From assembly GCF_025813715.1 (NCBI RefSeq), contig NZ_CP107532.1:3302001-3366000 (forward strand): DNA of 64,000 bases, read 5' to 3'. Position numbers and translations under genes: made by a program. The DNA is from Methylobacterium sp. FF17 (GTDB lineage Bacteria > Pseudomonadota > Alphaproteobacteria > Rhizobiales > Beijerinckiaceae). The notes under the pieces were generated by a model. The model ran no database searches, was not told the origin of the DNA, and was given only the letters and a program-made list of their open reading frames with translations. Positions 1 through 64,000 of the stretch are shown in pieces (positions within the stretch are counted from its first letter, which is position 1; each line of letters opens with the position of its first letter).

Positions 1-852
1 GTGGATCCAGCTGATCGGAAACACCGTGACGAGGTGGAACAGCGCGAAGCTCGCGAGCGGCACGACCGCGCCGATGACGATCAATCGCCCGTGGGAGCGG
101 AGCACCTCGAAAACCGGCGTCGGCTCGAGCTCCTGCATCTGCAGCATGCGCGAGAACTCCTCGGTCGCCACGAGCCGCAGCCGTGCGAAAAGGGCGACCA
201 CGTTGATCGCGAAGGCGACGAAGAACGGGTAGCGCCACCCCCAGTCCAGGAAGTCCTCGGTGGAGAGGTTGCCGAGGAAGAAGGCGAACAGCGCACTGGC
301 GAGCATGAAGCCGACCGGCGCCCCGAGCTGCGGGATCATCGCGTACCAGCCGCGCTGTTTCTCGGGCGCGTTCAGGGCGAGGAGCGAGGCCAGGCCGTCC
401 CAGGCGCCGCCGAGTGCGATGCCCTGACCGATTCGGAACACCGCGAGAAGCCAGATCGAGGCGGCGCCGAGGTGCTGATAGTTCGGCAGGAAGCTGATCG
501 CCATCGTCGATCCCCCGAGCAGGAAGAGGGCGATCGTCAGCTTGACGCCGCGTCCGTGCCTCCGGTCGATCTCCATGAAGACGACCGACCCGATCGGGCG
601 GGCGACGAACGCCAGGGCGAAGATCGCGAAGGCATAGATCGTCCCGGTCAGGGGGTCGGCAAAGGGGAAGAACACGCCCGGGAAGATCAGGACGGAGGCG
701 ATGCCGTAGACGAAGAAGTCGAAATACTCGGCGGCGCGACCGATGACGACACCGATGGCGATCTCGCCCGGCGCAACCCTGTGATCGCTGGAGGCCTCGT
801 GTGCGTCGCGCTCCAGCGACGTCGAGGATGGCACTGCGTATTCTGCGCTCAT
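1..852 (-). CDS. MFS transporter, MHS-type (partial, C-terminus beyond window)
   Basis: This is the N-terminal 284 residues of a major facilitator superfamily permease; the rest lies left of the window. Reading from ATG at 852, a short polar N-terminus is followed by hydrophobic segments and the loop GRAAEYFDFFVYG, then a loop ending VFMEIDRRHGRG. Such a loop 2-3 motif is typical of the metabolite:H+ symporter subfamily (proline/betaine, citrate, ketoglutarate carriers). Later hydrophobic blocks include FALFHLVTVFPISWI at the edge. The substrate cannot be told. The gene is divergent from cyoA, 357 bp away. Confidence 0.85.
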   Translation of the reverse strand, partial: MSAEYAVPSSTSLERDAHEASSDHRVAPGEIAIGVVIGRAAEYFDFFVYGIASVLIFPGVFFPFADPLTGTIYAFAIFALAFVARPIGSVVFMEIDRRHGRGVKLTIALFLLGGSTMAISFLPNYQHLGAASIWLLAVFRIGQGIALGGAWDGLASLLALNAPEKQRGWYAMIPQLGAPVGFMLASALFAFFLGNLSTEDFLDWGWRYPFFVAFAINVVALFARLRLVATEEFSRMLQMQELEPTPVFEVLRSHGRLIVIGAVVPLASFALFHLVTVFPISWIH

Positions 853-1209
853 CGGGGAAACCGTACTCGCTTCATCCGTTCCGGATCGAATCAGACGCGG
901 CGTAGCCCGCGCGCTGCTTTCTTAGATCCTAGGGACTGTCCATGCCGTGGGTTCCGGCTGCGGCAAAGGGCAGCGCGGCTGAGCCCGAGGCCATTCACCT
1001 ATCAGATCGGGACCACTCTAGCCTACAGGGAAAAGAAACCCCTACCGTATCCAGAAGCCGCCCGGCTATGATCCTAGCGCTGATCAGACACGTCGTATTT
1101 CACTTGTCAATTTGGTGCGATGCAGCGCAGTGAGACGCGGCGCTTCCCACCCCGAGCGATCGGGGCCTGACGGGGGGCGGCCTCACCGACGATTGCGCCA
1201 GACGAGTCC
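853..1209. promoter_or_regulatory. Divergent intergenic region (MFS transporter / cyo operon)
   Basis: No convincing gene lies in these 357 bp, although they separate two divergent transcription units and so must hold both promoters. A stretch near 1100-1112 (TTGTCAATTTGG) could serve as a -35 region for cyoA, but no good -10 box follows. A GC-rich leader precedes the cyoA ATG and no strong Shine-Dalgarno is seen. Confidence 0.4.
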
Positions 1210-2412
1210 ATGCCCGTCAAAATCCTTCGTACGCTCGTGCTCCTTCCGCTGTTCGGCCTGCTCTCGGGCTGCAACATGGTCCTGATGCAGCCCTCCGGCG
1301 ACATCGCCACGCGGCAGCGCGATCTGATTCTGGCCTCCACCGGCCTGATGCTGCTCATCATCATCCCGGTCATCGCGTTCACCCTGCTGTTCGCGTGGCG
1401 CTACCGCGTCTCTAACAAGGAGGCCGAGTACGACCCGGACTGGCACCACTCGACGCAGCTCGAGGTGCTGATCTGGTCGGCGCCGCTGGTCATCATCATC
1501 GCGCTCGGCGCGCTGACGTGGATCAGCACGCACACCCTCGATCCCTACCGGCCCCTGAGCCGTCTCGACGCCGAGCGTCCGCTGCCGGCCGGGGTGAAGC
1601 CCCTGACGGTCGAGGTCGTCGCACTCGATTGGAAATGGCTGTTCTTCTACCCAGATCAGGGCATCGCCACCGTCAACGAACTGGCGGCACCGGTCGATGT
1701 GCCGATCTCCTTCAAGATCACCTCCGCCACCGTGATGAATTCATTTTTCATTCCTGCGCTCGCCGGGCAGATCTACGCCATGGCCGGCATGGAGACGAAG
1801 CTTCACGCGGTGATCAACAAGGCCGGTGTTTATGAGGGTCTATCGGCCAACTACAGCGGCTCCGGATTCTCGCGGATGAACTTCAAGTTCCACGGTCTCG
1901 ACCAGGCCGGGTTCGACAATTGGGTCGCCAAGGTGAAGGCCGAGGGTAAGCCCCTCAGCCGGCAATCCTACCTCGACCTGGAGAAGCCGAGCGAGCGCGA
2001 GCCCGTCCGGTACTTCTCCTCGGTGGAGAACGGCCTCTACAGCGCAGTGCTCAACATGTGCGCCGTCCCCGGCAAGATGTGCATGAACGAGATGATGCAC
2101 ATCGACGCCATGGGAGGCGCTGGCAAGGAGAGCCACGCCAACCGCGCGCGGCTCGAATACGACAACCGCTACGCCGAGCAGGGCGTGGAGGCACCGGCCG
2201 CCACCGTCGGAGGCTCGGGACGCGAATCGCACAGCCCGGAGCAGCCGGAAGGCATGAAGCCCAAGTCCACTGCTCCCGAGGTGAAGCCCGGTTCGGCGCC
2301 CGAGCATTCGGCTCACGACCATGGCGGCCACCAGGGTCACGGCGGACCCGCCGGCGACAACAAGGATTCCAAGGGGTCCGACTCGGTCGCACCCGGCCAA
2401 CTCAATCGATAG
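1210..2412 (+). CDS. cyoA: Cytochrome bo3 ubiquinol oxidase subunit II
   Basis: Subunit II of the proton-pumping quinol oxidase that reduces O2 at the inner membrane. A lipoprotein signal is visible (LLSGC, lipidated Cys21), then two membrane spans at about residues 38-60 and 82-100 and a periplasmic cupredoxin-like domain. As expected for a quinol rather than cytochrome c oxidase, the CuA ligand set is absent. At 400 aa it is longer than E. coli CyoA (about 315): the extra length is a disordered C-terminal tail rich in Ser, Pro, Lys and His (AHDHGGHQGHGG), which could bind metal. It is the first gene of cyoABCD, 60 bp before cyoB. Confidence 0.95.
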   Translation: MPVKILRTLVLLPLFGLLSGCNMVLMQPSGDIATRQRDLILASTGLMLLIIIPVIAFTLLFAWRYRVSNKEAEYDPDWHHSTQLEVLIWSAPLVIIIALGALTWISTHTLDPYRPLSRLDAERPLPAGVKPLTVEVVALDWKWLFFYPDQGIATVNELAAPVDVPISFKITSATVMNSFFIPALAGQIYAMAGMETKLHAVINKAGVYEGLSANYSGSGFSRMNFKFHGLDQAGFDNWVAKVKAEGKPLSRQSYLDLEKPSEREPVRYFSSVENGLYSAVLNMCAVPGKMCMNEMMHIDAMGGAGKESHANRARLEYDNRYAEQGVEAPAATVGGSGRESHSPEQPEGMKPKSTAPEVKPGSAPEHSAHDHGGHQGHGGPAGDNKDSKGSDSVAPGQLNR

Positions 2413-2472
2413 CGCGGACGCCTCGGACGCCCGCCACTCCCATTCGGCACTCTTCTCTCACGAGCAGGTCCC

Positions 2473-4476
2473 ATGTTCTCCAATCCGGATCTCCAGAAGC
2501 TCCTGTTCGGGCGTTTGACGCTCGACGCCGTGCCGCTTCATGAGCCGATCCTCCTCATCACCTTCGCGATGGTCGGCCTCGGCGGCGTCGCGGTGCTCGG
2601 CGCGCTCACGTATTTCCGGCTCTGGGGAACCCTCTGGCGCGACTGGTTCACCTCCGTCGATCATAAGAAGATCGGCATCATGTACATCGTGCTCGCCCTG
2701 GTCATGCTGCTGCGCGGCTTTGCCGACGCGCTGATGATGCGCGCGCAGCAGGCGATGGCCTTCGGGCCGAACGAGGGCTACCTGCCGCCGCACCACTACG
2801 ACCAGATCTTCACCGCCCACGGCGTGATCATGATCTTCTTCGTGGCGATGCCGCTGGTCACGGGCCTGATGAACTTCGTCGTTCCGCTGCAGATCGGCGC
2901 GCGCGACGTCGCCTTTCCGTTTCTCAACAACTTCAGCTTCTGGATGACGGTGTCCGGCGCCGTGACGGTGATGGCTTCGCTGTTCGTTGGTGAGTTCGCC
3001 CGCACCGGCTGGCTCGCCTATCCGCCGCTCTCGGGACCCGCCATGAGCCCCGGCGTCGGGGTGGACTACTACATCTGGGCGCTGCAGATCGCCGGCATCG
3101 GGACGTTGCTCTCGGGCATCAATCTCATCGCCACCATCGTGAAGATGCGCGCGCCCGGCATGACCATGATGAAGATGCCCGTCTTCACCTGGACGGCGCT
3201 CTGCACCAACATCCTCATCGTCGCCGCCTTCCCGATCCTTACGGCCGTTCTCGCGCTGCTGTCGCTCGACCGCTACGTCGGCACGCACTTCTTCTCGAAC
3301 GACCTCGGCGGCAACCCGATGATGTACGTGAACCTCATCTGGATCTGGGGTCACCCGGAGGTCTACATCCTCATCCTGCCGGCGTTCGGCGTGTTCTCCG
3401 AGATCGTCTCGACCTTCTCGAGCAAGCGCCTCTTCGGTTACGCCTCGATGGTCTACGCGACCGTCGTCATCACGATCCTGTCCTACCTCGTGTGGCTGCA
3501 CCACTTCTTCACGATGGGCTCGGGCGCCAGCGTGAACTCGTTCTTCGGCATCACGACGATGATCATCTCGATCCCGACGGGCGCCAAGATCTTCAACTGG
3601 CTGTTCACCATGTACAAGGGCCGCATCCGCTTCGACGTGCCCATGCTCTGGACCGTCGGCTTCATGGTGACCTTCGTCATCGGCGGCATGACCGGCGTGC
3701 TGCTCGCGGTGCCCCCGGCCGACTTCGTGCTGCACAACTCGCTGTTCCTCATCGCCCACTTCCACAACGTGATCATCGGCGGCGTGCTGTTCGGTATGCT
3801 GGCGGGTATCACCTACTGGTTCCCGAAGGCGTTCGGCTTCAAGCTCGACGAGTTCTGGGGCAAGGTGTCGTTCTGGTTCTGGCTCACCGGCTTCTGGTTC
3901 GCCTTCGCGCCGCTCTACGTGCTCGGCCTGATGGGCGTCACCCGCCGCGTCCAGCACTTCGACGATCCGTCGCTCCAGATCTGGTTCGTGATCGCGGCCT
4001 TCGGTGCCTTCCTCATCCTGCTCGGCATCGCCTCCTTCGGCGTCACCCTGCTCGTCAGCTTCCTGAAGCGCGACCAGCTGCGGGACACCACCGGCGATCC
4101 GTGGGGCGGCCGCACCCTTGAGTGGGCGACCTCCTCGCCGCCGCCGGACTACAACTTCGCCTTCACGCCCGTGATCCACGATCACGACGCGTGGTGGGAC
4201 ATGAAGAAGCGCGGCTACGCCCGTCCGCTGACCGGCTTCAAGCCGATCCACATGCCGAAGAACACCGCCACGGGCCTGATCCTCGGCGTCCTGAGCATCG
4301 TCTTCTCGTTCGCGATGATCTGGTACATCTGGTGGCTCGCAGCCTTCAGCTTCCTGGTCATCGCGGTGGTCACCATCGGCCACACCTTCAACTACAACCG
4401 CGACTTCTACATCCCGGCCGACGAGGTCATCCGGACGGAAGGCCAGCGGACAGCCCTGATGGCGGAGCGCGTCTAA
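2473..4476 (+). CDS. cyoB: Cytochrome bo3 ubiquinol oxidase subunit I
   Basis: Catalytic subunit carrying low-spin heme b and the heme o3-CuB centre. All metal ligands are present at a constant offset of +10 from E. coli CyoB: His116 (TAHG) and His431 (AHFHN), His429 for heme o3, and His294, His343 and His344 for CuB. Tyr298 of GHPEVY, cross-linked to the CuB His in this family, is also present. The 667-residue length matches the family. [20 protein letters not shown] is a textbook heme-copper oxidase signature. The start ATG follows a spaced leader after cyoA, and cyoC begins 4 bp after the stop, so translation is probably coupled. Confidence 0.98.
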
Positions 4477-4480
4477 GACC

Positions 4481-5131
4481 ATGGCATCCCACTCCTCCGC
4501 CGCCATGAACCTGTCGACCGGCAAGGAGCCGGTCGACTCCGCGGCCTTCTACGACGCCGCCGGCGAGCATCACCCGGAAGGGAGCACGATGCTCGGCTTC
4601 TGGCTGTACCTGATGAGCGACTGCCTCATCTTCGCGGCGCTGTTCGCCACCTACGCAGTGGTGGGACGCAACTACGCGGCGGGGCCCTCGCCGAAGGATC
4701 TCTTCGACCTGCCGCTGGTGGCGCTCAACACCTCCATGCTGCTGTTCTCCTCCATCACCTACGGCTTCGCGATGCTGGAGATGGAGAAGGGCTACCTGGC
4801 ACGCTGCCAACTCTGGCTCGCGGTCACCGGACTGTTCGGCATCGCCTTCGTGGGCCTCGAACTCTACGAGTTCCAGCACCTCATCCACGAGGGTGCGACC
4901 CCGCAGCGGAGCGCCTTCCTCTCCGCCTTCTTCACCCTGGTCGGTACCCACGGCCTGCACGTGACACTGGGTATCGTCTGGCTGGTGATCCTGATGGTCC
5001 AAGTGCACCGGCGCGGCCTCGTGCCCGAGAACAAGCGCCGGCTCCTCTGCCTCAGCATGTTCTGGCACTTCCTGGACGTGATCTGGATCGGCGTGTTCAC
5101 CTTCGTGTACCTGATGGGAGTCCTGCAATGA
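4481..5131 (+). CDS. cyoC: Cytochrome bo3 ubiquinol oxidase subunit III
   Basis: Heme-copper oxidase subunit III family, 216 aa with five membrane spans. The N-terminus (MLGFWLYLMSDCLIFAALFATYAV) and the segment LFGIAFVGLELYEF match CyoC proteins. It has no redox centre and stabilises subunit I and the assembled complex in the inner membrane. It starts 4 bp after cyoB and its stop overlaps the cyoD start by 4 bp (ATGA), placing it firmly in the operon. Confidence 0.96.
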   Translation: MASHSSAAMNLSTGKEPVDSAAFYDAAGEHHPEGSTMLGFWLYLMSDCLIFAALFATYAVVGRNYAAGPSPKDLFDLPLVALNTSMLLFSSITYGFAMLEMEKGYLARCQLWLAVTGLFGIAFVGLELYEFQHLIHEGATPQRSAFLSAFFTLVGTHGLHVTLGIVWLVILMVQVHRRGLVPENKRRLLCLSMFWHFLDVIWIGVFTFVYLMGVLQ

Positions 5132-5535
5132 GCGCCGCGTCGAAGGCAGCCTACGGGCAGGACGCCCACGGGCACGCGGGCCATGGCCACGCTGACGGGC
5201 ATGGCGACCACGGCCAGACCCACGGTTCGTTCAAGGGCTACATGACCGGCTTCGTGCTGTCGGTCATCCTGACGGCGATCCCCTTCATCCTGGTGATGGG
5301 CAACGTGCTGGGGAACGACCGGCTCACCGGCATCGTCATCATGGGCTTCGCCGTGGTGCAGATCGTGGTTCATATGATTTACTTCCTGCACATGAACACG
5401 AAGTCCGAGAGCGGTTGGACCTTCCTGGCCCTGATCTTCACCCTGACCCTGGTGATCATCACCCTGACGGGTTCGCTCTGGGTGATGTACCACCTCAACA
5501 CCAACATGATGCCGATGCACATGCATACGCGCTGA
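5128..5535 (+). CDS. cyoD: Cytochrome bo3 ubiquinol oxidase subunit IV
   Basis: Small non-catalytic subunit IV, 135 aa with three membrane helices (about residues 36-56, 66-86 and 98-120). The cytoplasmic N-terminus is unusually His/Gly-rich (DAHGHAGHGHADGHGDHGQTHG), longer than in E. coli CyoD (109 aa). The conserved core QIVVHMIYFLHMNTKSE is present. Its stop codon shares a base with the ATG of the SURF1 gene (TGATG). Confidence 0.95.
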   Translation: MSAASKAAYGQDAHGHAGHGHADGHGDHGQTHGSFKGYMTGFVLSVILTAIPFILVMGNVLGNDRLTGIVIMGFAVVQIVVHMIYFLHMNTKSESGWTFLALIFTLTLVIITLTGSLWVMYHLNTNMMPMHMHTR

Positions 5536-6290
5536 TGCGAGCGTCCGGCCCGGGGCGATGGCGCTCCGGGTCCATCCTCCTGCTTCTCTGCTGTGTCGGG
5601 CTCATCCTGGTCGCCGCCCTGACGGCCCTCGGAACCTGGCAGATCCAGCGTCGGGCCTGGAAGCACGACCTCATCGCCCGGGTCGATGCCCGCATCCACA
5701 GCGATCCGGTCAAGGCACCCGGACCGGCGCTCTGGGATAGGCTGACCGCCGACGCGGACGCCTACCGGCGGGTTCGGGCGACGGGGCTCCTGCGCCATAA
5801 TCAGGAAACACTGGTTCAGGCTGTGACCGAACTCGGAGCCGGGTTCTGGGTCATGACCCCGCTGGAGCGTGCGGACGGCACCACGATCCTCGTCAATCGC
5901 GGCTTCGTTCCTCCCGACCGGCGTGATCCGGCCACACGGGCCGAAGCGCGGGACGAGAGCCCCGTGACGATCACGGGGCTCCTCCGCTTGAGCGAACCCG
6001 GCGGCGGCTTCCTGCGCACGAACGATGCCGGTGCCGGGCGCTGGTACTCGCGGGACGTGGCAGCGATCGCGCAGGCGCGCGGGCTGTCCCGCGTCGCGCC
6101 CTACTTCATCGATGCCGAAGCCCAGCCCGATGCCGCTTCCTCGCCGGTGGGTGGCCTCACCATCGTGGCCTTCCCCGACCATCACCTCGTCTACGCCATC
6201 ACCTGGTATGTTCTCGCCCTCATGGTCGCGGGCGCTGTTGCCTACACGGTGATCGATGCCCGCCGGACCCAACGGAGACCAAAGCCGTAG
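5535..6290 (+). CDS. SURF1 family oxidase assembly protein
   Basis: SURF1/Shy1 family protein of 251 aa, with one membrane span near the N-terminus (about residues 13-35, ending GTWQIQRRAWK) and another at the C-terminus (HLVYAITWYVLALMVAG). The WQ.RR motif after span 1 and the paired motif VNRGFVPP are family signatures. SURF1 proteins help insert heme into heme-copper oxidases, which fits the place directly after cyoD. The start is chosen at 5535 because its ATG overlaps the cyoD stop. No cyoE (heme O synthase) follows here, so that gene must lie elsewhere. Confidence 0.93.
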   Translation: MRASGPGRWRSGSILLLLCCVGLILVAALTALGTWQIQRRAWKHDLIARVDARIHSDPVKAPGPALWDRLTADADAYRRVRATGLLRHNQETLVQAVTELGAGFWVMTPLERADGTTILVNRGFVPPDRRDPATRAEARDESPVTITGLLRLSEPGGGFLRTNDAGAGRWYSRDVAAIAQARGLSRVAPYFIDAEAQPDAASSPVGGLTIVAFPDHHLVYAITWYVLALMVAGAVAYTVIDARRTQRRPKP

Positions 6291-6320
6291 ATCCCGGAGG
6301 GTACCGAGGGCAACGAGCGG

Positions 6321-6947
6321 TCACGCCGGGAAATGGCGAGCGATCCAGCCTGCGGACCGCTCCACATCCGCTTGCGTGAGGCCGTGTCCGGCCGGCAGGG
6401 TTTCGTGGGCAACATGGCCCCCATGGCCCCGCAACCGTTCCGCCAGCGCGCCGGCATTCGCGGCCGGCACGATCGGGTCTGCGAGGCCCGAGAGCATCAG
6501 CACAGGGCGCCCGCCGAGGTCCACGGGAGACGTCGCGGTCAGCGGCAGCATCGGCCGCAGCAGCACCGCGCCGGACAGGGCCTCGGGCTGCAGCAGCAGC
6601 AGGGCGGCGGCGATGTTGGCGCCGTTGGAGAAACCGACCGCCACGGGTGCGGCGAGGCCGTAGGCGGCCCGCGCATCCGAGACGAAGTCGGCGAGCTCCC
6701 CGGCGCGACGCCGGACATCCTCCTCGTCGAAGACGCCCTCGGCCAGGCGCCGGAAGAACCGGGGCATGCCGTTCTCCAGCACGGGCCCCCGCGGAGAGAG
6801 GAGGGCTGCCCCGGGAGCGAGGGCCTCCCCGAGGGGCAGGAGGTCGGTCTCGTTACCTCCGGTGCCGTGGAGCAGCAGGAGCGGCGCCCGCTCGGGCATG
6901 CCACCGGGCACGAAGCGGTGAAGGAAGCCAAGGGATGGAGCGTTCAT
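6321..6947 (-). CDS. Alpha/beta hydrolase, phospholipase/carboxylesterase family
   Basis: A 208-residue alpha/beta hydrolase. The oxyanion-hole motif HGTGGNE is near residue 27, the nucleophile is Ser107 in GFSNG, and Asp157 (GLADPIV) with His188 (AGHGLT) completes the triad. The start at 6947 lies after the intergenic hairpin. It sits directly downstream of a ring-cleaving dioxygenase. The same pairing is known from quinone/hydroquinone resistance loci such as mhqD-mhqO of Bacillus, where hydrolysis of ring-opened products is proposed. The exact substrate here is unknown. Confidence 0.88.
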   Translation of the reverse strand: MNAPSLGFLHRFVPGGMPERAPLLLLHGTGGNETDLLPLGEALAPGAALLSPRGPVLENGMPRFFRRLAEGVFDEEDVRRRAGELADFVSDARAAYGLAAPVAVGFSNGANIAAALLLLQPEALSGAVLLRPMLPLTATSPVDLGGRPVLMLSGLADPIVPAANAGALAERLRGHGGHVAHETLPAGHGLTQADVERSAGWIARHFPA

Positions 6948-6968
6948 GGCAATCTCGCGGTAGGGAGG

Positions 6969-6990
6969 GCCCGCCCCCGGAGGGGCGGGC
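6969..6990 (-). promoter_or_regulatory. Intra-operon hairpin with UCCG tetraloop
   Basis: A perfect 9-bp stem (GCCCGCCCC / GGGGCGGGC) closes a 4-base loop between the dioxygenase stop and the hydrolase start. On the minus-strand transcript the loop reads UCCG, close to the very stable UUCG class. No U-tract follows, so it looks more like an mRNA processing or stability element, or a partial attenuator, than a full terminator. Confidence 0.6.
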
Positions 6991-7014
6991 GAAGACATCT
7001 CTTGCGACCTCACG

Positions 7015-7944
7015 TCAGGCGATCTGAGGCAGCTGCGCCTCGATCCGGGACCGGTGCGGTTCGAGGAAGCTCGGCAGTTTGAGCGCCTCGCCCAAGGATA
7101 CTGCGGGCTCGTCCACGGTGAAGCCGGGCACGTCGGTCGCGATCTCGAACAGCACCCCGCCGGGCTCACGGAAGTAGACCGAGCGGAAATACTGCCGGTC
7201 GCGCTGCTCGGTGACGGCGAGCCCATGCGTTCCGGTCAGCTTCGCCACCATCTCGGCCTGCGCTGCATCGTCCGCCGCCCGAAATGCGATATGATGCACC
7301 GAGCCGGCGCCCTGCCGACCGGGCAGGAACTCGCCCACCGCCCGCAGGGTCACGGAGCCGCCGGCCTTCGCACCGCTGGTCAGGCGGACCATCACGCCCT
7401 CGCGTCCGGTCTCGCGGAAGCCGAGCACATCCGCGAGGATCGCCGCCGTGGGACCGGCCTCGACCACGAGCAGCGTGACGCCGTGGAAGCCCCGGATCGC
7501 ATGCTCGACCGGAACCCGGCCGCCAACCCAGGCGAACGCTTCATCCACAGTCTCGACGCCCACGAGGGCCAGCATCATCCCATCCGGGTCCCGGAAGCGC
7601 AGGGTCGGTTCGCCGAAGGCCTGCACCGGGGATTCATGAGGCACGCCTTTTTCGACGAACCGATGGGTCCACCAGCCGATGGAGGCACGTGGCACCCGGA
7701 ACGCGGTCTCCTGCGTCTCCCCGATCCCGACCCGGCCCGGAGCTGCGTGCGCGATCGGGAAGAAGGTCAGGATGGTGCCCGGTTGGCCGGTCTCATCACC
7801 ATAATAGAGGTGATAGGTACCCGGGTCGTCGAAATTGACGGTTCTCTTTACGAACCGCAATCCGAGAACGTCGGTGTAGAAATCGAGATTGCGCGCGACG
7901 GGGCCGGAGAAGGCGGTCACGTGGTGGATGCCGTATTGGGACAT
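7015..7944 (-). CDS. Ring-cleaving dioxygenase, VOC (glyoxalase) superfamily
   Basis: A 309-residue two-domain vicinal-oxygen-chelate protein. The N-terminus YGIHHVTAFSG supplies the first metal His; the second module contains SVHHIAFRAAD, and GGVLFEIATDVPGF near the C-terminus supplies the Glu ligand. This is the extradiol dioxygenase/MhqO-type arrangement. It is predicted to open aromatic rings of hydroquinones or catechols in the cytosol. The start at 7944 is chosen because the family begins MxxxGIHHVT. It is first gene of a two-gene operon with the hydrolase and has an operator-like palindrome about 90 bp upstream. Confidence 0.9.
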   Translation of the reverse strand: MSQYGIHHVTAFSGPVARNLDFYTDVLGLRFVKRTVNFDDPGTYHLYYGDETGQPGTILTFFPIAHAAPGRVGIGETQETAFRVPRASIGWWTHRFVEKGVPHESPVQAFGEPTLRFRDPDGMMLALVGVETVDEAFAWVGGRVPVEHAIRGFHGVTLLVVEAGPTAAILADVLGFRETGREGVMVRLTSGAKAGGSVTLRAVGEFLPGRQGAGSVHHIAFRAADDAAQAEMVAKLTGTHGLAVTEQRDRQYFRSVYFREPGGVLFEIATDVPGFTVDEPAVSLGEALKLPSFLEPHRSRIEAQLPQIA

Positions 7945-8412
7945 GGGAGGCACTCCTGAAGAGCGGCAGTGCGTCGTCCCGACGGTGCCGCGATGGAGTG
8001 AAGATGCGTCCCCATCCCTCGCTTGAAAATGGAAACGATGGAAACTCATCGTTTCACATATACAGGCCTCAATCTTTCAGACCCAAGGCGGTGAATGTGG
8101 CCTGTGCCTCAGCGCCTCGGGGTCAGTGTGCTTCCCCGCCCTGCTGTCCGCATTCTGCATGCCTCCTCTCGCCCCAAGAGCATCTGGCCGCGACGGATCA
8201 CGAGAACGCTTTCTTCACTGGAGCCTCGGCGCCGGGCAACGCATCGGAGCCTTCGGCGAAGCGGCTCGGCGATTCAGGTATGGCCCGTGCCGATCCTGTG
8301 CGATCCCACCATCCGGGGCGGAACGGCTTCGCCCCTCGCTGCGAACATCGAAGCCGAACGCGTTCGGCACGGAAAACCGAAGCGTTGTCGGTTACCGTGC
8401 GGAGGAAACCGT
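7945..8412. other. Intergenic region without a convincing gene
   Basis: Between the dioxygenase start and the next small minus-strand gene, neither strand shows a reading frame with a recognisable protein. The only clear element is the inverted repeat at 8032-8055. The rest gives no repeat, hairpin or RNA gene that I can recognise. Confidence 0.5.
8032..8055. promoter_or_regulatory. Perfect inverted repeat, likely repressor operator
   Basis: GAAACGATG is followed after 6 bases by its exact complement CATCGTTTC. It lies about 90 bp upstream of the dioxygenase start, where the promoter is expected. A dyad of 9+6+9 is typical for a dimeric regulator of the MarR or TetR type; no such regulator gene is adjacent. 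Confidence 0.6.
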
Positions 8413-8640
8413 TCAAGCCTCCGCGATTTCAAGGTGGAGACCGCGACCCCGGAGGACCTTGTCGATGCGCCCGCGCATCTCCGGGCAGAGGCGGCTGACC
8501 CGCATATGCAGGGTGTCGCCCTGCGGAGTTCCGGTCACCCACAGACGGTAACGTAAGCCCTCGTCGCGCAGCTGCGTGAGCAGCCGTTCGGACGCGATCC
8601 GATTCGCCTCGTTGTTCATCGCGATGAGGCTGAAATCCAT
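8413..8640 (-). CDS. Small conserved-type hypothetical protein
   Basis: A 75-residue protein with no family I can name. It is charged and predicted mostly helical, with an Arg/Glu-rich middle (SERLLTQLRDEGLRYRLW). The start is well supported: AAAGGAG lies 8 bases before the ATG at 8640. It is monocistronic, in host chromosome flanking DNA. Confidence 0.7.
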   Translation of the reverse strand: MDFSLIAMNNEANRIASERLLTQLRDEGLRYRLWVTGTPQGDTLHMRVSRLCPEMRGRIDKVLRGRGLHLEIAEA

Positions 8641-8840
8641 GGCGGTCTCCTTTCCGTGAGGAATGCAACGTCTGGGTGATCGGTTTCATTCCCACCGCCC
8701 CTGCAATAGGCCCGCCGTCGGACTACCGAGGCGCCGGCGGCCTCATCGGCGGCAATGGGAAATCACCGTCGCCGCAGCCAGTCCCGACACCGAGACGCGC
8801 GTTCGTCCCCATCATGCACCCACATCGTGGCCCGCGCGAA

Positions 8841-9047
8841 TCACGCCAGGAGCGCAAGAAGGATCGTAATCCCATAAACGATCAGGAGGAGTGGAATGAT
8901 CTCGCGAGGCTCCAGGATACGGATCAGGCCCTCCGGCTCACGCCCGTCCGAGACACGATCAGACAGTCGGCTCGCATCCTTTTCGGAAGCATCCCAACAC
9001 GAAACGGGAGGACCACGGGACTCGGAAATTGGAACAGGCTGCACCAC
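8841..9047 (-). CDS. Small hypothetical protein with C-terminal membrane helix
   Basis: A 68-residue frame starting GTG at 9047, preceded by GGAGG at good spacing. The first 45 residues are polar; the end (IIPLLLIVYGITILLALLA) is a clean membrane segment, so a tail-anchored product is plausible. A longer plus-strand frame covers the same DNA but has no protein-like character. Support is only the ribosome binding site and the hydrophobic tail. Confidence 0.4.
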   Translation of the reverse strand: MVQPVPISESRGPPVSCWDASEKDASRLSDRVSDGREPEGLIRILEPREIIPLLLIVYGITILLALLA

Positions 9048-9727
9048 GGGATTGATCCTCCAGCGGGTACATGGATGCAGAAGGCTCGATGCGGCGCATT
9101 GCGGAGCGTTAACGTAAGATTTCGACGTTCGAATATTGCGCGTCCGGTGTGAAATCAGACGGACGCGGACGCTAAGCCGGCCGCCACGTTTCTGCTACAC
9201 TCCTCGCCCTCGAATGCTTCTGAGCTGAGGCGAACGCGGCTGCGTCCAAGTCTTGACGCATCCTATCGAGGACACTCCTTTGGAGCCCCAATCACGCATG
9301 TGGTTGCCCCCGTGAATCGCCATCCCGCTCGTGTGAGGCCGCGTACCGATACGTGAACCAGTCTCCGGAACAATCTCACGAAAACGCTCACGACCCCAGC
9401 GTCACTTGACCTACGCAGACCTCCCGATTTGAGTCAGGATTGCCGCCCAAACTGACACAGCGCGTTGTGCCTCGATGCGGGAGCATCGCGCTGGAAGGGA
9501 CGATAATTTGGGGAAATTGGAATGGCGGAGACGGAGGAACCCAAGGCTCGTTGATTTTGCTCAGGAATTCGCGGCAATTCTCTCGCTACCCCACCATTCA
9601 CCCTACCCGAGCGCGGCGCGTTAGGATTTTGGGGTTCGGAAGGGCAGGGGAGGTGTGACCTCGGCGGCATAGCTCACCAGCGCGCCGATCCCCTATCCCG
9701 TCCGGCCCGCACCAGCCTCCGGACCCC
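9048..9727. other. Gene-poor stretch, possible prophage edge
   Basis: About 680 bp without a protein-like reading frame on either strand. No tRNA, integrase or direct repeat can be seen that would define an attachment site. Host-type genes lie to the left and small accessory genes to the right, so the left prophage boundary could fall in or near this stretch. That is inference only. Confidence 0.3.
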
Positions 9728-10102
9728 ATGCCCGCCACGCCTAAGATCGTCCCCGCCGACCCGAAGCTCTGGCGCCAGGGATTCCTCACACTCAGCCCCG
9801 GCGTGTCCCCCTGCCATGGCCTCACGGGCGCGAACTGGGCCGCCATTCACGCGAAGGGCATCGACTTCCTTGATCGGTGGGCGGATCAGGCCGTAGCGCT
9901 CGGCTGGACCACGCTCGATTGCTGGGGCGTTCACCCCGAGGCGGGCACCATCAGGTCCGACTTCTGTGGTGCTCTGGTGCTCAGCACCGATCTCGTGTCC
10001 GGCATCACCGAGACGCGCATGCGGTTCGTCAACACGACGTTCTACCGGGACACGCCGGGCCGGCCCGAGGGCGCGGTGCCGCTGTGGCAGTTCGGCCGGT
10101 GA
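9728..10102 (+). CDS. Hypothetical protein
   Basis: A 124-residue protein with balanced composition: several Trp (LWRQGF, DRWADQ, LDCWGV) and ends in VPLWQFGR. I do not recognise a family. It heads a run of short plus-strand genes and the N-terminal PATPKIVPADPKLWRQGF is typical of a real coding start. It may belong to the prophage flank or to the host. Confidence 0.65.
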   Translation: MPATPKIVPADPKLWRQGFLTLSPGVSPCHGLTGANWAAIHAKGIDFLDRWADQAVALGWTTLDCWGVHPEAGTIRSDFCGALVLSTDLVSGITETRMRFVNTTFYRDTPGRPEGAVPLWQFGR

Positions 10103-10143
10103 CCTCTATCTCGTCGGGGGCAGAAGCCGCGAAGGAAGCGCAC

Positions 10144-10335
10144 ATGCCCGACAAGCGAGGTCGTAAACCCGAGCCGCCAGCCGATGACGCCCCGGACCGG
10201 TCTCCCGCCGGCATGCGCGCAACGGCCGACCGCATCGAGGAGCGATCCTCGCAGGGGTTCTACGTCCCTCCCTCGGCTGCCGTGCTCTACGCCGAGGCGC
10301 TGCGAGCCCTCGCACGCGAGCACGAGAAGGGATGA
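10144..10335 (+). CDS. Small hypothetical protein
   Basis: A 63-residue, highly charged protein (MPDKRGRKPEPPADD...), Pro/Arg/Glu-rich at the N-terminus with a helical second half (AVLYAEALRALAREHEKG). ATG at 10144 follows GAAGGAAG at suitable spacing. No function can be assigned. It lies in a string of short co-directional genes. Confidence 0.6.
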   Translation: MPDKRGRKPEPPADDAPDRSPAGMRATADRIEERSSQGFYVPPSAAVLYAEALRALAREHEKG

Positions 10336-10365
10336 GGATCGGTCAGGGCATGCTATCCAGCGCCC

Positions 10366-10629
10366 ATGGCTGAGAACCCCACGACCGGCGAACTCTACAA
10401 GGCGAAGACCCTCACCGAAGAGGACGTCGGCGCGGCGGTCGACGCCTTCATAGCGGACCCGACGACGACGCTCTTCGTCTTCGGAGACGGCTACCGCCTG
10501 GACCTCGCTGCGGCGGTCCGAGATCACGCATGGGCGTCCACCACCGTGGCTTCTGGAGATGCGACCCCGCACCTGAAGCGCGCCGCCGTCCGCACGGCGA
10601 TCCTGCTGGCGCGTCCAGAGAAGGCGTGA
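10366..10629 (+). CDS. Hypothetical protein
   Basis: An 87-residue protein beginning MAENPTTGELYKAKTLTEEDV. An acidic helical N-terminal half is followed by a short hydrophobic strand region (TTLFVFGDGYRLDLAAAV). No family recognised. It is 30 bp after the previous gene and 8 bp before the next, consistent with one transcript. Confidence 0.6.
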   Translation: MAENPTTGELYKAKTLTEEDVGAAVDAFIADPTTTLFVFGDGYRLDLAAAVRDHAWASTTVASGDATPHLKRAAVRTAILLARPEKA

Positions 10630-10637
10630 GCCGCACG

Positions 10638-10787
10638 ATGAACATGTCCGTGTTGGCGCTCATGATCGGCATCACCTTCGGGGCTCTGGTGCTGCTCGTC
10701 TACGCAATCGCCTTCGACCACCCCATGCTGCTGGTGGCGATGGGCGCGGCCGCGCTTTTCGCGTTTGCGCCCTGGCACCGCTGGTAG
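10638..10787 (+). CDS. Small membrane protein
   Basis: A 49-residue protein made almost wholly of two hydrophobic segments (SVLALMIGITFGALVLLVYAIAF and MLLVAMGAAALFAFAPW) joined by a short turn (DHP), so it should sit in the inner membrane as a hairpin. No family is recognised. It starts 8 bp after the preceding gene and is followed 4 bp later by the next likely GTG start. Confidence 0.55.
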   Translation: MNMSVLALMIGITFGALVLLVYAIAFDHPMLLVAMGAAALFAFAPWHRW

Positions 10788-10791
10788 CAGT

Positions 10792-11361
10792 GTGACCGGC
10801 GAGCTGCCGCCGTGGCGAGAGATCACCACGGACGACTACCACCCGCGCGTGTTCCCCGACGGTAAGGGCGGCGCGGCCTGGATCGCATCGAGCCAGCGAA
10901 TCAAGGATCTCCTCGAGCGCCAGCATGCCGGCGAGTTCCGGCTGCGCCTCGTCCTGCGGGAAGCCGTCGACCTGAAGCGCGGCCCGAGGGTCGATCCGAC
11001 CTGGCTCTGGGACTACGACGCCGGCCCGGCCGCCATCATGAGCGTGGCCGAGATCGTGATCCAGACGAAGGACGGCCGCCGGCGCAAAGAGGCCCGCACG
11101 GTCTCGTCGCCTCCGGTCGCTGCCCCGGAGGTCGCTGCCCGGCGCTTTGCACGTCCCTGGTCGGTACGCGAGATGCAGGGGGCCTTCGTCATCCAGGACG
11201 CCTCGGGCTTCTCGATCGCCCACCTCTACTTCTGCGACGACGAGCAGCGCCGATCCTCCACCGGGCGCATGTCGCGCGATGAGGCGCGCCGAATCGCCGT
11301 GAATATGGCGCGATTGCCGGACTTACTGCAGATCGAGCGGGAGAGGCCCGGCGAGCCGTAA
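10792..11361 (+). CDS. Hypothetical protein
   Basis: A 189-residue soluble protein read from GTG at 10792; an alternative upstream start would add nine residues. It has a mixed alpha/beta pattern, a basic central part (TKDGRRRKEART) and a C-terminal region GFSIAHLYFCDDEQRR...MSRDEARRIAVNMARLPDLL. That last part resembles a short motif common in small alphaproteobacterial proteins of unknown function. No catalytic signature is seen. Confidence 0.65.
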   Translation: MTGELPPWREITTDDYHPRVFPDGKGGAAWIASSQRIKDLLERQHAGEFRLRLVLREAVDLKRGPRVDPTWLWDYDAGPAAIMSVAEIVIQTKDGRRRKEARTVSSPPVAAPEVAARRFARPWSVREMQGAFVIQDASGFSIAHLYFCDDEQRRSSTGRMSRDEARRIAVNMARLPDLLQIERERPGEP

Positions 11362-11391
11362 CGGGCATGGAGCAAGGGCATAGGAACGACG

Positions 11392-11643
11392 ATGACCCGA
11401 GCGGTTCAACAGACCGAAATTGACGAGATCTGGCGCAGAGATGGTGAGAAAAATGGTTGGCAGCTGCCCAGATCAGCACCCCTGTTCTTCCGCTTGATGG
11501 GTGTCCGGCTCGCGAGAGCGGCTTTCCTAGAGGCACGCGCCCGCCGCGAAGCAGTGCGCCTGAAAGCTCACGGGGTAGGGCTGGGTATACCGAGCCAACG
11601 CGAGCTGTGGGTCATTTACGGGGTAGCTCGCGGATGGTGCTGA
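11392..11643 (+). CDS. Small hypothetical protein
   Basis: An 83-residue basic protein with Trp/Arg-rich character, ending IPSQRELWVIYGVARGWC. ATG at 11392 follows a purine-rich stretch (GGAACGACG). No family recognised. The bases just downstream are more AT-rich than its neighbours. Confidence 0.5.
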   Translation: MTRAVQQTEIDEIWRRDGEKNGWQLPRSAPLFFRLMGVRLARAAFLEARARREAVRLKAHGVGLGIPSQRELWVIYGVARGWC

Positions 11644-11738
11644 GCATTGCCACGGGGCGGATGCCCTTGCTCTGTGAGCCCTCCGCAATTTTGGCTTGAT
11701 CGAGCGCCAAGGACGGCCTCGCACAGGGGAGATAAATT

Positions 11739-12533
11739 ATGGCTGCGCCTCCGGATGAAGGCCTGCGACCAGTACATAAACTAGAGATCTACGCCCACGT
11801 CATCCGCGCCCTCGTCTTACGCGACATGCGCACGCGCTTCGGTGGCTCCCACTGGGGCTACGCGGTCCTCGTCCTGTGGCCGGTGGCTCATATCTTCGTC
11901 ATGGTCGGCGTCATGGCCTTTCGCGGCCAGCCGTCGCCGATGGGCGACAGTCCCCTCCTGTTCGTCGCCACGGGCTGCGTCCCCGCCCTGACCTTCCAGT
12001 ACATCTCGCGCGAGGTCATGAAGGCGGTCACCGCGAACAAGCCGCTGCTTTACTATCCACAGGTGAAGATCTTCGATGTCATGCTGGCGCGGCTGATCGT
12101 GGAGATCGTGAAAGGATTCACGGGTCTCCTGATCGTCATCGCCATTCTTGCGAGCCTGGGCGTCAATCCCATCCCGTTGGAGCCGTCGATGGCGATCGGC
12201 GCCTATTGTGCCGCGATCCTGTTGGGGGTCGGCGTCGGCTCCGTCAATATCGGGATCGTCTCCTTCTTTCCCGGCTGGCAACTGGGCTACATCATCGTGG
12301 CCATTACGATCTATCTGTCCTGTGGTATCTTCTATCTGCCGCACCTGCTGCCCGATCAGCTCTACAACATCATGAAGTGGAACCCGATGGTTCAGATCGT
12401 CGAGTGGACCCGGCTCGCCTACGAGCCCAATCTCGGCGTCGAGGTCGATTACATGTATGCCTTGTTGGTCGGCGCGTCGGCGCTCTCCATCGGCTTGCTT
12501 ATGGAGCGAACCCTTGTGCGGCGTATGACCTAG
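11739..12533 (+). CDS. ABC-2 type polysaccharide export permease
   Basis: A 264-residue integral membrane protein with six predicted spans. Near the N-terminus it has the motif LVLRDMRTRFGGSHWGYAVLVLWP, typical of KpsM/Wzm-type permeases that move capsular polysaccharide or O-antigen across the inner membrane. The C-terminal pattern (YNIMKWNPMVQIVEWTRLAYEPN) also fits. Family members work with an ATPase (KpsT/Wzt), normally encoded next door; none is visible here, so it is an orphan. It may be a lysogenic-conversion gene, or a host gene beside the prophage. Confidence 0.85.
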   Translation: MAAPPDEGLRPVHKLEIYAHVIRALVLRDMRTRFGGSHWGYAVLVLWPVAHIFVMVGVMAFRGQPSPMGDSPLLFVATGCVPALTFQYISREVMKAVTANKPLLYYPQVKIFDVMLARLIVEIVKGFTGLLIVIAILASLGVNPIPLEPSMAIGAYCAAILLGVGVGSVNIGIVSFFPGWQLGYIIVAITIYLSCGIFYLPHLLPDQLYNIMKWNPMVQIVEWTRLAYEPNLGVEVDYMYALLVGASALSIGLLMERTLVRRMT

Positions 12534-12603
12534 GATGCCGCCGCGCTTAAGCAGGCCGCGGCGGACCGGGTGAAGGCCGCATGGGCGTTGTGGCTGGAAA
12601 CGC

Positions 12604-12634
12604 AAAACCCGCCACGGCCGGAGCCGGGCGGGTG
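12604..12634 (-). terminator. Rho-independent terminator T1 (shared-stem family)
   Basis: Read on the minus strand: ACCCGCC, inner stem CGGC, loop UCCG, inner stem GCCG, then GGCGGGT and a UUUU run. It shares the outer stem with three copies at 12740, 13099 and 13633, and stops leftward transcription. The other strand reads as the C-terminal codons of an extension in frame with the permease. Confidence 0.8.
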
Positions 12635-12739
12635 AAGGTTGTGGCCGCTCGCCGAGCAGGGACGCAAACTGGTTAACGGCCACCTGCAGAGTGCGGCCGC
12701 TAGCTTACCCGAAGCTGGCGAACTGTACGGGCGCAGACG

Positions 12740-12770
12740 AAAAACCCGCCTCGGATCGCTCCGGGCGGGT
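12740..12770 (-). terminator. Rho-independent terminator T2 (shared-stem family)
   Basis: Minus-strand hairpin with outer stem ACCCGCC/GGCGGGT, inner stem CGGA/TCCG, a GNRA tetraloop GCGA, and a five-U run. It is nearly the same as the copy at 13633 and differs by one loop base. Confidence 0.8.
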
Positions 12771-12844
12771 GAATGTCGGGTACCACTTTGCTCGCGCTGG
12801 CCACCGTTAATGTGCTGTGCAGCATGATCGGCTACTCTCAAGCG

Positions 12845-13093
12845 ATGCGCTACACATTCGTTGCCGCCTTCCTGCTGTTCGCCTCCGGAGCCTCGGCCGG
12901 GCCGTTAGACTTTATCGCAGGCATCCCCGATGCGCCGGGGGTAGTTTCTGGTGGCTCCTTCGGAGCCAGCGGCAATGACTACTACGGCGACATGCACCGG
13001 ACCGGCTCAATCGCTCACGCCAGACAAACGCGGCCAAGCAAAACAGCCAAGGCTCGCATCACGACGTCGAGAAAGTTAGGTTCGCGCTCGTGA
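12845..13093 (+). CDS. Small secreted protein
   Basis: An 82-residue protein with a clean Sec signal peptide (MRYTFVAAFLLFASGASA, cleavage before GPLDF). The mature part starts Gly/Asp-rich and ends basic (RPSKTAKARITTSRKLGSRS). No family is recognised. It lies on the plus strand between leftward terminators T2 and T3, in the accessory flank of the prophage. Confidence 0.5.
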   Translation: MRYTFVAAFLLFASGASAGPLDFIAGIPDAPGVVSGGSFGASGNDYYGDMHRTGSIAHARQTRPSKTAKARITTSRKLGSRS

Positions 13094-13098
13094 ATACG

Positions 13099-13129
13099 AA
13101 AACCCGCCGCAGCTTTCGCTGGGCGGGTG
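13099..13129 (-). terminator. Rho-independent terminator T3 (shared-stem family)
   Basis: Outer stem ACCCGCC/GGCGGGT with inner stem CAGC/GCTG and a GAAA tetraloop on the minus strand, then a UUUU run. It is placed to end the transcript of the DUF6894 gene at 13294. Confidence 0.8.
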
Positions 13130-13293
13130 AGGTGCGGCCTCTGGCTGGGCAGGGCTGCTGCACCCGGAAGCCGTCGGCAGGGTGGTCATCGTCGCTTGCC
13201 TGAGGCTGCCCGTTGGTACGGGTTCGGACGGGGCGCTCGCTGCGACAGGTGATCGGCGGTTACGGGCCACTGACCGCACCAAGCACGAACGAC

Positions 13294-13542
13294 CTACGAA
13301 GCCATTGCCGCCGCAGGATCACGCGGGATCACAGGCAACACCCTGACGGTCTTCCCCGACGCGTTGCGGATGATCATCATCCACTGATCTGCATCGTTGG
13401 CGAGCTCGTTGTCCTCTCGCATTTCAGCAAGAGCTTCGCCCGCCTGACGGATTGCATCATCCAGATCTATTGCGGAGACGCCCACTTCGTCGCTGATCGT
13501 GGAAAGTCCGTTGGTGAGATCGAAGTAGAAGCGCTCCGACAA
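13294..13542 (-). CDS. DUF6894 family protein
   Basis: An 82-residue protein with the pattern RFYFDLTNGLSTISDEVGVSAIDLDDAIRQAGEALAEM, followed by WMMIIRNASGKTVRVLPV. This matches the small DUF6894 proteins that are abundant in Methylobacterium and relatives; their function is unknown. The start is most likely TTG at 13542, preceded by GGAGAG. A TTG four codons upstream lacks a ribosome site. It ends before terminator T3 and is preceded by T4, so it is a separate unit. Confidence 0.8.
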   Translation of the reverse strand: MSERFYFDLTNGLSTISDEVGVSAIDLDDAIRQAGEALAEMREDNELANDADQWMMIIRNASGKTVRVLPVIPRDPAAAMAS

Positions 13543-13632
13543 AATTCTCTCCAAATGTCCGCTCGACTCAGGGCCGTCGGCACTACTCCCCTATTCAGTC
13601 GTTGGTTTCGACATAGGCGAATGTGCCGCATG

Positions 13633-13663
13633 AAAAACCCGCCTCGGATTGCTCCGGGCGGGT
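13633..13663 (-). terminator. Rho-independent terminator T4 (late operon end)
   Basis: Minus-strand hairpin ACCCGCC-CGGA, GCAA tetraloop (GNRA), TCCG, one bulged A, GGCGGGT, then five U. It is the first terminator met after the last lysis-type gene (ending 13742) and so probably ends the long leftward late transcript. Confidence 0.85.
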
Positions 13664-13741
13664 GAGGTGTGTGCCCTCGGTAGGGCTTAGGGCTTCTGTG
13701 TTTAGCAGGCCTCGCACGTCTGGCTGTTCACGTTCCCGCGC

Positions 13742-14185
13742 TCACCCGGCGCAGCGGATATCCCGCGTGCCCCGGGTGAGCCCCTGGATGGCTTCGACCA
13801 TCTCGCGATGCTCCTGGTGCCGGTCCTCGGCCATGCGCTTCTCATGCTGGCGCCGCTCCTCGAGCAGCCGCCGCTCGTGCTCGCGGGTCTCCTCGACCTC
13901 TTTCTTCCGAGCGGCCATCTCGGTTTCGCGCGTCAGGGTGCATCGGTCATACGATGCGGAGACCATGCGGAGCCCTTCGTTCAAGCTTGCTAGGTCGCCC
14001 TGACCCATCACCATGCCGGCGATCTGCGCGAGGCCGCCGCTGCCAACCGTGGGCGGGGTAATGTGCGGCTTCTCCACCTTCGCTCGCATGTAGCCGATAA
14101 CGGCGAGAAGGATGCCGCCCCCGCCACCTGCGGCCAGCAGGGTGCTCAGGATGTCGACCCACTGCTTCACGTCCTCAGGTGACAT
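13742..14185 (-). CDS. Phage membrane-anchored coiled-coil protein (Rz-like position)
   Basis: A 147-residue protein with one membrane span near the N-terminus (about residues 14-30, LAAGGGGGILLAVIGYMRAK) and a long charged helix (MAARKKEVEETREHERRLLEERRQHEKRMAEDRHQEHREM). The form, an N-terminal anchor plus a periplasmic coiled coil, resembles inner-membrane spanins, but no family motif is seen. The ATG at 14185 overlaps the end of the preceding gene, and the gene is last in the late operon. Confidence 0.7.
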   Translation of the reverse strand: MSPEDVKQWVDILSTLLAAGGGGGILLAVIGYMRAKVEKPHITPPTVGSGGLAQIAGMVMGQGDLASLNEGLRMVSASYDRCTLTRETEMAARKKEVEETREHERRLLEERRQHEKRMAEDRHQEHREMVEAIQGLTRGTRDIRCAG

Positions 14186-14636
14186 TGCGCGGCGCAGCTC
14201 CAGCGGTGAGGGAACCGTTCTTGAACATGTCGTAGCCGGTTGCGAGGACACACCAGCCCTCGAACACGAAGCAGAGCGGGTACCAGCCAAACCCGGCAGG
14301 TAGGCGCGTGTTGAAGGCGTAGGACCCGACCAGCATCAGGAACCCGATGGCGAGCCAGCATAGGCCCCCAGAGAGGGCGCCGATGAAGCGGATCACCGGA
14401 GTGCGCCGCCACCACCCATTGATGCCAAGGCCGACCATGCGCAGGACGGCGACAGAGGCCGCCACCATCCCCCACCGCGATTCCGTCATCACCTCGCCCA
14501 TGATCTTGTAGACGGGCAGATCGAAGAAGGCTTCGGGCCGCAGCATGCTCGCCCCCCAGACGAGAAGCATGCAGGATAGCATCCACTCCAGGGGGCGGGT
14601 CATGTGCATCGAGGTCGGATTGTGGGCGCGGTTCAT
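14175..14636 (-). CDS. Phage membrane protein, lysis region (holin-like)
   Basis: A 153-residue protein with four predicted membrane helices (for example PLEWMLSCMLLVWGASML and FIGALSGGLCWLAIGFLMLVG). The family is not recognised. Its place among lysis-type genes, between a signal-peptide membrane protein and a spanin-like protein, suggests a holin or holin partner. The start at 14636 follows a GGAGGCG ribosome site. Confidence 0.65.
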   Translation of the reverse strand: MNRAHNPTSMHMTRPLEWMLSCMLLVWGASMLRPEAFFDLPVYKIMGEVMTESRWGMVAASVAVLRMVGLGINGWWRRTPVIRFIGALSGGLCWLAIGFLMLVGSYAFNTRLPAGFGWYPLCFVFEGWCVLATGYDMFKNGSLTAGAAPRNVT

Positions 14637-14656
14637 GGCAACGCCTCCTGCGGTCC

Positions 14657-15166
14657 TCACCGCGCGAACGGGAAGGTCGGCAGGTCGCCGATCACGTCGG
14701 CCAGCACCTTGTCGCTGACCGTCTCATCGAACTTGAAGACCCGGAACAGGCGCTCGGTGATGCCCTTGGCGCCACCGGCTTCCTTCAGCAGCCAGGACGG
14801 CGTGGAGCCCATGATCCGCTCCAGAGCGACCTTGATGACCGGATACCCCACGTCCACCGACAGGGCCTTGTCATGGGTGGCACCCTCGACGGCGTTGATG
14901 GCGTAGTCGGCCCCGGTCTTCAGCATGCGGTCGATGCGCTGGGTCGTCAGCCACATCGTGACCCACCAGGGCAGCCGGGCGGCGCCGGCCACCGCGAGGG
15001 CTGACAGGATGGGCAGGATGATCTCCAGGGCGGCCTTGGAGAACTCGGCAACCATCTGGCCCCAGGGGATGGCCAGCGCCGAGTTGGAGGCCTCCTGCGC
15101 GAACACAGGCGAGACAGACAGGACGCTGGCGAGCGCCAGCGCCGCGAGCAGAAGCATGCGGGTCAT
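14657..15166 (-). CDS. Phage membrane protein with signal peptide (holin-like)
   Basis: A 169-residue protein starting with a signal sequence (MTRMLLLAALALASVLSVSPVFAQ) and a second hydrophobic helix (ALEIILPILSALAVAGAARL). The soluble C-terminal part resembles LLH-type phage holins in layout (IDRMLKTGADYAINAVEG... near a long helix), but this is only a likeness of pattern. It is the first of three adjacent membrane genes at the end of the late operon. Confidence 0.65.
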   Translation of the reverse strand: MTRMLLLAALALASVLSVSPVFAQEASNSALAIPWGQMVAEFSKAALEIILPILSALAVAGAARLPWWVTMWLTTQRIDRMLKTGADYAINAVEGATHDKALSVDVGYPVIKVALERIMGSTPSWLLKEAGGAKGITERLFRVFKFDETVSDKVLADVIGDLPTFPFAR

Positions 15167-15195
15167 TTCAAAAACCTTCCAGTATGAGCAGGCTG

Positions 15196-15708
15196 TTATG
15201 TAAAGCGGGCGAACCCGCCGTGCATTTTGATCACGGCTTCTTGGTACAGGGCCGCCGCTTCTTCTCTTGTTTCTCGAAATCCAAGAAGCTTGCGCCGGCT
15301 GGCGACGGTTGTGGTTGCCGCCCACTTGCGACATCTCTTGTCCCAGTGGACGCCTTTGAAGCCGCTGTTGTTGTTCTTATAGCGAGGAATGTTGGCCTTG
15401 TTCTGCGTACTCGTGCAAAAGCGAAGATTGCAAGTCCTGTTGTCCAGCTTGTCCCCGTTGATGTGATCGACTTCTTGTCCCTTACATGCACCGATAATCA
15501 GCCGGTGCATGTAGACGCGCGACACAAGCCCATCCCGCTGCTCAGATCGAGCGGCGTAGTGCCCGATCGCAGATGGGACCGCTTGCCAATTCACGCCCGA
15601 GACAAGGGCCAAGCACCCAACGTCAACGATGGCAGTTTGCCCCTGCGTCAAGATGATCTTGGCAACCCCGTCTTCGATCAAGGGCGGGCGGTATCGCTTG
15701 TCCGGCAT
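15196..15708 (-). CDS. HNH homing endonuclease with AP2 DNA-binding domain
   Basis: A 170-residue protein. The middle holds an HNH_3 motif (VYMHRLIIG...EVDHINGDKLDNRTCNLRFCTSTQNKAN) with His and Asn metal and catalytic residues. The C-terminus is an AP2/ERF-like domain (NNSGFKGVHWDKRCRKWAATTTV...REEAAALYQEAV). This architecture is typical of free-standing homing endonucleases in phage genomes. The gene sits as a guest between a lysis gene and a Tad1-like gene. A regulated promoter region with three copies of a 14-bp element lies directly upstream. Confidence 0.92.
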   Translation of the reverse strand: MPDKRYRPPLIEDGVAKIILTQGQTAIVDVGCLALVSGVNWQAVPSAIGHYAARSEQRDGLVSRVYMHRLIIGACKGQEVDHINGDKLDNRTCNLRFCTSTQNKANIPRYKNNNSGFKGVHWDKRCRKWAATTTVASRRKLLGFRETREEAAALYQEAVIKMHGGFARFT

Positions 15709-15718
15709 CTGGGTCTCC

Positions 15719-15783
15719 GTATCATGTACACGATTGAAGGAATACCGTGTCCATGATACGAGGTCAAAGCGTGTACACGATAC
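15719..15783. promoter_or_regulatory. Triple operator between HNH gene and DNA-binding protein gene
   Basis: The 14-mer CGTGT(A/C)CA(T/C)GATAC occurs three times: direct at 15746-15759 and 15770-15783, inverted at 15719-15732. The direct copies are 24 bp apart and are both followed by GAGGTC. The core CGTGTACACG is itself palindromic. It lies between the divergent starts of the HNH nuclease and the small DNA-binding protein, so the latter is the likely regulator. Confidence 0.75.
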
Positions 15784-15792
15784 GAGGTCGCT

Positions 15793-15999
15793 TTGACGCA
15801 GATTGAGTTTTCAGGCACCCGTCCCCGCATGGGTCGGAAGAAGCTTTGGGCTGAGAGCCTGCGATTACCGCTGGCTGAGGGAACTACCGCCCGCTTGGAT
15901 GCCGCTCTGGCTCCTGGCGAAGATCGGGTTTCGCTGATTCGAGAAGCCATCGAGCGAGAGTTAAAGCGCCGCGCGAAGGCAATACGGACTCAAACTTGA
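15793..15999 (+). CDS. Small ribbon-helix-helix-like regulator
   Basis: A 68-residue basic protein. The core ESLRLPLAEGTTARLDAAL...EDRVSLIREAIERELKRR follows the beta-helix-helix pattern of ribbon-helix-helix repressors (short strand, then two helices). TTG at 15793 has GAGG at good spacing; ATG at 15829 is an alternative giving 56 residues. The operator copies overlap its upstream region, which suggests autoregulation. It faces into the Tad1-like gene and overlaps its end by 10 bp. Confidence 0.65.
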   Translation: MTQIEFSGTRPRMGRKKLWAESLRLPLAEGTTARLDAALAPGEDRVSLIREAIERELKRRAKAIRTQT

Positions 16000-16385
16000 T
16001 GCGTGCCTTCGACGCCGCGCGCCATGCGCGCGCGAGTACGGGACAGGAGCGCTTCCTGTGCAGCTTCGACGTGCTTCAACGCTTCAGCGTTCTCGGCACA
16101 GGCGTAGGGGCCGGCTTGGAACGCCTGGAGGCGGTCGGCGACGATTGCCAGCAACACCTCCTGCGTGACGCCGTTCACGCCAACTTCGGCGATCGGGCCG
16201 TTCTGAAACAACACGAGAAGGGCGTTGCCGCCCACTTTGTGCTCTGCCGCTGAGGGGTTCGTCCCATAGTCGAAGCCCTCCACTTCGTAGAGATGGTGGG
16301 CGCCTCCGGCGCCCGAAGAGTCCAAGACCTTAAGCGTCAGGGTGTCATTCGCCGGGTTCACCCGGTGGCTGGTGATCTCTCGCAT
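15990..16385 (-). CDS. Tad1-like anti-defence protein (Acb2/Tad1 hairpin)
   Basis: A 131-residue protein. The N-terminal half is predicted beta-rich (NDTLTLKVLDSS, HHLYEVEGFDYG, NALLVLFQNGPI). The C-terminal half matches the pattern I know for the Tad1/Acb2 helical hairpin: FQNGPIAEVGVNGVTQE, then VADRLQAFQAGPYACAENAEAL, then a second helix ending RTRARMARGVEGTH. Tad1 proteins are phage proteins that bind and sequester nucleotide signals of Thoeris (gcADPR) and, for some, cyclic nucleotides of CBASS. Assignment rests on remembered sequence pattern. It lies in the prophage late region, upstream of the lysis block. Confidence 0.72.
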   Translation of the reverse strand: MREITSHRVNPANDTLTLKVLDSSGAGGAHHLYEVEGFDYGTNPSAAEHKVGGNALLVLFQNGPIAEVGVNGVTQEVLLAIVADRLQAFQAGPYACAENAEALKHVEAAQEALLSRTRARMARGVEGTHQV

Positions 16386-16554
16386 GATGGTCTCTCGATG
16401 TTGGGGGTGCGCGGCGTCCGGCCGGCTCGGAGCGGGTGGTGGTTGACGGAAGCGCGAAGCGATGGCGGTTTAGGGTGATCGCAGCGGTCCGCGGCCCAGC
16501 GCGGAGCGATTGGGGCGGCCAGGGGGGAAACCGACCACTCTCTGGCCGCTTCCC

Positions 16555-16710
16555 TCAGCGCCGGGTGATGCGGTCGAACAGCCACCGGCCGAGGCGCGCC
16601 CACGGGGACGGGTTCTCGGGGTAGCGCGGCGCGTCGAGCAGCTTCTGCGGCGGGAGGCCGGCGGCGCGGCGGGGCGCGGCCGGGAAGAGCGGGCGCCGAT
16701 CCTCAGCCAT
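16555..16710 (-). CDS. Small phage protein after endolysin
   Basis: A 51-residue basic, Pro-rich protein (MAEDRRPLFPAAPRRAAGL...WARLGRWLFDRITRR) with an amphipathic C-terminal helix. Its ATG overlaps the endolysin stop (ATGA), which supports translational coupling. No family recognised; a lysis accessory role is only suggested by position. Confidence 0.6.
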   Translation of the reverse strand: MAEDRRPLFPAAPRRAAGLPPQKLLDAPRYPENPSPWARLGRWLFDRITRR

Positions 16711-17408
16711 CACGCTTCCGACACGCCGGAGCGCGCCCCCGCCACGGTGGTGGGCAGTCTGGACGCCGCCGGGATCGGCATGTCGGCCGGCCAGCGGAAG
16801 GCGACGATCTCCGAGCGCTTGAAGGCCGCGACCGACACCTGATCGCTCTGGTTCCCGCCGAGCAGGAACACCTGATCCTTGTCCGCCCCGACGACGAAAC
16901 CCGTGTGGCCCTGCCAGGATGAGCCCGCCCGCTTCTTGGTGGCGATGCAGCCCAGGACCGGCTCCTTCAAGCCGATGCCCCAATTCTCGAAGCTCCGGGC
17001 CGCGAGGCTGCGTGAGCCGCGGTGACCTGCGCGCTCCAGCATGGCGTTCACGAAGGCCGCGCACCAGGCGGTGGAATCGGTCTTGATGCCCGGGAAGCCC
17101 GCGTCCGCGAACAGCTTCACCACCTGGGCGTTGTTCGCGGCGCCGGGGCCCTCCTTCACGCCGAGCATGGCCGCCGCCAGCGTCAGCCACCCGGGCTGAT
17201 CCGGCTCGGCCTTCTTCTCGGACACATCGACCGTGGCGAGGGCCTTCTGCGTCAGCGGCCCGGCGATCCCGTCTGCGACGAGGCCGGCGGCGCGCTGGAA
17301 GGCCGTCACGGCGGCGATGGTCTTCGGCCCCGCATCGCCATCGGCGCCGGCCGGCCCGAGGTCATACCCGCGCGCCAGGAGAGCGCGCTGGATCTCAGCG
17401 ATCGTCAT
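16710..17408 (-). CDS. Endolysin: peptidoglycan-binding plus CHAP-like amidase (TIGR02594 type)
   Basis: A 232-residue lysis enzyme. Residues about 1-60 form a PG_binding_1 repeat (AEIQRALLARGYDLGPAGADGDAGPKT...AFQRAAGLVADGIAG). The catalytic part has the nucleophile Cys in DSTAWCAAFVNAMLERAGH and the His in GHTGFVVGAD, followed by LLGGNQSDQVSV, the arrangement of TIGR02594/CHAP peptidases. It cuts peptidoglycan at the end of infection. No signal peptide is visible, so it relies on a holin such as those encoded at 14-15 kb. Confidence 0.92.
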   Translation of the reverse strand: MTIAEIQRALLARGYDLGPAGADGDAGPKTIAAVTAFQRAAGLVADGIAGPLTQKALATVDVSEKKAEPDQPGWLTLAAAMLGVKEGPGAANNAQVVKLFADAGFPGIKTDSTAWCAAFVNAMLERAGHRGSRSLAARSFENWGIGLKEPVLGCIATKKRAGSSWQGHTGFVVGADKDQVFLLGGNQSDQVSVAAFKRSEIVAFRWPADMPIPAASRLPTTVAGARSGVSEA

Positions 17409-17433
17409 GGTGGATCTCCGGTGTGAGGAAGGG

Positions 17434-17577
17434 TCAGCGGCGGCGCGCAGGCCGGGCGCAGACGAGGGACGGGATGCCCTCGATGGCGACGGTCACGCAG
17501 ACGGCGCGGTGGCGGGCGGCCATGGCTGAAGAGGCCAGCGCGCAGAGGAGCGCGGCAGCGATCAGGGCGCGAGCCAT
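17434..17577 (-). CDS. Small secreted protein with two cysteines
   Basis: A 47-residue peptide with a signal sequence (MARALIAAALLCALASSAMA) and a short mature part holding two Cys (AVCVTVAIEGIPSLVCARP) and a basic end. Its position between endolysin and tail fibre genes marks it as a phage gene. Small periplasmic two-Cys proteins in lysis cassettes can be spanins or lysis modulators; nothing here proves this. Confidence 0.6.
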   Translation of the reverse strand: MARALIAAALLCALASSAMAARHRAVCVTVAIEGIPSLVCARPARRR

Positions 17578-17638
17578 GGTGGGTCTCCAGATTGTCGAGG
17601 GTCGAGGGCTCGGGCCGGGTGGCGCAGCGAGCGGAAGG

Positions 17639-18829
17639 TCAGGCGGCCTTCGCCTCGAGCGCGGCGAGGCGCGCATCGAACCCGCGCGCCAGGAACAGCA
17701 TCAGCTCGTCGGCGCGGAAGCCGTAGCGGTCGCCGGCCGGGATCTCGGGCGTGGCTGGCGCGACCATGAAGGTCTCCCCCGTCGGCTCGTCGTCCTCGCC
17801 CAGCACGTCCTGGAAGACAGCCTCGCGGGCGGGCACCGCCTCCCAGGTGTCGTGGCAGATGAAGGCGTAGGCGAGCGGGTCGAGCCCGTGCGCCTCAATC
17901 ACCGCGATGGCCCGCTGGACCGTCATGCCGATGTGGCGGCGTGCGCCGTCGCCCTTGAGCGCGCAGGCATCCAGGAACTGGAACAGCCCGATCTCTCCGG
18001 CCAGCGCCTTGGCAGCCGCGATCTCCCGCTCCTCCAGCGGCACGACGGGGGTCTTCTCCCGGGCGTCCGAGGTGTTGATCGTGCCGCTGCCGGCATAGAC
18101 CGTACTCCAGCGGAGCGAGGCCGAGCCGAGCGTGAGGAGGTTGTCACCGCCCGGCAGGAAGTGGGTGCCGCTCTTGTTCCCGCTCACCAGGTCGAGGGTC
18201 ATCGCCGCGCCGATGTTCCACGCTGCCATGGACATGAAGGTCCACGCACTGGAGGAGGTGGCGGCGCTCGAATAGTCGCCCGTGTTGGTCAGGGCGATGC
18301 GGCCCGAGAAGATCCCGGGGGCCGTGCGCCCGAGGTAGAAATCCCAGCCGATCCCTTGCCCGGCGGCGGTCAGCCCAAGGTTCTGGATGCGCTGGACGGT
18401 TGCCAGCGAGTTGTCGCTGTAGCTCTGCGTGAGGAGGCCGCTGGCATAGCTGTAGGTCCGCCCACCCGAGCCGAGCGAGAGGCCGGCGAAGGCAGGGCTG
18501 TTGCCGGTGCCGAGCCCGAGCGCCGTCGCGCCGGCCGCGTCCACGGTCGTGATGGCCGCCGGTCGATGCCCAGGCGTCACCACCATCTCCACCGGCGCAT
18601 CCGGACGCACGATCACGGCCGAGGCCGAGGCGGTGTCCGGCGGCGAGCCGAAGTGCACCTTGGCCGGCGCATCGCTGAGAAGCCGGGCGATCACCACGCC
18701 CGAGGCGGGAGCTGCCGGAACCGGGTTGGTGCTCGCCACGGCTGCCGCGCCCGTTGCGATCCGGTCGCCTCCAAACGGGCGGCGCTGCCCCCGCGCGTCG
18801 ACGCCGAAGTACTGGATTTTGACCGTCAT
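17639..18829 (-). CDS. Tail fibre protein with C-terminal S74 intramolecular chaperone
   Basis: A 396-residue structural protein. The N-terminal 100 residues are a small beta domain (MTVKIQYFGVDARG...), followed by a repetitive Gly/Ser/Ala-rich fibre part. Near residue 250 is the peptidase S74 signature STVYAGSGTINTSDAREKT, with the Ser-Asp catalytic pair used for self-cleavage of the chaperone after trimerisation. The last 140 residues are the chaperone domain, ending in a coiled coil (ARGFDARLAALEAKAA). It probably forms the distal receptor-binding fibre. Confidence 0.88.
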   Translation of the reverse strand: MTVKIQYFGVDARGQRRPFGGDRIATGAAAVASTNPVPAAPASGVVIARLLSDAPAKVHFGSPPDTASASAVIVRPDAPVEMVVTPGHRPAAITTVDAAGATALGLGTGNSPAFAGLSLGSGGRTYSYASGLLTQSYSDNSLATVQRIQNLGLTAAGQGIGWDFYLGRTAPGIFSGRIALTNTGDYSSAATSSSAWTFMSMAAWNIGAAMTLDLVSGNKSGTHFLPGGDNLLTLGSASLRWSTVYAGSGTINTSDAREKTPVVPLEEREIAAAKALAGEIGLFQFLDACALKGDGARRHIGMTVQRAIAVIEAHGLDPLAYAFICHDTWEAVPAREAVFQDVLGEDDEPTGETFMVAPATPEIPAGDRYGFRADELMLFLARGFDARLAALEAKAA

Positions 18830-18839
18830 CCGGTCCTCC

Positions 18840-21800
18840 TCACAAGATGAACGGCAGGGCCGCGAACGCGCCCTCGCGCTTGGATTGCGCCGGGCCCGGA
18901 TGGTTGATCCGGTTCTGGCAGGCCGTGGTCCGGCGCGGCTGGATCAGGCCTCCGTAATTGTCGTCGGCGTTGCCGAGCAGGTGCAGCGGGCAGTAAGCCG
19001 CCCCGGCATCCTTGGCCGCCTGTTGGAGGGCGTGCGCGGTGTAGGCGTCGCGATCCGCCGTGGTCGAGGCCAGCCGCTTGGGCACCGTCGACATGCCGAT
19101 GACGTAGACCAGGGAGACGTTTTTCTTGTGCCTCGTGATCAGGTCGCAGAGGTTGCCGTAGGTCGAGCGCTTCCCGCTCTCGTTTCGTCCCGTCCTGATG
19201 ATCGCGAGGTCGGCCTTGAAGGACAGCGCGGCCGCGATGCGCGCCGGAAAGCGCATGTTGGGCCGGTCGGTGAAGGTGTCGCTGGAGTCCGTGCCGCCGA
19301 TCGCGAGGTTGCCGGCCGTGACGAAGCAGCCGGCTTCCTCGATCGCCTCCACCACCGACCAGGTGGTGCCGATGTGGGTGTGGTAGAGCCCCGCTCCGTC
19401 GCCGTGATCGTAGAGCGGCAGGATGGACCGGTCCGCGAGGGTATCAGCAGCGAGGCCGCCCGCGTCCCAATAGCCGAGGATGCCACGGAGCGGGCTGAAC
19501 GGATTGTACCACTCGGTGTCGCCGTTGCCGTTGCCCTGTGCTTCGGTGCTGTCGCCGTCGCCAAGCACCCGTAGAGAAGCCCGGCGCCGCATCGCGCCGA
19601 GGATCGGGGCCAGCTCCTGCTTGGCCTGGAACACCCAATCGAGCGCTTCCGTCGAGCGGCCGACGCGGATGTTCTTGTGATACCAGCCCGCCCGGGTGAC
19701 TTCGACCGAGGTGGTGGTGACGTGGGCGGCGTAGAGCAGCATCGCGTTCAGCGGCACGGCCGGCGGATACTCGACGGTGTCGGCGCCGCGCTCGGTGCCC
19801 CTGACGATGGACAGCGTGCCGGTCTCGGAGTCGACCACGACGTAGTCCAGCCGCTCCAGTGCGGCGGTGTAGGTGATGCTCGGGTTCCCGGTCAGGCCCG
19901 ACTTCAGCGACCGGATCGTGCCGAGCACGTAGTCGATGGTGTAGTCCGTATCGCGGACCCGCGCCGAGCCGTTGAGCGTCACGGTCTCCGAGCCCGCCAC
20001 GATGCCGCGGTGGTTGAGCGTGTAGTTCCCCGCGCCGAGGTAGGTGGTGTAGGCGGCAACCCCGTTCGTGCCGGGGGTGACGAAGTTCAGCGTCTGCGCC
20101 GGGATGACGATGGGCTGGCCCGCGATCTCGATGGTCAGCTTCTGGAGCGGGTAGGCCAGGTTCGGCCAGTATGGGACGGACGGCTTGTCCTCGGTCAGCG
20201 CCAGCAGCTTCGGGGTCAGCGTCTCCTTCTGCGGGACGGATACGCTCTCGAAGAAGTCGTAGGCGATGGCAATGGAGGGGCCGACCGGGGCCCAGCCGCC
20301 ATTCACCTGGAAGAAGCCCCGCTGCAGCGGCGTCGAGCCGGCGGGCGGCACGGCGGCGTTGGCCCATGCGATGTTCGAGCCGTCCCCGGTCACCACGAAG
20401 AAGTAGGCCACGCCCGGCAGCAAGGTCGGAGCATCGGCGCCGAGCACGAAGGTCGCGCTCTGAGCACCATCGAAGGTCGCGTCATCCGCGACATCGGCGA
20501 TGGGATAGCGGTTCAGGTAGTCATTCTGCAGAGCGCCGACGCCGGTGAAGCCGTTGTCCTGCGCGTTGGCGACAGTTCCGCGATTGATGAGCAGGGCGAG
20601 GCGGGCGAGGCCCGACATTCCGGGGATGTAGACGCGGAAGGCGTAGGGCGGGATCATCGGTCGATCCACAACGATCGGGATCGAGAGAGCCTGGTAGGCG
20701 CCGGTCGCCTCCACGTTCCCGTCGATCAGCGAGCGCCGCCGGCCGAGGTAGGGCCGCAGCCGCCGGCCCTGGCCAGGGCTCAGGACATCGACGCCATCTG
20801 CCCCGCGCTTCGCTGTTCCGGTAACGGCATCGAAGCGCGCGGAAAGGCTGTCGAATCCCAGCGTATCGGTGGCGTCGTTGACCTCGAAGCGGAGAGCGTC
20901 GGCTTTCGAGTTGACCGCCTGGGCGTAGAGCCGCAGCGCCTCCTCCACCCCTGTGGCGCGGCGCACTTCCTCGGACAGCGCGGCAGCCAGCGCCGGGACG
21001 CTGTCCGGGGGAATGAGGCCGAGCAGGAGCTGGAACGCGTCGGTGATCTCGACCGCGCCGAGATCGGTCACCGTCGTGCGCTGCTCGAGGCCGTAGGCGC
21101 GAATGCCGATGCGGAAGTACGCCGCCCCGGGCGGGGGCTCCAGCGCGCCTTCGATGGCCAGATTGGAGCCGATGATCTGCGAGAAGGCGCGCGAGCCGCT
21201 GGCGATACTCGGGGCTTCCGACCCGACCTCGGTCGCGCTCAGAGGGCTCCGGTCGGGACCGTACCAGAACACGAAGCGCTGAACGCTGTCGTTCGAAGGG
21301 TCGGTCGGGTTGACCCGGCGCCGGTAGTTCCAGCGGGCGCGCCAGAGTTCGCCGCCCCCCACCGGATGAAGGGCGCGCTCCCAGATCTCTCGCGTGGCGA
21401 ACAGGTCGCGGCCGAGCCCATCGTCCACTACCTGCAGCGGGTAAGCCACATCGGAGAGTGGGGCCAGATCGTCCGGGTTGCCCTTGTCGAACGACCCGCT
21501 GAAGGCGCTCGGGTTGTCGCCCGGCCGCAGCGCCGGGTAGAGGCCCGCGTTGATGCGCAGGATGCGCTGGAGGAGATCGGTCAGTTCTGATCGAGAGGCT
21601 TTGCCGTCAACGGCGGCGATTGCCGCCGCGATGGATGCCTGGAGCGCCGAAAGATCAAAGGCGCCCTGCTTGCCGCCGACCACGTTCGCCAGCGCGTTGA
21701 GCTCTCTGCGAAGGCTGGCGATTCCGGACGGATCGCCCGACACGACATCGCGCACGGCATCAGCCAGCGCGCTGACGCTGGCACGAGCAAGGACCCGCGT

Positions 21801-21884
21801 CCCGCCGCCCGCATCAGCGTGCCCGAGAACTTCGATCAGGGCCCCGAGCGGGACGTTAGGCGTGCGGATGCCGTTCTCGGCCAT
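18840..21884 (-). CDS. Large tail fibre/tip protein with SGNH-hydrolase-like C-terminus
   Basis: About 1014 residues. The first 150 residues are helical (structural attachment); the middle is beta-rich with the linker EVTRAGWYHKNIRVGRSTEALDW; the final 260 residues resemble an SGNH hydrolase: block I LRVLGDGDSTEAQGNG, then IIRTGRNESGKRSTYGNL (block with Asn), and a late region NADDNYGG. SGNH domains in phage fibres deacetylate surface polysaccharide. The usual C-terminal Asp-x-x-His is not clear, so activity is uncertain. Start ATG at 21884 is preferred over a GTG 18 bases upstream. Confidence 0.8.
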   Translation of the reverse strand: MAENGIRTPNVPLGALIEVLGHADAGGGTRVLARASVSALADAVRDVVSGDPSGIASLRRELNALANVVGGKQGAFDLSALQASIAAAIAAVDGKASRSELTDLLQRILRINAGLYPALRPGDNPSAFSGSFDKGNPDDLAPLSDVAYPLQVVDDGLGRDLFATREIWERALHPVGGGELWRARWNYRRRVNPTDPSNDSVQRFVFWYGPDRSPLSATEVGSEAPSIASGSRAFSQIIGSNLAIEGALEPPPGAAYFRIGIRAYGLEQRTTVTDLGAVEITDAFQLLLGLIPPDSVPALAAALSEEVRRATGVEEALRLYAQAVNSKADALRFEVNDATDTLGFDSLSARFDAVTGTAKRGADGVDVLSPGQGRRLRPYLGRRRSLIDGNVEATGAYQALSIPIVVDRPMIPPYAFRVYIPGMSGLARLALLINRGTVANAQDNGFTGVGALQNDYLNRYPIADVADDATFDGAQSATFVLGADAPTLLPGVAYFFVVTGDGSNIAWANAAVPPAGSTPLQRGFFQVNGGWAPVGPSIAIAYDFFESVSVPQKETLTPKLLALTEDKPSVPYWPNLAYPLQKLTIEIAGQPIVIPAQTLNFVTPGTNGVAAYTTYLGAGNYTLNHRGIVAGSETVTLNGSARVRDTDYTIDYVLGTIRSLKSGLTGNPSITYTAALERLDYVVVDSETGTLSIVRGTERGADTVEYPPAVPLNAMLLYAAHVTTTSVEVTRAGWYHKNIRVGRSTEALDWVFQAKQELAPILGAMRRRASLRVLGDGDSTEAQGNGNGDTEWYNPFSPLRGILGYWDAGGLAADTLADRSILPLYDHGDGAGLYHTHIGTTWSVVEAIEEAGCFVTAGNLAIGGTDSSDTFTDRPNMRFPARIAAALSFKADLAIIRTGRNESGKRSTYGNLCDLITRHKKNVSLVYVIGMSTVPKRLASTTADRDAYTAHALQQAAKDAGAAYCPLHLLGNADDNYGGLIQPRRTTACQNRINHPGPAQSKREGAFAALPFIL

Positions 21885-21966
21885 GCGGTTGATTCCCAGC
21901 ACTGGAGAGGGCGCTTGCGCGGCCCTGTCAGATCGGACGGTTCAGAAAGGCCGAGAGGCCTGGGTG

Positions 21967-24930
21967 TCAGACGACGGTGACGTTGGCCGGGCCGCGCGGG
22001 ATGGAGGCGACGGGCGGCGCATCGTTATCGAGCGCTACGACGAAGATGCTGTACGGTCCCGGGTCGAGGGCGAGATCTAGCGAGAGGCCAACGTTCGGGC
22101 CGCTGGCGATCGGATCACCGTAGGGGCTGGCGGCCGAGAACGAGGTGCCGGTGCCGGTCGCCACGTAGACCTGCGAGGCGGCGTTGTTCGAACTGGCGCT
22201 GCTTCTCCACGTCACTCGCGCCCCGCCTGCCTGAGGCACGGCTGCGAGGCCTTCTGGCGCCACGGGGCCGATCGGGTCCGTGGACGCCACCACGTGGGTC
22301 ATCAGGGGGGTAAACTCGCCGAGCGTGCCAAGGGCCGAGATCCCGCGCGCCTTGAACTCGATGTCGTTGCCCTTCGCGTAGCCCGGCAGGAGCACTGCGC
22401 CGCTTCCCGCCTCGGCGGTCGTCGATGCGAAGGCGGTCGTTCCGCCGATCCGGCTCTGCACCTCGTAGGTGGCGATGGCGACGGTTCCGGCCGGGTTCGG
22501 CTGGAGCAATACGACCACTGGATATGGCACGGCATCCGTGGCGACGCTGGCCGCCTCGCGCCCGGAAGCGACGCCGGTGATGATGGGGGCCACCGGCGCA
22601 TCAGTGTTCTGCTGAGCCTCAGACCCCGAGCGCCCGCTCCAGGGCGGCGGGACCTCGGCGTCGACCAGTTGTTCGATCTGCGGAGCGTGGTCGACGAGCG
22701 TCAGCCGGGCGGTGAAGTTCTCCATCGCCTCGACCCCCTTCACGGTGCAGGCGAAGGATTCTTCCGAGCCGGGGCCAAAGAACGCGAGATTGCCGACTTC
22801 CGGCGCGTCGCCTGCCCCCTTCAAGGTGACCACCTGGGTCTCGCCGAAGCCGCCGACCGCACGGACCAGACTGGCCCCGTCAGACCGCCGGAAGCGGCAG
22901 GCGTAAGCCAGGCCGGGTTCGAAGATCACGGACTCGTCGAGGTAGACGCTGTTGCCGATGACGGTCTTCACCCGAGCCGCGACCATCGTCCGGTCGAGCA
23001 CGTCGTGGCTGAGCTGGGCCCGGTCGCCGCGGGCGACCACCAGCGCCTCGAAGTCCTGGTTCACCGTGTAGGTGTCGGGCCGGTGGATCAGCTCGTACTG
23101 GCGCCGCCGCGTCTCTTTCCAGACCATGGCGGGGCTGGTGACGCCCGGCAGATCCAGCTTCTCGACCACCTTCGGGTCGCCCGCGAAGCCCGGGAACGGC
23201 ACGATGCGGTCGGCCTTGGCGTAGCCGTTGGTCTCGTCGAGGAACGACACCCGGAAGGCATCCGGGAACTTGGCGAAGGGCCGCTCGCCCTGGAAGCCCC
23301 AGGAATTGCGCGGGCTGATGTGCGCGGTGACGGTATCGAGGATGCGGTCGATGACGACACCCCAACGCTCGCCGCTGTCGTGCGGGCTGGCCCGGCCGGC
23401 GGCCGCCACATCGGAGAGCACGTCGAGGACGGAGGCCTCATAGTCGTGGACGCGGTTGTAGGTCAGGCCCTTCGCGACACAGAACCCGTGCCAATCCTCG
23501 AGGGCGCCGACTTCGTCGAGGCTGAACGGGTAGCGCATGGCCGGGCCGGTCAGCACGTGCCGGAATAGCGAGGCCGGGTTCTGTGTCTCGCGCGTCACCC
23601 AAGCCCGCGAGGGCGCATCCCAGTCCGGGCAGATGCAGAAGAGGTCGGCGTTGAACTCGTCCAGGGTGCCGTTCAGCTGGCCCGACGCGCGGATACGGAC
23701 GGCCGCCAGAGCCAGCGGCTGGTCGAAGTTGACGATGTACTCGGGCCGGAACGAGCGCAGCGCCGACCAGGCCGAACGCGAGGTGCGCTGGATGCTTTTA
23801 CCCGACTGGTCCTGGTCCTCGTGGTCGTCGGCGAGCCGGGTGAGTTCGACCTCGTAGCGGCCGCGAACCGGAAGGCCGAGGGTGAAGGTGCGCGTGAGGG
23901 GCTTGCCGGGTTTCTTGCTGGTGACGGAGATCGTCCCGGAGAAATTCCACTCTTCGCTGCCGACGAGCCGGTAGCGCAGGGTGAAATCGATCAGCACGCT
24001 GACGCTCCCGCCGTCCTTCTTGAAGCCGCCAAGGCCACCCGGAAAGGTGATGTCGATGGAGCAGTCCGAGGCGTCCGGCGCGGTGAAGCGCGACTGGGGG
24101 CCGCCCGCTGGGCCGTCCTTCTTCAGCTCGATGGAGAGCGGCACCTCCAATGTCTGCCTGGGGTAGAGAGCCAGTCGCTCGTCCGTGGCGCGTCCCTCGC
24201 GCAGCTCCATCTGCACGTCCTTGAACTTCTCGATGGGCGTCTCGCCGATCCTGGGGTTCCGGATGGCGACGGGCCCATAGCCGAAGCAGAACGCGGCCGT
24301 GACGTAGCGGTCATCGCCCACGGCCTCGGTGAAACGCAGTGCGGCGTAGGGCGGCGCATAGCGATGGAAGCCGAGCACGGACGGCACGACACCGTCGGGG
24401 GTCGCCTGATTCCGCAGCCCCTGGATGGCGTAGGTCGGCGTGTCCTTGCCGTTCGTCCGCGCCGGGATGAGCGCGTTCACCAGCAGCGTGCCGGCGATCA
24501 AGGCCGAACCGGTGATGGCAGCCGAAAGCGTCGAGGTCAGCGCTCCGGAGGCCGCGCCGCCGAAGCCGAGGAGAGACCCGGCCAGCGCCGGGGCATAGAA
24601 CTGCCCGAGAGCGAGTGCGCCCACCGTCACCGCGATCGTGAGCACGTTCCGGAGCACGTCGTCGCCGGGGACGACCCGGATGACGACCTGCGTGCCCGCC
24701 TTCGGCCGCACGGCATGCCACAAGCCCGGCAGGATGACGTGCTCGCCGATGGTGACGCGCAGCCGCTCGCGGATCGTGCCGACGGCCTGCGGCAGCGCAC
24801 AGGCGATCATATCCGCAATGGACGACCCCGGCAGCGCCCGCGCCTCGATGCGCCCGAACGACGGGTCGAGATGCGGCAGCGCGAGAATGGCGACGTCAGA
24901 GGCCAAAGCGGCGCTCCATGAGGTCGGCAT
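21967..24930 (-). CDS. Tail tip attachment protein J / host-specificity-like
   Basis: A 987-residue protein. Near the N-terminus is a hydrophobic segment (ALAGSLLGFGGAASGALTSTLSAAITGSALIAGTLLVNALIP), typical of lambda J-type central tail proteins in rhizobial and Methylobacterium siphophages, followed by TYAIQGLRNQATPDGVVPSVLGFHRYAPPYAA. The C-terminal part has fibronectin-like segments (PVAPEGLAAVPQAGGARVTWRSSAS). It forms the tail tip that binds the fibres. ATG at 24930 overlaps the end of the NlpC/P60 gene by 35 bases, in keeping with the tight operon. Confidence 0.85.
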   Translation of the reverse strand: MPTSWSAALASDVAILALPHLDPSFGRIEARALPGSSIADMIACALPQAVGTIRERLRVTIGEHVILPGLWHAVRPKAGTQVVIRVVPGDDVLRNVLTIAVTVGALALGQFYAPALAGSLLGFGGAASGALTSTLSAAITGSALIAGTLLVNALIPARTNGKDTPTYAIQGLRNQATPDGVVPSVLGFHRYAPPYAALRFTEAVGDDRYVTAAFCFGYGPVAIRNPRIGETPIEKFKDVQMELREGRATDERLALYPRQTLEVPLSIELKKDGPAGGPQSRFTAPDASDCSIDITFPGGLGGFKKDGGSVSVLIDFTLRYRLVGSEEWNFSGTISVTSKKPGKPLTRTFTLGLPVRGRYEVELTRLADDHEDQDQSGKSIQRTSRSAWSALRSFRPEYIVNFDQPLALAAVRIRASGQLNGTLDEFNADLFCICPDWDAPSRAWVTRETQNPASLFRHVLTGPAMRYPFSLDEVGALEDWHGFCVAKGLTYNRVHDYEASVLDVLSDVAAAGRASPHDSGERWGVVIDRILDTVTAHISPRNSWGFQGERPFAKFPDAFRVSFLDETNGYAKADRIVPFPGFAGDPKVVEKLDLPGVTSPAMVWKETRRRQYELIHRPDTYTVNQDFEALVVARGDRAQLSHDVLDRTMVAARVKTVIGNSVYLDESVIFEPGLAYACRFRRSDGASLVRAVGGFGETQVVTLKGAGDAPEVGNLAFFGPGSEESFACTVKGVEAMENFTARLTLVDHAPQIEQLVDAEVPPPWSGRSGSEAQQNTDAPVAPIITGVASGREAASVATDAVPYPVVVLLQPNPAGTVAIATYEVQSRIGGTTAFASTTAEAGSGAVLLPGYAKGNDIEFKARGISALGTLGEFTPLMTHVVASTDPIGPVAPEGLAAVPQAGGARVTWRSSASSNNAASQVYVATGTGTSFSAASPYGDPIASGPNVGLSLDLALDPGPYSIFVVALDNDAPPVASIPRGPANVTVV

Positions 24931-25324
24931 GACGGTAGACGCCCGCCAGCCGGTGAGCCCAGCGCCCCGAGCGATAGTCGACGATCGCGCTCTCCTGATC
25001 GTGGGTGATGTGGAGCATGCGCCCGCGCTCGCAGATGATGCCGACGTGGGTGTCCATGCCGGCGCGCCGGAAGATCGCCACGTCAAGGTCGCGCTCCTGG
25101 CCCGGCACGACGAGATTCCAGGGCCACGTGCTCGTCGCGCCGTCGATGATGGCGGCGATCTCCGCGCGCTCGGCCGAGGTCGCGAAGGCCTCCGCGTAGG
25201 TCAGCAGCGTGACGCCGGCGACCTCACGGTAGATCAGGACGCCGAGGCCCCAGCAGGAGACGCCCTCGTGGGTGTCGCCCTTCTCCTGCCAGGGCAGGCC
25301 GACGTAGGGGGCGGACCAGTGCAT
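24896..25324 (-). CDS. NlpC/P60-type cell-wall peptidase, tail assembly
   Basis: A 142-residue protein with the C40 peptidase pattern: Cys in GVSCWGLGVLIYREVAG and His in DTHVGIICERGRMLHI. This is the lambda gpK-like tail tip hydrolase that helps the tail pass the peptidoglycan. It sits between a DUF1833-type protein and the tip protein, the usual order in this phage group. Confidence 0.9.
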   Translation of the reverse strand: MHWSAPYVGLPWQEKGDTHEGVSCWGLGVLIYREVAGVTLLTYAEAFATSAERAEIAAIIDGATSTWPWNLVVPGQERDLDVAIFRRAGMDTHVGIICERGRMLHITHDQESAIVDYRSGRWAHRLAGVYRHADLMERRFGL

Positions 25325-25455
25325 CAGAGGATGCCCTTGCGGAAGATGAGGACGAGGAGGAGGCAGGCAGCGGTGCCGGGGATGGCGGTCGGGCCGAGGA
25401 TGCAGGCGAACGCCAGAGCTGCCAGAGTCACCAGCCGCCCTTGGGTGCGGGTCAC
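25324..25455 (-). CDS. Small phage membrane protein
   Basis: A 43-residue protein from GTG at 25455, overlapping the upstream stop (GTGA). It is mostly hydrophobic (LVTLAALAFACILGPTAIPGTAACLLLVLIF) and makes one or two membrane spans. Function unknown; its stop overlaps the start of the NlpC/P60 gene. Confidence 0.6.
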   Translation of the reverse strand: MTRTQGRLVTLAALAFACILGPTAIPGTAACLLLVLIFRKGIL

Positions 25456-25967
25456 GCCGCGAACAGCCCCGGGAACCGGCTCACCGTCTGCCGCCCGGCC
25501 GGCCAAGGCTCGGCGGTCAGCGGCTCGGCCGAGATGTCGAGCGAGACCTGCGCTGCATCGTAGGAGCCACGGACGCTGCGCAGGTTGGTGTAGCGAGCCT
25601 CGATGATATCGGGGGTGCCGGCGAGGACCACGATGTAGTCGACCGTCGCGTAGGTGCCCGGTGTGATGGAGCGGATGGCCTTGGCCATGTCCGCATCCAC
25701 GTTCTCGAAGGCCAGCGTCGCCTTGGGCGGACTGTCCTTCTCGTCGTCCGGCAGGACGGTGCCCATCAGGACGAAATCGTAGACCTGCCCCTTGTGGCGG
25801 GTGCCGTAGCGAAGCGGGTCTGCCGAGATGCGCTCGGTCGGATCGCTGGAGAGGTAGGCCGGCGCCGACAGGCTCGGGTGCCGGATCGTCACCAGGACCA
25901 CCGGGATCTGGTCCGTGTGCTCGGCGTTCGCCGCAGCCCGTACCGTGAGAGAGACGAGGCGTCCCAT
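25452..25967 (-). CDS. DUF1833 family phage tail protein
   Basis: A 171-residue protein starting MGRLVSLTVRAAANAEHTDQIPVVLVTIRHP, then YLSSDPTERIS and RSVRGSYDAAQVSLDISAEPLTAEPWPAGR. The pattern matches DUF1833 tail proteins found just before the NlpC/P60 gene in siphophages. Start at 25967 overlaps the upstream stop (ATGA). It is probably a distal tail or hub component. Confidence 0.82.
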   Translation of the reverse strand: MGRLVSLTVRAAANAEHTDQIPVVLVTIRHPSLSAPAYLSSDPTERISADPLRYGTRHKGQVYDFVLMGTVLPDDEKDSPPKATLAFENVDADMAKAIRSITPGTYATVDYIVVLAGTPDIIEARYTNLRSVRGSYDAAQVSLDISAEPLTAEPWPAGRQTVSRFPGLFAA

Positions 25968-26392
25968 CAGGGTAGGACCGACAAGCTGAAGGTGGATCGA
26001 TACCAGCCGCCGCCCCGGTCCTGCGGGGTCGGCAGATTGCCGCCGAACATGACCAGCCACCATGCCGTGTTCAGCAGTGGGCGGCCCTGCTCATCCAGAA
26101 GAGGGATACCGGGCGCCACCATCAGAGGCAGGGCATCGCGTGTCTGATCGGGGATGAGGAACGGCAGAGAGCCGCCCGCCACCTCTTCTTCGTAAAAGCG
26201 CTCAAGCCGAGCGAACGCATCCTCGCGCTCGTCCAACGTCACCGTCACCGGTTTAATGGCAGAGGAGAACCGGCGCCGTGTCTTCGGCGGACCGGCCTCC
26301 ATTGGGGTGCTCAGGCGGCCATCAGCGAATCCGCGGCTATAGCCGTCACGCTGGAAGCGCTGGGGGAGATCGGCGGGCCAGTAGGGGATCAC
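25967..26392 (-). CDS. Phage minor tail protein
   Basis: A 141-residue protein (MIPYWPADLPQRFQRDGYSRGFADGRLSTPMEAGPPKTRRRFS...) ending in a beta pattern WWLVMFGGNLP...YRSTFSLSVLP. I recognise it as a type found after the tape measure in rhizobial and Methylobacterium siphophages, without a named function. By order it may be a distal tail protein. Confidence 0.78.
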   Translation of the reverse strand: MIPYWPADLPQRFQRDGYSRGFADGRLSTPMEAGPPKTRRRFSSAIKPVTVTLDEREDAFARLERFYEEEVAGGSLPFLIPDQTRDALPLMVAPGIPLLDEQGRPLLNTAWWLVMFGGNLPTPQDRGGGWYRSTFSLSVLP

Positions 26393-29300
26393 GTAGACAC
26401 CAACTTGCGGCGGTTGAGGGCGGCTTGGCCACGGGGGCTGTTGATGCCCTGGACGGTGGCCTCGGTGATGACGACCTCTTGCCGGCGGCCTCCGCGGCCG
26501 TCGTCGACCTCTCTCGCCTCAACCTGAGCCGACGAGTTGTTGTAGACGGCGATGTTCGCCGGGGCCTGAGGAGGGTTGGTGTTGGCCGCGCTGCGGGCCG
26601 CCCGCATATCCTGCGGGGTCACCCCGACGTAGCCTCCGGTGTCGTATCCCTTCGCGGACGACCGCATGGCCTCCAGGGTGTTCACGCCGAGGCGCCGCAC
26701 AGAGTCCTGGTCGAAGACGTACTCGCCGCGGTGGACAACTCCGGCCGGCTCCAGGCGCGGGCCCATGCCGGTGTAGCCGCCCGCATCGAAGCCCTTGACC
26801 GTGCCCGACCCGAACAGGGAGGCGAAGAACCCCGTGATGCCGCCGCCGCTCTTGTCGGCCCCGGCGAACAGGCCGGAGATGACCTTGTCCGAGGCCAGGC
26901 TGACCAGCTTGTCGGCGAACCGGTTGGTGACGTTCGCCATGGTGGAAACGAGCGATGTGCCGGTGCGCAGGTCGCCGAGCATGCCCGAGAACGTGCTATT
27001 AGCGAGGTCGCGGGTAGCCTTCAGACCGTCGTTGATCTGCGATTGCTCGATGTAGGCCTGGGAGCGGGTGGAGGTCGTGTCACCATAGATCGACCGCGCC
27101 CGACTGAAGCTGCCCTGTTCACCGGCACTACGGCCGATCTGATCTCGGTCAAATTCCAAGTCGCGACCTGCCCGCGTATTTGCTAGGTCGGCATTTGCCT
27201 GGGCCTTGGCTGCCTCTGACGCTCGGATGCTTGCGGCGTAAGCATCGGTGATCGTGACGCCCTTCTGCTGCTCCTCCGTAAAGCGTTGGTTGACGCCAAG
27301 TTGGACCTCCAGAAGCTGGCCGTTCTTGCCGTATAGCTGATTGGTGGTCTCAAGGTTCTTTATCTGAAGGTCCAGCTGCGCATTGCGGTCCACCTCAGCT
27401 TTGACGAGCGCCTCCGCGTTCGGCGGCGGGGTCATAATCGCTTTGATGTACTTCTGGGTTTCGTCGGGAAGGACCGCAGTGTCACGGCCCGAAGCCTGGA
27501 AGCGCTCGCGGGTTCTGGTGCCGGCGTTGTAGCCAACGAGCGCCGATACCTCGTCCTGATTGTACTGCTTCAACAGCTGAGCCATCAGCTTGGCCTGCGC
27601 CATGATGGCCGTCTCGGGGTCGAACGGATCGGCGAGACCCATACCGCGCGCCGTCGGGTCCATGAACTGAGCGATACCCTTCGCGCCGACCGGAGACACG
27701 GCTCGGGGATTGTACCGGCTCTCCTGATACCCCTGCGAGGCGAGAAGATCCGCGTTCACGCCTGTGGCGTTTGATGCGTTGATGTAGAATTGGCGGTACT
27801 GCTCGGGTACTTGGCCAACACCGCGAGCATAGCGGCCACTGCCACTCGACGTTTCGTTCACCTGACGGATCTGCTGCGTCTCTAGGAGGAGCTTCCGCTC
27901 GGCCTCGATAGAAGCGAGGCGCTTCTCGTACATCGCTTGGTCGTTATCGTTCATCGACTCCCGTAGGGCCGTCAGCTTCTTGGCGTCTTGAGCTTCGTTG
28001 ATCTGCGCGACGCTGAGAGCTGTAGGTGCATAGGAGTCGGTCCGCCTTCCGAACTCCGCTGCGCGCACGGCATCGGCGAAAGCCGCGCCGCCAGCCGCCA
28101 TGTCTTCGCGCATCTGTTTGGCGGCCCGGGTCAGGCCATCCATTGCGCGCTGGATCGCGTTGAGCGGGTCGGACACGCCATCCTGCTCAAGGGCTTTCCG
28201 GAAATCCTTGGCCTTGTTCTCCAACTGCTGCAGCGCGCTGCTCATCGGGTTGAGCGCCTTCACCTGGGAGCCTACCTCAAGGCTCCGCTGAGCCGTCGCG
28301 CTCTTCGCGCTTGCTGCTGCAGCCTTCGCGACCTCAGCCTCGACTTGCGCGATCTGGGCCTTAATTCCAGGGATGTCGAACGAGAGCGCCTTGCCCAGCA
28401 GGTTGCCGCTCTCGCGGAATGCCAACTGGCCCTTCAGGGTCTTGAGGCGCGACTCCGCATCGTCGAACCCGAGACCCTTCGACAAGAACCCGCCAATCGC
28501 ATCTACGTCGTTGGAGGTGTTGGTTTTGAACTCCTGCCACTCCCTCGCAAAGAAGCTGAGCTTTGAGCTCGCCCCCGCCGTTGCGGACGCGACACCCTCC
28601 ATAAAGAGCTTCTGAGCACCCAGGCGGTCGCCAGACTCCTGCATGCGCCGGATGTTCTCCAGCATGGTGAAGTCGAGAAAGCCGAGCGTCTTGTTCAGCG
28701 CCAGAGCGCCAGCCGTTGGATCGGCGAATGCATCGGCGAATTCCTTCGTCGCGTCGGTCGCGTCCGTTCCGGTGATGCGCGCGTAATCGGTGGTGACCTT
28801 GATCAGCCCAGCATACATCTCCGTGCCGATCCGACCGGTGGATGCGAATGCGCCCGCCATTTCCCGGGCGGACGCAACTGACACACCAGCTGCTTGGGCG
28901 GCCCCAGGCGCAAGCGCGTTGATGCCCCCAGCGGTCGCGCCCGAGGCGCGTCCAGCACCTGACAGAGCCCGGTCAAGCTCTCGCTGGGACGACGCGTAGG
29001 AGAGGATCGCTGCGGCGCCCGTGACGGCCAGGGCGGTCACTCCGCCGATGGCCAAGCCAACCGGCCCGATCTTGGTGAGAAACCCGCTGACCGCTTCGCC
29101 CGCCTGCCCAAGCGCGCCCTTTACGCTGGCCCCGCCGGGGCCGGCAAAGATAGGCGCTATCTGCCCGCCCTGCTGCATCAGCACCGTCAGCGGGTTCATA
29201 CCGCCCTGCAGAGACACGCCGACGTCTATGGCCTGCGCAGTCAGGTTCTGGACCTGATCGCCACGCAGCCGCCCGGCCTGGACTGCGGCGTTGCCCTCGC

Positions 29301-29964
29301 GGATCGCCTTCACCTGCGTTGCAAAGGCGTCCTTCGTCTTCATCATCGCCGCGGCACGCTCTGCCTCCGAAAGCACGCCAGCCTTCGCGGCATCGGAGAT
29401 TTCCGTCAGCGTGCTGCGGTACTGGGTCTGGGCTGCGAACAGCGGGCTGTACTTCGCACGCAGACGATCGGCGCTTGCGGCGGCGGCCTCGAAGTCGGCG
29501 GCCCGGGACACGATGCCGGATGAAGGCTGCACGCCAAGGCGCTGGTTAATGGCCTGCTGATTGGCACCAGCGGTCGCCTGAGCCGCTGAAGCCTGCGCCG
29601 CACGCGCTTGGATCTCCGCGCGAGCAGCCTGCTCCAGCGCCCGCGTGTAGCCCGTCAGCTTATCGACGGCCTGATCGTACAAACGGGTGCTCGCCTCCTG
29701 CGAGATGCGCCCAGTCGCCTGAGCGATCTCAAGCTGCTTCGACAGGCCGACCAGCTTCTGCTGAACGGCGTACATCGGCTCGTATGCACGCGAGGCCCGA
29801 TCAATTGCCGCCTGGTTAGACAGCATCGCCCGCCCCTGGCGATCGGTAGCAACCGTGACCCCATCCGAGGACGCAGCGAGCTTGTTGAGCGCTGAGGCCG
29901 CAGCCTCAACACCCTCGGTGCGAGCCTGCGTCGTGATGCGCCGGATGGTTTCGATTGTGGGCAT
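26389..29964 (-). CDS. Tail tape measure protein with lytic transglycosylase domain
   Basis: A 1191-residue protein. The first 700 residues are helix-rich and Ala/Gln-heavy (for example RAEIQARAAQASAAQATAGANQQ), with a hydrophobic stretch around GPVGLAIGGVTALAVTGAAAILSYASS. Around residues 730-850 lies an SLT transglycosylase: VNADLLASQGYQESRYNPRAV (catalytic Glu), GAKGIAQFMDPTARGMG and ALVGYNAGTRTRERF. The C-terminus carries the GFDAGGYTGMGPRLEPAGVVHRGEYVFDQ motif of tape measures. It sets tail length and opens peptidoglycan during DNA injection. Confidence 0.95.
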   Translation of the reverse strand: MPTIETIRRITTQARTEGVEAAASALNKLAASSDGVTVATDRQGRAMLSNQAAIDRASRAYEPMYAVQQKLVGLSKQLEIAQATGRISQEASTRLYDQAVDKLTGYTRALEQAARAEIQARAAQASAAQATAGANQQAINQRLGVQPSSGIVSRAADFEAAAASADRLRAKYSPLFAAQTQYRSTLTEISDAAKAGVLSEAERAAAMMKTKDAFATQVKAIREGNAAVQAGRLRGDQVQNLTAQAIDVGVSLQGGMNPLTVLMQQGGQIAPIFAGPGGASVKGALGQAGEAVSGFLTKIGPVGLAIGGVTALAVTGAAAILSYASSQRELDRALSGAGRASGATAGGINALAPGAAQAAGVSVASAREMAGAFASTGRIGTEMYAGLIKVTTDYARITGTDATDATKEFADAFADPTAGALALNKTLGFLDFTMLENIRRMQESGDRLGAQKLFMEGVASATAGASSKLSFFAREWQEFKTNTSNDVDAIGGFLSKGLGFDDAESRLKTLKGQLAFRESGNLLGKALSFDIPGIKAQIAQVEAEVAKAAAASAKSATAQRSLEVGSQVKALNPMSSALQQLENKAKDFRKALEQDGVSDPLNAIQRAMDGLTRAAKQMREDMAAGGAAFADAVRAAEFGRRTDSYAPTALSVAQINEAQDAKKLTALRESMNDNDQAMYEKRLASIEAERKLLLETQQIRQVNETSSGSGRYARGVGQVPEQYRQFYINASNATGVNADLLASQGYQESRYNPRAVSPVGAKGIAQFMDPTARGMGLADPFDPETAIMAQAKLMAQLLKQYNQDEVSALVGYNAGTRTRERFQASGRDTAVLPDETQKYIKAIMTPPPNAEALVKAEVDRNAQLDLQIKNLETTNQLYGKNGQLLEVQLGVNQRFTEEQQKGVTITDAYAASIRASEAAKAQANADLANTRAGRDLEFDRDQIGRSAGEQGSFSRARSIYGDTTSTRSQAYIEQSQINDGLKATRDLANSTFSGMLGDLRTGTSLVSTMANVTNRFADKLVSLASDKVISGLFAGADKSGGGITGFFASLFGSGTVKGFDAGGYTGMGPRLEPAGVVHRGEYVFDQDSVRRLGVNTLEAMRSSAKGYDTGGYVGVTPQDMRAARSAANTNPPQAPANIAVYNNSSAQVEAREVDDGRGGRRQEVVITEATVQGINSPRGQAALNRRKLVST

Positions 29965-30019
29965 GCGTTACCCGTGATGTGCGGTGGCGGGGTCGTCGGG
30001 CCGCGAGGAGGAGAACTGG

Positions 30020-30367
30020 ATGCTGAAACGGGTGCTCGTTCTCTTGGCGTCGGCTTACGGTTTGTGCGCACCAGCAGCGGCACAGCTTGAGGCCCTGGGG
30101 TTCAAGCTTGCGCGCGAGAGCGGAGAGACGATTGGCGCAGCAACGGCATGCGGCCTCGACAAGGACCGGGCGCTCGCGACAGGGCAGCGCATTATGGCCC
30201 TCGCTTCCGATGGGCCGAACGCACCGCTGGAAGGTCCCATCCGGGCCGCGCACGCCGATTCCGCGCAGATGGGCGCTGCGAGGCAGATCCGGGATAACAA
30301 GGCAGGATGCAGACGCGCGCTTCAGCGCTTCCGGCAGCTGGAGGACAAGGCGACGATCAATCGCTGA
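30020..30367 (+). CDS. Secreted small protein on opposite strand (moron)
   Basis: A 115-residue protein with signal peptide MLKRVLVLLASAYGLCAPAAAQ. The mature part is helical with two Cys (ATACGLDKD, NKAGCRRALQ). An excellent ribosome site (GAGGAGGAGAA) precedes the ATG at 30020. It is the only plus-strand gene inside the tail block, between tape measure and tail chaperones, the pattern of a lysogenically expressed moron. No function is recognised; periplasmic location is expected. Confidence 0.75.
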   Translation: MLKRVLVLLASAYGLCAPAAAQLEALGFKLARESGETIGAATACGLDKDRALATGQRIMALASDGPNAPLEGPIRAAHADSAQMGAARQIRDNKAGCRRALQRFRQLEDKATINR

Positions 30368-30371
30368 CGCC

Positions 30372-30716
30372 TCAGTCCTTCTGCTTCATCTGCTCGGCCA
30401 TGTAAGTCCGCCACTCGCCGTCCATCACGCGGATGAACCTGACGAGGCGGCCGAACTGGTCGCCGTCCAGGACGCCAGCCCGGTCAGCGAACCGGTCGAT
30501 AGAGGCCCATAGGATCGGGCCCGGGAGACCGAAGCCGAGCGGTCGGTCTCCGTTCAGTGCCCAGAACGCGTCCCAGAAGAACGACAGGTGCTCTGGGATA
30601 TCGGGCTGAGCCTCTAGGGCGGCCGGAAGGATGCCTTCCTCTTCGGCCATGTCGGACAGCCACTCCGCCTTCTCACCCCAGGTGAGATGCCAACGGAGGG
30701 CTGCCCTTAGTTTTTT
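30372..30716 (-). CDS. Tail assembly chaperone, T part (reached by -1 frameshift)
   Basis: The second frame of a lambda G/GT-like pair. It enters from the slippery heptamer at 30710-30716 and continues KKLRAALRWHLTWGEKAEWLSDMAEEEGI... to MAEQMKQKD. The fused GT product would have 248 residues. An internal ATG at 30650 could also give a free 92-residue protein. The conserved feature of such T parts is a small helical domain that binds the tape measure, which is the gene encoded next. Confidence 0.82.
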   Translation of the reverse strand, partial: KKLRAALRWHLTWGEKAEWLSDMAEEEGILPAALEAQPDIPEHLSFFWDAFWALNGDRPLGFGLPGPILWASIDRFADRAGVLDGDQFGRLVRFIRVMDGEWRTYMAEQMKQKD

Positions 30717-31117
30717 GCGCCGGCCTCGATGCTCTCGCCGGCTTCCTCGGAGACGAGATTGGCGGCCCAGACCACGGCGGCGCGAAACTTCGCGTACTCG
30801 GGCTTGGTCACGAGATCCTGCGCGAGTTCGCTCGTGAAGGGGATGGCCGAGCCGGCCTCGTCCGTCAGGCCGCGCCAGTCGAGCAGGATTGCCTCGTGCA
30901 GACACTCGCCCACGATCCGCTCCCGATCGTCCGGCTGCAGCCCGCGAAGCTTGCGCGCGCGCGGCACCGCGTCGGCCTTCTTCTCGAAGAGACGCTTGTA
31001 GTCGGTGTTGCCGAGGCCTCGGACATGGAGCTCTAGGCTTTCCATGTCGGGGATCTCACCGACCCACTGGCCGGCCTCGAGCTTGGCGACATCGGTCTTG
31101 AGGGCAGAGAGCTTCAC
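30707..31117 (-). CDS. Tail assembly chaperone G-like protein
   Basis: A 136-residue acidic helical protein from GTG at 31117 (VKLSALKTDVAKLEAGQWVGEIPDMESLELHVRGLGN...). It matches siphophage tail chaperones that lie between the tail tube and tape measure genes. It ends GAGAKN at TAA, with the slippery sequence covering the last two codons, so most ribosomes make G and a fraction make GT. Confidence 0.85.
   Translation of the reverse strand: MKLSALKTDVAKLEAGQWVGEIPDMESLELHVRGLGNTDYKRLFEKKADAVPRARKLRGLQPDDRERIVGECLHEAILLDWRGLTDEAGSAIPFTSELAQDLVTKPEYAKFRAAVVWAANLVSEEAGESIEAGAKN
30710..30716 (-). promoter_or_regulatory. Programmed -1 ribosomal frameshift site A AAA AAC
   Basis: On the minus strand the end of the G gene reads GCA AAA AAC TAA. 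The heptamer A AAA AAC is a classic X XXY YYZ slip site. A -1 slip gives GCA AAA AAA CTA AGG and reads on for 112 codons. Its place between tail tube and tape measure genes is where lambda-type phages have this device. Confidence 0.85.
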
Positions 31118-31317
31118 GTGTTCGCTTCCTTGCTGGTGGCCTTGGTCTCGGCCTTGCTGGCGGGGGCAGGCTTGGCGACCTCTTTCGCCAAGCCTTTGCC
31201 GACGATCAGGTCGGCGAAAGCAACGGAGACGGTGGGCTCCTCCCCTTTGGTGAAGCGCACCTCGTCCTTCCCATTGGGGAAGCCGTCGAAAGTCTCGGTG
31301 ATGCGAACCGTCTTCAT
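31114..31317 (-). CDS. Small phage tail-region protein
   Basis: A 67-residue protein (MKTVRITETFDGFPNGKDEVRFTKGEEPTVSVAFADLIV) ending in a Lys/Ala-rich tail. It has a compact beta-like first half. Both ends overlap neighbours by 4 bases or so, in tight coupling with the tail tube gene and the G chaperone. No function known. Confidence 0.75.
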   Translation of the reverse strand: MKTVRITETFDGFPNGKDEVRFTKGEEPTVSVAFADLIVGKGLAKEVAKPAPASKAETKATSKEANT

Positions 31318-32249
31318 CAGGCGACACCACGAGTGATCTGGAGGGTGGCCGAGATCCCCGGGTCGTAGACGGCCCGGAACGGGATGGAGACCATCACGTC
31401 GTCGTTGTTGCCGCCCGGCCGGCGCTCGCCGTTGCCGAAGATGATCTTGGGCAGGTTGAAGGTGTACTTCGACCCCGATGCGTTGCCGGCGGTGAAGCTG
31501 AGCGCCGACGAGCCGTGGTCGAGCACCTTCTGATAGAGCTCGTTCGTCTCGAAATAGCACTCCATCGTGCCTGACACCTCGAACCGGCCGGAGCCAAACG
31601 AGTCCGTGAAGAGGCTGCCGACAAGCGGGCGCGTGCGCAGATTGTTGTTGATCTCTAGGCTTAGGCTCCGCACCTTCGGCGGTGCCGTGATGCCTGGGAT
31701 CGTCAGTGCCGCGACGTTGGCCGACGACGTCATCACGGGGGTTATGCCGGATGCCGCATAGGTCGATCCGGCAACGATGGCCGTGTCCAGCATCTCCTGG
31801 CGTGCCATGATCGTGGCAGAGCCAGTGATCGCCGCACGTGAGGCGATTGAGAGGCTGAGCATGCTGACAGCGCAGCCCAGGAAGCGCGAGAGGGACTTGT
31901 TGCCGCCGCCGAGGTTGATGGTTTCCTCGAAGGTGAAGCTCTTATCCGTGGTGCCGTTGACCAGCACGTTGGTCGCCCAGGTGCTGAACATGACGCCCTC
32001 CAAGAGGTCGTCGAGGTTCCCGTAGGTAAGCTCGAAGTCGTAGGCGCCGGTGACGTCCTGGCCGAGCTGATACTCATCGCGGACATTACGATCGGCCTGG
32101 ATCTCGTCCGAGGTGCCGGTCGTCTTGTTCGTGCGCGGCCCGCCGCCGGTGGCGCGGAAGGTCTTGAACGAGGGGGTGGCCGGCGTGGTACCGAAAACGG
32201 TCTCCGGCACATAGGCGATCCGACGGCTGGAGCCGCTTGCGATGGTCAT
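31317..32249 (-). CDS. Major tail tube protein
   Basis: A 310-residue structural protein (MTIASGSSRRIAYVPETVFGTTPATPSFKTFRATGGG...) with the siphophage tail tube pattern: VPETxFGTTP near the start, then VTGAYDFELTYGNLDDLLEGVM, and a C-terminal beta region VMVSIPFRAVYD. Hexamers stack to form the tail tube. It is followed by the chaperones and tape measure, as expected. Confidence 0.9.
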   Translation of the reverse strand: MTIASGSSRRIAYVPETVFGTTPATPSFKTFRATGGGPRTNKTTGTSDEIQADRNVRDEYQLGQDVTGAYDFELTYGNLDDLLEGVMFSTWATNVLVNGTTDKSFTFEETINLGGGNKSLSRFLGCAVSMLSLSIASRAAITGSATIMARQEMLDTAIVAGSTYAASGITPVMTSSANVAALTIPGITAPPKVRSLSLEINNNLRTRPLVGSLFTDSFGSGRFEVSGTMECYFETNELYQKVLDHGSSALSFTAGNASGSKYTFNLPKIIFGNGERRPGGNNDDVMVSIPFRAVYDPGISATLQITRGVA

Positions 32250-32285
32250 GGCATTCTCCTGGAAGAGGGCGTGACGCCCGCGCGC

Positions 32286-32696
32286 TCAGCCGAGGATGTC
32301 GGCCTGGTACTCGACGGCGACGGAGAGGACGAAATAGTTGCCCTCGTCGTTTCGGTCGTCGATCGATGGTGAGGAGGGGGCGAAGGTCTGCACCCCGCCG
32401 AATTCCTTGCCTCGGAACATGGCGGCCAACTCATCCGCCCAATCGAGGCCTTCAGCGACGCCTGCGCCCCGCTCGGCCATGATGACGAGGCGGAAGGTCC
32501 CACTCTCGCGATAGATGTTCTCGCCCGGCGCGCCGATGGTCAGCTGCTCGCCGTTCGCAACCGGATAGGACACCTGGATGAAGCTCGATGCGTCTTCGGG
32601 CGTCTCGCCCTGCAGGTTGACCCCGAACACCGGGCACCTCGACCATTCGGCCGCAAGCTTGCCCTCGACGGCATCCACGACGAGCTTCAACGGCAT
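32286..32696 (-). CDS. Tail terminator-like protein
   Basis: A 136-residue protein (MPLKLVVDAVEGKLAAEWSRCPVFGVN...FIQVSYPVANGEQLTIGAPGENIYRESGTFRLVIMAERGAG...) that matches the fold pattern of tail terminators: helix, then beta strands, ending YFVLSVAVEYQADILG. Position directly before the tail tube gene agrees. It caps the finished tail. Confidence 0.82.
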   Translation of the reverse strand: MPLKLVVDAVEGKLAAEWSRCPVFGVNLQGETPEDASSFIQVSYPVANGEQLTIGAPGENIYRESGTFRLVIMAERGAGVAEGLDWADELAAMFRGKEFGGVQTFAPSSPSIDDRNDEGNYFVLSVAVEYQADILG

Positions 32697-32699
32697 GGA

Positions 32700-33371
32700 T
32701 CAGCGACCTGGATCTATGAGGATGGCGGGCTGGCGGGTAAGCCAGTCCTCATGGCCCTTCTGGCTGCCGCCACGGACCTCGCGCGCCAGCTTCGCGGCCG
32801 AGGCCGACCCGGCCCATTTGCCGATCGCCCCACCTGGGAACGACCGATAGGAGAAGCCGACGTAGGCGACGTTGCCGAACCGGCGCTTGGCGAGGGTGGC
32901 TACGGCTTGGTAGACGCCTTCCGGCGCCTGCGCAGACAAGCCCCGCTCGATCTTCCTCGCGTAGGGCTGCGCGTTCAGAACGACGTATGCCTCGGCCGGC
33001 GGCGGGTTGTTGGGATCGGGGAACTCGACATCGTCAGCGAACCAGGCGTGGCTGCGCGCGTAGCGTTCGCTCTTCACGGGGGAGTGGAGGATCAGCTGCT
33101 CATCGATCCACTGGATGACGTCGAGTAGGAGGTGGAACTCAAAGGTGATGGCGTCCGAGATCCGCAGGCGCTCAAGGCTGGAGACCTGAGCGCCGCCGAC
33201 GAACGTGTCGTGATCGGGCACGTAGCCGAGCGCCCGGCGATTGACCTCCTGCCCTTCCTTCAGCACGCCGCGCGCGAAATCCGCGTACCGCTGCACCTGA
33301 ACGTCGGGCGAAAGCTCTTCGCTGATGATGAGGTCGATGTCGCGAGCGAGCGGCGAAAGGCGCTGCGCCAT
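32700..33371 (-). CDS. Phage neck/minor tail protein
   Basis: A 223-residue protein (MAQRLSPLARDIDLIISEELSPDVQVQRYADFARGVLKEGQ...) with a conserved-looking centre LHSPVKSERYARSHAWFADD. By position, between the stopper-like and terminator-like genes, it takes the place of HK97 gp10-type proteins, but the sequence is not a clear match. Its start overlaps the upstream stop. Confidence 0.75.
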   Translation of the reverse strand: MAQRLSPLARDIDLIISEELSPDVQVQRYADFARGVLKEGQEVNRRALGYVPDHDTFVGGAQVSSLERLRISDAITFEFHLLLDVIQWIDEQLILHSPVKSERYARSHAWFADDVEFPDPNNPPPAEAYVVLNAQPYARKIERGLSAQAPEGVYQAVATLAKRRFGNVAYVGFSYRSFPGGAIGKWAGSASAAKLAREVRGGSQKGHEDWLTRQPAILIDPGR

Positions 33372-33685
33372 CAGCCACGAAGCCAGAGGTTCACGCGTAC
33401 AAGCACGCCTTTCATCTCGACGGGCTCGACCGCCTGAATGGTGCGGACGCGCCCGGAGACATCCAGCCTGTCGAGCCGCTTCGGCAGCGCCCCGAGCCCG
33501 GTCGGAGATAGTACCGCCGTACTGTCGCCCTGCTGGATGCCGCCAGCGAGTTCGTCAGGCTTGTAGCCCCGGAAGAAGGCCCGCAGCCCTGAGGCTGAAG
33601 CGGGGTTTAGCCGCTGGAGCGTTACGGCTTGCCCATGGGCGGAGATCTGGCGATCCAGAGCCGCGATGGCGGCGGCCGGCGTCAT
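33371..33685 (-). CDS. Head-tail stopper/joining-like protein
   Basis: A 104-residue protein from ATG at 33685 (MTPAAAIAALDRQISAHGQAVTLQRLNPASASG...), ending in a beta pattern KGVLVRVNLWLRG. Size and order fit a head completion (stopper) protein with a small beta barrel. The start overlaps the stop of the connector gene (ATGA). Confidence 0.7.
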   Translation of the reverse strand: MTPAAAIAALDRQISAHGQAVTLQRLNPASASGLRAFFRGYKPDELAGGIQQGDSTAVLSPTGLGALPKRLDRLDVSGRVRTIQAVEPVEMKGVLVRVNLWLRG

Positions 33686-34338
33686 GCGAACAGCATCCGG
33701 CGGTACTGGCCGAGGGTGGCTTCGGCCTCCGGGTGAGGAAGGGCAGCACTGGCCCCCTGGACGTACCAGGAGGTGGAGCCGACGCCCTCGACATCCTCCG
33801 ATTTCACCATCATGTCCCGGCCCGACGCCGAGATCGCGACGGCGACGAGTTGAATGACGGCACGCTCTATGTCGGCCGGCAGATCCTCGGCGGTGGAAGC
33901 AATGCCATTGACCGCCCGCGCCTCGCCCGGGAGAAGCCATCCAGCCTCATACTGGACGACGACGTCCCGGCCATACCAACACCGCCGGTCATCGCCCTCC
34001 ATCCGGTAGAGCATCCGGCCGTCGGTGGCGTAGGCCTCGGGGGCCAGGAGCATGCCACCAACCTTGACGCTGGCGATGGACACGACGGGCCAGCGGTCGA
34101 GTAAGATCCCGCCGCATTCGCCAACAACCCCCGTGCAAGCCAGATCGAATCGCTCGCGAACCGTCTCCCGGCCGAAGGCCCGTCGGCAGTAGGTCGCCGC
34201 TTGCTGCGATGCCTGGATGATGAAGCGGTCTACCTGCGGGTCGGTCGGATCACCCATAGCACCACCAATGTCCATGCGGACATTCTCCAGCGTCGTGAGA
34301 CGCTTCGTGGTGGCTGGCGTGATGACGGTGACGCTCAC
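33682..34338 (-). CDS. Head-tail connector (gp6/adaptor-like) protein
   Basis: A 218-residue protein with the adaptor pattern TTLENVRMDIGGAMGDPTDPQVDRFIIQASQQAATYCRRAFG, then LDRWPVVSIASVKVGG and VVQYEAGWLLPGE...DLPADIERAVIQLVA. This is the common layout of HK97 gp6-type adaptors that bind the portal. It starts the neck gene series. Confidence 0.88.
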   Translation of the reverse strand: MSVTVITPATTKRLTTLENVRMDIGGAMGDPTDPQVDRFIIQASQQAATYCRRAFGRETVRERFDLACTGVVGECGGILLDRWPVVSIASVKVGGMLLAPEAYATDGRMLYRMEGDDRRCWYGRDVVVQYEAGWLLPGEARAVNGIASTAEDLPADIERAVIQLVAVAISASGRDMMVKSEDVEGVGSTSWYVQGASAALPHPEAEATLGQYRRMLFA

Positions 34339-34341
34339 AGT

Positions 34342-34620
34342 TCAGCCTTCCGAGGCGGCGGGGCGCATGGCCATCTCTTCTTCGGACGGCGGCCAGGCCT
34401 CGTCGCGGTCGATCGAGACCTCGGTGAGCATATTCAGCGCGTCCCAATGGGACTGGTACTCGGGCGCGGTCTTGAATTTGGCGGCGAGCACGAACTTGCC
34501 CTTGTGAGGACCGGCCGGCACTTCCTGGGGGTCGAGCCGGTATTCGTCGTTCGCCGAGGCCTCGCGGATGTGCGCGGCCTGAATCGCTGACATGACGAGG
34601 TACGGATAGTTGTTGGCCAT
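34342..34620 (-). CDS. Small phage structural-region protein
   Basis: A 92-residue acidic protein (MANNYPYLVMSAIQAAHIREASANDEYRLDPQEVPAGPHKGKF...). No family is recognised. It lies between the connector gene and the long repeat protein, with the start overlapping the upstream stop, and is probably part of the late operon. Confidence 0.7.
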   Translation of the reverse strand: MANNYPYLVMSAIQAAHIREASANDEYRLDPQEVPAGPHKGKFVLAAKFKTAPEYQSHWDALNMLTEVSIDRDEAWPPSEEEMAMRPAASEG

Positions 34621-36137
34621 CAGGCAGCTCCCTTGGCGGTCAGGTAGGTGTTGAGGCGAGTGTTCAGGTTGGCGACATCGGTAGCCGTCAGCGCGGCGCC
34701 GTAGCCGATCACAGCCAAGCGATCGTCACCGTAGGTCGCGGCGGAGCGGTGCGAGCAGCCGTTCGTCGTCGAGGGCGTCGAGGAGGCCGACGAGATGTCG
34801 GAGACCAGCTGCCCGTTCGTGTAAACCTGCTGATTCGCCGACGTGGGGCGAACTGCGCACCGGAAGCCGCTGCGGTTGCCGGAGCCCGTGTAGGCGGTGG
34901 CCGTGCTGACGTTCACCTGCCAAGTGTTGTTGCCGGCCGCGCCCAAGACGTTGATCGAGACGCGGGCCGAACCCGTATTGCCCACCTGCGGCACGCGGCC
35001 GGTGCCGGTGCCGACCACAGGTGAGACAGCGTTGTTGCACCAGACGAAGACGCTAGCGCTGTCCTGCTGGAACATGCTCGCGCCGTTCAGATAGGGCTCG
35101 CCGAAATCGAGAAAGCCCGTCGCGGCGATGTCGCCCGTGTAGCCCCGACTTGCCGCGAAGGACGATGCCGTCAGGTTCGTCGCCGCCATCGACTTGGCGG
35201 GGTTCCGCAGGCAGAGGCGCGCGGCCTGCGCGGTCTCGGCCGCAAGGAGCGATAGGCGGTCGATCTTTGCCCAGACGCCGTCCGTCTTCAGCCCCCGGAC
35301 CAGTGCATCGACCAGCGACCGCTCGGTGCTGCTCGGCGGTGTGGTCTGCGCATTCAGGTAGGCCGCCGCGTCCGCGTCCTCGCCGCCCCCTGCGGTGAGC
35401 GTCCCGCCGGCCACGGCAGGAGCCGAGGTCGTCGCGCTGAGGCCCTTCGTGACTGTGAGTGCCGCCGCCGTAACGGACAGCGCCGACGTGCTGGCTCCGA
35501 CAGGTCGGGCCACAGTCAGACCGCCCGCCGTCGTGGAGGTTGCCGCGCTGGCGCCGTCGAAGCCCTTGGACACCGTCAGCACCGCCGACGTCACACTCAG
35601 TGCGGCAGCTGATCCCGCCAGCGACCGCTCGACCGTCACGGACCCCGCCGAGGTGGACTGCGCAGTCGTTGAGGCCGAAGGGCTGACGGTCGCCGAGATC
35701 GCTCCAGTCGAGGCGCTCTGCGCGTTGGCGGCCGCAGTGAGATTGCGCTGTACGGAGAGAGCACCCGCCGCCTGCGACGTGGCAGAGGACGCCCCGCTGA
35801 TGCCGTTGGCGACCTGGAGCGTCCCGGCCGTTTGCGCCACCGCAAGTGTCGAAGCGTTGAGCCCTCGGGCCACGGCAAGGTCGCCGGTGGATGATGCCAG
35901 CGCCGCGCTGGTTGCGGAGAGCGGCCGTCCGACGCTGAGCGCCGCGCCACCCTGAGAAGTCGTAACGCCCGCGCCGGAGATCGACGACACGACCGACAGG
36001 GCGCCGGCCGATATGCTGAGGCAGAGCGCGGCCGCTGCAAGCTCGCCGATCGCCAGACGCGGGATCGCGGCAACCTTCACCCGCCGGACGACAGGACCGA
36101 GCCGGACTGGAATGCGATGTGTGGTCAGGGCGGCCAT
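34620..36137 (-). CDS. Repeat-containing phage structural protein
   Basis: A 505-residue protein from ATG at 36137. Residues about 30-240 are roughly ten tandem 20-residue repeats of the form xLxVxxxLxxxxxAxSxxxG (for example TLQVANGISGASSATSQAAG and ALSVQRNLTAAANAQSASTG), almost only Ala, Ser, Thr, Gly and Val. The C-terminal 200 residues look like a jelly-roll/LamG-type domain (YTGDIAATGFLDFGEPYLNGASMFQQDSASVFVWC... RSGFRCAVRPTSANQQVYTNGQLVSD). It is likely a capsid- or neck-attached fibre. It borders an insertion to its right. Confidence 0.75.
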   Translation of the reverse strand: MAALTTHRIPVRLGPVVRRVKVAAIPRLAIGELAAAALCLSISAGALSVVSSISGAGVTTSQGGAALSVGRPLSATSAALASSTGDLAVARGLNASTLAVAQTAGTLQVANGISGASSATSQAAGALSVQRNLTAAANAQSASTGAISATVSPSASTTAQSTSAGSVTVERSLAGSAAALSVTSAVLTVSKGFDGASAATSTTAGGLTVARPVGASTSALSVTAAALTVTKGLSATTSAPAVAGGTLTAGGGEDADAAAYLNAQTTPPSSTERSLVDALVRGLKTDGVWAKIDRLSLLAAETAQAARLCLRNPAKSMAATNLTASSFAASRGYTGDIAATGFLDFGEPYLNGASMFQQDSASVFVWCNNAVSPVVGTGTGRVPQVGNTGSARVSINVLGAAGNNTWQVNVSTATAYTGSGNRSGFRCAVRPTSANQQVYTNGQLVSDISSASSTPSTTNGCSHRSAATYGDDRLAVIGYGAALTATDVANLNTRLNTYLTAKGAA

Positions 36138-36264
36138 GGCCTGAGATCTCGTCCGATACGGGGATTCGGGGTTGAGTGGCCGGGATGGCAGTGTTTCAAG
36201 AGGGGGTTGGAACTGACCTGGACCTGCCGTGTGAACCCCGACCACCTGCCGGCGGCATAGGCGT

Positions 36265-37035
36265 GCAGGTCTGCGGTATGAAAGCGATCTGACGGATGCC
36301 GAGTGGGCGGTGATCGCCCTCTTGATGCCGCTGCCGGCGCCGTATGGCCGCCTGCTCGTCCGGAGGACGCGAGAAATCCTGAACGCGATCTTCTAGGTCT
36401 CGCGCGGCGCCATCGCGTGGCGGCTAATCCCGAAGGACTTGCTGCCCCGCTCGACTACGTTCGGCTACTCTAGCCGCTTGGCGTGATGATGGATTGTTTG
36501 CTCTCATCAACCACAACCTCGTCACGGCGGACCGTGAGCGTGTCGGAAGGGAAGCCTCACCCACAGCCGCGTTGCTCGACAGCCAGTGCATCAAGACCAC
36601 CGAGAGCGACGGACCGCGCTGCGACTACGCTGGCAAGAAGGTCAACGGGCGCAAAAGTCAGGCGTCCGTCGATACGGATGGACGCGCACTTGTTCTTGAT
36701 CCGAAGTCGGCCAACGTCTAGGACAGGAATGGAGCTGTACCGGCCTTGCTTCTGTCGGTCGAAATTTTACCTCCAATGCAAGGGCTTTTGCAGATGCTTG
36801 GTTCGCGGGCGACAAACCCGCGACCGCCTCAATCATCAACGTCCACATCGTGCGTAAGCCTCCAAATCAGGTCAGCTTTGCCGTGAATCCGCGCCGATGG
36901 GTGGTTGAGCGTTTCTTCGGCTGGATCAGCCGCAACCGCCGCCTCTAAAAGGACTTTGAGGCGACCCTGAACTCGTCTCAAGCCTTTCTCTAGGCCGCGG
37001 CCGTCGTGATCCTCGTCATCAGGCTTAAACGCGGC
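36265..37035 (+). pseudogene. Decayed IS5-family transposase
   Basis: Translating with frame changes recovers a typical IS5-group transposase: YESDLTDAEWAVIA, LPRSTTFGY, LINHNLVTADRERVGREASPTAALLDSQ, KTTESDGPR, AGKKVNGRKSQASVDTDGRALVLDP and VNPRRWVVERFFGWISRNRR. Reading is broken by several stops (for example near 36394, 36718, 36946 and 36990) and indels. Both ends are eroded and no clear terminal inverted repeats are seen. It is a dead element in the late operon, next to an AT-rich cargo gene. Confidence 0.85.
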
Positions 37036-37087
37036 TCATTACCTGCCAGACAGAATTCAATGCATCTGTTGGCCACGAGTTTGAGGC

Positions 37088-37819
37088 TTACAGTTCTGAC
37101 GTAGAAGCAGCTTCTGCACCTATGGTTGTTCCCAACAGCACGGGGCTCCAGTCGGCCAAGCTCTCCAAAACGGTGGCATATCCACACTTTCTCCCAGACG
37201 ACGACTCAGCAATATAGACGCCCATGACTCTCGATTGGTCGCCATACTTGAATAACGGAGATCCTGATACGCACGAACCACCAATATCACTAACTTCAAA
37301 AAACCATTCTCCCTGATACATACTTAAATTTGGATTTGGGGAAAAGTCTATCTTACGTCGAACGTATCCCTTGAAGCATACTATATCTGGTCTAAATTTT
37401 AGAAAATGATCTTCTAACTGCATGTTTTGAACCTCTTCAGAAATTATTTCTGGATATCCCCACATAATATAATCACAAGGCGGGTGCTCCTCAGTATTTT
37501 CAATCTTTATGTAGGATACACGCTCATCCGGCAAATCATCAAGTTTAAAAATTGCAATGTCTTCTGTTGGGTGCGCTTCAACATCTCCAATAGGAACGGC
37601 ATATTCTTTCCCGTCATGATTAACTATTACAAACCTCTCATTCTCGTTTGTTTGAGTTATTACATGTGCAGCGGTGATACCGAATCCTCTCTTTCCGATA
37701 AGAAAACTTGTTCCTGCAAGATAGGAACTGCTTTCTAAAGCAACTTCATTTTCGAATTTGAGATTACAAACTGGGAGCACAAAGTCGTATATAGGCCTAA
37801 TACCAGATGGATGCTTCAC
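37088..37819 (-). CDS. Trypsin-like serine protease (AT-rich cargo gene)
   Basis: A 243-residue protein with the chymotrypsin-fold triad: His52 in GITAAHVI, Asp87 in TEDIAIFKL, Ser185 in GGSCVSGSPLF. There is no signal peptide, so it is probably cytosolic. The gene is much richer in A and T than everything around it and carries poly-A/T runs, a strong sign of foreign origin. It lies between a dead IS and phage genes, on the late-operon strand. Cytosolic trypsin-like proteins occur in several defence systems, but none of the usual partners is present; function is unknown. Confidence 0.85.
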   Translation of the reverse strand: MKHPSGIRPIYDFVLPVCNLKFENEVALESSSYLAGTSFLIGKRGFGITAAHVITQTNENERFVIVNHDGKEYAVPIGDVEAHPTEDIAIFKLDDLPDERVSYIKIENTEEHPPCDYIMWGYPEIISEEVQNMQLEDHFLKFRPDIVCFKGYVRRKIDFSPNPNLSMYQGEWFFEVSDIGGSCVSGSPLFKYGDQSRVMGVYIAESSSGRKCGYATVLESLADWSPVLLGTTIGAEAASTSEL

Positions 37820-38116
37820 GCTATCTCCAGAATCAATTGGCCGGCAGGGAAATTTGCAACACTTCCCACTGCGTAGCCGTGCGCACAGCCGGTCATATCA
37901 GCCATTCTTGAAATACCATAGTCTCACCATCTGCTGTTTCGCGTTTTCTCTAATGGCAAAATAATAGACGCCCGTGACCTAGCCGAGGCCGTACCCTCGG
38001 AAGGTTTTGTCTTAGCACATGCCGGTAAGGACTAGGTGTGCAGTCCCGCAGTGTGGTGGCATCAGTTTAGCTGAGATCACTGCATGCCGGGAGGCGCTAT
38101 GGGACCGGTTCTGAGA
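37820..38116. other. Non-coding right flank of the cargo insertion
   Basis: About 300 bp, AT-rich at first and returning to normal composition near 38000. No gene, hairpin terminator or IS end is recognised. It presumably holds the promoter of the protease gene and the junction of the insertion. Confidence 0.4.
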
Positions 38117-38512
38117 TCAGTCCGAGGTCAGCGTCAGGGCGCCGATGGCGAAGCTAACGGGATCGCCTGCCGACACCGATTTCGAGGCCGTCAAGGCGCC
38201 GGAGAACAGCTTGTTGCCCCCGCTCGCTGCGTCGAACACCGCGTAGTGGCTGACGGTGGCCGGTGCCGCAGCGCTGCCGAAATCGACCAGCGCCGTGTTG
38301 GCGATCGTTCCGGCGGCGTTCGGCGCGCCGAAGGTGGCGCTGGGGCGTCCCGCCGCGCGGATGGTGGTGGTGACCTCCGTCCCGCCCGTGGCCGCGTCCG
38401 TCGGGTCCGACGAGAACAGCCCGACGAACATCCCAGCGGGGGCGGTCGGCATGGCGGTGCCGCGCAGCCAATTCAGGGTCGCGTTCTCGACGTAGTCCGA
38501 AAATCCGGGCAC
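38117..38512 (-). CDS. Phage structural protein (decoration/fibre-like)
   Basis: A 131-residue protein (MPGFSDYVENATLNWLRGTAMPTAPAGMFVGLFSSDPTDAATGGTEV...). The pattern YxENaxLNWLrGtamptaPaxxyVgLFtsdPtd is widespread in tailed phages, where the protein is usually annotated as a tail fibre or decoration protein. It follows the capsid genes on the late strand. Confidence 0.82.
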   Translation of the reverse strand: MPGFSDYVENATLNWLRGTAMPTAPAGMFVGLFSSDPTDAATGGTEVTTTIRAAGRPSATFGAPNAAGTIANTALVDFGSAAAPATVSHYAVFDAASGGNKLFSGALTASKSVSAGDPVSFAIGALTLTSD

Positions 38513-38560
38513 GGCCTGTCTCCAGAAATCTGAGGGTGGGAGTCGTCTGCGGTCGAGCCG

Positions 38561-38902
38561 TCAGTCGTCGTTGAGGCTGTCGACGCCCGTCACCGAGCCG
38601 GCGACGATCGTGATCTGAAGATCACCGTCGCGAAGCTCGATCTCGTATCGGCTCAGCCGGCCCAGCGGGATCGCGCGGCTCTCAGCCAGCGATGGCGTCC
38701 ACGTCACTGTCGAGGTCGTTGAATCCACCGTGAAGCCGTCTGCAGTAGTGCTTTCCTTGCGCATGCGCCCGCCGCCCCACTTGAGGGTAAGGACCAAGCT
38801 GCGTCCGGCCAGAAGCAGAGGGGCGTCGTTCTCGTCCACGAGTTCCCAGGCTACGGCCGGGGCGTTGTTCCCGCGACGGATCGTGATGTCGACGTCGTCC
38901 AT
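38561..38902 (-). CDS. Phage structural-region protein, beta-rich
   Basis: A 113-residue protein from ATG at 38902 (MDDVDITIRRGNNAPAVAWELVDENDAPLLLAGRSLVLTLKWGG...). Alternating hydrophobic strands suggest an Ig-like or BppU-like baseplate beta domain. No precise family. It is on the late strand, 48 bp before the 38117 gene. Confidence 0.75.
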   Translation of the reverse strand: MDDVDITIRRGNNAPAVAWELVDENDAPLLLAGRSLVLTLKWGGGRMRKESTTADGFTVDSTTSTVTWTPSLAESRAIPLGRLSRYEIELRDGDLQITIVAGSVTGVDSLNDD

Positions 38903-39090
38903 CAGCGACCACTCTTCCCGAGTTCGTCTTCGACGATCAAGGTCATCTGCGCTTCCTAGGTAGGCGATGAGCCGCAGAGATTTTGCGCCAAACGCGGCAT
39001 ACTGCCTGCGGTGATCATTGGGTGTTCCCGTTTGGGGCCCGATGAGATGCGCGGCGCGTTGCTCTTCGTATTCCAAGCCGGAGAGCGCCA

Positions 39091-39306
39091 ATGTCTTCGC
39101 TGAAAATCCTAGCCGGCACTCGGACGATAGAGGTGCCAGGTGGGTACGAACTAACGTTGGAAGCTGATGACGGACAGATCTTCAGCGTGTTCGCGACCGA
39201 AAACCAGATCAACGATCTAGCTGAAGACCTTCTGGACTTTCTCGATGAGGACGAAGTTGAATTTACTCCCGAGCAGGAAGTCGCCAGCCAGGAGACCTCC
39301 TCCTAG
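39091..39306 (+). CDS. Small acidic protein on opposite strand
   Basis: A 71-residue, strongly acidic protein (MSSLKILAGTRTIEVPGGYELTLEADDGQIFSVFATENQINDLAEDLLDFLDEDE...). It is on the plus strand inside the minus-strand late operon, preceded by GAGAGC. A beta half and an acidic helix are predicted. It may be a moron expressed in the lysogen; function unknown. Confidence 0.65.
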   Translation: MSSLKILAGTRTIEVPGGYELTLEADDGQIFSVFATENQINDLAEDLLDFLDEDEVEFTPEQEVASQETSS

Positions 39307-39322
39307 GCACCCGTCTTAACGC

Positions 39323-40096
39323 TCATCTGTTCACCGCGTAGACGGCCACGGGGATACTCAGCGTCGTCAGCAGCGCCACCTGGGGCACGCTGTAGACAAG
39401 CCGCAGGATGTTCGTGGCGGTCGGGAAGGCGTGGTGGATGGCGACGCCCTCGGGCACGCTGCTCGGCGTCGTGGGATAAATCTCGAGGATGTCAGTGGTC
39501 AGCGCGCCGGCGCAGGCGATGCCGGTCTTCGACTTAATGCCCGAGGACAGGCCGATCGCGATGGTGTCCGCCAGGGTGGTCGTGCAGACGAGGGTTGAGG
39601 CCTTCGGGCCGGCTGCGCCTTGCGGGCCCGGGGCGCCCGTCGGCCCTACAGCACCCGAAGGCCCTGACGGGCCAGCGGCTCCGGTATCCCCCTTCGGACC
39701 AGCCGCGCCGTTCGCGCCTGCCGGTCCTGCCGGTCCAGTCGATCCTTGAGGGCCACGCTCCCCAGCGGGGCCGGTCGGACCAGCATGTCCAGCCAAACCA
39801 ACTGGGCCTCGATCACCAGCAGCGCCGTCTGCGCCGCGAGGACCAGGGATACCGCTTGGACCTGCCGAACCTGCTGGCCCAGTTGCTCCAGTCTCTCCCT
39901 TTGGTCCTGCATCGCCTGGCCTCCCATCGGGTCCCTGTGGCCCAACGGCCCCGGGCGCTCCAGGTTCACCTTGCGGACCAGCCGGGGCGACGCGCGGCAC
40001 TCCATCGCCCGCCATGGGGCTGGCGGCACGAAGCGCGCTCTCAGCCGGCGAGATCAGGCCAAGGCTGAGGCAGGCGAGAAGCCAGAGGACACGCAT
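39323..40096 (-). CDS. Secreted collagen-like protein
   Basis: A 257-residue protein. The N-terminus is a signal peptide ([21 protein letters not shown]). Residues about 40-165 are uninterrupted Gly-X-Y triplets with many Pro (for example [16 protein letters not shown]), which should fold as a collagen triple helix. The C-terminal 90 residues are a small globular domain with two Cys (LVCTTTL, GIACAGA). Collagen-like stalks are common in phage fibres, but the signal peptide is odd for a virion part and suggests export. Its ATG overlaps the upstream stop. Confidence 0.85.
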
Positions 40097-40608
40097 CAGC
40101 CGCCCCGCCCATATTGAAGTTCGACGTTGCAATCGACGCTGGGAGTGGCCGTCGTGATGAGGGAGACGAACTTGGGCTCGCTGGTGCCCAGCGTCTCCGA
40201 GGATCGGGCCAAGATGCGTGTGCCGGTCGTCTGCGTCACGGCTTCAGCGGCGCTCGACACCTTCCTGATCCGGATATCGACGTTGCACGGGTTCACGATC
40301 CGATAGGACGTGGCGTCGGCCGGCTTCGTGATGGCGAACTGCTTCGGCGTGGTGGTGATGCCATCGAAGATGATCGGGTCGCCCGTGCCCGAGCGCACGA
40401 AGGGCGTCGAGAGCACCGTCATCGGTGTGAGCGCGCCACCGCAGGGCGCGGCCTCCCGCTTCACGCCCGTCGCACAGAGGATGACGTAGGCTGGCGTCTC
40501 TGCCCCACCGGCCTGCGTGAAGGGCTGGTAGGCGCCCTGCTGTGCAGAGGCACCGGAGACGAGCGCCAGCAGGATGCCGGCGATCAAGGAGATCGAGAGC
40601 TTCAGCAT
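40096..40608 (-). CDS. Secreted phage-encoded protein
   Basis: A 170-residue protein with a signal peptide (MLKLSISLIAGILLALVSGASAQ). The mature part is beta-rich and holds four Cys (VILCATG, AAPCGGA, VNPCNVD, SVDCNVE), likely two disulfides. The end YRIVNPCNVDIRIRKV...VELQYGRGG resembles small phage head proteins of unknown role. It overlaps and is probably co-expressed with the collagen-like protein. Confidence 0.75.
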   Translation of the reverse strand: MLKLSISLIAGILLALVSGASAQQGAYQPFTQAGGAETPAYVILCATGVKREAAPCGGALTPMTVLSTPFVRSGTGDPIIFDGITTTPKQFAITKPADATSYRIVNPCNVDIRIRKVSSAAEAVTQTTGTRILARSSETLGTSEPKFVSLITTATPSVDCNVELQYGRGG

Positions 40609-40634
40609 GACGAACGCCTCCGGGTTGAAGAGCC

Positions 40635-40937
40635 CTACTTCTTGCCCTTCGTGTCGGCGGCCGGCTCGGCCACCGCGATGCCCTGCTCGCGCAGGTTCTG
40701 GGCGACGGCCTCGGCGCCGGACAGGGTCGGATCGTTGAAGTCGATGCGGTTCTGATCGACCGTGGTGTTGGCGCGCGGATTGTCGTCCACGGCCGGATGG
40801 CTCATGTCGACGTCCGGCACGACCTGCTGCGGCGCGCCGGAGGTGTCGACGCTGGTAGCTGCAGGGATGTTCGCAGCCTTCGCGCCAGCGGTCTCTGCCG
40901 GCTTGCCGTCCGGCGCCCTATCGGTGGTCACGGCCAT
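40635..40937 (-). CDS. Small head-region protein
   Basis: A 100-residue, low-complexity acidic protein (MAVTTDRAPDGKPAETAGAKAANIPAATSVDTSGAPQQ...) without a signal peptide. Largely disordered, with a helix near LSGAEAVAQNLREQGIAV. It follows the major capsid gene by 70 bp, where head decoration proteins are often found; not otherwise recognised. Confidence 0.72.
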   Translation of the reverse strand: MAVTTDRAPDGKPAETAGAKAANIPAATSVDTSGAPQQVVPDVDMSHPAVDDNPRANTTVDQNRIDFNDPTLSGAEAVAQNLREQGIAVAEPAADTKGKK

Positions 40938-41006
40938 GATGGCCTCCTGATCTGAGAGGGGATGGATCGTGACGGCGGGCGATCAGCCCGCCGCCGTGAC
41001 TGGGCT

Positions 41007-42269
41007 TCAGGCCGCGATCTGGAGGGCGCGCATGGGCTCGGGGTTGTAGACGCCGCCACCGACCCGCTTGACCGTGTAGAAGGCCACGTAGGGCTTGTTG
41101 GTGTAGGGGTCGCGCAGCACCGAGATGCCGAGGCGGTCGACGATGAGGTAGGTCGCCTCCATGTCCCCGTAGAGCGCGGCGATGTTGCCGGCGGCCACGA
41201 GCGGCATGTCGGGGATCTCCACCACCGGCGCGCCGCCGAGGGTCTGGGGCTCGCCCTGCTGGTAGGACGGCTGCCAGAGGTAGTTGCCCTGGCCATCCTT
41301 CAGCTTCCGGGCGGCGCCGATGGACAGGCGGTTGATGTAGAGCTTCGCGTTCGCGCTGAACTCGGACGGAAGATCGTACATCAGGCTGATGAGGCCATCG
41401 CCGGTCAGGGCGGCGGCGGCACCGCTGTTGATCACCGGGATGGCGCCCCACGGGTGGCGAGCGGCGTTGGCGCCGCCGACCACGTAGGTGAGGACGCCAT
41501 AGGGCTTGTTGGTGCCGTTGCCGGACAGGTAGGCGATACCCTCCTGGCGCGCGAACTCGGTGTCGACCTCCTCGGCGAGCCACTGCTCGAGGTCCACGGC
41601 AGCGTCGTCGAGAAGCTGCTGCGAGATCATCGGGTTAGCGTAGAGTTCGCCCGGGGTGAAATCGAGGATGCCGAGCGCCGGGGTCGAGGTGGCGGGACGG
41701 GAGGCCGTCTCACCGACCCAGCCGGAGCCGACGGCACGGTCCGAGAACACCTTCTTGAAGCCGGACACCGAGATGGTCTGCACCCGCGCATTGGCACGGA
41801 TCTGCGAGATCCGCTTCAGCTTGCTCGTGATGGTGCGATCCCACTCCACCGGAGCGAGGTAGCCGCCGTTGCCGTCGGTGCCCTTGTCCATGGCAGCCGA
41901 GACGGTGCCCTTGCGCATCCAGGCCTTGTACTCGGCCACGAACTCGGGGTTCGTCGGGGGCAGGTCGCCGATCTGCTCGCCGGGGCGCAGCATGGCGGCG
42001 GCCAGCTTCTTCTGCATGTCGTCGAAGGCCGTCTGCATGTCGCCCAGCGAGGCGCTCATGCGGTCGATCTTCTCCTCGGCCACGACATCGGCCTTGGCCT
42101 TCAGCTTGTCGTCGTTCTCCTTCTTGAAGTCCTCGAAGCCCTTCTGCAGGGCGGCGATGATGGCCTTCGGATCGGAGGCGTCGGCGCGGATGCTGGGGCT
42201 CAGCAGCGCGCGCGGACGGACGATGGCGGACGCGCCCGCGAGGGCCGCCGCAGCGGAAACGTATTTCAT
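41007..42269 (-). CDS. HK97-type major capsid protein
   Basis: A 420-residue protein from ATG at 42269. The first 100 residues are a charged coiled coil, the delta/scaffold domain removed by the protease (IIAALQKGFEDFKKENDDKLKAKADVV). The core follows the HK97 fold: GGYLAPVEWDRTI, VGSGWVGETASRPATSTPALGILDFTPGELYANPMISQQLLDDAAVDLEQWLAEEV, and GNGTNKPYGVL. It forms the icosahedral shell. Gene order portal-protease-capsid agrees. Confidence 0.96.
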   Translation of the reverse strand: MKYVSAAAALAGASAIVRPRALLSPSIRADASDPKAIIAALQKGFEDFKKENDDKLKAKADVVAEEKIDRMSASLGDMQTAFDDMQKKLAAAMLRPGEQIGDLPPTNPEFVAEYKAWMRKGTVSAAMDKGTDGNGGYLAPVEWDRTITSKLKRISQIRANARVQTISVSGFKKVFSDRAVGSGWVGETASRPATSTPALGILDFTPGELYANPMISQQLLDDAAVDLEQWLAEEVDTEFARQEGIAYLSGNGTNKPYGVLTYVVGGANAARHPWGAIPVINSGAAAALTGDGLISLMYDLPSEFSANAKLYINRLSIGAARKLKDGQGNYLWQPSYQQGEPQTLGGAPVVEIPDMPLVAAGNIAALYGDMEATYLIVDRLGISVLRDPYTNKPYVAFYTVKRVGGGVYNPEPMRALQIAA

Positions 42270-42283
42270 GGTGGTGGGTGCCT

Positions 42284-43348
42284 TCAGGGACGAATTACAG
42301 CGGCCAGTCCAGCAAGGCTGGACCAATCGAAATCGCCTGCTTTTGGCTCGGCGGGCCCGGTAGAACCGGGCTCGAGGGCAGCGCCTGGCGTACCCTCTTC
42401 ATGGGCAGCGCCTGGCGTGCCCTTGATCTTGTTGATCCGCTCGCGCGCATCGGTGCGCGACATGCCGGAGGCGACGAGCTGAAGCTCCATCGCACGAAGC
42501 TCGTTGACGGAGTGGTCGGAGGCCTTGGCCTTCTCGTCCACCTTCGTCTTGTCGGCCGTCATGATGGCGTCGGCGAAGCGCTTCTCGACGGCGGTGGCGC
42601 CGGAGAGGTAGGTCTCGTCGTCCATCATCTTGGCGACAGCCTTGACGTCGAGGCCGGTGCGCTCGGCGTAGACGCCGGCCATGGCCACATCGAACGGCTC
42701 CAGGAAGGCAGCCATCTCGGCGAAGTCGTGCCGGTTGCCGCCGCCCATGACCGAGCAGTTGTGGATCATGATGAAGCTGCCGGTGCCGATCTCGACCCGG
42801 TTGCCGGCCATCGTGATGATCGAAGCGGCGGATGCGGCGATACCCATCACCTTCACCGTGATGTCGAAGGGATGCTCGCGCAGCACGTTGTAGACCGCGA
42901 GGCCTTCGAACATGTCGCCGCCGAACGAGTTGATGTGCACCTCGACCGGGCGGCTCCCGATCGCGCGCAGTTGCGCGGTCACGCGCTTGGCGGTGATGCC
43001 CTCGCCCGTCCAGAAATCCTCCCCTACGGGTCCGAACATCGTGATGACGTTGTCGCCGTACTCCACGGCGCGGACACCCGCTGCATCAGCGTTCCAGCGT
43101 TCGATGACCGGCGGCGGGGTGTAGGCCGAGACGTTGCGCCGGTGGGGGACCGGCAGCGCCTTCGGACGCGCGGCGCGGGGGTCGTTACTCTCGGCGCGGA
43201 TGCGACCGATCACGCCCTTCGGACGCTGAGCCTGAGCGAGCGTCTCGAGTTCGACGCTGGCGACCAGCTTGGGCTTACCCTTCGTCTCGGGCTCGCCGTT
43301 CGCATCTTGGGGGCTCGCCGGGGTCGGCTTGCGGGGTTCATCAGCCAT
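42284..43348 (-). CDS. ClpP-type prohead maturation protease
   Basis: A 354-residue S14-family protease. The core VEVHINSFGGDMFEGLAVYNVLREH, MGIAASAASIITMAGNRVEIGTGSFIMIHNCSV carries the catalytic Ser (SAAS) and His (MIHN), followed by an Asp on YAERTGLD. A long Pro/Lys-rich N-terminus of 80 residues precedes it. It cuts the scaffold domain from the capsid protein. The gene ends 15 bp before the capsid start. Confidence 0.95.
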   Translation of the reverse strand: MADEPRKPTPASPQDANGEPETKGKPKLVASVELETLAQAQRPKGVIGRIRAESNDPRAARPKALPVPHRRNVSAYTPPPVIERWNADAAGVRAVEYGDNVITMFGPVGEDFWTGEGITAKRVTAQLRAIGSRPVEVHINSFGGDMFEGLAVYNVLREHPFDITVKVMGIAASAASIITMAGNRVEIGTGSFIMIHNCSVMGGGNRHDFAEMAAFLEPFDVAMAGVYAERTGLDVKAVAKMMDDETYLSGATAVEKRFADAIMTADKTKVDEKAKASDHSVNELRAMELQLVASGMSRTDARERINKIKGTPGAAHEEGTPGAALEPGSTGPAEPKAGDFDWSSLAGLAAVIRP

Positions 43349-43360
43349 TTGCCGTCCCTT

Positions 43361-44647
43361 CTAAGGTGGCGAGCCAGCATCCTGGCCCATCATGGGGTTG
43401 CCGAGCCGGTCGCCATCGGCGTGCGCCGGCATGTCCAGCATCTCGCGGACTTGGTTAGGGGTCATCCAGGCTTGCTGCCCCCCGGCGCCGAGCGCCTTGG
43501 CGAAGTACTCGCCCTGCGTCTGGAGCGAGCCCCGCAGCAGCGCACCGGCGTTGAATTTGGCTTCAAGCGTTTCCGCCTCCTCGTCGCTGAGGAGGCAGCG
43601 TTCGACGGCCTGTTGCCACGCCTCGAACCAAGGACTCAGCCCATACTCGACGAAGAACTGGCCGAGGGCTTCGATGCCCGACCCCCAGCTTGTCTCGTCG
43701 ATCATCAAGAGCGGTCGCGGCACGCCGAAGATGCGCGCGATCTCCTCAAGCTGCCGGCCGCGCGTCTCGTGCGACTGTGCGTCCTTGGCCGTGGACCCGA
43801 GCGCCTTGTACTCCAGCCCTTCCTCGAACACCGGCGTGCGACCAGCGTTCTCCGCCCCCGCGAACCGGCTGTCCCAGTTCTGCCGGAGCCGGATGATGGA
43901 ATCCTCGCTGAGGGTCTTCGGATGCGCGAGGTAACCGTTGACGAAGCTGCCGTGCTTGTAGAGCCGGCCCAGGGCGAGCTCGGCGGCGATCGCGAGGCCG
44001 ATGGCGTCGGCGGCTTGCCGGACCAGGGACATCCCCCGGATGCCGTCTGACGACATGCTCCGCAGGTGGAAGACGTCGGTGGGGTCGAATGTGGCCTGGC
44101 CGCCACGAGGCGGGCGGTAGCGATAGGAGACGGTGAAATCGGGGTTCTGGATTGGCGTGACCCAATCCGGGTCCAGGGGGACGAGGCCCACGATCTTGTC
44201 CCGCCGCGTGCGAAAGTCCCTCGAGCGGATGATGCGGGCATAGCCATCGCCTTTCACGAGGGCACGCATCTGCATTAGCGTCCGGAAGTCGTATGCGCTC
44301 TGCCACGCGTTCGGCTTGCGGTGGAGGATCTTGAACAGCGGGTGGTCCCGCGCCTTCTCCTTCGTGTCCTTGTCGACGAGATGCAGCGGGAGCATCCCGA
44401 TGGTCTGCGAAAGCAGGCTGACTGACCGGAAGACGGCCGGGTTCTTCATCGCCCGGTCGACCGTCACCTCGATGCCGGATGCCGACGAGTTCCCACCGCG
44501 GAGGTACTCGAGCAGCGCCGGGTCATCCAAGCCGATGAACGGGACCGATGCGGCATCGGCCATCACAGAGCCTGGGGCTCCGCTGGTCCGCGGCCCCGCC
44601 TGCGCGGCGGGCGCGCCGCCAAGCGGGATGCGCGGTACAACCTGCAT
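43361..44647 (-). CDS. HK97-type portal protein
   Basis: A 428-residue protein: VDRAMKNPAVFRSVSLLSQTIGMLPLHLVDKDTKEKARDHPLFKIL, then NAWQSAYDFRTLMQMRALVKGDGYARI, then DPTDVFHLRSMSSDGIRGMSLVRQAADAIGLAIAAE and GVPRPLLMIDETSWGSGIEALGQFFVEYGLSPWFEAWQQAVERCL. These are the signature blocks of HK97 gp3-like portals. It forms the dodecameric DNA gate. It lies between the terminase and protease genes. Confidence 0.96.
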   Translation of the reverse strand: MQVVPRIPLGGAPAAQAGPRTSGAPGSVMADAASVPFIGLDDPALLEYLRGGNSSASGIEVTVDRAMKNPAVFRSVSLLSQTIGMLPLHLVDKDTKEKARDHPLFKILHRKPNAWQSAYDFRTLMQMRALVKGDGYARIIRSRDFRTRRDKIVGLVPLDPDWVTPIQNPDFTVSYRYRPPRGGQATFDPTDVFHLRSMSSDGIRGMSLVRQAADAIGLAIAAELALGRLYKHGSFVNGYLAHPKTLSEDSIIRLRQNWDSRFAGAENAGRTPVFEEGLEYKALGSTAKDAQSHETRGRQLEEIARIFGVPRPLLMIDETSWGSGIEALGQFFVEYGLSPWFEAWQQAVERCLLSDEEAETLEAKFNAGALLRGSLQTQGEYFAKALGAGGQQAWMTPNQVREMLDMPAHADGDRLGNPMMGQDAGSPP

Positions 44648-44650
44648 ACG

Positions 44651-46360
44651 TTACACCATCAGCATGTCGCGGGACTCGTACACGGACCGTGTTCGCGCAG
44701 GTTCGGGGTTCAGCGACATCGGCACCACCGCGTCGAACAGAGACATCACCGGGTCGATCTTCGCGTCGCCCGCGTTCTGCTTCGTCGCCCGGATGGCGGT
44801 GGCGGTGGGCTCGATCTTCAGGTTACCCACGGCCCAATTCATGAGGCTCGAGCCCGAGTGACGAAGCGTCCCGTTCGCCAGCTTCCGCTCGGCTGTCTTG
44901 ATGGCGTTCATCATGCCGTAGCCCTGGGGCACGCCCACGAGGAGCTTCGCCTCTTGGGTCACCCCGATCTCGGCCATGGCCTCGATGAACTCGCCGAGCC
45001 CGGCAGGGTCGACGCCGACACAGGCCAGGAGACCGCGGTCTTTGATGCTGGCCACCACCTCGACGATCTCCGCGATATCGCCGAGCTCGTCGTTGACGAT
45101 GGTGAGTTCGCCGGCCCGTTCGAAATCCCGCAGGCGAGCCGCGATCGACTTGCGCCGCGTCAGTACGCCGTCGTGGCACCAGGCATGGGTCCAGGCCAGC
45201 CAGTCTCGCGTCGCCCTCTCACGGCCGAGCACCGTGAGGCCGAAGAGATCGTCCAGGCCCCCGCCGTCGATGCCGACGCAGACGACCTCGCAGAGTTCCA
45301 GGATGGCCCGCAGGCCCGCTTGCCGATCCTCCGATGGGCTGACCAACGCGTGGTCGACCCGGCTCTTCCAGAACTCCGAGCCGGGCCACCGATTGGCCCG
45401 CAGGCCCATCCCGATCTCGACGTTGAAGTGCTGCGAAGCCAGCAGGGCCAGCGCCTCGGCGCCGTTCTCTTCCGCCTTGAGCAGCTGATTGACGAGGAAC
45501 GACTCGTCGACCGACTTGCCCATGTTCGGATTGACCAGAGGCCAGAGCTTCCGGTCCTTCCAGCCGCCGTCCGCAGAGATCCGCTGGGGTAGTTCGTACA
45601 GGATCGGGAGGAGCGGCAGCCGCATCTCGCCGTCCCGCACCTTACGAGCGTTCTCCAGTTCCTCCTTGAAGACGCCGGACGGCGGGTCCTTCGATTGAGT
45701 GGTGACCTGGATCAGGAAGCCGTCCGGCCGGGCGGCCAGAGCGCCCCGGATCTCCACGAAGATGTCTGAGGCCCGGGGCTTCTTCGCGAAGACGTGCGTC
45801 TCGTCGATGAGCGTGTAGGTGGCCTTCGATCCGGTGATGGCGTCGGTGTCGGCCGCCTTGATCTGCATCGTCGCGCCGCTGTTCCGGTGCGTGATGAGGC
45901 GGATATGGTGCTGGCCGTGGAAGAGCTTGGCGAGTTGAGCGTCCGCCTGAATGATGCCCCAGGCCTGCTTGTAAGCGATGTCGGCGATCTGCTTTGTCGG
46001 GGCGATCAGCAGCCCTTCTGCGAGCGGTCGGCGGTTCAGGATCATGATCGTAATCATGATGGCGGCCGCGCCGCTCGATTTGCTGTTCTTCTTCGGCACC
46101 AGCCAGAAGAACTCGTTGATCATCCGCCGCTGAGCGGCCGCGTCGTACGAGCCGAAGATGGCCTCCACGATCGGGAGCAGCCATTCCGTCCCCGCCTCTG
46201 CCATGGTCGGCTGGCCGATGACGTCCGGGATCTTCAGCCGGTTGAACACCCGCACCGCGCGGGCCGCCTCATCCCGAAAGAGCGGGAGATCTGGCACCAG
46301 GGTGCGCCCGGCGAGGATACGGTCCTCCCAGTCTGGGCAGGCGGTGTTCCATGCCTTCAT
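44651..46360 (-). CDS. Terminase large subunit
   Basis: A 569-residue packaging motor. The ATPase Walker A is FFWLVPKKNSKSSGAAAIMI, Walker B is in ATYTLIDETHVF, and the C-terminal nuclease has CVGIDGGGLDDLFGLTVLG and CVGVDPAGLGEFIEAM, with the acidic metal-binding Asp residues. This is the HK97/lambda-like Terminase_1 type. It starts exactly at the stop of the small subunit gene. Confidence 0.95.
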   Translation of the reverse strand: MKAWNTACPDWEDRILAGRTLVPDLPLFRDEAARAVRVFNRLKIPDVIGQPTMAEAGTEWLLPIVEAIFGSYDAAAQRRMINEFFWLVPKKNSKSSGAAAIMITIMILNRRPLAEGLLIAPTKQIADIAYKQAWGIIQADAQLAKLFHGQHHIRLITHRNSGATMQIKAADTDAITGSKATYTLIDETHVFAKKPRASDIFVEIRGALAARPDGFLIQVTTQSKDPPSGVFKEELENARKVRDGEMRLPLLPILYELPQRISADGGWKDRKLWPLVNPNMGKSVDESFLVNQLLKAEENGAEALALLASQHFNVEIGMGLRANRWPGSEFWKSRVDHALVSPSEDRQAGLRAILELCEVVCVGIDGGGLDDLFGLTVLGRERATRDWLAWTHAWCHDGVLTRRKSIAARLRDFERAGELTIVNDELGDIAEIVEVVASIKDRGLLACVGVDPAGLGEFIEAMAEIGVTQEAKLLVGVPQGYGMMNAIKTAERKLANGTLRHSGSSLMNWAVGNLKIEPTATAIRATKQNAGDAKIDPVMSLFDAVVPMSLNPEPARTRSVYESRDMLMV

Positions 46361-46950
46361 CAGTTCGGTCGCGCGTCCGGCGCGGCGAGGTCATCGCCCC
46401 AATCCGAGCCGAGGCCCGCTGCCTTTGCCTCCTCGGCTGCGGCGGCCTTCTTCCCGGCCGGCGCCAGCGTCTCGGCCAGCGTCTTCACGGCTAAGGCGAG
46501 ATTCTTCAGCGTCCCGGCGCGCACCGGCAGACTGACCGCCTTCATCATCGCCTCGCGACGGCGGGCGCCGCTCTTGCCGGGCGTTGCCTCCTCGATCGCC
46601 TCTTCGATCTCGCCGATGTGCGAGGTGGTCGCATCCAGTTCATCGAGCATTCGGAGGGCGAGAATTCGGCCGCGGCCGATGATGGCCTCCGGCTTCGCGG
46701 TCTCGCTGTTCAGCGGGGTGCGGATGCGCTCCACGATCGGCTCGACATGCTCAATGAGGGGCCGCGGAGTCCGCGGAGCGTCCTGCGGAGCCTCGGCACC
46801 CGGCCGGGCCCACCCGCCTGCTTTCGCCCGAAGCCGAATCGCCTTGTCGGAGCACCCGTACCAACGGGCTATCTCTCTGATCGACAAGTCGGTTTTGACG
46901 TAATCCCGCTCAATGCCAGCCCAGTCGATCGGTTTTTTCGCCTTGCTCAT
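46360..46950 (-). CDS. Terminase small subunit
   Basis: A 196-residue DNA-binding protein from ATG at 46950 (MSKAKKPIDWAGIERDYVKTDLSIREIARWYGCSDKAIRLRAKAGGW). This N-terminal helix-turn-helix is typical of small terminases of this phage group. A helical oligomerisation region follows. It recognises the packaging site, probably just upstream. Confidence 0.88.
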   Translation of the reverse strand: MSKAKKPIDWAGIERDYVKTDLSIREIARWYGCSDKAIRLRAKAGGWARPGAEAPQDAPRTPRPLIEHVEPIVERIRTPLNSETAKPEAIIGRGRILALRMLDELDATTSHIGEIEEAIEEATPGKSGARRREAMMKAVSLPVRAGTLKNLALAVKTLAETLAPAGKKAAAAEEAKAAGLGSDWGDDLAAPDARPN

Positions 46951-47044
46951 CGCCGACTGTCCGCACCGCTCCGCACCCTCGAAAACACCCACCAGGAAAA
47001 GTTCTGCGCATGCGACCTGATGCGGTAGCCGCCCCTTGGCCTGG

Positions 47045-47084
47045 TATACTTTAGACCCCCCCCTACCTTCTGGTAGGCAGGCGG
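47045..47084. other. Candidate packaging-site region (G-tract plus hairpin)
   Basis: Between the terminase small subunit and the next gene lies an 8-base C run (47056-47063) abutting a hairpin CCTACC/GGTAGG (47062-47077, 4-base loop). HNH and small terminase genes flank it, the usual place for a cos or pac site in HK97-type phages. This is a positional guess only. Confidence 0.3.
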
Positions 47085-47336
47085 CTAGACTCCAGGCTCA
47101 GCAGCCACCTCGACCATGATGGGCGGGTGGCTGGTGCCGAGGATTCGCACGTGGATGGGAGCGCCAGCCTGAAGGGCGGCAAGCTCGTCAGGGGTGGGCA
47201 ACCATGCCGTCGTCATGGCGGGCGTCTCAGGCCCGCCCACGCTGCAGGTGATGACCTCATCGCGGATGGGCACACCAAGGTATCCCTGGCTCTTGCCGAG
47301 CACCCGAGTGCAGCCCTCGATGCGACCGATCTGCAT
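47085..47336 (-). CDS. Small phage protein, packaging region
   Basis: An 83-residue protein from ATG at 47336 (MQIGRIEGCTRVLGKSQGYLGVPIRDEVITCSVGGPETPAMTTAWLPTPDEL). It is predicted beta-rich and has the line HVRILGTSHPPIMVEVA. It is found between the HNH nuclease and terminase small subunit; function unknown. Confidence 0.75.
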   Translation of the reverse strand: MQIGRIEGCTRVLGKSQGYLGVPIRDEVITCSVGGPETPAMTTAWLPTPDELAALQAGAPIHVRILGTSHPPIMVEVAAEPGV

Positions 47337-47338
47337 GC

Positions 47339-47674
47339 TCAAGATCCTGCCGTGCCCATGCGGCGCGCCCGAGCGGCCGCCGTCTTCTTCTGATGGTGAG
47401 GTGGGCACAGGGCTTGCCCGTTCCTCGGGTCTAGCGGGTCTCCACCGTCCCGACGCTCCACGATGTGGTCAGCGTAGAGCCGGACCCCGCCGCGCCTGCC
47501 ATGAGCCGTGCAGCCCGGAGCCTGGCACTTCCACCCCGCTCGCTTCAGCACCTCGAGCCTCCAGGCTTTGTGCTCGGGGGTGAGGAGGTCTGCCTCTGCC
47601 GTCTTCGGAGGCGGGCGCGAGGTACGCGTGTCGAGAGTGGCGAGGCGCGAACCTATGGTGGTTAGGCGGGCCAT
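47339..47674 (-). CDS. HNH endonuclease, DNA packaging associated
   Basis: A 111-residue protein from ATG at 47674. It has a zinc/HNH core: WRLEVLKRAGWKCQAPGCTAHGRRGGVRLYADHIVERRDGGDPLDPRNGQALCPPHHQKK, with two Cys pairs and the DH...N...H residues. Such a gene next to terminase is standard in HK97-like phages, where it assists cos cleavage. It opens the leftward late operon. Confidence 0.92.
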   Translation of the reverse strand: MARLTTIGSRLATLDTRTSRPPPKTAEADLLTPEHKAWRLEVLKRAGWKCQAPGCTAHGRRGGVRLYADHIVERRDGGDPLDPRNGQALCPPHHQKKTAAARARRMGTAGS

Positions 47675-47861
47675 GCATGCCACCCTCAACGAAGTGAAAG
47701 AATTGCGCCTGGGCTTCGCCAGGCCTGCCTCGATCATGCTTCCCCGACATGAGGCGCGGTCATGCGACGGTTTGGTCTCAAGTACGTGAGGAACGGCCGA
47801 GAGCGCCGGGCATTCACTGCTCACATCCGAACAGCCGTGGCATACCAGCAGGACCTACCGC

Positions 47862-48071
47862 ATGCGCAATCACATCACGCCTGCCAATGCCGCTTGGCCG
47901 AATGCATCGCATCAGGCGAACCTGACGGCGACATCGGTCGGCAGCAACCAGCGTATGGACCTGGTGAACGACGCTTCCGAGTCTCACTCCCTGCAGAACG
48001 CGTTGGAACTGGAAGGTGCCGTCGTAAAACCCGCATCCGACTTCGGAGGCTTCGGATCGTTCTCCGGCTAG
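47862..48071 (+). CDS. Small hypothetical protein
   Basis: A 69-residue polar protein (MRNHITPANAAWPNASHQANLTATSVGSNQRMD...). Its leader CCAGCAGGAC-TACCG-C before the ATG is nearly repeated before the next gene at 48141. It is on the plus strand, against the late operon. No function can be given. Confidence 0.5.
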   Translation: MRNHITPANAAWPNASHQANLTATSVGSNQRMDLVNDASESHSLQNALELEGAVVKPASDFGGFGSFSG

Positions 48072-48140
48072 CTACCAGCCTCTGTCAGGAGAGCCCGAGT
48101 TGCCCCTGGCAAACCACCCTTCCAACCAGCAGGACAACCG

Positions 48141-48362
48141 ATGACCGCGATCAATCACCTCGATGCCGTTCCCAGTCAGACCACGAACGACGTGCTCAAT
48201 GCGGATGCCAACAAGGCGGGACCGGAGAGCACCTCGATGAACCGGGAGCATCGGATCGGCAACACGGTCGACAAGGTCGATCAGGTCAGCAGCGTCACCC
48301 TCATGGGCATGGCCATTGCCGGGTCGGCGGTCATGCTCGGCGCCCACTGGCTGGTAGGCTGA
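48141..48362 (+). CDS. Small hypothetical protein with C-terminal membrane segment
   Basis: A 73-residue protein (MTAINHLDAVPSQTTNDVLNADANKAGPEST...) that ends in a hydrophobic helix (VTLMGMAIAGSAVMLGAHWLV). The leader CCAGCAGGACAACCG precedes the ATG and echoes the leader of the 47862 gene. Unknown function; probably tail-anchored. Confidence 0.5.
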   Translation: MTAINHLDAVPSQTTNDVLNADANKAGPESTSMNREHRIGNTVDKVDQVSSVTLMGMAIAGSAVMLGAHWLVG

Positions 48363-48458
48363 ACGCGGCAATTGTTTCACCACGGGCTGCGTTCAGATCG
48401 ACGCTGCTACAGGGCACAGGCGGGCTACCGGAGAGGTAGGTCCGCGGGGAGTTACCCA

Positions 48459-48773
48459 ATGTTCAAGACACTCACGCTCGGTGCTGGCCTGATGGCTGCT
48501 GGTCTGTTCATGGCTCCCGCACCGTCATCGGCAGCACCGCTCAGCGTCACGGCGATGCCCGATGCTGCGACTGCCGTCGAGAACGTCCAGTACGGCTATG
48601 GTGGCTACGGCGGCGGTGGATACGGGCGTCGCGGCTACGGTGATGGATATGGACGCCGTGGCTACGGTGGTGGTCGCCACTTCGGGCCTCGCTTCGGTGG
48701 CCGTGAATTCGGATACGGTCGGGGACGCGGTTACGGCTATGGTCGCGGTTACGGTCGCCGCAGCTACTATTAG
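48459..48773 (+). CDS. Secreted Gly/Tyr/Arg-rich protein
   Basis: A 104-residue protein with signal peptide (MFKTLTLGAGLMAAGLFMAPAPSSA). The mature part is dominated by repeats of GYGGGGYGRRGYGDGYGRR and RGYGYGRGYGRR. Similar low-complexity secreted proteins are frequent in Methylobacterium and Bradyrhizobium genomes; role unknown. GAGAGGTAGG lies upstream. It ends before a strong hairpin shared with a convergent gene. Confidence 0.75.
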   Translation: MFKTLTLGAGLMAAGLFMAPAPSSAAPLSVTAMPDAATAVENVQYGYGGYGGGGYGRRGYGDGYGRRGYGGGRHFGPRFGGREFGYGRGRGYGYGRGYGRRSYY

Positions 48774-48781
48774 GACTTTCC

Positions 48782-48807
48782 GGCGCCCCTTAGGATTGAG
48801 GGGCGCC
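48782..48807. terminator. Bidirectional hairpin between convergent genes
   Basis: GGCGCCCCT pairs with AGGGGCGCC over an 8-base loop (perfect 9-bp stem). It lies 9 bp after the stop of the Gly-rich gene and overlaps the last codons of the convergent gene at 48790. A short U-run is present only weakly. Confidence 0.65.
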
Positions 48808-48993
48808 AGTATCCGATCCGCTGATCTCCGTAGTCCAGATTTCGCGGTCTTCTGTGTCTACGATCCGCGCCGACGTAGCTTTGTGCAAGATCAGGCCTTC
48901 TCGAGCATGCGCTTTGGCTGCTTCGAAATCCCCGGGTTCCAACCTTGAGCCGATCTCAGTTTGGCCGTCGCGGAATTCAATTCGGTATGTCAT
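48790..48993 (-). CDS. Small hypothetical protein
   Basis: A 67-residue protein (MTYRIEFRDGQTEIGSRLEPGDFEAAKAHAREGLILHKATSARIVDTEDREIW). Two beta strands around a helix resemble small alphaproteobacterial proteins of the DUF6894 style, but this is not certain. It is convergent with the Gly-rich secreted protein. Confidence 0.65.
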   Translation of the reverse strand: MTYRIEFRDGQTEIGSRLEPGDFEAAKAHAREGLILHKATSARIVDTEDREIWTTEISGSDTGAPQS

Positions 48994-49208
48994 GGAGCGT
49001 CAACGCACCGGAGCGGGGTGAGTCGCTCCACCTAGTCATATGATGACACCCGTGGCGATCTCTCGCCCAGGACAGAGCTTCTCTTAGGGGAGAAGCGGCA
49101 GGGCCAGTGTCAGCCTCACATCCGTTCTCGCGCTCGATCCGTCCATATTGTTCTGCTATCGGCGCGAGAAGGACAATAGGCCCGGCCTAAGACACGTCAA
49201 GGGATAAG

Positions 49209-49238
49209 CGGCCCGTACTTTTAGATATGCACGGGCCG
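49209..49238 (-). terminator. Hairpin after Hint-domain gene
   Basis: CGGCCCGT and ACGGGCCG form a perfect 8-bp stem with a 14-base AT-rich loop, 10 bp past the stop of the Hint gene. It probably ends or protects that transcript. Confidence 0.6.
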
Positions 49239-49247
49239 TTCCCCGGT

Positions 49248-50327
49248 TCAGGCCGAGAAGGTGGCGTCGGTCCAGGCGCCCTGCGCCGTCAGCGTGTCGG
49301 CGAACACGGCGCTCAGGCGCGCCCGCTCGGCGGTGACGACGGGACCGTCCACGGCTACCGGCCGGCAGCGGGCCGACCAGCCCGGCGCCACGAAATCCGG
49401 GTTGTGCAGGGCATGGTCGGAGGCTTGCGCGAAGAACGGACGGTCGCCCCCGTCGATGTAGCTCTCGGCGGCGAGACCCTCGGCCAGCAGGATGTCGTGG
49501 GAGTCGAGCTCCACGTGCCAGTAGGTGACGGTGGCAAGCGGCAGGCGCACGATGGTGGTGCCGTTGATGAGGCACATGATCGGCACGAGGTGGCCGCCCT
49601 GCGCGTCGTCGTCCGCGCCCACCAGCACGGGATGGCCCGGCGAGAGGGTGAGGTCGCGGGTCGGCAGGCCGTCTCCGAAGGCACCGGCGCTGACGCGGAC
49701 CGGCTGCTGGGCGTGGGCCAGCGCGCCGCCCTGTCCCGCGAGGTCGCGGTGCCCGATCCAGACGATCGGCCGGGCCGTGCCGGACGCGGTCACGGCCCGG
49801 TCGCCGACGCGCAGGTCCTCCACCGCGACATCCGCCTCGCGGCCGTCGCGGATCACGCGGATGCCCGTGCCCGTGACGAAGCAGACCGGCGTCACGTAAT
49901 CGCCCTGGGGGGTGGTGAAATTGTACGTGGCATTATCGCGCGAAATCGCGCTGTTCGAGAATATGAGATTACCGCTCTGATCCTGCTTCTCCAGGAGAAA
50001 CATCGAGCCGTTATCAAGTTTTGTTTGCGATATTACATTAATTCCGGACCTAATAGTCGGGTCGTTGTAAATGCTGATGAAAGTCTCGCTCCCATCTTGC
50101 TTGAGGCCATAAAGATAGCGCGTTTCCGAGCCTTCATTGTTAAGCGCAAAAGCGTTGTATTGCGAGAGATCGGCGCTCAATGAAGCAGATGAAGCTGAGC
50201 CCAGCCCACTATTATTATAGGAAAATGAGCTAACCGAAGCTACATTTTCGGCCGGATAAATGGTTCTGTTGAAGAAAGGATCGTTGATAAAGCCAGTCTT
50301 TTTCGTGACGTCGCCCATAGCACCCAT
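49248..50327 (-). CDS. Hint-domain (Hedgehog/intein) protein
   Basis: A 359-residue protein. The N-terminal 145 residues are Ser/Asn-rich beta-type and more AT-rich at the DNA level. From VCFVTGTGIRVIRDGREADVAVEDLRVGDRAVT begins a Hint domain with its nucleophilic Cys, followed by DLTLSPGHPVLVG (the TxxH-like motif) and a C-terminal WHVELDSHDILLAEGLAAESYIDGG. This domain type (Hint_2) is common in secreted alphaproteobacterial proteins. The usual terminal Asn for splicing is not visible. Whether phage or host derived is unclear; it lies inside the prophage. Confidence 0.88.
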   Translation of the reverse strand: MGAMGDVTKKTGFINDPFFNRTIYPAENVASVSSFSYNNSGLGSASSASLSADLSQYNAFALNNEGSETRYLYGLKQDGSETFISIYNDPTIRSGINVISQTKLDNGSMFLLEKQDQSGNLIFSNSAISRDNATYNFTTPQGDYVTPVCFVTGTGIRVIRDGREADVAVEDLRVGDRAVTASGTARPIVWIGHRDLAGQGGALAHAQQPVRVSAGAFGDGLPTRDLTLSPGHPVLVGADDDAQGGHLVPIMCLINGTTIVRLPLATVTYWHVELDSHDILLAEGLAAESYIDGGDRPFFAQASDHALHNPDFVAPGWSARCRPVAVDGPVVTAERARLSAVFADTLTAQGAWTDATFSA

Positions 50328-50442
50328 CCCATTTGCGGATAGAGACTACTGTTCGGCGATCACGACTACGTCAAACGATTCCCGGGACGTTGGTATTCAT
50401 CCAGTTTCAGCGTTGCAATTTGGATACACATACATCGCATGC

Positions 50443-51156
50443 TCAAGCGGCCCTATGCACATCCTCAATCGGCAGGCTGACATTGCAAGAAGAGCCCATG
50501 ACGGTCAGAGAGATGACGCCAACGGTGCCCCCCTCCGTTGTCCCGACGAAGCGCCCGGCAAACCCGGTAAAGACGCCGGAGCCGGCGCGCACGTCATCTC
50601 CCGCCTGAAGCCCGGCCAGTGGATTGAGATTCGTCCTACCCGCTAGCTCGTCCTCGCCCTGTTGGCGCATCCAGCGCATGCCCTCGCCATTCATGCGTAG
50701 CGGCCCTGCAGTGGGTGAGCCGAGAATACCGGACAGACCGTGGACGTTGCGCTGATCGACATCCCGCTCCCGTAGCGCCGCCATGGTCACGTCGCAGAGA
50801 CCGCCCAGCACCCCGAGGAACAGGTACGAGCGCATGATGGGGCGCTGCTGCTCGCGCCGTGGTACCCGCAGGTTCGAGCGGATCGCACGCCTCCAGGTGA
50901 ACTCGCACGGCACGTAGGCCAGGAACGGCGTCTCTCCGGCCCTCGCGCCGCCGAGACCGATCCGCCTGACGCTGGCAGCGGCCGACAACTCCCGACTCGG
51001 CGCAGTCGTGCAGACGTACCAGCGCACGCCCTTGGCCCAGAGGTTCGGCGTCTTGTTCCGGCGCTCCTGCGGGATCGGCTCATCCTGAGCCACGACGACG
51101 TTGTGCTGCGGCGTAGCCTTGGCGTCGAATCCGCGTCCGTTTCTGCTGGCAGGCAT
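50443..51156 (-). CDS. NusG paralogue, candidate phage antiterminator
   Basis: A 237-residue protein. After a 40-residue lead comes an NGN-like domain: RWYVCTTAPSRELSAAASVRRIGLGG...FLAYVPCEFTWRR, then RPIMRSYLFLGVLG, the YxFV-like end. The C-terminal part is a KOW motif: LQAGDDVRAGSGVFTGFAGRFVGTTEGGTVGVISLTVMG. This is the domain order of NusG/RfaH, which ride on RNA polymerase. The gene lies at the end of the leftward early operon, before the late genes, so a role in late antitermination is plausible. Phage NusG-like genes are known in alphaproteobacterial prophages. Confidence 0.82.
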   Translation of the reverse strand: MPASRNGRGFDAKATPQHNVVVAQDEPIPQERRNKTPNLWAKGVRWYVCTTAPSRELSAAASVRRIGLGGARAGETPFLAYVPCEFTWRRAIRSNLRVPRREQQRPIMRSYLFLGVLGGLCDVTMAALRERDVDQRNVHGLSGILGSPTAGPLRMNGEGMRWMRQQGEDELAGRTNLNPLAGLQAGDDVRAGSGVFTGFAGRFVGTTEGGTVGVISLTVMGSSCNVSLPIEDVHRAA

Positions 51157-51225
51157 GGTGTTGATCCTCGATACGCTACGAGAGGATGGGGAGAGGGACC
51201 GGTGGCAGCCGGCCCGGACGATCGA

Positions 51226-51921
51226 TCAGCGAACAGCCGTCTCGATGCGACGGAGGCTGCGCTCGACCGCTTCGGCTCTCTTGAGCAGCGCCGCGCCCTG
51301 CTGCATCAGCGCCTCGACGGCTTTGGCGTGCTCTGTGTTCGCCGCCATCACGGCCCGCGCTTCGGCAACCGTGCGCTGAAGCTCCTCGCTCTGATCTGGC
51401 CCGAAGTTCTCGTCCCGTATGGTCGAGACCCACGCCCGCGGAACGCCGAGGTCTTCGGCCAGACGAGCGTCCGTCCAGCCAGCCGAATAGCCGGCCTTCT
51501 CGTCCACATAGACCTCGTCCAGCTTCGCCCAAATGAGGCGGCGCTCGTCGCGCGTCATCTCGCGCGGCTTCTCCGCAGCCGTAGCTTGCGGCTTCCCTGC
51601 TTCAACAACAGCAAGGCTTGGGGTTGTCTGGACCACCGTTACGCACTCCTCACTCTGAACGACATGAAGGCGCCGACGACGCGCCTCCTGCTCTCGGTTC
51701 ACACAGGATGGGCAGAGGTCATCTCGACCATCGCGCCGCTTGCCGACGCTCCATCCACGCTCCTCGAACTTCTTGGGCACCTGCGAGTCGGCGATCTCCG
51801 ACCCGAAGTTCTGACGGCCAAGGGTCTCGCCACAGCCGCACGAGCCGCAGACGAGCCGATAGCGCGGGACGGGCTGGCCATCCTCGCGCACCGGGGTCTC
51901 AACGAAGTGGCGACGGCTCAC
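51226..51921 (-). CDS. Phage zinc-finger/HTH protein
   Basis: A 231-residue protein. The N-terminus has LVCGSCGCGET and DDLCPSC, likely zinc ligands. A helix-turn-helix lies near residue 155 (DARLAEDLGVPRAWVSTIRDENFGP), and a long helix follows. It overlaps the Rha-like gene start by 4 bases. It is probably a regulator of the middle phase; the family is not named. Confidence 0.75.
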   Translation of the reverse strand: MSRRHFVETPVREDGQPVPRYRLVCGSCGCGETLGRQNFGSEIADSQVPKKFEERGWSVGKRRDGRDDLCPSCVNREQEARRRRLHVVQSEECVTVVQTTPSLAVVEAGKPQATAAEKPREMTRDERRLIWAKLDEVYVDEKAGYSAGWTDARLAEDLGVPRAWVSTIRDENFGPDQSEELQRTVAEARAVMAANTEHAKAVEALMQQGAALLKRAEAVERSLRRIETAVR

Positions 51922-52697
51922 GGGCGCGGAGTCCGAACAAACGGCAGGACCTTCTGTCCGCGCCGCTCGGCCGCCTTGTGCTCAATCTCGGCCCGGCCGC
52001 CCTCGTCCAACCACGCCCTGGCGACCAGCGGATCGAACACGTAGGCTTGGCTGCTGCCGAGCGATGCCATCCGGACCACCGCGCCCTTCTGAGCGTGAAA
52101 GCGCCTGAGCCGATGCGAGACCCACGGCGCCATGCCGCGAAGGCCCCTCCGAGCGCCGAGGCCGGCCATGGCGAGCACCTGGCCCGCGCTGACGCCTCGC
52201 ACAACGGAGTGCTGCTGCTCCGCGACCTGCTCCCGCACCATCATCGGCAGAAGCTCGCCCAGCTGCTTTGCCAGGATGCCCTTCATCATCCCGCCGACGG
52301 CCTTCATGTCTATGGTGGCCGGCAGGTCGAGGTGGCCGCGGCGCCAAGCCACGAACGTCCGAATGAGCATGGCTCGGACTGCGGAGGCGTTCGGCGCCCG
52401 GCTGAGGGTCGCGATGAGCAGCGCCTGCTCCTCGTTCAGCCAGAACTCCTGCACCTCCATCGTGCGGCCCTTGCCGCTCGTGATTGGCGCGGCGCCGTAC
52501 CGCGCCAATGCCCCGAAGGTCTCCAGCTCCTGCCGGTTGCGCTCGATTAGCTGCCGGATGTCGCGAAGCTGGCTCAAGCCAAGGCGTTCCGCGATTTCGA
52601 TGTCCCGAGCGCGAGGCTCGCCATCCTTCTCGATCAGCGCAACCTCTTGAAGGCTCGCCCCAGATCCGGACCCGGTGCTATGCGTCGACTCGGTCAT
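51918..52697 (-). CDS. Rha/antirepressor-like phage regulator
   Basis: A 259-residue protein from ATG at 52697. The core ARDIEIAERLGLSQLRDIRQLIERNRQELETFGALARYG, then EFWLNEEQALLIATLSRAPNASAVRAMLIRTFVAWRRG, is the pattern of phage Rha-type/antirepressor proteins, in which a Bro-like or KilA-like domain binds DNA. The C-terminal 100 residues are specific (LRRFHAQKGAVVRMASLGSSQAYVFDPLVARAWLDEGG). It probably tunes the lysis-lysogeny balance. Confidence 0.82.
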   Translation of the reverse strand: MTESTHSTGSGSGASLQEVALIEKDGEPRARDIEIAERLGLSQLRDIRQLIERNRQELETFGALARYGAAPITSGKGRTMEVQEFWLNEEQALLIATLSRAPNASAVRAMLIRTFVAWRRGHLDLPATIDMKAVGGMMKGILAKQLGELLPMMVREQVAEQQHSVVRGVSAGQVLAMAGLGARRGLRGMAPWVSHRLRRFHAQKGAVVRMASLGSSQAYVFDPLVARAWLDEGGRAEIEHKAAERRGQKVLPFVRTPRP

Positions 52698-52913
52698 CGT
52701 GATGTTCCTGCATCTCGGTGGTCGCTGGTCCCTCGTTGACGCGAGGGATCGGGGAAGGCGGCGGGGCTGTGCTTTGGACGGCTGCGGCCCCGCTGCCGGT
52801 GGTGTTTCATTTCTGGACAGAGTCACCCGGCGATCGCAACTGCGAGGCGCTGTCTGTCCCCGCGACTCCCAAGTCATTAGACGTCGCTTAGCCATCGGAC
52901 TGCTGCTTATGAA

Positions 52914-53705
52914 TCAGGCGGTTATCCGTGTTGCACCACCCTCCGCTGGCGCCGTTGCCGTTGCCGGCGTCGAGGTTGCACCGTCGCCCTTCAGAGCCGC
53001 GATCCTCGCCTTGCGCTCGGCCTCGGCCGCTTGGAACCGCCGGACGTAGGCCGCCTGTTCAATCCGAGCGGCGTTCGCGCTGGCATCGCTGAGTTCGGCG
53101 TCGAGCTTTGCGCCGGCATCGGCGATGGATTTGACCAGTTCCGCGGCGCGCGCGGCGCAGGCGTTGCGCTCATCGTCCGTCGGAGCCGCCGCACGCTCCG
53201 GCGCCGGCAGCGCCCGCAGCACCACCTCCACGTCACGACGCTCGACCCGCAGGGCGGCCATGATGTCGTCGGCTGCGCCTCGGAACTCGGGCGGACCGGG
53301 AGGGAAGCGGTAGTCGACGCCCTTGATCTTCTTCTGATTCCAGGCCCGGCAGGTGCGCGCAACGACCTCGAGGGGCAGGCCCTCGACTGCCTCGACAAAG
53401 TTCTCCAGCATCATCGCGGCGCCTTCAGCATCAAGGCTGCGCAGCTGCGAGAACCCGCCGAGGAAGACATGCAACCGGTCGTGGATGGCCGACGCGTCGC
53501 CGGGGCGGAGCATCTGGTGCAGGCTGGCCCGGTACGGCTCCAGCCAGACCCGGTCCTCATCCGTAGGCGCGGCGCGCGACGAGATCGAGAATTTGCCCGG
53601 GGCCGTCGCCGTAGCCGCCTCGCGCATCGTCTTCAACCGGTCGCGCTGCTCCCGGGTGAGCGGGGCGAACGGAGCGATCTGCGTGATGCTCGGTAGCGTG
53701 GTCAT
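52914..53705 (-). CDS. Phage replication-region protein
   Basis: A 263-residue helical, charged protein (MTTLPSITQIAPFAPLTREQRDRLKTMREAATATAPGKFSISS...). The centre LGGFSQLRSLDAEGAAMMLENFVEAVEGLPLEVVARTCRAWNQKKIKGVDYRFPPGPPEFR matches proteins that follow replication initiators in rhizobial prophages; the role may be helicase loading. The annotated start makes a 149-bp overlap with the upstream gene; a later start at MREAATA would remove about 80 bp of it. Confidence 0.72.
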   Translation of the reverse strand: MTTLPSITQIAPFAPLTREQRDRLKTMREAATATAPGKFSISSRAAPTDEDRVWLEPYRASLHQMLRPGDASAIHDRLHVFLGGFSQLRSLDAEGAAMMLENFVEAVEGLPLEVVARTCRAWNQKKIKGVDYRFPPGPPEFRGAADDIMAALRVERRDVEVVLRALPAPERAAAPTDDERNACAARAAELVKSIADAGAKLDAELSDASANAARIEQAAYVRRFQAAEAERKARIAALKGDGATSTPATATAPAEGGATRITA

Positions 53706-54405
53706 CTCCGTCCTCCATCTGTCGTGCTGCGCGTTTCTGGGCTGCTAGGTGGCCGAAGCCGTTGCCGCGGCCTGGTGGTGGCGGTTGCCGGCCCTGCTGT
53801 GGGCTTCGGCGTCGGACCGTTTCGCGAAGCCGGTTCCGCAGGGTCCGGTACCAGTCGAGCTTCGTCGCCTTCTCGCCGGGCAGCGCAGCCCAGAAGTCGA
53901 CGAACTCGGCCAGCGCCTCGGAGGCTTGCCCGGCAGCTAGGCCGAACTCGGAGCAGACGGCGAAAGCCTCGGGCCGCTGAGCGAAATCGTCCGGGATGCG
54001 GTGACCGCGTTTCGTCGTCGACTTGGGCAAGCCCGCAGGCAGGTCCGCAGCGACGGCCGCGTCGAGGTTATCCGGGGTGGTGGGGGGATTAAGGGGGGAG
54101 TGAGGGGGTGCAGGGGGAGCGAGGGGGGCATGAAGGGGGGCGGCGGGAATGTCCCCGTCTGTCCCCCGATGTCCCCCAATGTCCCCATGTGTCCCCGGGA
54201 CATCGGGGGACGTCTGAAACGCAGGGGCGTTACCAACGGGCCCGGTAACACCCGCGCGCTGACGCCGCTTCTTCGCCGCGGCCTTTGCTCTGCGGTCGTC
54301 AATCGCCTGCTGCTCCACAGCCTGATCCGCCTCGACGGCAGCAATCAGCATCTCGGATGAAGCACCGGCTGCCAGCATCGCGCGAAGGACCTCGGCTCGA
54401 ATCAT
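53557..54405 (-). CDS. Probable phage replication initiator (O-like)
   Basis: A 282-residue protein from ATG at 54405. The N-terminus is a helical, Ala/Lys-rich part (EVLRAMLAAGASSEMLIAAVEADQAVEQQ), the centre a Pro/Asp/Thr linker, and the C-terminal part contains DDFAQRPEAFAVCSEFGLAAGQASEALAEFVDFWAALPGEKATKLDWYRTLRNRLRE, the pattern of DnaT/O-like initiators. Position fits. The last 50 codons overlap the next gene in another frame. Confidence 0.7.
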   Translation of the reverse strand: MIRAEVLRAMLAAGASSEMLIAAVEADQAVEQQAIDDRRAKAAAKKRRQRAGVTGPVGNAPAFQTSPDVPGTHGDIGGHRGTDGDIPAAPLHAPLAPPAPPHSPLNPPTTPDNLDAAVAADLPAGLPKSTTKRGHRIPDDFAQRPEAFAVCSEFGLAAGQASEALAEFVDFWAALPGEKATKLDWYRTLRNRLRETVRRRSPQQGRQPPPPGRGNGFGHLAAQKRAARQMEDGDDHATEHHADRSVRPAHPGAARPVEDDARGGYGDGPGQILDLVARRAYG

Positions 54406-54412
54406 ATCCGCG

Positions 54413-54988
54413 CTACTCCGCAGCCATGGGGAGCGCGGCATCAGCAGCGGACCACGACAGGCGGTGAAGCGCCGTCGGTCCACGATGGGACCGGTCCCAG
54501 ACGAACCATGCGAACGCCGTGGTGCTGCTCGTCTTCGGGCCGGTCCAGCCGTCCCGGTGCATCATGGGGAGGCGGTTGCGGAAGACGTGGACGCGGGCCA
54601 GCGTGCCGTCCTCGAGGATCGAACGACGGCGCTCCGACTCCAGGAAGGCGAGGCGAAGCAGCATGATGACGCGCGGGCAGAGCTCCAGCGCATGCGCGAC
54701 GAACGCAGCCGCATCCTTGAAGGGCGGGTTCGTGACGATGCAGTCGGCCTCAGGCGCGCGGGTCGTCAGGAAGTCCTCGACGGTCTGGCCAGGGCAGCCG
54801 TAATCAACGATGTCGGACGCGAAGACAGCGCGACCGGTGGCGCGAAGCTCCCGAACGATTACGCCGGGCCCGCAAGCCGGCTCCCAGATCCGGTTCGGAA
54901 GCCATTCGGCGCCCAGTAGAGCCTGCACGGCCACCGGCGGCGTCTCGTAGAGGTCGTGGCCACGATCGGCCAAGGGATGGCGGATCAT
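54413..54988 (-). CDS. Class I SAM-dependent DNA adenine methyltransferase-like protein
   Basis: A 191-residue protein from ATG at 54988 (MIRHPLADRGHDLYETPPVAVQALLGAEWLPNRIWEPACGPGVIVRELRATGRAVFASDI). It shows motif I (EPACGPG), an acidic strand end (SDI) and the catalytic motif CIVTNPPF of N6-adenine methyltransferases. Similar phage proteins modify phage DNA or compete with host restriction. It is shorter than full methyltransferases and has no clear recognition domain. Confidence 0.85.
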   Translation of the reverse strand: MIRHPLADRGHDLYETPPVAVQALLGAEWLPNRIWEPACGPGVIVRELRATGRAVFASDIVDYGCPGQTVEDFLTTRAPEADCIVTNPPFKDAAAFVAHALELCPRVIMLLRLAFLESERRRSILEDGTLARVHVFRNRLPMMHRDGWTGPKTSSTTAFAWFVWDRSHRGPTALHRLSWSAADAALPMAAE

Positions 54989-55233
54989 GCGCTCTGCGCC
55001 TCCTGCTGACGGGCGGCGTAGAGGGCGTCTTGGTGACGACCGATGACGTTGGCCGCGTAGGCTTGGGCGATGGTCAGCGAGGGGATCGGCTCGCGCAGCG
55101 TCTCGAAGTGGACGCGGACCGCCAGGGCGGCCTGATAGCTGGTCTGCCCAGCCTTCCAGACGCGGAGGACGAGATCTCGGGCCTCGCCTTCCATCGCCGG
55201 GGACGACGAGATGCGGAGGATGGCGCGGGTCAT
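54985..55233 (-). CDS. Small phage early protein
   Basis: An 82-residue helical protein from ATG at 55233 (MTRAILRISSSPAMEGEARDLVLRVWKAGQTSYQAALAVRVHFETLREPIPSLTIAQAYA). It overlaps the starts and stops of both neighbours (ATGA), so it is coupled to VRR-NUC and methyltransferase expression. No function known. Confidence 0.65.
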   Translation of the reverse strand: MTRAILRISSSPAMEGEARDLVLRVWKAGQTSYQAALAVRVHFETLREPIPSLTIAQAYAANVIGRHQDALYAARQQEAQSA

Positions 55234-55661
55234 GGCCGGGCTCCACGCTGCGAGGGATTGGTCTGGTAGGCGGCTGGGCCATTCACCTGAGGGCGCACCA
55301 CGCCCCAGGCCTCCAAGATGGCGATGGGCTCGTCCCGGCCGTAAGTATCGGCGAAGGGGATGGAGACGAAGGCGCACAGGGCCCGGAAGGTCTTCTGCTC
55401 GAGCGAGAGCCTGCCGGTCGGCGTCTTGAGCTCCATGAAGCCGATGCGGACGCGGCCACCGATGATGAGGAGGTCGGGCAGGCCCTTGGTGAGGCCGGCC
55501 TGACCCTTTGCGGCCTCGTTCGGGATCGCCGCCACGAGGGTGTGCGGCAGGCCGAACATGCGCCAGTGCTGGCACACGGCCGCTTGGATCGCGGACTCGC
55601 GCATCGGCACGCCCTTGATGGGCAGGCGGCGGGAAATCGGGTGATGCGCGAAGGTCCGCAT
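55230..55661 (-). CDS. VRR-NUC domain nuclease
   Basis: A 143-residue protein with the VRR-NUC core IQAAVCQHWRMFGLPHTLVAAIPNEAAKGQAGLTKGLPDLLIIGGRVRIGFMELKTPTGRLSLEQKTF. The metal-binding residues are E22-type, the PD and E-x-K of MELKTP. Such small nucleases are common in phage replication modules, where they resolve branched DNA or repair ends. It begins the overlapping trio with the 82-residue gene and methyltransferase. Confidence 0.9.
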   Translation of the reverse strand: MRTFAHHPISRRLPIKGVPMRESAIQAAVCQHWRMFGLPHTLVAAIPNEAAKGQAGLTKGLPDLLIIGGRVRIGFMELKTPTGRLSLEQKTFRALCAFVSIPFADTYGRDEPIAILEAWGVVRPQVNGPAAYQTNPSQRGARP

Positions 55662-55665
55662 GATA

Positions 55666-55944
55666 TCAGGCCATATTCAGGGCTTGCATGTAGAGCTCAA
55701 GGATCGCCTCTTCCTCTTGGCGCTCCGCATGGTCTTTCTTTCGTAAGCTAATGATCTTACGAAGTGCTTTCGTATCGAAGCCTGTACCCTTCGCTTCCGC
55801 ATAAACATCTTTGATATCCGCGGACAGGCCGGCCTTTTCTTCTTCCAGACGCTCCAGCCTCTCGATGAAGACCTTCAGTTGGTCGGCGGCGACGGACGAT
55901 GCGTCAACGGCGGGCGCTTGTGCGGCGGTGTGCTGTGTGGTCAT
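55666..55944 (-). CDS. GapR-like (DUF2312) nucleoid protein
   Basis: A 92-residue helical protein from ATG at 55944. The core [69 protein letters not shown] is a clear DUF2312/GapR match. GapR forms dimers-of-dimers that bind overtwisted DNA ahead of the replication fork in Alphaproteobacteria. A phage copy beside the replication genes may serve phage replication or take over the host nucleoid. Confidence 0.92.
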
Positions 55945-56036
55945 GTGCGGGTGCTTTCCGTGGACAAGGACGGGGAGCATTTCGCCCGGTCTTTCGCCGT
56001 CCCCCGTTACGGCTTGAGAGGCCGGGCGACTTTCGT

Positions 56037-56261
56037 TCAGGCGGGATCGACGAGAGACAGGTGCGAGCGCGGCCGATCGGTCTGCGCTGGCAGGCTGTGG
56101 AGCGGGGTCGAGAGACCGATCCGCACGCATATGATGACGTCGCTCAGCTGCTCGGCTGTCACAGCGCCCTTAGCGATCGGCTGACGGCCTAGCCAAGCCT
56201 CGACGATCTGACCGGTGATCAGCGCCACTCCGGCTTCTTTGCTGTCGACTTGGATTTCCAT
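56037..56261 (-). CDS. Small MucR-like protein without zinc finger
   Basis: A 74-residue protein with [36 protein letters not shown], which resembles the N-terminal oligomerisation part of MucR/Ros regulators (EIVSAYV...DLIxxVHAAL). The zinc finger domain is absent. It could be a truncated modulator, or an unrelated small early protein. Confidence 0.55.
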
Positions 56262-56311
56262 GACACTCTCGCAGTGTGAGGATGGCGGGAGCCGCCCGCC
56301 GGCGGTGAAGG

Positions 56312-56419
56312 TCAGGCGTCGGGACGCGGAACGCAGGGGCGGTGCGGCTTGCGCACGGGCACCCGGATGCGGTCGCCATCGGCGGTGAGGACGAGGATGG
56401 TGGCGCAGCCGGCGCTCAT
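56312..56419 (-). CDS. Very small phage protein
   Basis: A 35-residue peptide (MSAGCATILVLTADGDRIRVPVRKPHRPCVPRPDA), too short for usual gene calls. It has two Cys and a beta-hairpin-like layout. Its start overlaps the stop of the upstream gene (ATGA), which supports real translation. Confidence 0.5.
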   Translation of the reverse strand: MSAGCATILVLTADGDRIRVPVRKPHRPCVPRPDA

Positions 56420-56826
56420 GGGCGCACGCTCAGTCGCGGTGCGCCCTGACCCACCAGCGGAGCCACCAGGGCAGAGGTTTGCCGGCCGCCTTCAGAAGCC
56501 GCGCGCGGCTCCACATCGCGGCTCGTATCCGAGCTCGAATCCATCGCATCATCCCCCCTCCCGAGGGCGAAGAACGCCGCTCGATCTTCGTCGGCTTGCG
56601 CTTCCCAGTGGTCACAGTTGGCTTGGTAGGTCGCGTGAATCCGGAGGAAGGTGTCAGCGTCCAGCCGCACGGGCTGATTGCCGAGGAACTTCCGGACCCA
56701 AGAGCCCGTCGCGCCGATCGTGCGGGCGACGGTGTCGTAGGCGAGCATCCGAGAACCAGTACGCCGCTCGGCATGGCGCACGAGAGCGTCCAGCATCGGA
56801 CTGGTGAGATCAGCAGCGCTCTGCAT
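56416..56826 (-). CDS. Phage early DNA-binding-like protein
   Basis: A 136-residue protein from ATG at 56826. Residues 10-60 (LVRHAERRTGSRMLAYDTVARTIGATGSWVRKFLGNQPVRL) have a helix-turn-helix pattern, the rest is polar. It lies early in the leftward operon behind Cro, the place of a CII-like regulator, but no family match is clear. Confidence 0.6.
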   Translation of the reverse strand: MQSAADLTSPMLDALVRHAERRTGSRMLAYDTVARTIGATGSWVRKFLGNQPVRLDADTFLRIHATYQANCDHWEAQADEDRAAFFALGRGDDAMDSSSDTSRDVEPRAASEGGRQTSALVAPLVGQGAPRLSVRP

Positions 56827-57020
56827 TGTCCGTTTCCGGGCAAAAATTGTCCGCACCTGAACAATCCTCCGTGGTCGATTGGACATCGACAGAGGGGGTG
56901 CAGGCCGAGACTGAGGACTGAGACGGAACCCGATACGCAACACAGGTCAGAGACGCGCGGCGGCCATGGGCTGGCAGGCTGGAGCCGATGCGCGAAACAC
57001 GAGAGAAGGACGACCGAGAC

Positions 57021-57269
57021 ATGGCCGACGACGAGACAGCAGGGACCGCGACCATCTTGGCGATGCACGCCATGGTGTCGTGGCTGGTGAAGAGGGAAGT
57101 GGAACGGGAAGGACCGACTGCAGGAGCAGCGCTTACCCGGCACGTGGCCGAAGCCATGATGGGGGTGACGCAGCTGGACCCGAGCCTCGCCCAGGCGGCG
57201 CACGCGGCCCGCGGCGTCGTCGCCCGCGCCATCGGTGACCGCCCGATGTTCGTACGGCTGCACGGGTAG
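57021..57269 (+). CDS. Small helical protein, opposite strand
   Basis: An 82-residue protein (MADDETAGTATILAMHAMVSWLVKREVEREGPTAGAALTRHVAEAMMGVTQLDPS...). All-helical with a conserved-looking end ARGVVARAIGDRPMFVRLHG. It is transcribed against the leftward early operon and is followed directly by a long hairpin terminator. Function unknown. Confidence 0.6.
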   Translation: MADDETAGTATILAMHAMVSWLVKREVEREGPTAGAALTRHVAEAMMGVTQLDPSLAQAAHAARGVVARAIGDRPMFVRLHG

Positions 57270-57312
57270 GCGCCCGGCCGGTAACGCGAGACCAGATGAC
57301 CGGCCGGGCGCC
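57269..57312. terminator. Long perfect inverted repeat (terminator)
   Basis: GGCGCCCGGCCGGT and ACCGGCCGGGCGCC make a perfect 14-bp stem with a 16-base loop, starting on the last base of the stop codon of the 57021 gene. There is no U-tract. It separates this gene from the tRNA. Confidence 0.7.
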
Positions 57313-57400
57313 GCGCGAGAGGTACGCCGAGCCACGACGGTGTGTTGCCACCGTCGGGCCCGACGATCGGCCGGAAAAGCCCGGCGCGATGGGGAATGAC

Positions 57401-57473
57401 TGGCACCGGTGGCAGGAGTCGAACCTGCAGGCTTCCGTTTTGGAGACGGAGCCGCGCCCGCGCGCTCACCGAT
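57401..57473 (-). tRNA. tRNA-Trp (CCA anticodon), with reduced D arm
   Basis: On the minus strand the acceptor ATCGGTG pairs with CACCGGT (one T-G wobble). The anticodon stem TCCGT/ACGGA encloses the loop CTCCAAA with anticodon CCA. The T arm is GCAGG-TTCGACT-CCTGC, and discriminator G plus an encoded CCA end it. The D arm is only CGCG, a 4-base loop and CGCG, too short for the usual GG of the D loop. Total 73 bases. It reads Trp UGG codons; it lies in the early region of the prophage beside Cro. Confidence 0.75.
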
Positions 57474-57498
57474 GAAAGAGAGTGAGGACCGAGGGCTC

Positions 57499-57735
57499 TC
57501 ATGCGTGAGCACTCGCACCGCCTACGGACACGCGGACGGCCCCGGCGGCTCGGGACCAGTCATTGAGGCCCACCTGACCAGCGGTCGCTTCGCCGATGCG
57601 GATGGCGACCTCAATCGAGGGGCCCCGCTCGCCGTATTTAAGCTTCCTGATGCCGTGCTCGGTGATGCCGCCAACGCGCGCGGCCATCGCCGCATCGTCG
57701 AGGTTTTCGGAGCGCATGTAGTCGATGAGCCTCAT
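57499..57735 (-). CDS. Cro-like HTH regulator
   Basis: A 78-residue protein from ATG at 57735 (MRLIDYMRSENLDDAAMAARVGGITEHGIRKLKYGERGPSIEVAIRIGEATAGQVGLNDW), the layout of phage Cro-type XRE proteins. It is first gene of the leftward early operon, divergent from the CI-like repressor, and its promoter carries two CCCC-N-GGGG operators. Confidence 0.85.
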   Translation of the reverse strand: MRLIDYMRSENLDDAAMAARVGGITEHGIRKLKYGERGPSIEVAIRIGEATAGQVGLNDWSRAAGAVRVSVGGASAHA

Positions 57736-57749
57736 AGGCCCAGAAGTTG

Positions 57750-57785
57750 CCCCCAAAGGGGAAGATAGTCAACCCCTACAAGGGG
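57750..57785 (-). promoter_or_regulatory. Leftward early promoter with two operators
   Basis: Two operators flank a -35 box. Read leftward: CCCCTTGTAGGGG (57785-57773), then TTGACT (57772-57767), then CCCC-TTTG-GGGG (57761-57750) within the spacer. The same layout recurs at 60361-60398. Repressor binding would block RNA polymerase on both sides of the -35. Confidence 0.8.
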
Positions 57786-57817
57786 AAGGACCGACGCGAC
57801 TGTTTTCGTTCAAACAT

Positions 57818-57829
57818 CCCCTTATGGGG
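57818..57829 (+). promoter_or_regulatory. Operator at the repressor start codon
   Basis: CCCC-TTAT-GGGG overlaps the ATG (57824) of the CI-like gene. Repressor binding here could limit its own synthesis. The N4 spacing equals that of one of the leftward operators. Confidence 0.65.
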
Positions 57830-58519
57830 AACGCGCTTCGACAGTTGCGGAAAGAGCGGCGATGGACGCACGACGAGGCGGCCGATGCCATGGGCATTTC
57901 TCGCGGCCAGTTCATCAAGCTGGAACGCGGGGAGCGCGGGCTGACCGAGCGAACGATCGGACTGGCAGCGAAGGCTTTTGAAGTTTCGCGCTCCGTGATC
58001 ATCGGCGATGACATTTCAACTCCGGCGGTTCTGATTGACGAGCAGAGACCAGAGCCCAGCGCCGCAATTCCTTCAGATCAATCCGCCGTGAACACCCACC
58101 AGTTCCTCGGCCCACGCAACGTTCCAGTCTATGGCACCGGCTCGGGGGGTAATGGCGGCGACTTTCGTTTAAATGGCCAGACGATCGATCATGCGCCACG
58201 ACCGCCGGGCATAGAAAATCGCCGAGATGTCTATGTCGTCTACGTGATCGGAGACAGTGTCTCTCCGAAATACGAAGATGGCGACCCGATTTACGTAGAC
58301 CCGCATCGTCGGCCTCAGCCACGCGACTACGTCCTTGTGGAGCTTCATCCGGCCAACGACGGCACGCCGGGCGACGCGTTCGTAAAGCGCCTTGTGAAGC
58401 GCACGGCTACTAAAATCGTCGTAGAGCAACACACGCCGGCGAAAGAAATCATCTTCGATGCCGCGTCCGTAGTCCGCCTACATCGGGTGATCCCCTATCC
58501 TGAACTGATAGGGATTTGA
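57824..58519 (+). CDS. CI/LexA-type prophage repressor
   Basis: A 231-residue protein. The N-terminal HTH is GNALRQLRKERRWTHDEAADAMGISRGQFIKLERGERGLTERTIGLAAKAFEVS. The C-terminal half is an S24 peptidase: VYVVYVIGDSVSPKYEDGDPIYVDP with Ser in GDSVSP, and Lys in DAFVKRLVKR. So it should be inactivated by RecA-driven self-cleavage after DNA damage. It is divergent from Cro and probably binds the CCCC-N4/5-GGGG sites at both early promoters. ATG at 57824 lies inside an operator. Confidence 0.92.
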   Translation: MGNALRQLRKERRWTHDEAADAMGISRGQFIKLERGERGLTERTIGLAAKAFEVSRSVIIGDDISTPAVLIDEQRPEPSAAIPSDQSAVNTHQFLGPRNVPVYGTGSGGNGGDFRLNGQTIDHAPRPPGIENRRDVYVVYVIGDSVSPKYEDGDPIYVDPHRRPQPRDYVLVELHPANDGTPGDAFVKRLVKRTATKIVVEQHTPAKEIIFDAASVVRLHRVIPYPELIGI

Positions 58520-58697
58520 ACATCCTACTTAATTTATGTGCCAACCTTCACAGTTGCGTTTCCCGCTGCACCTAGAAAGGATCATATTTTGGCGTCGCGT
58601 CGAGCGATTAGCCTGAAATATAACGCGGATCGGAATTACAGTGCAGACATGCGATCCAGTTACGCAACCTCATCCTTAGTACGGGCAAATAAATTCG
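58520..58697. other. AT-rich spacer before glycosyltransferase
   Basis: A 178-bp AT-rich region with many T/A runs. It probably holds the promoter of the glycosyltransferase gene. No clear reading frame or hairpin. Confidence 0.4.
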
Positions 58698-59759
58698 ATG
58701 CTCTCCAATGTTCGTTTTGTTGGGTTTAGTGCTGAGTCCGAAGCGCGGAATCGCTCATCAGTTCACTTCGAGCCGCAGGAGCGATCACCTGGCTTGCTGA
58801 TCCTTCAGGATCTCATCTACGTTCCCGAATACGCGGCTCTGTACACAAGGGATGGCGTGTGCGTCGATGAGACTGCTGCTATTCATTTAAGACCGGCACC
58901 AAGTATCGGCGCCTCAAAGCTAAGGCGGGTAAAGCAGAGTGTTTGTAAACATTTTCCGCCGAAGATAGACCCGCCCAGCGCTGAAGCGGTATTCGAGCGG
59001 CCGATAGTTCAGATTGGTCATGTAGCTCCTCACTACGGGCACTTTGTTGTTGATGGCCTTGCCAGAATGTGGGCTTTGTCAAACTTCGAGAGGCAAGAAC
59101 ACTTCTATTTTACTGATAACAGAAAGCTATCTTCGTTTTTATCTCTGCCTTATGTCGCGGAGGCTTTTGCTGCTCTTGACTTTGATCCTAAAAAGATCGC
59201 GCGATTCGAGGTCAACACTCTTCTCAAAACCGTCATCATCGCACTCCCGGGAATCAATTACTCCTACAATGCATATGATGCGCTGAAGCATGCTCCCCTC
59301 AGAATTGCAGAGAGGCTGCGCAAACACGGCGCGCCTTGTGACGGCCAACCAATCTATATCTCTAGGACCACCCCTGGATCAGGCAGACGAAAATTAAATG
59401 GAGAAGAGCAGGTTGAGGAGGCGTTTCGCTCTGCTGGATATAAGATTTTTCACCCTGAGCGTCACACCCTGTCGGAACAAATCGAAATCTTTTCGGTCAC
59501 CAGGAGGATAGTCGGATCAATAGGATCGGCTTTCCATTCGATGCTGTTCGAACCGGATAGCTTCGTCGGTGAGCGCTTTATTTTTTCGCCAACACTTGTA
59601 AACGGCCGATTTCTTATAGTTGACGGCTTGAAACAGGACTCGCATCGTACAGTCTACATCCGCGCGATACAGGACGGGCTTGATGCTTCCGGCCGCTCTA
59701 CGTCGGATATCGACGCTGATTTAGCGTTGTCACATGCTAGATCCCTCGGCTTGCTCTAA
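58698..59759 (+). CDS. Family 61 glycosyltransferase (DUF563)
   Basis: A 353-residue protein. The core PIVQIGHVAPHYGHFVVDGLARMWALSNF is the GT61 motif (GHWxxxxxxR-like), and IYISRTTPGSGRRKLNGEEQVEEAFRSAGYKIFHPERHTLSEQIEIFSVTRRIVGSIGSAFHSMLFEP is the C-terminal donor-binding part. GT61 proteins transfer sugars to glycans or glycolipids. AT-rich base use, unlike the neighbours, suggests transfer. Located next to the repressor and expressed with it, it may alter cell surface polysaccharide in the lysogen (superinfection immunity). Confidence 0.9.
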   Translation: MLSNVRFVGFSAESEARNRSSVHFEPQERSPGLLILQDLIYVPEYAALYTRDGVCVDETAAIHLRPAPSIGASKLRRVKQSVCKHFPPKIDPPSAEAVFERPIVQIGHVAPHYGHFVVDGLARMWALSNFERQEHFYFTDNRKLSSFLSLPYVAEAFAALDFDPKKIARFEVNTLLKTVIIALPGINYSYNAYDALKHAPLRIAERLRKHGAPCDGQPIYISRTTPGSGRRKLNGEEQVEEAFRSAGYKIFHPERHTLSEQIEIFSVTRRIVGSIGSAFHSMLFEPDSFVGERFIFSPTLVNGRFLIVDGLKQDSHRTVYIRAIQDGLDASGRSTSDIDADLALSHARSLGLL

Positions 59760-59978
59760 GAACCCAGATGAGAAATCTTTCTTTTGCCTGATTGTTGAGA
59801 GCAGTTTCTGTCATGCGGCCGGTGCCTCAGGCAAGGTGGACTGGTAGGCATCGGAGCAGCCAGTCCTTTCACGAACGAGGCCACCGCGAACGAGCCTGCT
59901 GGAAGCCCGTTCTACGATCCACCACTGCGGCTTTTCGGCTTCCCGCAGAGGCCTGAAGGCCGCAGCCGCCCCCAGCCT
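59760..59978. other. Gene-free spacer
   Basis: About 220 bp between the glycosyltransferase and the convergent zinc-ribbon gene. I see no gene, repeat or terminator here. Confidence 0.4.
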
Positions 59979-60245
59979 TCATGTGCACGCCTCCGGTGGG
60001 CCAATGGGTCCTGTGCCCCGCAGCACGGGGATCAGACTGATGTTCTTGCCGCTTCCTCCCCTGGCAGCGCAGGGATCGCAGCGAAGCTTACCGCCGAGGC
60101 CTGGAATGGTCTTGAAGCCCTTGCGAACGGCTTCCCGCACTCGGGAGGGCGGCCAATACCTACGATGGCCGCAGTCGTCGCAGCGGATGCGAATCCCGAC
60201 AACCTCACAAAGCTCAGGCTCCAGTGGCCTGTGACCATCTCGCAC
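59979..60245 (-). CDS. Small zinc-ribbon protein
   Basis: An 88-residue protein starting GTG at 60245. Two CxxC pairs (RCDDCGHRRYWPPSRV and LRCDPCAARGG) make a likely zinc ribbon, with a helical loop (EAVRKGFKTIPGLGG) between. It is divergent from the rightward early operon. A DNA- or protein-binding role is likely; the family is not named. Confidence 0.7.
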   Translation of the reverse strand: MRDGHRPLEPELCEVVGIRIRCDDCGHRRYWPPSRVREAVRKGFKTIPGLGGKLRCDPCAARGGSGKNISLIPVLRGTGPIGPPEACT

Positions 60246-60360
60246 CTCTCTGTCGTTCCCTTGTTCCCTATATGTTCTAGGGTGAGACCGTGCATGGCCT
60301 TTGTCGAGTCTATTTCTGGGGCTGTGGAAAAGCTAAGTTGCCCCCGCCCACCGCAAGCTT

Positions 60361-60403
60361 CCCCTTTTAGGGGTTGACATAACTACCCCTCAAAGGGGAA
60401 TAT
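60361..60403 (+). promoter_or_regulatory. Rightward early promoter with two operators
   Basis: CCCCTTTTAGGGG (60361-60373) directly abuts the -35 TTGACA (60374-60379), and CCCCTCAAAGGGG (60386-60398) fills the spacer before a -10-like GAATAT (60398-60403). It drives the operon starting at 60438. It matches the leftward promoter at 57750-57785. Confidence 0.85.
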
Positions 60404-60437
60404 GCTTTCATCGCCTTCCGGCAGATGGAGCCACCCG

Positions 60438-60635
60438 GTGCTGAAGCAGACCGCCTCGAAAATTCGAAGCCTTCTCCGGTCCGCCGGGTGCGGTGTCCCG
60501 GTGCAGCTTCGCTGGCTCGCCAGCTACCTCAAGATCGACATCGCAGAAGTCTCCGCCGCGCTCGATATCATCGAGACCAGGACCTTCCGGGTGATGCGCT
60601 TCCCCGGTGTCGGCGCCTCCGTGGCGATGGCGTGA
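60438..60635 (+). CDS. Small early protein with HTH-like pattern
   Basis: A 65-residue protein from GTG at 60438, with GGAG at 8 bases upstream. VLKQTASKIRSLLRSAGCGVPVQLRWLASYLKIDIAEVSAALDIIETRTFRVM has the rhythm of a winged-helix or small HTH. An ATG at 60402 is in frame but lies within the promoter's -10. First gene of the rightward operon. Confidence 0.65.
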   Translation: MLKQTASKIRSLLRSAGCGVPVQLRWLASYLKIDIAEVSAALDIIETRTFRVMRFPGVGASVAMA

Positions 60636-60645
60636 GGCGGTGGCG

Positions 60646-61320
60646 ATGGACACCCCGATCTCCTCCCGCGAGCGCAGCATGCGCTCCTTCGGCAACGACG
60701 GGACTGGCGAGGGCCGGCGCCGTCGGGCTGCCGAGCGTGCCGCCGACACCCGAGAGAAGCTGCAGGCCAAGCGCCGCCGCGAGGCGAAGCTGAAGCCGAG
60801 CGACTACGCCCACTTCCTCCCCGAGACCTACGAGCACCTGTTGACGCTGGTCGCGCGGCAGATGCGGGCCGGCCGGCTCGACGCGCCCCGCGCCAATGCC
60901 ATCCTCTTCTCCTCCGTCCGGTCGAAGCGCTCCGGTTTCGTCGCCATCACGCCGAAGCCCGAGAGCGCCGCCTTCCTGGCGACGTGGCTGCGCAGCGCCG
61001 GGGTGGACACCTTCTGCCATGCGCTCGCTGAACTCGACATCATCGCGGGCACAGCGGCCCCGGCTGGCCGGCCGGTCGATCTCCCGGTGCCCGATCTGAT
61101 CCAGATCGCCGCCGACCTCGAGCGCACCGGTGCCGCCGACGCGGTAGCGGCCGCCAAGCACCTGCGCACCGCTGGCGTCTCCGGCTGCCACGCCCGGGTG
61201 TTCGTCACCCCTGACGACGCCGCGCCCATCGCCGAAGCGGTCCACGCCATCGGCGCTTCTCGCTCCCTGGTCCGGAGCCTCGACATCATCGCCGGCCGAA
61301 CCGAGCCGCGTCCGCACTGA
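60646..61320 (+). CDS. Phage early protein
   Basis: A 224-residue protein from ATG at 60646 (MDTPISSRERSMRSFGNDGTGEGRRRRAAERAADTREKLQAKRRREAK...). A highly basic first third suggests DNA or RNA binding. The rest (SSVRSKRSGFVAITPKPESAAFLATWLRSAGVDTFCHALAELDIIAGTAA...) is alpha/beta without a known motif. Confidence 0.65.
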   Translation: MDTPISSRERSMRSFGNDGTGEGRRRRAAERAADTREKLQAKRRREAKLKPSDYAHFLPETYEHLLTLVARQMRAGRLDAPRANAILFSSVRSKRSGFVAITPKPESAAFLATWLRSAGVDTFCHALAELDIIAGTAAPAGRPVDLPVPDLIQIAADLERTGAADAVAAAKHLRTAGVSGCHARVFVTPDDAAPIAEAVHAIGASRSLVRSLDIIAGRTEPRPH

Positions 61321-61391
61321 TCTGCTCGCCCATGCGCTGGGGCTGACGGCGCACCGAATCCATCCCCCTCCGACAGACGCCCGAGGCCACC

Positions 61392-61862
61392 ATGTGCGCT
61401 CCGTTCCGCAATACCGACCCGACTCTGACGGCCGACGACCTCGCGTCCCAGGTGCATGTGGTGAACGTGGCCGCGCACCGGCTGCTCGGCGCCGTCGTCA
61501 AGCTCGCCTTCGAGGACGCGACCAGCAAGGACTTCGACAATCTCAACGGCGCCCGCGCGATCGAGACGATGCGCGCAACCCTCGAGGGCTCGTTCACCGA
61601 CCTGCGGTCGATGTTCTCCGAGGCCTTGGGCACCCCGGGCGCCATCGATGGCTCAACGGCTTCTCTGGTCGTCGCTCTGCGGGCCCGGCTTGAGGAGAAC
61701 GAGATCGCCGCCGGCTGCCGGCCCCGCGATCCGCTCGCTACCGCGATGCGCCGGGTCGATGAGGCCGAGCGCGGGCTGATCCTGGCGGCCCATGGCGCGG
61801 GCGTGAAGATCCCGACGCCGGACAGCTTCCAGTCCGGATTCCACAGCCCGATGGCCGGGTGA
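61392..61862 (+). CDS. Phage early protein, helical
   Basis: A 156-residue all-helical protein (MCAPFRNTDPTLTADDLASQVHVVNVAAHRLLGAVVKLAFEDATSKDFDNLNGARAIETM...), with a C-terminal tail ending PTPDSFQSGFHSPMAG. ATG at 61392. No family recognised. It precedes two tiny membrane genes and the methyltransferase. Confidence 0.65.
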   Translation: MCAPFRNTDPTLTADDLASQVHVVNVAAHRLLGAVVKLAFEDATSKDFDNLNGARAIETMRATLEGSFTDLRSMFSEALGTPGAIDGSTASLVVALRARLEENEIAAGCRPRDPLATAMRRVDEAERGLILAAHGAGVKIPTPDSFQSGFHSPMAG

Positions 61863-61866
61863 CGCC

Positions 61867-62007
61867 ATGAGCACCCTGGCCGCCGTCACCATCGGAATCG
61901 GCTTCCTGACCGGCGTCTCCTGGCTGGTCCTCGCCTCGCTCGCGCACGCCTACCGCGCCGACGAGGTCTCTCTCCCACAACCGCAGACCGACGAGCCTGG
62001 CCAATGA
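61867..62007 (+). CDS. Very small membrane protein
   Basis: A 46-residue protein (MSTLAAVTIGIGFLTGVSWLVLASLAHAYRADEVSLPQPQTDEPGQ) with one membrane span. It starts 4 bp after the previous stop and its stop overlaps the next ATG (ATGA). Function unknown. Confidence 0.6.
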   Translation: MSTLAAVTIGIGFLTGVSWLVLASLAHAYRADEVSLPQPQTDEPGQ

Positions 62008-62150
62008 TCTCGCGTCCGTTCCCTGGCCGTCCGGCCAACGACAACCCGGCCCCGTTCGATGTGACCCGGCTCACGCTGCAGATCTTCGGCGGCACGCTCA
62101 TGCTCACCCTCATCGTCGGCCCCGTCTGGCTCGTGAGCGTGTGGCAATGA
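62004..62150 (+). CDS. Very small membrane protein
   Basis: A 48-residue protein (MISRPFPGRPANDNPAPFDVTRLTLQIFGGTLMLTLIVGPVWLVSVWQ) with a C-terminal membrane span. It overlaps both neighbours by 4 bases, so it is translationally coupled to the methyltransferase that follows. Confidence 0.6.
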   Translation: MISRPFPGRPANDNPAPFDVTRLTLQIFGGTLMLTLIVGPVWLVSVWQ

Positions 62151-64000
62151 GCGCTGCCCTCATCATCGACAGCTTCGCCGGCGGCGGCGGCGCATCCGAG
62201 GGCATCCGCGCCGCGCTTGGACGCGATCCCGACTACGCAATGAACCACTCGCGCGAGGCCCTCGCGATGCACCGGATCAACCATCCGGACACGCATCACA
62301 TTGAGGAGGATGTCTGGAACGTGGACGCGCGCTCGCTGTGCGCAGGGCGTCCCGTCGGGCTCCTCTGGATGAGCCCGGACTGCAAGCACTTCAGCAAGGC
62401 CAAGGGCGGCAAGCCGCGCGAGAAGGCCATCCGTGGCCTTGCCTGGGTTGGCGTGCGCTGGATCAAGAGCCTGCCTGCACGCCAGCGCCCGCGCATCGTG
62501 TTCCTGGAGAACGTCGAGGAGTTCCAGGATTGGGGCCCGCTGCTGGACGATGGCCGGCCGTGCCCTGTCCATCGCGGCGCGACGTTCCGGTCCTTCGTCG
62601 AGGCCTTCGAGGCGATGGGCTACGCGGTCGAGTGGAAGGAGCTGCGCGCCTGCGACTACGGTGCGCCGACGATCCGCAAGCGCCTGTTCCTGATTGCCCG
62701 GCGCGACGGCAAGCCGATCGTCTGGCCTGCGCCGACGCACGGCGGCCCGACGAACCCGGGCGTCATCGCCGGCCTGCTCAAGCCCTGGCGGACAGCGGCC
62801 GAGATCATCGACTGGTCGCTCCCGTGCCCGTCGATCTTCGAGACTTCGGCCGAGATCAAAGCCAAGCATGGCATCCGCGCAAACCGGCCCCTCGCCGACG
62901 CCACCATGGCGCGGATCGCCAAGGGCACGAAGCGGTACGTGCTCGACGCGGCCAAGCCGTTCCTCGTGCAGATCAACCACGGCGGCGGGGCTGGCGGTCG
63001 GGATCACGCAGTCAATGAGCCGGCCCCGACCCTCACCGGCAAGCGAGGTGAGGCCCTGGTCGCCCCATTCGTGTCCTACGCCCAACAGGGCGGCGCGAGC
63101 CGGGACATCTCGGCGCCGCTGCACACCATCACGGCGAGCCCGAAGGACCACAACACGGTGGTCGCGCCGTTCGTGACGAAGTTCAATCACGGAGCTACCG
63201 GTCACCTGATCGACGAACCGCTGCACACGATCACGTCGCACGCCTCGGAGACGCATGGAGGTGGCGCAGCGCCGCTGGGGATCGTCTCAGGCTTCCTCGT
63301 GCCCCGGTACGGCGAACGCCCAGGCCAGGAGCCGCGCACGCGCTCGCTGGAGGAGCCGTTCCCCGTCGTCGTCCCGACCGCCAACGAGGGGAGCCTCGCA
63401 GCCATCCACATGACTCGCCAGTTCGGCGCGTCGGTCGGATCGGACGTGCAGCAGCCCGTCGGCACCATCACGGCCGGCGGGGCGGGCAAGGCCGGCGTGG
63501 TCGCGGCGTTCCTGGCGCAGCACAACACCGAGCGAGACGGAGCGGTAAAGGCCGGCGCCGACGTGCGCGAGCCGGTGTCGACCATCACGGCGGGCGGCGG
63601 CCATCAGACCGTCGTTGCCGCCCACATGCTGAACCTGCGCGGCTCGGACCGCCGGGACGGGCCGGTCGACGCACCGGCTCCGACTTTCTCGGCCGGCGGG
63701 AACCATGCAGCGGCGGTCTACGCCTTCATCCAGAAATACTACGGCGCGGGCGAGCCCTCGCAGGCGGCCGACGAGCCGATGCACACCCTCACGACCAAGC
63801 CGCGGCACGGCGTGGTCACGGTGACGATCCAGGGCCAGCCCTACGCCATCGTGGACATCGGCATGCGGATGCTGACGCCGCGCGAGCGCTTCAACGCCCA
63901 GGGCTTTCGTCCGACCTACACCATCGATCGCGGCGAGCTGGAAGACGGCACGATCATCCCGCTCACGCTCGAACAGCAGGGCGCGTGCTGCGGGAACTCC
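62147..64000 (+). CDS. C5 cytosine DNA methyltransferase with repeat array (partial)
   Basis: At least 617 residues, cut at the window edge. Motif I is LIIDSFAGGGGASEGI; motif IV is LWMSPDCKHFSKAKGG with the catalytic Cys (here SPDC rather than PPC); motif VI is FLENVEEF; motif VIII is APTIRKRLFLIARR. Between about residues 268 and 565, where the target recognition domain lies, are about eight repeats of the form VVAPF...HG...EPLHTITA (33-40 residues each). Motif IX-like MRMLTPRERFNAQGF follows. It probably protects phage DNA; its start overlaps the upstream gene. Confidence 0.92.
   Translation, partial: MSAALIIDSFAGGGGASEGIRAALGRDPDYAMNHSREALAMHRINHPDTHHIEEDVWNVDARSLCAGRPVGLLWMSPDCKHFSKAKGGKPREKAIRGLAWVGVRWIKSLPARQRPRIVFLENVEEFQDWGPLLDDGRPCPVHRGATFRSFVEAFEAMGYAVEWKELRACDYGAPTIRKRLFLIARRDGKPIVWPAPTHGGPTNPGVIAGLLKPWRTAAEIIDWSLPCPSIFETSAEIKAKHGIRANRPLADATMARIAKGTKRYVLDAAKPFLVQINHGGGAGGRDHAVNEPAPTLTGKRGEALVAPFVSYAQQGGASRDISAPLHTITASPKDHNTVVAPFVTKFNHGATGHLIDEPLHTITSHASETHGGGAAPLGIVSGFLVPRYGERPGQEPRTRSLEEPFPVVVPTANEGSLAAIHMTRQFGASVGSDVQQPVGTITAGGAGKAGVVAAFLAQHNTERDGAVKAGADVREPVSTITAGGGHQTVVAAHMLNLRGSDRRDGPVDAPAPTFSAGGNHAAAVYAFIQKYYGAGEPSQAADEPMHTLTTKPRHGVVTVTIQGQPYAIVDIGMRMLTPRERFNAQGFRPTYTIDRGELEDGTIIPLTLEQQGACCGNS

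Follow-up and report, generated by a model that had tools for sequence, protein, structure and literature searches.

A Tad1-family candidate signal sponge inserted in the lysis region of a Methylobacterium prophage

What does a short reading frame downstream of the endolysin gene of a Methylobacterium prophage encode, and how might its product serve the phage? The frame occupies positions 15990-16385 on the minus strand of the window, by which we mean the whole stretch of 64,000 nucleotides of Methylobacterium sp. FF17 DNA that was analysed (C1:3302001-3366000 on the chromosome). A first-pass annotation had read it as an anti-defence gene of the Tad1/Acb2 type. The frame is real: it opens with ATG, spans 131 codons and contains all of the quoted motifs (EVGVNGVT, ADRLQAFQAGPYAC and RGVEGTH). 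Judged from its matches in the PHROG, phage, IMG/VR and genome collections, together with its dN/dS, it is more than a chance frame; dN/dS lies between 0.10 and 0.27 against ten relatives, which indicates purifying selection on the protein sequence. We refer to the gene as tad1, for a Tad1-family protein with putative signal-binding (sponge) activity. It is single copy in its own genome, where one further match was found at E 0.087.

Searches of the PDB with the single sequence (phmmer) matched phiKZ gp184 best (1.6e-17), followed by two solved Tad1 proteins, 8kbb (1.5e-14, residues 58-130) and CbTad1 (7uav; 2.7e-12, residues 16-129). The last entry carries the label 'ABC transporter ATPase' in the sequence set, while its title names the Clostridium botulinum prophage Tad1. 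A profile built from 44 sequences matched CbTad1 at E 1.1e-27 over model positions 16-128 (hmmsearch), and each of the seven distinct sequences that this profile matched at E ≤ 1 was Tad1 or gp184. By both kinds of search, similarity to characterised Tad1 was significant over most of the protein length. In addition, F89 and N99, both invariant in the 44-sequence alignment, align with F82 and N92 of CbTad1, which Leavitt et al. 2022 reportedly described as gcADPR-binding residues.

Structure prediction, suggested earlier as a check, gave the same answer. The AlphaFold2 monomer model is of high confidence (pLDDT 90.6, pTM 0.81) and places strands at residues 2-4, 17-20, 32-36 and 55-60 ahead of long helices at 75-91 and 97-123, i.e. 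the Tad1 architecture of an N-terminal beta sheet followed by two long C-terminal helices. With Foldseek, all 20 PDB matches at E ≤ 0.001 were Tad1 chains (TM 0.70-0.78 by query length), including complexes with 1''-2' gcADPR, 1''-3' gcADPR, cA3 and cAAG; a total of 86 matches had E ≤ 10, and the best 50 of them continued after the Tad1 chains with unrelated proteins at E ≥ 0.53. The predicted full-length fold is common to CbTad1 (PDB 7uav, 7uaw, 8smd, 8kbe, 8kbf; for the chains listed, identity is 32-34% and TM by query length 0.71-0.78), as are the equivalents of F82/N92, the DRL-F-QAGP-ENA helix core and the C-terminal VxGT motif. The two proteins differ in one loop, which reads GVNG here and SQHG in CbTad1, and the gene described here, unlike that of CbTad1, belongs to a proteobacterial prophage, in whose lysis region it lies. 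CmTad1 (8kbb, 8kbc with cAAA, 8kbd with cAAG) aligned with TM 0.70-0.76 by query length at 30-33% identity, and has the FQxGPI-E-G-NGV and EGT motifs in common. Sequence and predicted fold thus give good support to the conclusion that the 131-residue protein is Tad1.

The Tad1 family is already known, and this is a new member of it, which the Pfam, NCBIfam and PADLOC models that we used all missed. The HMM search that had been proposed, with the Pfam Acb2_Tad1_hairpin family (PF24729), returned no match, the curated cut-off of 27 bits being missed. In a control with four relatives, the Tad1 of a Bacillus phage reached 33.2 bits and the relative L019 reached 25.8 bits, the other two being without a reported score. 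Since PF24729 fails three of these four relatives, its miss here reflects a weakness of the model for this branch and counts little; a PF24729 score is not a defining feature of Tad1. Weak Pfam matches of the tad1 product to 2-ph_phosp (0.057) and Lambda_CIII (0.24) were dismissed as chance. Three PHROG families, phrog_2428 (2.3e-29), phrog_23843 (5.7e-25) and phrog_22140 (3.7e-18), matched the protein. All three are annotated as of 'unknown function' in PHROGs v4, and, given the Tad1 identity of the protein, they are probably Tad1-like as well and so gain a likely function.

The prophage in the window is siphovirus-like, with genes for small and large terminase, portal, protease, tape measure, central tail protein J, tail fibre and endolysin, as well as a CI-like HTH/S24 repressor (57725-58519). 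Here tad1 sits among the late genes, downstream of the endolysin gene and upstream of an HNH gene. The endolysin (16710-17408, minus strand) contains PG_binding_1 (PF01471, 2.7e-14) and a CHAP-like match just under the cut-off (PF05257, 8.3e-5); its homologues occur in 34 of the 111 genomes of the genus, the own genome included (E ≤ 1e-10). Its stop codon is overlapped by a 51-residue ORF on the same strand (16555-16710), conserved in sister prophages and without a Pfam match, and a leader of ~48 bp (16386-16433, minus strand) directly precedes the tad1 ATG. On the other side of tad1 lies the gene for an HNH (AP2-like) homing-type endonuclease of 170 residues (15196-15708, minus strand; PF13392 1.5e-8, phrog_99 8e-37, AP2 match of 0.014 under the cut-off), which bears out the earlier mention of a homing nuclease module next to tad1. 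The first gene past it (14657-15166, minus strand) encodes a small secreted or membrane-like protein of the lysis region, with a signal- or TM-like N-terminus by eye. It gave no Pfam match at E ≤ 0.1, nor did its longer ORF form (14657-15334) give a PHROG match below E 0.05; of the placement 'between the endolysin and holin genes', the endolysin is borne out, by its PG_binding_1 and CHAP-like matches, and the holin label is unproven. GC3 is 0.77 in tad1, 0.68 in the HNH gene and 0.57 in a third, ribbon-helix-helix-like (RHH) gene next to tad1, versus 0.91-0.92 in the endolysin and membrane-type genes. On the tad1 strand, a scan of 14000-19000 gave no sigma-70-like promoter, and the opposite strand held a single match.

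An empty site is provided by the sister prophage L087 (L087 and L169 share a contig; L172, which comes from a genus genome, has equal match lengths and identities). Its order is endolysin, 51-residue ORF, leader and small membrane-type gene, with no insert. Window and L087 are collinear up to 16555 on one side, where the collinear matches to L166, L086 and L172 stop as well, and from 15166, the start of the membrane-type gene, on the other. The L087 leader matches the bases immediately before the tad1 ATG (blastn), and the bases before the ATG of the window's membrane-type gene do not match it. The leader is single copy in the whole own genome. The tad1, RHH and HNH genes, 1,219 bp in all, thus fit exactly into the space between this leader and the ATG of the gene that follows, so that tad1 has taken over the leader of a lysis-region gene. 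Leaders similar to that of tad1 (blastn matches in L087/L169/L172, L168 at two places, L090, L091, L185 and L166, also in L086 and L167) precede the TM-type gene, the endolysin gene or other genes in sister prophages.

Four distinct prophages were found in which this endolysin occurs together with a membrane-type gene of ≥ 60% identity; the junction holds an insert in two of them (window and L167) and none in the other two (L087 and L166). In L167 the endolysin-downstream slot is taken by an Acyltransferase_3 gene in antisense (2288-3463; PF01757, 4.8e-28), and neither the leader nor the 51-residue ORF was found at that junction. Few as these cases are, the comparison with an empty site and the presence of another insert in L167 support the lysis-region junction as an accessory slot, in line with the 'accessory hot spot' proposed by the first-pass annotation. 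The acyltransferase of L167 is possibly a surface-modifying lysogenic conversion gene. Matches to window positions 9000-21900 in the plasmid collection came from only two Methylobacterium radiotolerans records, which cover 1-3% of the query.

Within the order, family and genus, tad1 is a rare accessory gene, with carriers in 3/397, 1/397 and 1/111 genomes respectively (own genome counted). Relatives were found in 136 of 50,697 phage records (tblastn), in 10 of 72,556 plasmid records and at 52 IMG/VR loci. The genome collection contributed 27 loci, from Sphingomonas, Cupriavidus, Rhizobium, Janthinobacterium, planctomycete, verrucomicrobial and other assemblies. The gene tree is poorly resolved (of its 74 inner branches 14 are starred, and the window gene falls in no starred set that spans half of the rows or fewer), and as a sequence tree it is informative only in showing a mixing of host phyla. 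Eleven neighbouring window genes were compared with 79 relative loci by tblastn: an HNH relative was present in four loci, but only in L049 close to tad1 (~350 bp downstream), an RHH relative was present in one, and the remaining neighbours tested were found in none. A shared tad1 operon was therefore rejected at that tblastn sensitivity. After removal of six redundant loci, we also scanned the same-strand direct neighbours of 60-900 residues in the remaining 73 (92 proteins). Ten neighbours picked by eye were tested against lysis families, and six proteins in five loci matched, while four gave no match. A lysis gene thus adjoins tad1 at five or more loci besides the window: an endolysin in L031, L045 and L076, a spanin also in L045, and a holin in L074 and L078. 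At other loci the adjacent proteins gave matches to families of DNA polymerase or terminase. Thus tad1 recurs in lysis regions, but not as a rule.

Which signals might such a protein meet in its own host? Three candidate alarm loci lie on the chromosome that carries the window. In a CBASS operon (C1:2680341-2684038; L209:6342-10039), a capP-like gene (2.8e-9) comes ahead of genes for a CD-NTase (PADLOC, 6e-169), a standalone E2 (1e-55) and a CapV-type phospholipase (8e-122). A Thoeris-like locus ~144 kb from tad1 (C1:3462015-3464332) encodes ThsB (2.6e-63), a second TIR protein (6e-78) and a SLOG cluster-3 protein (7e-81). In the third locus (C1:5523274-5524675; L210:5275-6676), a ThsB_TIR ORF overlaps an ORF for a caspase-like protease (4.3e-17). 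None of the five ORFs scanned at the Thoeris-like locus encodes a SIR2-type ThsA, and its signal may for this reason not be a Tad1 ligand; signals of the TIR-SLOG and TIR-caspase-like types are not known to be Tad1 ligands. By its sequence matches the TIR-caspase-like pair is probably type IV Thoeris-like, resembling that type as it is described in PMC12847820. Across the genus, ThsB_TIR matches occur in 18/111 genomes and SMODS matches over the cut-off in 30/111, with both in eight of the 111, the host of tad1 among them; with a single tad1 carrier, no association with host defences can be claimed. The Thoeris-like locus is part of a TIR-rich island (C1:3462015-3468467; L208:7016-13468) with ThsB, TIR, SLOG cluster-3, patatin-like and another TIR protein; the patatin-like protein has hydrophobic segments, and ORFs identified by eye as transposase-like and integrase-like flank the island.

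We consider it very probable that the protein is a Tad1 sponge of the siphovirus-like prophage, made late and blocking Thoeris or CBASS suicide, with the CBASS and TIR loci of the host as its likely immediate targets. Characterised Tad1 is described in PMC12043709 as a hexamer of dimers with six pockets for gcADPR and CDNs and two trimer interfaces at which CTNs bind. By analogy, the protein would form Tad1 oligomers with separate pockets for gcADPR-type signals and for cyclic oligonucleotides; signals so bound would be kept from their effectors, and Thoeris and CBASS suicide would not stop the phage. Judging solely by its position, tad1 would be expressed with the late and lysis genes during induction or lytic growth. 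Such timing would fit systems that sense late structural proteins, as ThsB1 is described as recognizing the phage major head protein (PMC12043709).

Other readings of the protein have to be weighed against this one. The strongest of them, which we nevertheless rate as unlikely, is a Tad1 relative repurposed for another signal, e.g. N7-cADPR or a CDN of a resident system, that binds gcADPR weakly. Conservation of the residues said to line the gcADPR pocket (F89, N99) argues against it; on the other hand, the TIR-SLOG and TIR-caspase-like loci of the host look unlike type I Thoeris, and type IV systems are reported in PMC12847820 to use N7-cADPR.

Less probable still is a virion component with the Tad1 fold, which like phiKZ gp184 would be packaged and injected and would act at the start of infection. 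The orf184 of phiKZ is stated to encode Tad1 (PMC12043709), its product gp184 to be an injected virion protein (PMC10449902), and phiKZ Tad1 to be injected and to block CBASS and Thoeris (PMC13282480). Besides being the best single PDB match, gp184 (8y6v chain I) has the EVGVNG, QAGPxAC-EN and EGT motifs in common with our protein, and the place of tad1 among late genes would suit a packaged product. However, gp184 is a protein of 230 residues in which ~100 extra N-terminal residues precede the Tad1 domain (the match covers 124-227), whereas the 131-residue protein begins directly at the domain; the 52 viral relatives likewise measure 117-139 residues from the aligned start. Lack of a gp184-type N-terminal extension favours a cytosolic, late-made sponge over an injected one. 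An Acb2-type hairpin protein binding only cyclic di- and trinucleotides is next to excluded: a single Pfam family (PF24729) covers the hairpins of both Acb2 and Tad1, the two C-terminal helices of the model fit a hairpin and the sponge strategy is common to both, but the two long helices follow N-terminal beta strands, a trait given in PMC12043709 for Tad1 and not for Acb2, and no Acb2 chain was returned among the seven sequence matches at E ≤ 1 or the best 50 of the 86 fold matches, assuming that the searched sets contained Acb2 entries. Of the 'Tad1/Acb2' label, then, the Tad1 part stands, through the matches to solved Tad1 and the fold, and Acb2 membership was rejected.

Taking the Tad1 sponge as the preferred reading, we also put forward, as a tentative and rather doubtful extension, that one broad late-operon sponge protects prophage induction against all three resident systems (CBASS, TIR-SLOG and TIR-caspase-like) from a slot in which cargo takes over a shared late-gene leader. 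More generally, a set of relatives spread over many bacterial phyla gains a Tad1 that is carried by a proteobacterial prophage. Precise insertion and co-resident possible target systems give it additional interest: with a sponge, CBASS and two TIR loci in one genome, prophage counter-defence against resident immunity becomes approachable in a single strain.

The remaining part of the inserted block deserves comment. The RHH-like gene (15793-15999, plus strand; 68 residues) is convergent with tad1. Its RHH label was assigned by eye, and its product had no Pfam or PHROG match; 11 relatives were found in viral contigs. Between it and the HNH gene are three operator-like repeats of the CGTGTACAYGATACG type (15718-15789), across which the RHH-like gene (plus strand) and the HNH gene (minus strand) face each other (region 15718-15999). 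By eye, repeats of the CGTGTACAYGATACG type also lie upstream of the RHH homologues in eight of the 11 loci (L211-L218). No HNH relative was detected by tblastn in L211-L218, and of all 11 RHH loci only L221 has one. This suggests that the RHH gene and its repeats are a portable, autoregulated module with varying cargo. Elsewhere in the window we observed a Hint_2 (Hedgehog/intein-type) domain protein between the terminase and repressor genes (49248-50327; PF13403, 7.1e-38), a collagen-like repeat protein between the head and tail genes (39323-40132; PF01391, 4.8e-21) and a DUF6894 protein near the left prophage edge (13294-13554; PF21834, 9.2e-14).
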